A stretch of DNA of 19,100 nucleotides, taken from contig DASVDK010000214.1 in the NCBI GenBank assembly GCA_036381125.1, positions 1 through 19,100 of the forward strand. Direction: 5' to 3'. Source of the stretch: DASVDK01 sp036381125 [NCBI: Thermodesulfobacteriota bacterium] (GTDB lineage Bacteria; DASVDK01). Positions within the stretch are counted from its first letter, which is position 1. Every line of letters starts with the position of its first letter. Positions 1 to 19,100 of the stretch are shown here, piece by piece. A program made the position numbers and the translations under genes. The notes under the pieces are model-generated. The model did not search any database. It was not told where the DNA came from and worked only from the letters and a program-made list of their open reading frames with translations.

Positions 1-209
1 GCCCAGGCCTCGTCCCCGGCCGATCCCGGCCGCGCCGCCGAGACGAGCAGCAGCACGGCCAGGACGCCCATGGCCAGCGACAGCCAGAAGGGCAGGAAGC
101 CGGAGCCGGGCCCGGTCTCGCTCCAGTACGGGTACTGCCGCCCGGCGACCCCGAACCCGACGGCGAAGAGGAGGAGCAGGATGCCGCCGATCCGATCGGC
201 CCGGCTCAC
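1..209 (-). CDS. TctB-family membrane subunit of a tripartite tricarboxylate transporter (N-terminal part, runs off the window)
   Basis: A reading frame opens at a GTG (207-209) 12 bases after the stop of the TctC gene and stays open to the window edge, giving about 69 residues. It starts VSRADRIGGILLLLFAVGFG and shows a hydrophobic segment at about residues 8-22. A stretch resembling YWSETGPGSGFLPFWLSLAM follows, then a second hydrophobic segment at about 47-59. The GPGSGFLPFW-like motif after the first helix is typical of TctB, the small four-helix subunit of the TctABC uptake system in the inner membrane. Known family: TctB works with the large TctA permease and periplasmic TctC. Its place right behind a TctC gene on the same strand agrees. 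TctA would be expected just outside the window. The start codon is inferred from position and motif; no strong ribosome binding site is evident. Confidence 0.85.
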   Translation of the reverse strand, partial: MSRADRIGGILLLLFAVGFGVAGRQYPYWSETGPGSGFLPFWLSLAMGVLAVLLLVSAARPGSAGDEAW

Positions 210-221
210 GGCGGCCCGCCC

Positions 222-1196
222 CTACGGCTTGACCGCGCCCATGTCGATGAGCGCCTTGCGGTACTTCTCCCGGACCTGGTCGAGGTACGCGTTGGCCTCC
301 TCGCCGGTCATGAAGACGGGGGTGAGGAGGTTCCTCTTGATGTAGCCCTTCTGCCACCGTTCCGTCTCGCTGACCTTGCGCAGCGCGTTCTGCCACCACG
401 TGACCGCTTCCGGGCTCATGTCGGCCGGCCCGACCACGCCGCGCATCTGGTCCCAGAGGACGTCGTAGCCCAGCTCCTTGAAGGTCGGCACCTGGTTGGC
501 GTCCGGCATCCGCTTCTCGGCGGCGACCGCAAGGAACCTCGCCTTGCCCGCCTCGATCTGCGCCTGGACCTCGTTGGGGTTCTCGACCGCCGCGTCGATG
601 TGGCCGCCGAGGAGCGCGGCCGTGACCTCGCCGCCCGAGTTGAACGGCACGTACTTCACCTTGATCCCGGTCGCCTTCTCCATCAGGTAGGTGAAGATGT
701 GGTCCTCGGCGTTCGTGCTCGTGCCGCCGACGGAGAGGGTGTTCGGCTGCGACTTGGCCGCCTCGAGGAACTGCTGGATGGTCTGGTACTTCGAGTCGGA
801 GCGGACCGCGAGCGTCAGCTCGTCGACCGCGACGATCGCGAGGATCGTCATGCCGTCGCGGTGGTCGCCGGGGACCCGCCCCTCGATCTTGCCCGACACG
901 ATCGTCGGCGTGGCGCCGGCGATGACGTAGTCGTTCCCCTTCTTGCCGACGAGGTAGTTGTAGCCGACGGCGCCGCTGCCGCCGGCCCGGTTGACGACGT
1001 TGAGCGGCACGGGCGAGATCCGGTTCTCGTCCATGATGCCGGTGATGGTGCGCATCAGGTTGTCGGTGCCGCCGCCCGGCGCGTACGGGACGACGACCTC
1101 GATGGGGCGGGAGGGGTAGTCCGCGGCGGGGGCGTCCGTGACGGCGGCGAGGCCGAGAGCAGCGAGGGCGAGGGCGATGACGCGTGGCTTCGTCAT
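222..1196 (-). CDS. TctC/Bug-family periplasmic solute-binding protein of a tripartite tricarboxylate transporter
   Basis: This 324-residue protein has the usual length for the Bug family. Residues 1-25 form a signal peptide (basic start, hydrophobic core, APAA before DYPSRP). The DYPSRPIEVVVPYAPGGGTD motif (26-45) is the family hallmark, with the small-residue loop that contacts a ligand carboxylate. VVNRAGGSGAVGYNYL and a GGHIDAAVENP-like segment follow the family pattern. Known role: high-affinity capture of organic acids in the periplasm for a TctA/TctB permease; the ligand cannot be read from sequence. The ATG is preceded by a full-length Shine-Dalgarno match (GGAGGTGA, 7-base spacing, around 1204-1211), by far the best in the operon. 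That suggests high expression of the binding protein relative to its neighbours. It follows the CoA-transferase gene by 40 bases and precedes TctB by 12. Confidence 0.95.
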   Translation of the reverse strand: MTKPRVIALALAALGLAAVTDAPAADYPSRPIEVVVPYAPGGGTDNLMRTITGIMDENRISPVPLNVVNRAGGSGAVGYNYLVGKKGNDYVIAGATPTIVSGKIEGRVPGDHRDGMTILAIVAVDELTLAVRSDSKYQTIQQFLEAAKSQPNTLSVGGTSTNAEDHIFTYLMEKATGIKVKYVPFNSGGEVTAALLGGHIDAAVENPNEVQAQIEAGKARFLAVAAEKRMPDANQVPTFKELGYDVLWDQMRGVVGPADMSPEAVTWWQNALRKVSETERWQKGYIKRNLLTPVFMTGEEANAYLDQVREKYRKALIDMGAVKP

Positions 1197-1236
1197 GCGG
1201 GTGTCACCTCCGTTGGGGGGTCGTTCGACCGTGCGG

Positions 1237-2421
1237 TCAGGCGACGATGCCGGTGTCGAAGAGGTGCGCGCGCTCCGCCTTCCCGTAACCGAGTTCCTCC
1301 AGAATCGCGTCCGTGTGCTCCCCGAGCAGGGGCGCCGGCCGGTCGACCGCTCCCGGGGTCTCCGACAGCTTGACCGGCACCCCGAGCGCCTTGATCGGCC
1401 CGGCGCCGGGGTGGTCGAGGTCGACCACCATCCGGCGCGCGAGGGCGTGCGGGTCGCTCAACGCTTCGGGGTAGGTGTTGATGGGGCCCGAGGGCACCCC
1501 CTCCCGCTCGAGGCGGGCGAGCCAGTACGCCCGCGGCCGGGTCGCGGTCGTCTTCTCGACCTCGGCGACCAGCTCGGCCCGGTGCGCGAGCCGCTCCTTG
1601 CGGCCCCGGAACCGCGCGTCCTCGAGGAGGTCGGGCCGGCCGATGCCGCGGGCGAAGCCCTCGAACAGCCTGTCGTTGTTGGCCCCCACCGTGAAGTACC
1701 CGTCCTCGGCGCGCAGAGCCTGGTAGGGCGCCGACAGCCGGTGCGCCGAGCCGAGCGGTCCCGGCACGCGGCCGGTCAGCCAGTACTCCGCCGACTCCCA
1801 CACGGTCAGGGCCATGGCCGCCTCGAGCAGCGAGGTGTCGACGAACTGCCCCTCCCCGGTCCGCTCGCGGTACTCGAGCGCGCAGAGGACGCCGATGGCG
1901 CCGTAGAGGCCGGCGGCGAGGTCGCTGATGGGGATGCCCGCCTTGGCCGGCGGACCGTCCGGCTCGCCCGTGACGCTCATGATCCCGCTCATCCCCTGGG
2001 CGACGAGGTCGAAGCCGCCGCGCGCGGCGTACGGCCCGGTGGCACCGAATCCGCTGATGGCGCAGTAGACGAGACGGGGGTTCACGCGGCGCAGCGTCTC
2101 GTAGCCGACCCCCAGGCGGTCGACGACGCCGGGCCGGTAGTTCTGGACGAGCACGTCCGATCGCGCCGCGAGGCGGTGGAGGACCTCGACCCCCTCGGGT
2201 CGCTTGAGATCGACCGCGAGGCTGCGCTTGTTGCGGTTGACGGCCAGGAAGGCCCCGCTGTGCCCGTTGCGCTGCACGACGCCGGGCCTGCGGCCCTCCT
2301 CGCCGCCGGGCGGCTCGACCTTGACGACGTCGGCCCCCATGTCGGCGAGGTTCATCGTGCAGAACGGGCCGGCCATCGCCTGCGTGAGATCGACGACCCG
2401 GATGCCCTCGAGCGGCTTCAT
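1237..2421 (-). CDS. Family III (CaiB/BaiF, formyl-CoA-transferase type) CoA-transferase, copy 1
   Basis: This 394-residue protein has the normal length for the family. It opens with PLEGIRVVDLTQAMAGP, followed by GADVVKVEPPGG, FLAVNRNKRSLAVDLK, LVQNYRPG and the GGFDLVAQGMSGIMSVTG block. The catalytic Asp of family III, which forms the mixed anhydride with the substrate acid, aligns with Asp167 in the PISDLAAG motif. Known role: moving CoA from an acyl-CoA donor to a carboxylic acid in the cytoplasm. The specific acids are unknown. It is a close paralogue of the protein at 5272-6447; the two share long near-identical stretches. The ATG lies 6 bases after the stop of the upstream crotonase, so the two are probably translated together. 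TctC and TctB follow, which suggests that the transported acid is the CoA acceptor (inference). Confidence 0.95.
   Translation of the reverse strand: MKPLEGIRVVDLTQAMAGPFCTMNLADMGADVVKVEPPGGEEGRRPGVVQRNGHSGAFLAVNRNKRSLAVDLKRPEGVEVLHRLAARSDVLVQNYRPGVVDRLGVGYETLRRVNPRLVYCAISGFGATGPYAARGGFDLVAQGMSGIMSVTGEPDGPPAKAGIPISDLAAGLYGAIGVLCALEYRERTGEGQFVDTSLLEAAMALTVWESAEYWLTGRVPGPLGSAHRLSAPYQALRAEDGYFTVGANNDRLFEGFARGIGRPDLLEDARFRGRKERLAHRAELVAEVEKTTATRPRAYWLARLEREGVPSGPINTYPEALSDPHALARRMVVDLDHPGAGPIKALGVPVKLSETPGAVDRPAPLLGEHTDAILEELGYGKAERAHLFDTGIVA
1970..2024. repeat. Conserved DNA block shared with the second CoA-transferase gene (copy A)
   Basis: By direct comparison this 55-base stretch matches 6002-6056 in the same orientation with two mismatches. 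It encodes the segment around GFDLVAQGMSGIMSVT in both CoA-transferases. It shows that the two genes are duplicates with either strong constraint or sequence exchange here. Confidence 0.8.
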
Positions 2422-2427
2422 CGCGGT

Positions 2428-3189
2428 CTACTCCCCCGTGAATCGCGCCGGTCGCTTCTCGAAGAACGCGGCGAGCGCCTCCCGGTGGTCGCGCGTCGCC
2501 TGGAGGGCGGCGAAGCGCGCCCGCTCCCGCGCGAGGGCGCCGGCGAGCGGCTCCGGACCGGCCGCCTCCAGCATCGCGGCCTTGTTCGCCCGGACCGCGA
2601 GCGGCGCGCGCTCGGCGACCACGCGTGCCACGGCCGCCGACTCGGCGAGGAGGTCGACGTCCGGGACGACGCGGGAGACGAGGCCGAGCTCGAGCGCCTC
2701 GTCCGCCGGCACCGTTCGCCCGGTGAGCAGGAGGTCGCGGGCGACCGTCTCGCCGGCGAGCCGGGTCAGGCGGGCGGTCGAGGCGATGAGCCCGACCTTG
2801 ACGCCGACGCCGGCGAAGCGCGCCGATTCGCCCGCCACCCGGATGTCGCACGCCAGCGCCAGCTCGAAGCCTCCCCCGTACGCGTAGCCGCGCACCGCCG
2901 CGATCACGGCGCCCGGGTACCGCTCGATGCGCGAGAGGACCGCCTCGTCCGCCTCGAGGAAGGGCCGCACCGTCTCGCGCGTCAGCGTCTCCTCCTCCCG
3001 GAGGTCGGCGCCGGCCGAGAACGCCCGCTCCCCCGCCCCGGTGAGGACCACGGCTCGCACCCGTCTCGCCTCGCACTCGGCCAGGCCCGCGAGGAGCCCC
3101 GCCCGCACCGTGTCGGTGATGACGTTGAGCGGCGGGTTGTCGACGACGAGCGTGGCGACCGTCCCGTCGACCTCGACGCGGACCGTCAC
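2428..3189 (-). CDS. Enoyl-CoA hydratase/isomerase (crotonase) family protein, keeps one catalytic Glu
   Basis: This 253-residue protein has the usual crotonase length. The GTG start (3187-3189) gives MTVRVEVDGTVATLVVDNPP and lies 4 bases after the stop of the carbonic-anhydrase-like gene. The oxyanion-hole motifs are present: AFSAGADL (57-63) and GYAYGGGFELALACD (101-115). The first classical catalytic glutamate (rat mitochondrial hydratase Glu144) aligns with Glu109. The second (Glu164, normally in a PE motif) aligns with Gly129 in FAGVGVKVGL. The C-terminus EALAAFFEKRPARFTGE is intact. Known members with altered glutamates do isomerase, dehydratase, hydrolase or decarboxylase chemistry, so plain hydratase activity should not be assumed. 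The VTVR start and VGVKVGLIAS block make it a close paralogue of the protein at 3840-4562. Confidence 0.93.
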   Translation of the reverse strand: MTVRVEVDGTVATLVVDNPPLNVITDTVRAGLLAGLAECEARRVRAVVLTGAGERAFSAGADLREEETLTRETVRPFLEADEAVLSRIERYPGAVIAAVRGYAYGGGFELALACDIRVAGESARFAGVGVKVGLIASTARLTRLAGETVARDLLLTGRTVPADEALELGLVSRVVPDVDLLAESAAVARVVAERAPLAVRANKAAMLEAAGPEPLAGALARERARFAALQATRDHREALAAFFEKRPARFTGE

Positions 3190-3193
3190 GGCG

Positions 3194-3712
3194 CTAGCCC
3201 CCCGCCCCGCGGAAGTTCCGGTGCCACAGCTCGAGGTAGGAGGCGGCGTTGTGGCGGATGTCGGCCAGCTCCTCCTCGCTCATCTGCCGGATCGGTTTGG
3301 CCGGCACCCCCATGACGAGCCACCCGGCCGGCACGACCTTGCCGGGCGGCACCAGCGCCCCGGCCCCCACCTGGGCACCGCGCTCGACGACCGCGCCGTT
3401 GAGGACGACGGCGCCGATGCCGATGCGCGCGTCGTCGTGGACCGTCGCCCCGTGCACGACCGCGCCGTGGCCGATCGTGACGTTGTCCCCGATGATGCAC
3501 GGGTTGTGGGGCGTGACGTGGAGGACGGCCCCGTCCTGCACGTTCGAGTTCTTGCCGAGCCTGACGGGGCTCCCCTCGTCGCCGCGCAGGACCGCGCAGG
3601 GCCAGACGCTCGCCCCCGCCTCGATGGTCACGTCCCCGATCACCTGGGCCGCCGGGTCCACGTAGGCCTCGGGATCGACCTTCGGGGTCCAGCCCTGCAC
3701 GCTCCGGATCAT
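3194..3712 (-). CDS. Gamma-carbonic-anhydrase-like hexapeptide-repeat protein (PaaY/CaiE/YrdA type)
   Basis: This 172-residue left-handed beta-helix protein has repeating hexapeptides (for example VIGDVTIEAGASVWPCAVLRG, IIGDNVTIGHGAVVHG, IGIGAVVLNGAVV). The three zinc-binding histidines of the gamma class are visible as His65, His82 and His87. The C-terminal helix region (MSEEELADIRHNAASYLELW) fits the trimeric fold. The ATG at 3710-3712 has a GGAGG ribosome site 7 bases upstream. Family members include true carbonic anhydrases, PaaY (a thioesterase that relieves trapped CoA esters in phenylacetate breakdown) and CaiE of the carnitine operon. Being embedded among CoA-transferases and crotonases favours a PaaY/CaiE-like CoA-related role over general CO2 hydration; that is inference. 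Confidence 0.92.
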   Translation of the reverse strand: MIRSVQGWTPKVDPEAYVDPAAQVIGDVTIEAGASVWPCAVLRGDEGSPVRLGKNSNVQDGAVLHVTPHNPCIIGDNVTIGHGAVVHGATVHDDARIGIGAVVLNGAVVERGAQVGAGALVPPGKVVPAGWLVMGVPAKPIRQMSEEELADIRHNAASYLELWHRNFRGAGG

Positions 3713-3798
3713 CCGGCTGCCTCCCGCATCGCGCGCTCCTATCAACGGCTCGCGGCCGCCGTCCGCTCCGGCCGGGGCAAGCCCGCGCTCCGCTCCTC

Positions 3799-3817
3799 GG
3801 CGCGCCTGCGGCGCGCC
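3799..3817. repeat. Perfect 19-base inverted repeat in the 127-base gap between a crotonase gene and the carbonic-anhydrase-like gene
   Basis: GGCGCGCC occurs twice, separated by TGC, and each unit is itself palindromic. The transcript could form an 8-bp GC stem with a 3-base loop just after the crotonase stop at 3840. There is no T-run, so it is not a standard intrinsic terminator. It might stabilise or pause the polycistronic RNA. The gap (3713-3839) is the largest between the coding genes of the operon apart from its leader, and I see no gene in it. Chance is possible at this GC content. Confidence 0.35.
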
Positions 3818-3839
3818 AACCGCCCGGTGGCCGCTCGCC

Positions 3840-4562
3840 TCACGGCGCGGCTGCCGCCGCGCCTTCGCCAACGGCTCGGCGCTCCTGTGCCTCGGCCTCC
3901 TCGAGGGTCACGTCGAGCGCCCCGTTGATGAGCCGCTTCGTCGCGGCGACCGTGTCGGGGTCGAGCGCCGCCGCGCGAGCCGCCCACAGGCCGGCCTCGG
4001 CGAGGAGCCGCCCGGGCGGGACGACCGCCGACAGGAGCCCCATCCGGTACGCCTCGCCCGCGTCGAGCGTGCGGCCGGTGAGGAGCGCGTCGCGCGCCCG
4101 TCCCTCCGGGAGGAGCCGCCTGAGCTGCACGTTCGACGCGATGAGCCCCACCTTGACCCCGACCGCGCCGAGCCGGGCCGCGGTCGACCCGATCCGCACG
4201 TCGCACCAGAGGGCGAGCGTGAGCCCGCCGCCCATGGCCCAGCCGTTCACCGCGGCGATCACCGGCCCTGCGAAGGCGCGGATGGCGTCGCCGACCGCCT
4301 CGGCCCGCCGCTGGAAGTCGCCGACGGTCTCGGGGGCGAGGCCCGCCTCCTCGCGCAGGTCCGCCCCGCCGCAGAAGGCGCGCTCCCCGGCGCCGGTGAC
4401 GACGACCGCCCGCACCCGGTCGCGCTCGAAGTGCTCGAACGCCTCGAGGATCCCGCCGCGGAGCGCGTCGGTCAGGACGTTCATCGGCGGGTTGTCGAGC
4501 ACGACGTAACCGACCTCCCGCTCGATCCGCCAGCACGCCTCGCCGCCGCCGCGCACGGTCAC
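3840..4562 (-). CDS. Crotonase-family protein lacking both classical catalytic glutamates, short C-terminus
   Basis: This 240-residue protein starts at GTG 4560-4562, whose GTGA overlaps the upstream stop at 4559-4561; a second GTG lies two codons later. The fold markers are clear: YVVLDNPPMNVLTD, AFCGGADLREE (oxyanion motif) and NGWAMGGGLTLALWCD. Aligned with rat enoyl-CoA hydratase, Glu144 is replaced by Thr115 and Glu164 by Gly135 (in AVGVKVGL). The backbone oxyanion glycines remain, so CoA-thioester binding is plausible while hydratase chemistry is doubtful. The protein ends in EAEAQERRAVGEGAAAAAP, without the usual final helix (…AFLEKRPPxFxGR) that its paralogues keep. No other frame downstream restores that tail. 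It is a close paralogue of 2428-3189. The function is unknown; a changed specificity or a structural role are both possible. Confidence 0.88.
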   Translation of the reverse strand: MTVRGGGEACWRIEREVGYVVLDNPPMNVLTDALRGGILEAFEHFERDRVRAVVVTGAGERAFCGGADLREEAGLAPETVGDFQRRAEAVGDAIRAFAGPVIAAVNGWAMGGGLTLALWCDVRIGSTAARLGAVGVKVGLIASNVQLRRLLPEGRARDALLTGRTLDAGEAYRMGLLSAVVPPGRLLAEAGLWAARAAALDPDTVAATKRLINGALDVTLEEAEAQERRAVGEGAAAAAP

Positions 4563-5275
4563 TCGCCCCGGAAGACCGGCCGCGTCCCGGCGAAGAACGC
4601 CGCCACCGCCGCCTTGTGGTCGCGCGTCTCGACGAGCCGAGCGAAGAGGTCGTGCTCCATCGCCAGGGCCGCCGCCGGGCCGAGGTCGCGCGCCTGCCTC
4701 ACCGCCCGCCTGGCGGCGGCGACGGCGAGCGGCGCGCGCGAGGCGATGGTCCCGGCCGCGGCGCGCGCCTCCTCGAGGAGCGAGGCCGCCGGGACCACGC
4801 GCGAGACGAGGCCGACGCGGCGGGCATCGCGGGCGTCGAGCGTGCGGCCGGTGAGCGCGACGTCGCGGGCCCCCGCCTCGCCGAGCAGGTGCACGAGGCG
4901 GGCCACGCAGCGGGCCGGCGCGCCGTCGATCCCGGCGGCGGCGACGCGCGCCGTCTCGGCCGCGATGCGCACGTCGGTCTCGAGAACGGCCGCCAGGGCG
5001 GGCCCGCCCACGTGCCCGTCGAGCGCCGCCACGACCGGAAGCCGCCCCTCCCTGAAGCGGCGCCGCACCTCGTCGGCCACGGCGGCCCCCTCGCCGCCGG
5101 ACGGCCGGTCGCCCCACCCCGCGACGACGACCGCACGCACGCTCCGGTCGGCCTCGAGCGACGCGAGCGCGTCGGCCAGCGCGCGCAGCCACCGGTCCGC
5201 CGGCCCCGGCGCGCCGGCCAGCACGGCGACCGCTCCGTGCCGCGTCGCGGCGAGGTCCACGGCGGCCGCGCTCAC
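4559..5275 (-). CDS. Strongly divergent crotonase-like protein, probable pseudoenzyme
   Basis: This 238-residue protein starts at GTG 5273-5275, whose GTGA overlaps the upstream stop at 5272-5274. The second half is ordinary crotonase (ARDVALTGRTLDARDARRVGLVSRVVP, then EHDLFARLVETRDHKAAVAAFFAGTRPVFRGE). The catalytic half is eroded. The oxyanion SAGADL-type motif is replaced by PSGGEGAAV, and the GGGFEL motif reads HVGGPALAAV. The position of Glu144 is therefore Ala95, the oxyanion glycine is Pro92, and Glu164 aligns with Gly115. The alignment to the neighbour paralogues is ungapped through this region, and the frame is open with normal GC-rich codon use. It therefore looks like a maintained protein rather than a decaying gene. 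It might be a structural partner in a mixed crotonase trimer or hexamer (inference). It is very Ala- and Arg-rich. Confidence 0.85.
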   Translation of the reverse strand: MSAAAVDLAATRHGAVAVLAGAPGPADRWLRALADALASLEADRSVRAVVVAGWGDRPSGGEGAAVADEVRRRFREGRLPVVAALDGHVGGPALAAVLETDVRIAAETARVAAAGIDGAPARCVARLVHLLGEAGARDVALTGRTLDARDARRVGLVSRVVPAASLLEEARAAAGTIASRAPLAVAAARRAVRQARDLGPAAALAMEHDLFARLVETRDHKAAVAAFFAGTRPVFRGE

Positions 5276-6447
5276 ACGACCCCCCTGCGCCGAAGCTCGG
5301 CGATCTCGCCCGGGCCGTAGCCGATCTCCCGGAGCACCGCGTCGGTGTCCTCCCCGAGCCGCGGCGCCGCCTTGCGCACCGCGGCCGGAGACTTCTCGAG
5401 CTTGACCGGGTTGCCGAGCACCTTCACGCGCCCGGCCGTCGGGTGGTCGATCTCCTGGACCATCCCCCGCGCCTGCGCGTGCGGATCCGCCAGCGCCTCG
5501 GGCACGGTGTAGATCGGGCCGCACGGCACGCCCGCGCGCTCGAGCACCGCCATCCAGTGCGCACGCGGCCGGGTGACGGTGACCCGCTCGAGGATCTCGG
5601 CCAGCTCGTTGCGGTTGTCGTGGCGGTCGCCCGGCGCGGCGAAGCGAGGGTCGGTGATCAGCTCGGGCAGGCCGAGCGCCTCGGCGAGGCGGTGCCACAT
5701 CCGCTCGTTGGCGCCGCCGACGGTGAAGTAGCCGTCGGACGCGCGCAGCGCCTGGTAGGGCGCGTTCAGCCGGTGGGCCGTGCCGAGCCGCCTGGGGACG
5801 CGTCCCGTGAACCAGTACTCGGTCGCCTCCCAGACCGAGAGCGCCAGCCCCGCCTCGAAGAGCGAGGTGTCCACGAACTGCCCGCGGCCGGTGACCCGCC
5901 GCGCCCTGAGGGCGCAGAGGATGCCGAACGCGGCGAACAGCCCGGCGCCGAGGTCGGTCACCGGCACGCCCACCTTGACGGGCGGCCCGCCCTCGGCCCC
6001 GGTGACGCTCATGATCCCGCTCATGCCCTGCGCGACGAGGTCGAAGCCGCCGCGCGACGCGTAGGGCCCGGACTGCCCGAAGCCGGAGATGGAGCAGTAG
6101 ACGAGGCGCGGGTTGACCTCCCGGAGCCTCGCGTAGTCGACGCCGAGACGCGCCGCGACGCCGGGTCGGAAGTTCTCCACCGCGACGTCGGCCGTGGCGA
6201 TCAGGCGCGTGAAGACCGCGACCCCCTCCGGCTGCTTCAGGTCGAGCGTGATCCCCCGCTTGTTGCGGTTCACTGCGAGGAACGCCGACCTCGGGTCGAC
6301 GCCGAGCTGGCGGCGCGTGCTGTCGCCGTCCGGCGGCTCGACCTTGATGACCTCGGCCCCCATGTCGCCGAGGAGCTGACTGCACGAGGGGCCGGCCATG
6401 ACCTGGGTCTGGTCGACGACGCGGATCCCCTCGAGCGGCCCCGCCAT
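5272..6447 (-). CDS. Family III (CaiB/BaiF) CoA-transferase, copy 2
   Basis: This 391-residue protein has its ATG at 6445-6447, two bases after the stop of the upstream crotonase (TGA-CC-ATG), so it is translationally coupled. It shows PLEGIRVVDQTQVMAGP, MGAEVIKVEPPDGD, FLAVNRNKRGITLDLK, VENFRPGVAARLG and GGFDLVAQGMSGIMSVTG. The catalytic aspartate aligns with Asp165 in PVTDLGAG. The C-terminal part (GIYTVPEALADP-like region, LGEDTDAVLREIGY) is complete. It is a paralogue of the protein at 1237-2421. Two copies in one operon suggest two successive or alternative CoA acceptors, or a heterodimeric enzyme. In the carnitine pathway the homologue CaiB forms an interlocked homodimer and moves CoA between pathway intermediates. 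The substrate is not deducible. Confidence 0.95.
   Translation of the reverse strand: MAGPLEGIRVVDQTQVMAGPSCSQLLGDMGAEVIKVEPPDGDSTRRQLGVDPRSAFLAVNRNKRGITLDLKQPEGVAVFTRLIATADVAVENFRPGVAARLGVDYARLREVNPRLVYCSISGFGQSGPYASRGGFDLVAQGMSGIMSVTGAEGGPPVKVGVPVTDLGAGLFAAFGILCALRARRVTGRGQFVDTSLFEAGLALSVWEATEYWFTGRVPRRLGTAHRLNAPYQALRASDGYFTVGGANERMWHRLAEALGLPELITDPRFAAPGDRHDNRNELAEILERVTVTRPRAHWMAVLERAGVPCGPIYTVPEALADPHAQARGMVQEIDHPTAGRVKVLGNPVKLEKSPAAVRKAAPRLGEDTDAVLREIGYGPGEIAELRRRGVV
6002..6056. repeat. Conserved DNA block shared with the first CoA-transferase gene (copy B)
   Basis: This is the partner of the 55-base block at 1970-2024, with two mismatches and the same orientation. It marks the duplication of the CoA-transferase gene. 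Confidence 0.8.
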
Positions 6448-6449
6448 GG

Positions 6450-7241
6450 TCAGCGGCCCCGCCACTGCGGCCTGCGCTTCTCGAGGAACGCGCGCACGCC
6501 TTCCTTGAAGTCCTCGCTCAGATAGCAGGAGAGGATGATGTCCTCGGCGTCCTTCACCGTGAAGGCCTCGAGGAGCCGGCGGCCGTACTCCTTCACGCCG
6601 GCGAGCGTGAGGGGCGCGAGCGTCGCGATGTGCGCCGCGAGCTCGCGGACGCGCGACTCGAGCGCCTCGCCGGGGTGGACCTCGTCGACGAGCCCGATGG
6701 CCTTCGCCTCGGCCGCGTCGACCAGGCGGGCGGTCAGGAGGATCTCCCGCGCGCGCACCGGCCCGACGGTGGCCGCGAGGAGCGCGACCCCCGTGGGCGC
6801 GACGATGTTGCCGAGCGTCCGCGCGATGGGGATGCCGAAGCGGGCGTGGCTCGCCGCGATGCGCAGGTCGCACGCGATCGCCATGCCGAGCCCGCCGCCG
6901 ACCGCGTCCCCCTGCACCATGGCGATGGTCGGCTTCGTCATCGCCACGACCCGCCTGAGGACGCGGCTCACGCGCGCCTCGTAGGCGAGGGCGTGCTCCG
7001 CGGTGGTGAAGTCGAGGAACTGGCGGATGTCGGTGCCCGTCACGAACGCCTTCGTGCCGGCGCCGCGCAGGACCACCACGCGGACCTCCGGGTCGGCGTC
7101 GAACCGCTCGCACGCGTCGTGGAGCCCCTCGTACATCTCGAAGGTCATGGCGTTGCGGGCGTCGGGACGGTTGAAGGTGACGATGGCGGTCGGACCGTCT
7201 CGCTCGATGAGGAGGTCGCCGCCCGTTGCCGGCTGGCTCAT
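6450..7241 (-). CDS. Enoyl-CoA hydratase/isomerase (crotonase) family protein, first gene of the operon, noncanonical active site
   Basis: This 263-residue protein uses the ATG at 7239-7241, which has a GGGAG ribosome site about 10 bases upstream. A GTG at 7274 would add 11 residues but has no usable spacing and lies inside the operator palindrome, so I reject it. The crotonase markers are IVTFNRPDARNAMT (20-33), AFVTGTDI (65-72), GDAVGGGLGMAIACD (111-125), REILLTARLV and a complete tail VRAFLEKRRPQWRGR. Rat Glu144 aligns with Gly119 and Glu164 with Ile139 in the FGIPIARTLGN motif. I recall that motif as characteristic of a recognised crotonase subgroup (memory, not a search). It is less similar to the other three crotonases here than those are to one another. 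The reaction is unknown. Confidence 0.93.
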   Translation of the reverse strand: MSQPATGGDLLIERDGPTAIVTFNRPDARNAMTFEMYEGLHDACERFDADPEVRVVVLRGAGTKAFVTGTDIRQFLDFTTAEHALAYEARVSRVLRRVVAMTKPTIAMVQGDAVGGGLGMAIACDLRIAASHARFGIPIARTLGNIVAPTGVALLAATVGPVRAREILLTARLVDAAEAKAIGLVDEVHPGEALESRVRELAAHIATLAPLTLAGVKEYGRRLLEAFTVKDAEDIILSCYLSEDFKEGVRAFLEKRRPQWRGR

Positions 7242-7267
7242 GCTGACGTCGCTCCCGCGTGGCGGAA

Positions 7268-7293
7268 CCTCCACTCCTCTATAGGATTGGAGG
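7268..7293. promoter_or_regulatory. Candidate operator: 26-bp near-perfect palindrome in the leader of the acyl-CoA operon
   Basis: On the minus strand the outer arms are CCTCCA and TGGAGG, with TCCT and AGGA inside them and a central TA. Eleven of the thirteen base-pair positions are symmetric. It lies between the predicted promoter (7305-7333) and the first gene (ATG at 7241), close to the predicted transcript start at about 7298. Bound there, a dimeric repressor could block elongation. The GntR/HutC-type regulator encoded next door is the obvious candidate ligand-controlled binder. The symmetry is directly visible; the assignment is inference. Confidence 0.6.
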
Positions 7294-7304
7294 CGTAGTG
7301 GTCC

Positions 7305-7333
7305 AGGCTATCGGAGCCGCCGGGGCCGGTCAA
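7305..7333 (-). promoter_or_regulatory. Predicted sigma70-type promoter of the acyl-CoA operon
   Basis: On the minus strand TTGACC (7328-7333) is separated by exactly 17 bases from TAGCCT (7305-7310). The -35 matches 5 of 6 consensus bases and the -10 matches 3 of 6. It lies immediately after the terminator of the regulator gene and about 60 bases upstream of the first gene of the operon. It would place the transcript start just before the palindrome at 7268-7293. Confidence 0.5.
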
Positions 7334-7336
7334 GCG

Positions 7337-7372
7337 AAAAGCCGTTCGACGCCCGCCCGGGCGTCGAACGGC
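7337..7372 (-). terminator. Intrinsic terminator of the GntR-type regulator gene
   Basis: GCCGTTCGACGCCCG and its exact complement are separated by 2 bases (7341-7372), giving a 15-bp perfect stem that would fold with a 4-base loop. On the minus strand it is followed by TTTTCGCTT (T-run at 7337-7340). It starts 12 bases after the regulator's stop codon at 7385. It should insulate the operon downstream from the regulator's transcript. Confidence 0.85.
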
Positions 7373-7384
7373 AGGCCCGGCTCG

Positions 7385-8134
7385 CTAGAGCTGCTCCGGC
7401 TCGAGCGTCACCGTGCAGCGGTAGAGATCGGCCCGGTACTCGCCGCTCGAGACCAGCACGCCGCGTCCGCGCGCGTCGTGATACGTGCGAGCGATGTGGA
7501 GGATGGGGAACCCGAGCGGGACCCGCAGGAGCTTGGCGGCGGTCGCGCCCGCCACGTGCGCGCCGATCGACTGCTCGCACCGCCCCATCCGCACGCCGCA
7601 GAAGCGTTCGAGGAGCGACACGAGCGGCGCCCTGGCCAGCTCGGCCGTGGGGAGGTCGGCGTCGAAGGCCCCCGGGACGAACGACTCCAGGTACGCCAGG
7701 ACCCGGCCACGCACCGAGACGAGCCGCCGGAACATGGTCGCCTCGTCGCTGTCGCCGAGGCCGAGCGAGAGGCGCACCTCGGGCGGCGGCACGAGCCGGC
7801 GCCGCGACAGGAGGCGCACGCGCGAGTCGGGCTCGAACTGCATGAGGTCGACGAGCGAGCCGGTGAGCCGCGGGCTGTTCACGCGGGGCGCGGGCTGCAG
7901 GACGATCGTCCCCCTGCCCTGGTGGCGCGAGACGTGCCCTTCGTCGACGAGCATCTGGATCGCTCGGCGCATGGTCCCCACACTCACGTCGAACTCGCGC
8001 GCGAGGTCCTGTTCGGCGGGGAGGAGGTCGCCCGCCTTCCAGGTGGTCCCGAGGTGGTTCCGGAGGACGAGCGCGATCTGGTAGTAGAGTGGTGTCGGCG
8101 GGTGCGTCCAGTCCACCGTTGGCCGGACCGTCAT
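7385..8134 (-). CDS. GntR-family transcriptional regulator, HutC/FarR subgroup (wHTH + UTRA)
   Basis: This 249-residue protein has the usual length for the subgroup. The N-terminal winged helix-turn-helix spans about 14-80: PLYYQIALVLRNHL, GDLLPAEQDLAREFDVSVGTMRRAIQMLVDEG, HQGRGTIV. The UTRA effector-binding domain follows at about 90-245 and includes MFRRLVSVRG, YLESFVPG, AAKLLRVPLGFPILHIARTYHD and SSGEYRADLYRCTV. Family members usually repress nearby catabolic or uptake operons and are released by a small-molecule effector. The gene lies between the acyl-CoA/TctC operon (same strand) and the divergent export-pump genes. A tight terminator follows, and a predicted promoter sits 7 bases before the ATG. 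It most likely controls the acyl-CoA operon through the palindrome at 7268-7293; it might also act on the divergent intergenic palindrome. The effector is unknown. Confidence 0.93.
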   Translation of the reverse strand: MTVRPTVDWTHPPTPLYYQIALVLRNHLGTTWKAGDLLPAEQDLAREFDVSVGTMRRAIQMLVDEGHVSRHQGRGTIVLQPAPRVNSPRLTGSLVDLMQFEPDSRVRLLSRRRLVPPPEVRLSLGLGDSDEATMFRRLVSVRGRVLAYLESFVPGAFDADLPTAELARAPLVSLLERFCGVRMGRCEQSIGAHVAGATAAKLLRVPLGFPILHIARTYHDARGRGVLVSSGEYRADLYRCTVTLEPEQL

Positions 8135-8141
8135 ACCGCTA

Positions 8142-8170
8142 CTTCTAGTCTCGGCCGTGCGCGAAGTCAA
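8142..8170 (-). promoter_or_regulatory. Predicted promoter of the GntR-type regulator, leaderless geometry
   Basis: On the minus strand TTGACT (8165-8170), 17 bases, then TAGAAG (8142-8147). Only 7 bases separate the -10 from the ATG (8132-8134). Transcription would start at or next to the A of the start codon. No ribosome binding site is visible, which agrees with a leaderless mRNA. Confidence 0.55.
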
Positions 8171-8219
8171 CCGGCGCCGGTCGCCGCCGCGTCGAGCGGG
8201 CGGCCATCGTACCTGGTAG

Positions 8220-8236
8220 CATGGGCCTGGCCCATG
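8220..8236. promoter_or_regulatory. 17-bp perfect palindrome in the divergent intergenic region (candidate operator)
   Basis: CATGGGCC-T-GGCCCATG reads the same on both strands around a single central base. TAGCA and TGCTA flank it symmetrically apart from a 2-base offset (8217-8241). It lies between the regulator (start 8134) and the export-pump operon (start 8301), beside the -10-like sequence at 8240-8245. A further weaker repeat, TCTCCG/CGGAGA, lies at 8244-8261. Confidence 0.5.
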
Positions 8237-8245
8237 TGCTATATC
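8237..8245 (+). promoter_or_regulatory. Possible extended -10 promoter for the export-pump operon
   Basis: TGCTATATC gives a TG extension plus TATATC (4 of 6 bases of the -10 consensus). There is no good -35 at 17 bases upstream. The predicted transcript would have a leader of about 50 bases before the GTG at 8301 and could start with the TCTCCG/CGGAGA hairpin. The assignment is weak. Confidence 0.3.
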
Positions 8246-8300
8246 TCCGCTCCTCCGGAGACGGCGCACCGTCACGCATCCGCCTGGTTGGAACCCGAAC

Positions 8301-9539
8301 GTGCCCGACACACCGACGAACGGCAGCCCTCGCGGCCCGGATCTCTCGGGCCTCAAGATCGACGAGCGCGCCAGGCGGCACCCGGCGCGCGTCGGCCCGC
8401 GCGCGATTGCCGTCGGGCTGGCGGTCCTCCTCGTCCTGTCCGCCGGCGCGTTCGCCCTGCTGCGGGAGGGCGCGCCGACTGTGAACGTCGTCACCGTGCG
8501 CGCGACCGCCGGAGGGGGCCGTCCGGCCCTGCTCAACGCGAGCGGGTACGTCACGCCTCGGCGGCGGGCCACGGTCGCGGCCAAGATCACCGCGCGGGTC
8601 AACGAGATCCTCGCCGAGGAGGGGATGCACGTCGAGGCCGGGCAGGTCCTGGCGAGGCTCGACGACTCGGACGCCCGGGCGCGGCTCCTCTCGGCCAGGG
8701 CCGATCGCGACGCGACGGCCGCGACGCTCGGCGAGCTGCGCGTGAACCTCGCCAACGCCGAGCGCGGGCTCGCGCGCATGGACGAGCTGTGGAAGGCGGG
8801 GTTCGTCGCCGAGCAGGCGCGCGACCAGGCGGCCACCGCCGTGGAGGCGCTGAAGGCGCGCATCGCGCTCGCCCGTGAGCAGGTCGACGCCGCCGAGGCG
8901 CGCGTCCGGGTCGCCGAGCAGGACCTCGACAACTGCACGGTGCGGGCCCCCTTCGGCGGCGTCGTCGTCTCGAAGGACGCCCAGCGCGGCGAGATGGTCT
9001 CGCCCGTCTCGGCCGGCGGCGGCTTCACGCGGACCGGGATCGCGACCATCGTCGACATGACGTCGCTCGAGATCGAGGTCGACGTGAACGAGTCGTACAT
9101 CGCCCGGGTCCGTCCCGGCCAGCCGGTCACGGCCGTCCTCGACGCCTACCCCGACTGGCAGATCCCGGCGACGGTCCGCACCGTGATCCCGACCGCGGAC
9201 CGGCAGAAGGCGACGGTGAAGGTCCGGGTGGCGTTCGACCGCTTGGACCCGCGCATCCTGCCGGACATGGGGGTGAAGGTCGCGTTCCTCGGCGAGGCGC
9301 CGAGCGCGCCGGCGGCGGCCGGCACGGTCCTGGTCCCGCGGGCCGCCCTGCGCGAGGAGGGCGAGACCGTCGCCGTGTTCGTCCACCGGGAGGGCCGGGT
9401 CGAGCGGCGCGCGGTGCGCCTCGGCGGGACGCGAGGCGACGAGCGCGAGGTGATCGCGGGGCTCTCCGACGGCGAGGAAGTCGTCGTCAGCGGCATCGAC
9501 ACGCTGCGCGACGGCCAGCAGGTACGGGTGAGACGGTAG
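8301..9539 (+). CDS. MacA/HlyD-type periplasmic adaptor of an ABC export pump
   Basis: This 412-residue protein has a GTG start at 8301; it is the first in-frame start that gives a short cytoplasmic tail before a membrane anchor. Domains: cytoplasmic tail 1-33, one transmembrane helix 34-53, first lipoyl half 85-122 ([43 protein letters not shown]), alpha-helical coiled-coil hairpin about 125-210, second lipoyl half 212-236 ([23 protein letters not shown]), then beta-barrel and membrane-proximal domains. Known role: linking an inner-membrane transporter to a TolC-like outer-membrane channel. The hairpin shows the vRAPFdGvV-type motif of the family. The ATPase gene follows after 8 bases. No outer-membrane channel is encoded in the window. 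The substrate is unknown. Confidence 0.93.
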
Positions 9540-9547
9540 GAGGCGCC

Positions 9548-10273
9548 ATGGCCAGGATCGACGGGCGGGGCGACGGCAGCAGCCTGATCCAGGCGCGCGG
9601 GCTCGGCAAGACGTACCGGCGCGGCGGCGAGGAGATCCACGTCCTCCAGGGGCTGAACCTCGACGTCGACCGCGGCGACTTCGTCGCGTTCATGGGGCCG
9701 AGCGGCTCGGGCAAGAGCACGCTGCTCAACCTCCTCGGCGGGCTCGACCTCCCCTCGGTCGGCAGCATCAGGGTGGACGGCGACGAGATCACGCGCATGT
9801 CGGCCCGCAAGCTGACGGCCTGGCGGGCGCGCCACGTGGGGTTCGTCTTCCAGATGTACAACCTGATCCCCGTGCTCACCGCCTTCCAGAACGTCGAGCT
9901 TCCGCTCCTGCTGACCGGGCTCTCGAAGCCCGAGCGCCGACGCCACGTGGAGACGGCGCTCGCGGTCGTCGGCCTCGCCGATCGCATGCACCACTACCCG
10001 CGACAGCTCTCGGGCGGGCAGGAGCAGCGGGTCGGCATCGCGCGCGCCATCGTGGCCGATCCGACCTTCCTGCTCTGCGACGAACCGACCGGCGACCTCG
10101 ATCGCAAGAGCGCCGACGAGATCCTCGACCTCCTCGACCGGCTCGTCCGGGAGCACGGCAAGACCGTGCTCATGGTCACCCACGACCCGCTGGCCGCGGA
10201 ACGGGCCCGGGTGGTCCTGCACCTGGAGAAGGGGGTTCTCGTGGAGGGCGCGACGGCGGGACGGGGCCGATGA
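9548..10273 (+). CDS. ABC transporter ATPase, MacB/LolD type
   Basis: This 241-residue protein has its ATG preceded by AGGAGG at good spacing (9539-9544). Visible motifs: Walker [10 protein letters not shown] (50-58), Q-loop VFQMYNL (100-106), signature LSGGQ (154-158), Walker B with catalytic Glu FLLCDEP (174-180), D-loop GDLD, and switch His212 in MVTHD. The [24 protein letters not shown] start and [17 protein letters not shown] are typical of the LolD/MacB/FtsE group, which power FtsX-type mechanotransmission pumps rather than classical membrane transport. The gene overlaps the next by ATGA, so the pump subunits are coupled. All catalytic residues are intact. Confidence 0.96.
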
Positions 10274-11412
10274 AGTACCGCCACCTGGTCCTCGCCAACC
10301 TGTTCCGCAAGAAGGTCCGGACCGTCCTGACCGTCGGCTCCTTCGCGGTCGCCCTCTTCCTGTTCGGCATCCTCGCGGTCGTCCACGGCGCGTTCCAGCA
10401 GGGGGTGGAGGTGGCCGGCGCCGACCGGCTCGTGGTCGTCAACCGGGTCTCGATCATCCAGCCGCTCCCCCTCGCCTACCGGGACCGGCTGGCCCGCATG
10501 CCCGGGATCACCGGCGTGACGTTCGCGAACTGGTTCGGCGGCGTCTACCAGGAGGAGCGCAACTTCTTCCCGCAGTTCGCCATCGACCCCGAGGGCTACC
10601 GGCAGATGTTCCCCGAGTTCGTCGTGCCCGACGACCAGTGGCAGGCGTTCCTGGGCGACAAGGAGGGGGCGATCGTCGGCGAGTCCCTGGCGGAGCGCTT
10701 CGGCTGGAAGGTAGGCGACCGCATCCCCATTCGGGGCACCATCTACCCCGGCACCTGGGAGTTCAACATCCGCGGCGTCTATCGGGGCCGGCGGGCGGAG
10801 GACGACACCACGCAGTTCTGGTTCCGCTGGGACTACCTGGACGAGCGGATCGACGCGGAGCAGAGGGGCCGCGTCGGCTGGTACACGGTCCGGATCGCCG
10901 ACCCCGACGACGCGGTGCGGATCGTCAAGGCGATCGACGAGGCGTTCGCCAACTCGCCCGCGGAGACCAGGACCGACACGGAGAAGGCCTTCGCGGCCTC
11001 CTGGGTCAAGCAGATGGGCAACATCCAGCTCCTGATCCTGAGCGTCGGCGGCGTGGTCTTCTTCACGCTCCTGCTCGTGACCGGCAACACGATGGCCATC
11101 GCCGTGCGCGAGCGGACGCGTGAGCTCGCGGTCCTCAAGGCGGTCGGCTTCTCCGACCGCTTCGTGCTCGCGCTGGTCATCGCGGAGACGATCGTCATCG
11201 CGGCGGTCGGCGGCGGCATCGGGCTCGGGCTCGCGAAGCTCTTCACCCTGGGGGGCGATCCCACCGGCGGCTTCCTCCCCTTCTTCTACCTGCCTCCCGA
11301 CGCGATGCTCCTCGGGTCGGCGGTCGCGGTCGCCGTGGGGCTCGCGGCGGGGATCCTGCCGGCGCTCTCCGCCGGCAGGCTGCGCGTCGTCGACGCGCTC
11401 AGGCGGGTCTGA
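10270..11412 (+). CDS. ABC transporter permease, FtsX/MacB type, subunit 1
   Basis: This 380-residue protein has an ATG that overlaps the ATPase stop (ATGA). The topology is that of a type VII ABC permease: helix 18-40, large periplasmic domain about 41-250, helices at about 252-275, 300-325 and 345-366. The [26 protein letters not shown] segment after the second helix is the FtsX-domain coupling region that contacts the ATPase. The periplasmic part is MacB_PCD-like ([25 protein letters not shown]). It differs clearly from the next gene product, so the pump is probably a heterodimer of two permeases. Confidence 0.92.
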
Positions 11413-11413
11413 C

Positions 11414-12583
11414 ATGGCCATTCCCCTGATCTACAACGTGCGGAGCCTCAAGGCGCGCTGGACCTCGTCGGTCGTGGCGGTGCTCGGCATCGCCGGGACG
11501 GTCGGCGTGTTCGTGGCCATGCTGTCGCTGGCGCGCGGCTTCGAGGCGGCGCTCGTGGCGTCGGGCTCCCCCCAGAACGCGATCGTCCGGCGGGCGGGCG
11601 CCACCTCCGAGCTGGACAGCAACATCGTGCTCGACCAGGTGCGGGTCATCGAGGACGCGCCCGGCGTCGCGCGCGCCGACGGCCGCCCCCTGGTGAGCCC
11701 CGAGGTCGTCGTCGTGGCCCCCTTCCCGCTCAAGGCCCGCGACACCGACGCGAACGTCTCGGTGCGCGGCGTCTCGCCCCTGGCGCTCTCGGTGCGGCCG
11801 GCGGTGAGGGTGGTCGACGGCCGGTTCTTCGAGCCCGGGCTGAACGAGCTGGTCATCGGCCGGAACGTGGCCGCCAGCTACGGCGGGCTGGAACTCGGCC
11901 GGACCGTCCGGTTCGGCGGCAGCGCCTGGACCGTCGTCGGCGTGTTCGACGCCGGCGGGAGCGCGTTCGACTCCGAGATCTGGTGCGACGCCGCCGTCCT
12001 CAAGCAGGCGTTCCAGCGCCCCCCCAACTTCTTCCAGTCGGTCACCGTCCGACTCGCCTCCCCCGAGGCCCTCACCCGGTTCAAGGATGCGCTCACCACC
12101 GACCCCCGTCTGTCCGTACAGGTCGACCGGGAGGTGGACTACTACGCGAAGCAGTCGCGGGCGCTCACGACCCTCATCACCGTCCTGGGGAGCATCGTGG
12201 CGCTGGTGATGGGCGTCGGCGCCGTCTTCGGGGCGCTCAACACCATGTACTCGGCCGTCGCCGAGCGCTCGCGCGAGATCGCCACCATGCGGGCGATCGG
12301 GTTCGGCAGCGGCAGCGTCGTGCTGTCCTTCGTGGCCGAGGCCCTCTGCATCGCGCTCGTCGGCGGGATCCTCGGCTGCCTCGCCGTCCTGCCGCTGAAC
12401 GGCCTCACGACCGGGACCATGAACTGGGCGACCTTCTCCCACCTCGCCTTCGCGTTCCGCATCACGCCCGTCCTGCTCCTCTGGGGGCTCCTGTTCGCGC
12501 TCCTCATGGGGCTCGTCGGCGGCCTGCCGCCGGCCGTTCGCGCGGCCCGCGCGCGGATCGCGGCGACCCTGCGGGAACTCTGA
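11414..12583 (+). CDS. ABC transporter permease, FtsX/MacB type, subunit 2
   Basis: This 389-residue protein starts at ATG 11414, one base after the previous stop. A frame opening upstream at 11120 would run antiparallel to nothing useful and overlap the previous permease, so I reject it. Helices lie at about 17-40, 252-276, 302-328 and 351-373. The periplasmic domain (about 41-250) has MacB_PCD features such as RVVDGRFFEPGLNELVIGRNVA and LGRTVRFGGSAWTVVGVFDAGGSAFDSEIW. The cytoplasmic coupling motif is ERSREIATMRAIGFGSGSVVLSF. It is the last gene of the adaptor-ATPase-permease-permease operon, and its stop is followed by IS debris without a clear terminator. It is a partner of the protein encoded at 10270-11412. 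Confidence 0.93.
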   Translation: MAIPLIYNVRSLKARWTSSVVAVLGIAGTVGVFVAMLSLARGFEAALVASGSPQNAIVRRAGATSELDSNIVLDQVRVIEDAPGVARADGRPLVSPEVVVVAPFPLKARDTDANVSVRGVSPLALSVRPAVRVVDGRFFEPGLNELVIGRNVAASYGGLELGRTVRFGGSAWTVVGVFDAGGSAFDSEIWCDAAVLKQAFQRPPNFFQSVTVRLASPEALTRFKDALTTDPRLSVQVDREVDYYAKQSRALTTLITVLGSIVALVMGVGAVFGALNTMYSAVAERSREIATMRAIGFGSGSVVLSFVAEALCIALVGGILGCLAVLPLNGLTTGTMNWATFSHLAFAFRITPVLLLWGLLFALLMGLVGGLPPAVRAARARIAATLREL

Positions 12584-12599
12584 GATCGTGTGCCGTTTC

Positions 12600-12990
12600 A
12601 CGCGTGCTCGGGCCGCGCTGCTCGTCCTACCGTCGCTGGGCGGCCGTGTCGGCCGCGGCGTAATCGGCCAGCCGTCTGCATTTCACGTGGCCCCAGACGC
12701 GCTCGTCCGGGTTGAGCTCCGGCGCGTAGGCCGGCAGCGACACGGTTTCGATCGCCGGCTGCGTGGCCACGTAGCCGCGGGCGCCGCTGATGCCGGCGCA
12801 GCTTGCGCAGCACGGAGAAAGAGCAGCCGGGCCGGCGCCGGCGTCAAGCAGTGGGCGATGGCCGCCTCGTCGCGCTCGCGCGCCCGGCGCCCCGGCAGTG
12901 GCGCTGGAGCACGGTGGTGACCCGAGCCGCCGTCCACCGCCGCAACGCCGTCCGGTTGAGCCGCGACCGGCGGCCGAGCCCGGCACGGGG
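12600..12990 (-). pseudogene. IS630/Tc1-mariner-type transposase remnant
   Basis: Pieces of one transposase are scattered over the three minus frames. About 12895-12960 encodes LNRTALRRWTAARVTTVLQR (winged-helix-like N-terminal part). Next comes RARERDEAAIAHCLTP in a second frame. From about 12755 down to 12627, VATQPAIETVSLPAYAPELNPDERVWGHVK covers the C-terminal DDE_3 signature. An intact enzyme would need around 1 kb. Here the segment holding the catalytic aspartates is missing and at least two frameshifts are present, so it is dead. The fragments lie just behind the pump operon. No terminal inverted repeats or target duplication could be assigned. The whole 12584-13056 stretch holds nothing else I can support. 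Confidence 0.75.
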
Positions 12991-13056
12991 ATTCGGGAAC
13001 GCCGCTTTCTGTTCCTTTTTCCAGGCTGGAATCATTGGAACCGATTTCGCCCGCGC

Positions 13057-13085
13057 TTGAAGCGACATACAGCGTGGGATAGAGT
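13057..13085 (+). promoter_or_regulatory. Predicted promoter of the RibD-C/DHFR-fold gene, leaderless geometry
   Basis: TTGAAG (13057-13062), 17 bases, TAGAGT (13080-13085), then 7 bases to the ATG at 13093. Each hexamer matches 4 of 6 consensus bases. The start of transcription would fall at the ATG; there is no ribosome site between. This is the same spacing as at the regulator gene. Confidence 0.45.
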
Positions 13086-13092
13086 CAGCGCC

Positions 13093-13641
13093 ATGGGGCT
13101 CTTGACCTTCGCGCTCAACGTGACGCTGGACGGGTGTTACGACCACCGCGAAATGGTCGCCAACGACGAGATGCTCCGCTACTGGACACGCGTGATGGAC
13201 GCGGCGGGAGCGATGCTCTTCGGGCGCCGGACTTACGAGCTGATGGAGGAGGCCTGGCCCCAGGTGGCGCGAGACCCGAAGGCGAAACCGTCGGACCGGG
13301 ACTGGGCGAAGAAGCTCGAAGCCAAGCCCAAGTACGTGGTCTCGACTACGCGCCGCGACTTCCCGTGGAGCAACACGTATCACGTCGAAGGGAACCTGAC
13401 CCGGGCGGTGAAGGCGTTGAAGAAGGCCACGCCGCGCGGACTGCTGGTGGGTAGCCCCAAACTTTCGGCCGCGCTTCAGCGCCTGGACCTCGTGGACGAA
13501 TATCGCTTCGTGGTCCACCCCGTGGTGGCCGGGCACGGTCCGTTCTTGTTTTCCGGCCTGTGGCCATCATTGCGCCTGAAGTTCGTGACCGCGACACGGC
13601 TCAAATCGGGTATCGTGGCGTTGCACTATCGCCGGCGCTAG
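13093..13641 (+). CDS. RibD C-terminal / dihydrofolate-reductase-fold family protein
   Basis: This 182-residue protein starts at ATG 13093. The markers are FALNVTLDGCYDH (N-terminal strand and loop of the fold), RYWTRVMDAAGAMLFGRRTYELM (nucleotide-binding region) and KYVVSTTRRDFPWSNTYHVEGNL. GLLVGSPKLSAALQRLDLVDEYRFVVHPVVAGHG follows, carrying the glycine-rich NADPH-site segment and the family end. Known members are NAD(P)H-dependent reductases of largely unknown substrate (YyaP/YwjB-like), related to RibD's reductase domain. It is not a classical trimethoprim-target DHFR. Third codon positions include more A/T than in the metabolic genes around it. Dead insertion elements flank it on both sides, which suggests separate acquisition (inference). 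It is intact and has its own predicted promoter. Confidence 0.88.
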   Translation: MGLLTFALNVTLDGCYDHREMVANDEMLRYWTRVMDAAGAMLFGRRTYELMEEAWPQVARDPKAKPSDRDWAKKLEAKPKYVVSTTRRDFPWSNTYHVEGNLTRAVKALKKATPRGLLVGSPKLSAALQRLDLVDEYRFVVHPVVAGHGPFLFSGLWPSLRLKFVTATRLKSGIVALHYRRR

Positions 13642-13725
13642 CTGTGGGTGCTTGAGGAAGTTGTTCGATGGTGCATCGGCTCCTCCGCCGCCCGGCTGGC
13701 AGCCCTCGGCCCCTGGCTGCGGAAC

Positions 13726-13939
13726 GTTCCTGATGGCTTCTGGGAGCAGATCGCCCCGCTCATTCCGGCTCGCCGGAATCGTGTACCGACTCCGCGCCGG
13801 CCGCCAGTGGAAGGCCCTGCCCAGGGAGTTCGGCTCTGGCTCGACCTGCCACCGACGCGTCAAGGCGTGGTGCGCCGCTCGCGTCTTCACCAAGGTCTTC
13901 TGCACGCGCCTCGAGTTCTACGGCCGCAGACGCGGCATC
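13726..13939 (+). pseudogene. IS5-type transposase remnant (N-terminal third)
   Basis: Frame 1 encodes VPDGFWEQIAPLIPARRNR from 13726. At about 13767 the homology jumps to another frame and continues as GIVYRLRAGRQWKALPREFG, STCHRRVKAW and LEFYGRRRGI, to about 13939. This is the helix-turn-helix/DUF4096-like N-terminal domain of IS5-family transposases. About 20 residues normally linking the two blocks are missing, and everything after, including the DDE core, is absent. It begins about 85 bases after the RibD-C-type gene. It is a decayed element. Confidence 0.75.
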
Positions 13940-14024
13940 CATGCGCGCTCATCGCGTTGCGCCAGGCCCTGTGACATTTTCGGGATCGGTTCCTGGTAAT
14001 CCTCCGACAGTGTCGTCTCCAGCC

Positions 14025-14548
14025 GAATTTCGGCCGCTCGTCCGAGCGGAGCGCGCCGTGCCGGCACCAGCCCGCCCTCAGTAGCCACGCGCGGGCTGCC
14101 GTCACCGGACACGGCACGCCGGCCGAGGGAAAGACCCGCACTTCGCGCCACCCGTCGAACCACCGGGCCGACGAGCACGGATCCAGCGCGCCTTCGGCGG
14201 GCTGGTGCTTTCTCCCGTTCATCAGCACGTACACGAGCGCATGGCGCACCTCACGCGGAGTTGCCAGGTCCCGCCGGTGGTAGCGGTCCCCCCACACGCT
14301 CCCCGTTCGACGCAGCGCGCGGTTCACGGCGCGAGGCGAATCGCCTCGCGCAGCGCACCAGAGGCGCGCATGCCGCGCAGGCCTGGTAGCCCGGCGCGCG
14401 CACGCAGGGTGATGTGCGCGGGGTGCCGGGCGTCGTGGTAGGGGCGCGTCCGATGCGGCACGTTCGGCCGGGGACCACGCGGCCTGCGGCCGGCACCAGG
14501 GCGCCGGTCGCCCCAGGTGTCGGGGAGCGACAATGCCAGTTGACGCAC
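14025..14548 (-). pseudogene. REP-associated tyrosine transposase (RAYT, IS200/Y1-transposase-like) remnant
   Basis: The minus strand from GTG 14546-14548 reads VRQLALSLPDTWGDRRPGAG, then RHPAHITLRARAGLPGLRG (typical RAYT N-terminus), to about 14350. The frame then shifts, and from 14327 VNRALRRTGSVWGDRYHRRD, LATPREVRHALVYVLMNGRK and LDPCSSARWFDGW give the C-terminal half, ending near 14028 (AWLLRAGWCRHGALRSDERP). The middle part, which should carry the HUH metal-binding histidines (xHxH in a VMPNHVH-like strand), is deleted. The protein could not cut DNA. The junction coincides with the 23-base palindrome at 14329-14351. The upstream GAGGG site and a near-consensus promoter at 14646-14674 remain. 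Confidence 0.8.
14329..14351. repeat. 23-base perfect palindrome at the internal deletion junction of the RAYT remnant
   Basis: GCGCGAGGCGA and its complement TCGCCTCGCGC flank a single A. It sits exactly where the N- and C-terminal halves of the RAYT sequence meet out of frame. It could be a REP-like hairpin or the scar of a hairpin-mediated deletion. Confidence 0.6.
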
Positions 14549-14645
14549 GGACGACCCTCTCGCGGAGCGTGCTGACGTGAACGCGGAGAGCCGATCGAAG
14601 AGAGGACGGGAGAGTCGGGAAAGACGCGCCGCTCGATTGGGCAGT

Positions 14646-14674
14646 ATTCTATCGGATACCGATAGGGCAGTCAA
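14646..14674 (-). promoter_or_regulatory. Strong predicted promoter with a palindrome in its spacer, upstream of the RAYT remnant
   Basis: On the minus strand TTGACT (14669-14674), exactly 17 bases, TAGAAT (14646-14651). Both hexamers match 5 of 6 consensus bases, the best promoter in the window. A 17-base perfect inverted repeat (CTATCGG-3-CCGATAG, 14649-14665) overlaps the -10 and the spacer, the usual place for a repressor site. It points at the RAYT remnant about 100 bases downstream. The remaining sequence between 14675 and the aminotransferase stop at 14852 holds nothing I recognise, and no clear terminator. Confidence 0.6.
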
Positions 14675-14851
14675 GAAGCACGCACGGAGTCCACGCCGAG
14701 ACATCGGCCAGGGCCGGCGGGAAGAGGTCCTTCGTCGGCTCTCCTCCGCGCTGCCGCATGGTGGAGCCACGCTCGTGCCGCCCGGCGAGTACGGGTTCGG
14801 TCGCCGGTCCGCAATCGTGATCAGCGCGATCCGAAGGTGATGAGTGGGGGC

Positions 14852-16192
14852 CTACATCGGCCCCGCCGCGGCCGTCGCGGCGGTGAAGGCCTCGTCGAGG
14901 AGGCGGAGCGCCTCGTCGACCTCGGACTCGGAGACGAGCAGGCTCGGGCCGATGCGCAGGACGTTGCGGTAGAGGCCGGCGCGGCCGACGAGGAGGCCGC
15001 GCCGCCGCGCCTCGTCCATGACGCGGGTGAGGAGCGCGGCGGCCGGCGCCCTGGCCGCCCCGCTTTCGGGGTCGATCAGCTCGAGCCCCTGCATGAGGCC
15101 GAGACCTCGGACGTCGCCGATGACGGGGTGCCTGGCCTTGAGCGCCTCGAGCCCCTGGCGAAGCCGCCGCCCCAGCCGCTCGGCGCGGCCGGGCCCGTCC
15201 TCGCGCTCGAGCACCCGGATGGTGGCGAGCGAGGCGGCGGCGCAGACGGGGTTGCCGCCGAACGTGGAGAAGCCGGCCCCCTTCACCGCGGAGGCGACCG
15301 CCTCGGTCGCCATCGTGGCGGCGAGCGGCATGCCGCCCGCGATCCCCTTGGCCATGGCCATGAGGTCCGGCTCGACGCCGTAGTGCTCGATCGCGAACCA
15401 CCGACCGGTCCGGCCGAAGCCGCTCTGGACCTCGTCGTCCACGAAGAGGCCGCCGTAGCGGCGCACGATCCCGACGGCCACCTGGAAGTACTCCCTGGGG
15501 GGCGTCACGAAGCCGCCGGTCCCCTGCACCGGCTCGGCCACGAAGGCGGCCGGCTGGCCGCTGCCCGACGTCTGGAGCACCGACTCGAGGTCCTTGGCGC
15601 AGCGCAGCTCGCACGACGGGTAGGTGAGGCCGAAGTCGCACCGGTAGCAGTAGGGCGCGTGCCCGAACGCGACGCCGGGGACCTGCGTCGGGACGCCGCG
15701 CCAGCCCGCCTGCCCGGTGAGCGCCTGCCCGAGGGCGCTGCGGCCGGAGTAGCCGTGGCGCAGCGCCACCACCTCCTGGCGGCCGGTGGCCGCCTTGGCG
15801 AGGAGGACCGCGGTGTCGACCGCCTCGCTCCCGCTGTTGGTGAAGAAGGTGCGGCGGAGGTCCCCCGGCGCGAGGCGCGCGAGCGTCTCGGCGAGGTCGA
15901 CGGCCGGCTCGGTGGCGTACAGGGCGGAGACGTGCACGAGCGTGCGCGCCTGCGCCGCCACCGCCTCGGCCACCTCCGGGTGCGCGTGGCCGACCGACGT
16001 GACGAGGATGCCGCCGAAGAAGTCGAGGTACTCGCGGCCGTCGGCGTCCCACAGCCGGCTCCCCTCCCCGCGCGCCACGACGAGCGGCTCGTCGTAGTAG
16101 TGGCCCGCTCCCGGGAGGAAGTAGCGCCGGGCCCTCTCGCGGATGTCGGCCGACGGCGCGGACGTCCCGGACGCGCGATCCCGGGTGGTCAT
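14852..16192 (-). CDS. Class III (fold type I) PLP-dependent aminotransferase, AGXT2/omega-transaminase-like
   Basis: This 446-residue protein starts at ATG 16190-16192, overlapping the alanine dehydrogenase stop by ATGA. Class III features in order: [28 protein letters not shown] (48-74), the phosphate-binding [11 protein letters not shown] (116-126) and HGYSGRS (146-152). The cofactor Asp lies in [16 protein letters not shown] (248-263), and the Schiff-base Lys282 lies in [36 protein letters not shown] follows. The closest known types are alanine-glyoxylate aminotransferase 2 and related pyruvate-dependent enzymes, so an alanine/pyruvate amino donor or acceptor is plausible. A cysteine cluster (Cys182, Cys185, Cys194, Cys198) lies in an insertion around [14 protein letters not shown], which I recall from related bacterial members. 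It is coupled to alanine dehydrogenase, which could recycle alanine (inference). Confidence 0.93.
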
Positions 16193-17316
16193 GCCTCGAT
16201 CCCCGCGAGCGCCCGCTCGATCGGAAGGTAGTCGAGCCCGAGGTCGCGCGCCACGGCGGCGTGCGTGCACTGCCCGAGCCAGACGTTGAGCCCGCGCGCC
16301 AGGGCCGGGTCCTCGCGCATCGCCCTCGCGTAGCCCCGGTCGGCCAGCTTGCGGAGGTAGGGCAAGGTGGCGTTCGTGAGGGCGAACGTCGAGGTGCGCG
16401 CGACCGCGCCCGGCATGTTGGCCACGCAGTAGTGGACCACGCCGTCGACCTCGTACGTCGGGTCGGCGTGGGTCGTCGGCCGGGTGGTCTCCACGCATCC
16501 CCCCTGGTCGACCGCGACGTCGACGATGACCGCGCCCCGCTTCATGAGGCCGAGCATCTGCCGGGTGACGAGCCGCGGCGCCCTGGCGCCGACGACGAGC
16601 ACGGCGCCGATCACGAGGTCGGCCTCGGCCAGCGCCGCCTCCACGCTGTAGCGGTTCGAGGCGACGGTCTTCACCCGCCCGCCGAAGCGGTCGTCGAGTT
16701 CGCGCAGGCGCTGGACGTTCACGTCGAGGATCGTCACGTCGGCGCCCATCCCGGCGGCGACCCTGGCCGCGTTCGACCCGACGACGCCGCCCCCGAGGAT
16801 GACGACCCGCGCCGGCTCGACGCCGGGGACGCCGGACAGGAGCACCCCGCGGCCGCCCGAGACGTTCTCGAGCGCCCTGGCCCCGGCCTGGATGCTCATG
16901 CGACCCGCCACCTCGCTCATCGGCGTCAGGAGCGGAAGCGAGCGGTCGGCGAGCTCGATCGTCTCGTAGGCGATGCCGATGATGCGGCGATCGAGGAGCG
17001 CGCGGGCGAGCCTCGGGGCCGGGGCGAGGTGGAGGTAGGCGAAGAGGAGCTGCCCCTCGCGCAGGAGCGGCCACTCCTCCGGCTGCGGCTCCTTCACCTT
17101 GACGACGAGATCGGCCTCGCCGAAGACGGCCGCCGCGTCGGGCGCGATGCGCGCCCCGGCTCGGGCGTAGTCCGCGTCGTCGACCCCGCTGCCGAGGCCC
17201 GCACCGGCCTGCACGATCACGCGGTGGCCCGACTCGACGAGCGCCCGCACGCCGGCCGGCACGAGCGCGACCCGGTACTCGTGGGGCTTCACCTCCGCAG
17301 GGACACCGATCAGCAC
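16189..17316 (-). CDS. ald: Alanine dehydrogenase
   Basis: This 375-residue protein is close to the usual length of about 370. The start is GTG 17314-17316, giving [20 protein letters not shown] as in known alanine dehydrogenases; it overlaps the dehydratase stop by 7 bases. Substrate-site residues Arg15, Lys75 (in VKVKEPQ) and His96 (in AYLHLAP) are present. The NAD-binding Rossmann motif is [17 protein letters not shown] (171-187). Later conserved blocks include [37 protein letters not shown] and ALTNATLPY. Reaction: reversible NAD-dependent oxidative deamination of L-alanine to pyruvate and ammonium in the cytoplasm. All key residues are intact. Gene position between a dehydratase and an aminotransferase suggests that it supplies or removes alanine for the transaminase. 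Confidence 0.96.
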
Positions 17317-19061
17317 CCGGTGAATCTAGCGCCCTGCTCCCCGTTCGGCCAGGCTGCCCCGCCGCGCCCGCCGTCGGCCCTGAGGAAGTCGAAGTCGCAC
17401 CCCTGGTCGGCCTGCAGCACGTGCCGCGCATAGAGCGCGGCGTAGCCGCGGGCGGGAAGGGGCGTCGGCGACCAGGACGCCCGCCGTCGCGCCAGCTCCG
17501 CCTCGGCCACGAGGAGGTCGAGCCGGCGCTCCCGGACCGAGAGGCGAATGCGGTCGCCGGTGCGCACGAAGGCCAGCGGGCCGCCGGCCGCGGCCTCGGG
17601 CGCGACGTGGAGCACGACCGTGCCGAACGCGGTGCCGCTCATGCGGGCGTCGGAGATGCGCAGCATGTCCCTGACGCCCGCGCGCGCGAGCTTCGAGGGG
17701 ATCGGCAGGTACCCCGCCTCGGGCATCCCGGCGCCGAGGGGGCCGGCCCCCTTGAGGACCAGCGCGTCCTCGGGCGTCACGTCGAGATCCGGGTCGTCGA
17801 TCCGTCGTGCGAGGTCATCGAGCCCGTCGAAGACGACGGCGCGCGCCTCGCGCTCGAGGAGCGCCTCGTCCGCGGCCGCCACCTTGAGGATCGCCCCCCT
17901 GGGGGCGAGGCTGCCGAAGAGCGCCACGAGGCCGCCGGTCGGCCGGAAGGGGTTGCTCGCCGGGCGGATCACCGCCCGGTCCACGAAACCGTCCGGCCCG
18001 TCGAGCCGATCGGCAAGCGCCTGCCCGGTCACGCCGCGCACCGTCTGGTGGAGGAGCGGCCGCAGCTCGCGCAGCACCGCCCCCACCCCGCCCGCCGCGT
18101 GGAAGTCCTCCATGTAGTGCCGCCCCACCGGCTTGAGGTCGACGAGGACCGGGGTCGTATCGGACAGCTCGTTGAGCCGCGCGAGGGGGAGCTCCGCGCC
18201 GACCCGCCCCGCGAGCGCGGCGAGGTGCACGACCGCGTTCGTCGAGCCGCCGATGGCGAGCAGCACCCGGAGCGCGTTCTCGAGCGCCTCGGGCGCGAGG
18301 ACCTCCCGCGGCGTCGGTCCGCCCTCGGCCGCCATGCGAGCCGCCAGGGCGCCGCTTGCCTCGGCGGCGCGCAGCCGGTCGGCGTGCACCGCGGGGATGG
18401 CGGCCGTGCCGGGCAGCGCCATGCCGAGCGTCTCGGCCAGGACCGCCATGGTGCTCGCCGTCCCCATGACGGCGCAGGTCCCGGCGGTCGTGGCGAGGCT
18501 CCCCTCGACGACCTCGATCTCGGCCGCGGAGACCTCGCCGGCCCGATGGCGCGCCCAGAAGCGGCGGCAGTCGGTGCAGGCACCGAGACGCTCCCCCCGG
18601 TAGCGGCCGGTCATCATCGGGCCGACCACGAGCTGGACCGCCGGCCGGCCCGCGGAGGCCGCCCCCATGAGCTGCGCCGGGACCGTCTTGTCGCACCCGC
18701 CGACGAGGACCACCGCGTCCATCGGCTGCGCGCGGATCATCTCCTCGACGTCCATCGCCATGAGGTTCCTGAAGACGAGGCTCGTCGGGCTCAGGAAGAC
18801 CTCGCCCAGGGAGATGGTCGGGAACTCGAGCGGCAGGGCGTCGCCGGCCAGGACGCCGCGCTTGACCGCCTCGAGCAGCTCGGGCGTGGTGCGGTGGCAG
18901 TTGTTGAAGCCGGAGGGCGCGACGGCGATGCCGACGACCGGGCGGTCGAGCATGCCGCGCGAGTAGCCCATCGAGCGGGCGAACGAGCGGCGCAGGTAGC
19001 GCGCGAAGTCGGGGTCGCCGTAGCTCGTGAGGCCGCGGCCGAGGCCACGTGGAGCGCTCAT
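17310..19061 (-). CDS. IlvD/Edd-family dehydratase (dihydroxy-acid or sugar-acid dehydratase)
   Basis: This 583-residue protein has the normal family length. The three cysteines that ligate the iron-sulfur cluster are visible: Cys55 (GFNNCH), Cys123 (GGCDKTVPAQLMG) and Cys196 (TAGTCAVMGTASTM). The catalytic serine lies in the RMSGTAFG motif (Ser475), followed by TVVLHVAPEAAAGGPLAFVRTGDRI. The C-terminus (ARRRASWSPTPLPARGYAALYARHVLQADQGCDFDFL) resembles that of sugar-acid dehydratases (arabonate/xylonate type) more than classical IlvD; this is from memory of the family. Reaction: dehydration of a 2,3-dihydroxy acid to a 2-keto acid. No other branched-chain synthesis gene is nearby, which also favours a catabolic sugar-acid role. 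It is the first gene of a three-gene coupled operon. The ATG at 19059-19061 lies 7 bases after a TATACT element. Confidence 0.93.
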   Translation of the reverse strand: MSAPRGLGRGLTSYGDPDFARYLRRSFARSMGYSRGMLDRPVVGIAVAPSGFNNCHRTTPELLEAVKRGVLAGDALPLEFPTISLGEVFLSPTSLVFRNLMAMDVEEMIRAQPMDAVVLVGGCDKTVPAQLMGAASAGRPAVQLVVGPMMTGRYRGERLGACTDCRRFWARHRAGEVSAAEIEVVEGSLATTAGTCAVMGTASTMAVLAETLGMALPGTAAIPAVHADRLRAAEASGALAARMAAEGGPTPREVLAPEALENALRVLLAIGGSTNAVVHLAALAGRVGAELPLARLNELSDTTPVLVDLKPVGRHYMEDFHAAGGVGAVLRELRPLLHQTVRGVTGQALADRLDGPDGFVDRAVIRPASNPFRPTGGLVALFGSLAPRGAILKVAAADEALLEREARAVVFDGLDDLARRIDDPDLDVTPEDALVLKGAGPLGAGMPEAGYLPIPSKLARAGVRDMLRISDARMSGTAFGTVVLHVAPEAAAGGPLAFVRTGDRIRLSVRERRLDLLVAEAELARRRASWSPTPLPARGYAALYARHVLQADQGCDFDFLRADGGRGGAAWPNGEQGARFTGC

Positions 19062-19068
19062 CGGCGCC

Positions 19069-19074
19069 AGTATA
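19069..19074 (-). promoter_or_regulatory. -10 element 7 bases before the dehydratase ATG, leaderless geometry
   Basis: TATACT on the minus strand matches 5 of 6 consensus bases and ends 7 bases before the ATG at 19061. The -35 position (19092-19097, TCGGTA) is weak. The spacing to the start codon is the same as at 8142 and 13080. No ribosome binding site lies between. Confidence 0.45.
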
Positions 19075-19100
19075 GCCTCCGCGCCGCGCCCTACCGAGCC

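What the first reader, a model, noticed from the sequence alone, without database searches (positions are those of the whole stretch)
1..7241. Duplicated CaiB/CaiD/CaiE-like CoA operon fused to a TctABC uptake system
Seen: two family III CoA-transferases, four crotonases, one gamma-carbonic-anhydrase-fold protein, TctC and TctB on one strand, mostly overlapping or within 12 bases. Known: CaiB, CaiD and CaiE of the carnitine operon are the same three families. Here the CoA-activating ligase and acyl-CoA dehydrogenase are absent, and the transporter is of another type. Inference: an acid taken up by TctABC is put on CoA by transfer, not by ATP-dependent ligation, and is then processed by a set of specialised crotonases. 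The combination and the copy numbers look unusual.
Basis: partly seen in the sequence, partly recalled or inferred. Interest (0 to 1): 0.6.

Follow-up and report, generated by a model that had tools for sequence, protein, structure and literature searches.

The report
Acid-uptake CoA operon with truncated crotonases
A bacterium, probably of the little-studied phylum Methylomirabilota, carries a tight gene set that probably imports an organic acid, hangs it on coenzyme A and converts it; most of this is ordinary, but two of its four crotonase genes have lost opposite ends and are still kept by selection, which hints at an enzyme built from mismatched pieces.

Summary
Observation confirmed. On the minus strand lie four crotonase-family genes, two family III CoA-transferases (63% identical), a gamma-carbonic-anhydrase-type protein, TctC and the start of TctB; six of eight junctions overlap or lie within 12 bases.

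Uptake plus CoA transfer is plausible, but that combination is not unusual: crotonase, CoA-transferase and Tct genes also lie together in a Hyphomicrobiales MAG, Vreelandella, Geodermatophilus and Variovorax.

Unusual is the inner block CoAT_g-ECH3-ECH2-gCA-ECH1-CoAT_b. Of 95 Methylomirabilota genomes, two hold it whole, two with parts missing, one is cut by a contig end; 0 of 994 sampled genomes of four other phyla matched the ECH2 profile. ECH1, ECH2 and ECH3 form one clade. ECH2 lost its C-terminal end and both catalytic glutamates; ECH3 lost N-terminal sequence and the oxyanion loop but keeps the C-terminal end. Both look under purifying selection.

Best reading: an importer feeding a CoA-recycling transferase/crotonase pair (as CaiB/CaiD), with ECH1-ECH2-ECH3 one hetero-oligomeric crotonase. 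Substrate, cycling and assembly are not shown. It is not a carnitine operon. New variant of a known kind.

The parts
7385..8134 (-). GntR/UTRA-type regulator, 143 bases upstream of ECH4; likely local regulator (inferred from position)
   Evidence: Pfam GntR and UTRA; coordinates; gap
6450..7241 (-). ECH4: full-length crotonase, both canonical catalytic Glu positions replaced; clade that partners CoA-transferases in several phyla
   Evidence: Pfam ECH_1, NCBIfam PRK06144 343 bits, above its cut-off of 272, tree, residues
5272..6447 (-). CoAT_g: family III CoA-transferase, putative catalytic Asp present
   Evidence: Pfam, tree and Asp motif
4559..5275 (-). ECH3: crotonase paralogue with N-terminal part eroded and oxyanion GADL loop absent, C-terminal end kept
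   Evidence: Pfam profile covered 82-249 of 251; alignments; residues
3840..4562 (-). ECH2: crotonase paralogue lacking the C-terminal end and both catalytic Glu
   Evidence: Pfam profile covered 2-223 of 251; alignment; residues; lost tail not seen in any minus-strand frame there
3194..3712 (-). gCA: gamma-carbonic-anhydrase/CaiE/PaaY-like hexapeptide protein; three His at the expected positions
   Evidence: NCBIfam, alignment with 3 relatives
2428..3189 (-). ECH1: full-length crotonase with first catalytic Glu (E109) and oxyanion loop; Gly at the second Glu position
1237..2421 (-). CoAT_b: family III CoA-transferase, sister of CoAT_g, Asp present
222..1196 (-). TctC: solute-binding receptor of a tripartite tricarboxylate transporter
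   Evidence: Pfam; PDB relatives
1..209 (-). TctB: small membrane subunit, first 69 residues; runs off the window
   Evidence: Pfam

Best explanation
An uptake-and-conversion operon. A tripartite Tct importer brings in a small carboxylic acid. A family III CoA-transferase puts CoA on it by exchange with a CoA-ester already in the cell. A crotonase converts the acyl-CoA, and the CoA-transferase can pass CoA from product to the next substrate, so that no ligase or thioesterase is needed (a CoA-cycling pair like CaiB/CaiD). The hexapeptide protein is an accessory, as CaiE is thought to be. Inside the operon an older CoA-transferase + crotonase pair has become two transferases and three crotonases. 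ECH1 keeps one Glu and the oxyanion loop; ECH2 keeps the core without the C-terminal end; ECH3 keeps the C-terminal half without (or with an eroded) N-terminal part. The three most likely form one hetero-oligomeric crotonase in which ECH1 supplies most of the chemistry. Shown: gene content, order, losses, common clade, signs of purifying selection. Inferred: CoA cycling, complex formation, role of the hexapeptide protein. Unknown: substrate.
For: Pfam/NCBIfam assignments. Same block and order, whole in L104 and L105, with parts missing in L106 and L107, cut by a contig end in L144. ECH3-ECH2 junction -4 to +1 bases in the window and four relatives; ECH2-gCA -4 in the three relatives that have both. 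ECH1+ECH2+ECH3 form one clade (99/90) next to actinobacterial crotonases, those of L002 and L003 lying beside a CoA-transferase; CoAT_b and CoAT_g are sisters (99/95). Pfam coverage is complementary: ECH2 of L104 6-210 of 251, ECH3 of L104 83-250. dN/dS among the three closest relatives: ECH2 0.18-0.22, ECH3 0.22-0.27, ECH1 0.18-0.21. A crotonase-CoA-transferase-TctC-TctB-TctA row exists in L008. CoA cycling by CaiB with CaiD, and a possible activating role of CaiE, are reported in PMC2131755 (passages). Multi-chain crotonase-fold assemblies exist: PaaF-PaaG, and BoxC with one inactive crotonase domain (PMC4498308, passages); MdcD-MdcE (PMC5534430, passages).
Against: No direct evidence of a complex: AlphaFold gave a mediocre model of ECH2 (pLDDT 61.8) and a useless one of ECH3 (45.3); only single chains could be predicted. 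ECH3 varies in length among relatives (166, 195, 238 aa), which fits loose constraint as well as a structural role. ECH1 lacks one of the two Glu of a classical hydratase. In the five Methylomirabilota relatives read (7.7 to 19 kb) there is no TctC, TctB or GntR match and no whole ECH4, so the import link rests on the window and on other phyla. L106 has neither the b- nor the g-type transferase in its 19 kb and L107 has no gCA.
Confidence: 0.45

Rival explanations
1. A linear catabolic route: the CoA-transferase activates the acid once, separate crotonases carry out successive steps, and the product-CoA is finished by enzymes encoded elsewhere, as proposed for 3,3'-thiodipropionate breakdown in Variovorax paradoxus.
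For: V. paradoxus TBEA6 has a cluster with several crotonases together with mdo, act and acdA (that act is a CoA-transferase is recalled); two ech deletions abolish and one crotonase deletion weakens growth on thiodipropionate, so several crotonases in one cluster can each matter (PMC6370202, passages). In Advenella a family III acyl-CoA transferase gene lies near tctC genes (PMC5373536, passage). L002 has an acyl-CoA dehydrogenase and a Lyase_1 enzyme near its pair.
Against: ECH2 lacks both Glu and ECH3 lacks the oxyanion loop and N-terminal sequence, so separate steps by each are hard to picture; no dehydrogenase, thiolase or lyase was found in the operon.
Confidence: 0.3
2. ECH2 and ECH3 are decaying duplicates without function.
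For: Loss of catalytic residues and ends; variable ECH3 length; dN/dS of window against relatives 0.46-0.63 for ECH2 and ECH3.
Against: Open frames in the window and four relatives each, with the same C-terminal loss in ECH2 and the same C-terminal end in ECH3; conserved order with overlapping or near-touching junctions; dN/dS 0.18-0.27 in the closest trio; third-position GC 0.96-0.97 in the window.
Confidence: 0.1
3. A carnitine/crotonobetaine operon homologue with a different transporter.
For: Same three families as CaiB, CaiD and CaiE.
Against: CaiB equivalog 115 and 140 bits against a cut-off of 413; CaiE equivalog 121 against 305; no CaiA- or CaiC-type frame and no betaine-type transporter among the window frames searched.
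Confidence: 0.03

Closest known systems
caiTABCDE carnitine operon (CaiB/CaiD/CaiE)
   Same: Family III CoA-transferase, crotonase and hexapeptide protein in one operon with an uptake system; CoA cycling is a plausible shared logic
   Different: Cai equivalog models far below cut-off; no ligase or acyl-CoA dehydrogenase seen; Tct transporter; two transferases; four crotonases, two truncated
Crotonase + CoA-transferase + Tct clusters (L008 Hyphomicrobiales MAG with TctCBA; L017 Vreelandella with TctC and TctA; L150 Variovorax with TctC)
   Same: A crotonase beside a family III CoA-transferase with Tct genes near; ECH4-type in L008 and L017
   Different: One transferase and one crotonase in the row; no ECH1-gCA-ECH2-ECH3 block
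Thiodipropionate cluster of Variovorax paradoxus TBEA6 (PMC6370202)
   Same: Several crotonases in one cluster with act (CoA-transferase, recalled); TTT or TRAP uptake was hypothesised
   Different: Sulfur genes such as mdo; no truncated crotonases mentioned in the passages seen
Hetero-oligomeric crotonase-fold enzymes: PaaF-PaaG, MdcD-MdcE, BoxC (inactive second domain)
   Same: Crotonase-fold chains or domains assembled together, in BoxC one without an active centre
   Different: PaaF and PaaG are separate homotrimers stacked together; complementary loss of ends as in ECH2/ECH3 was not mentioned in the passages read

Membership tests
Carnitine (cai) operon | CaiB equivalog score at or above cut-off | tested here: not met
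   L-carnitine CoA-transferase model 115.4 and 140.4 bits, cut-off 413
Carnitine (cai) operon | CaiE equivalog score at or above cut-off | tested here: not met
   120.9 bits, cut-off 305
Carnitine (cai) operon | CaiA and CaiC present | tested here: not met
   no acyl-CoA dehydrogenase or ligase among the window frames given to Pfam; sequence beyond position 1 not seen
Family III CoA-transferases | CoA_transf_3 domain over the whole chain and the catalytic Asp | tested here: met
   E 2.9e-137 and 1.4e-136; Asp at the end of the expected motif in 9 of 9 b/g proteins (position recalled from formyl-CoA transferase)
Classical enoyl-CoA hydratase (two catalytic Glu) | Glu at both positions | tested here: not met
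   window residues at the two positions: ECH1 E/G, ECH2 T/G, ECH3 A/G, ECH4 G/I (Glu positions recalled, placed by alignment)
Crotonase superfamily | ECH_1 domain | tested here: met
   4 of 4 above the Pfam cut-off; ECH2 and ECH3 cover only parts of the profile
Tripartite tricarboxylate transporter | TctC, TctB and TctA | tested here: inconclusive
   TctC met, TctB met on a partial chain, TctA would lie beyond the window
Gamma carbonic anhydrase | Model cut-off and three metal-binding His | tested here: inconclusive
   160.6 bits, cut-off 250, not reached; His present in 4 of 4 aligned (their role is recalled)

The most novel reading that the evidence does not exclude
ECH2 and ECH3 together are a split crotonase: one chain gives the core and oxyanion loop, the other the C-terminal end, and with the one-Glu ECH1 they form an obligate three-gene hetero-oligomer, a crotonase architecture not known to me, fed by a duplicated (perhaps heterodimeric) CoA-transferase and running an unidentified CoA-cycling reaction in Methylomirabilota.
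Probability: 0.3. Interest if true: 0.65.

Novelty: new variant of a known kind. Interest (0 to 1): 0.45.

Why it matters
Crotonases commonly assemble as homotrimers of whole chains. A set of three sister chains, two cut at opposite ends and still under selection, would be a natural test of how this fold can be divided between subunits. The wider result, that a family III CoA-transferase, a crotonase (often without either classical glutamate) and a Tct importer lie together in several phyla, marks an uncharacterised route of acid uptake and conversion whose substrate could be screened in laboratory strains of Variovorax or Bradyrhizobium.

Tried and rejected
Own-genome search: no genome is held for the window. 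Carnitine operon membership: rejected on model scores. Frameshift as cause of the short ECH2: the lost tail motif is in none of the three minus-strand frames after its end, and the four relatives are short too. Pseudogene reading: weakened by dN/dS in the closest trio (Nei-Gojobori counting on GC-rich sequence, so values are rough). ECH4 as part of the Methylomirabilota block: rejected; in 20 of 20 ECH4-relative loci (of more listed places), with up to 1.5 kb on each side, no CoA-transferase or TctC match was found. Six larger regions were read: five are ECH4 regions, also without such a match; the sixth, L144, is the G091 copy of the block. Structure: the closest solved folds to the weak ECH2 model are ordinary crotonases; the ECH3 model was discarded. 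Substrate from neighbours: amidohydrolases, sugar-type ABC, TRAP or MFS transporters, a Lyase_1 enzyme and a luciferase-like enzyme do not point to one substrate; L153 had no annotation. Literature: searches (open PMC library; one search showed 15 of 121 papers, 10 of 12) showed, by title and start of abstract, no paper on this block or on truncated crotonase pairs. Only passages of PMC6370202, PMC4498308, PMC5534430, PMC2131755 and PMC5373536 were read. Rows dropped: L107 from the ECH3 counts (10 N in the gene), G091 from the ECH2 alignment (cut by the contig end), and all but the 45 best comparison transferases in the tree.
Full report
What is there. On the minus strand, from 7241 down to position 1, lie ECH4, CoAT_g, ECH3, ECH2, gCA, ECH1, CoAT_b, TctC and the first 69 residues of TctB (coordinates; families). 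Six of eight junctions overlap or lie within 12 bases. A GntR/UTRA regulator lies 143 bases upstream on the same strand. CoAT_b and CoAT_g are 63% identical; ECH1 is 52% identical to ECH2 and 44% to ECH3 over the BLAST alignments, and about 31% to ECH4.

Where the outer parts are found. Of these 80, 34 have a crotonase within 500 bases on the same strand (32 closest to ECH4, 2 to ECH1), 11 have TctC within 3 kb on the same strand, 7 have both, and 9 have a gCA relative within 6 kb on the same strand. Many loci are cut by contig ends, and two clusters with Tct genes further away (L017, L002) are not in the TctC counts. L008 reads crotonase, CoA-transferase, TctC, TctB, TctA. L017 has TctC, an untested 164-aa frame where TctB would be, TctA, then crotonase and CoA-transferase. 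L002 has TctC, TctA, an acyl-CoA dehydrogenase, a Lyase_1 enzyme, CoA-transferase, an ECH1-type crotonase and a luciferase-like enzyme. Variovorax L150 has crotonase, CoA-transferase and TctC; in Microvirga, Limimaricola and Paraburkholderia an ABC, TRAP or MFS transporter lies next to such a pair. So the outer parts are a recurrent module.

The inner block. In the phylum of G015 (the genome of L060, titled Candidatus Rokuibacteriota), 4 of 95 genomes match ECH1 at E <= 1e-48. L104 and L105 hold CoAT_b-ECH1-gCA-ECH2-ECH3-CoAT_g whole, in the window's order; L106 has neither of those transferases but a more distant one beside ECH3; L107 lacks gCA; L104 also has the distant transferase. With the ECH2 profile a fifth genome, G091, appears at a contig end (half of ECH2, E 8.9e-57), with CoAT_g and ECH3. 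The four whole ECH2 genes score E 1e-125 or better; the next matches are the ECH1 genes themselves (1e-54 to 1e-58) and then 3e-45. At 1e-48 the same profile matched 0 of 149, 0 of 151, 0 of 398 and 0 of 296 genomes of four other phyla, reached through an Acidobacteria, a Chloroflexi, a Zeimonas (Pseudomonadota) and a Geodermatophilus (Actinomycetota) locus. These are samples; only up to 19, 19, 7 and 10 candidates per genome were scored, and these calls held no positive control of their own (with the same profile does). The window's own placing in Methylomirabilota is inferred from 59-76% protein identity to these relatives for every block gene but ECH3 (48-51%).

What changed in the crotonases. 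ECH1 is full length, with the first Glu and the GADL loop in 5 of 5 and Gly at the second Glu position in 5 of 5. ECH2 lacks both Glu in 5 of 5; the four relatives end at 220-224 residues, and the window protein runs on to 240 without the usual end. ECH3 lacks the GADL loop in 5 of 5 (window, L104, L105, L106, L144): the three closest relatives start just before the first-Glu region and have 166 residues, L144 195, the window 238. L107 is not in these ECH3 counts because of a run of 10 N there. ECH3 keeps the first Glu in L104, L105 and L144 but not in L106 or the window. Pfam coverage shows the complement: L104 ECH2 6-210 of 251, L104 ECH3 83-250. ECH3 starts within 2 bases of the stop of CoAT_g, or overlaps it, in the window, L104, L105 and L144, which leaves little room for the missing N-terminal part. 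Comparison crotonases were chosen for matches of 190 residues or more, so that call is no test of how rare such truncation is.

Descent and selection. In a 99-row tree ECH1, ECH2 and ECH3 are each one clade (100) and together one clade (99/90), next to actinobacterial crotonases (L002, L003, L082: 243-251 residues from the start of the match, first Glu kept). The root is the midpoint, the order among the three is not resolved, and the tool warns of odd composition for the window ECH3 and L107 ECH1. In a 56-row tree CoAT_b and CoAT_g are sisters (99/95). So one pair probably became two transferases and three crotonases. dN/dS in the trio L104/L105/L106 is 0.18-0.22 for ECH2 and 0.22-0.27 for ECH3, near ECH1 (0.18-0.21) and above gCA (0.08-0.13); comparisons with the window give 0.42-0.63 for the crotonases. 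In the trio at least, the truncated genes are kept.

ECH4. It sits in a different clade, together with crotonases beside CoA-transferases of several phyla; it and the 23 other rows of its 24-row subclade lack both Glu. Relatives are common in Methylomirabilota (61 of 95 genomes at E <= 1e-50), but 20 of 20 loci looked at had no CoA-transferase or TctC match within the up to 1.5 kb held on each side. Its place in this operon thus resembles an arrangement of other phyla.

How it probably works. Established: in the carnitine system CaiD works with the transferase CaiB, which cycles CoA between product and substrate, and early overproduction work suggested that CaiE activates them (PMC2131755, passages). 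A two-enzyme loop of this type needs no ligase, dehydrogenase or thioesterase, which fits gene sets made of transferase, crotonase and importer. This is inference; a linear route as proposed for thiodipropionate breakdown (PMC6370202, passages) is the main rival. For ECH1-3, common descent, conserved order, overlapping or near-touching junctions, complementary losses and purifying selection point to subunits of one assembly. Precedents of joined crotonase-fold chains are PaaF-PaaG, BoxC (PMC4498308, passages) and MdcD-MdcE (PMC5534430, passages). No complex was shown; the AlphaFold models were too weak to help.

Verdict. Observation confirmed. The outer module is recurrent; the inner block is a new variant of a known kind with an open mechanistic question.

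Noticed in passing
window 8301-12583, + strand: Divergent MacA/MacB-like set: HlyD-type adaptor, ABC ATPase and two FtsX/MacB-type permeases, facing away from the operon.
   Followed up: no
window 14852-19061, - strand: Class III aminotransferase, alanine dehydrogenase and an IlvD/Edd-type dehydratase in a row; a separate amino-acid or sugar-acid gene set.
   Followed up: no
window 12790-13999, + strand: RibD_C reductase-like frame followed by a frame matching an IS4/5-type transposase domain, DUF4096, in a stretch of lower GC (0.645 at 13001-14000).
   Followed up: no
L104 10859-12028 and L106 9840-11009: A third, distant family III CoA-transferase (about 41% to CoAT_g) beside the block in two Methylomirabilota genomes; my pattern for the catalytic Asp motif of the b/g type did not match it.
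   Followed up: partly
ECH4-type crotonases in L001, L006, L008-L011, L017, L019, L022, L025, L026, L028, L029, L031, L033, L034, L036, L040, L041: A clade from four phyla of crotonases beside CoA-transferases, most with a PIA(R/K)T(L/I)GN motif and none with either classical catalytic Glu. The NCBIfam model that the window ECH4 meets is named enoyl-CoA hydratase, but the real reaction may be another.
   Followed up: partly
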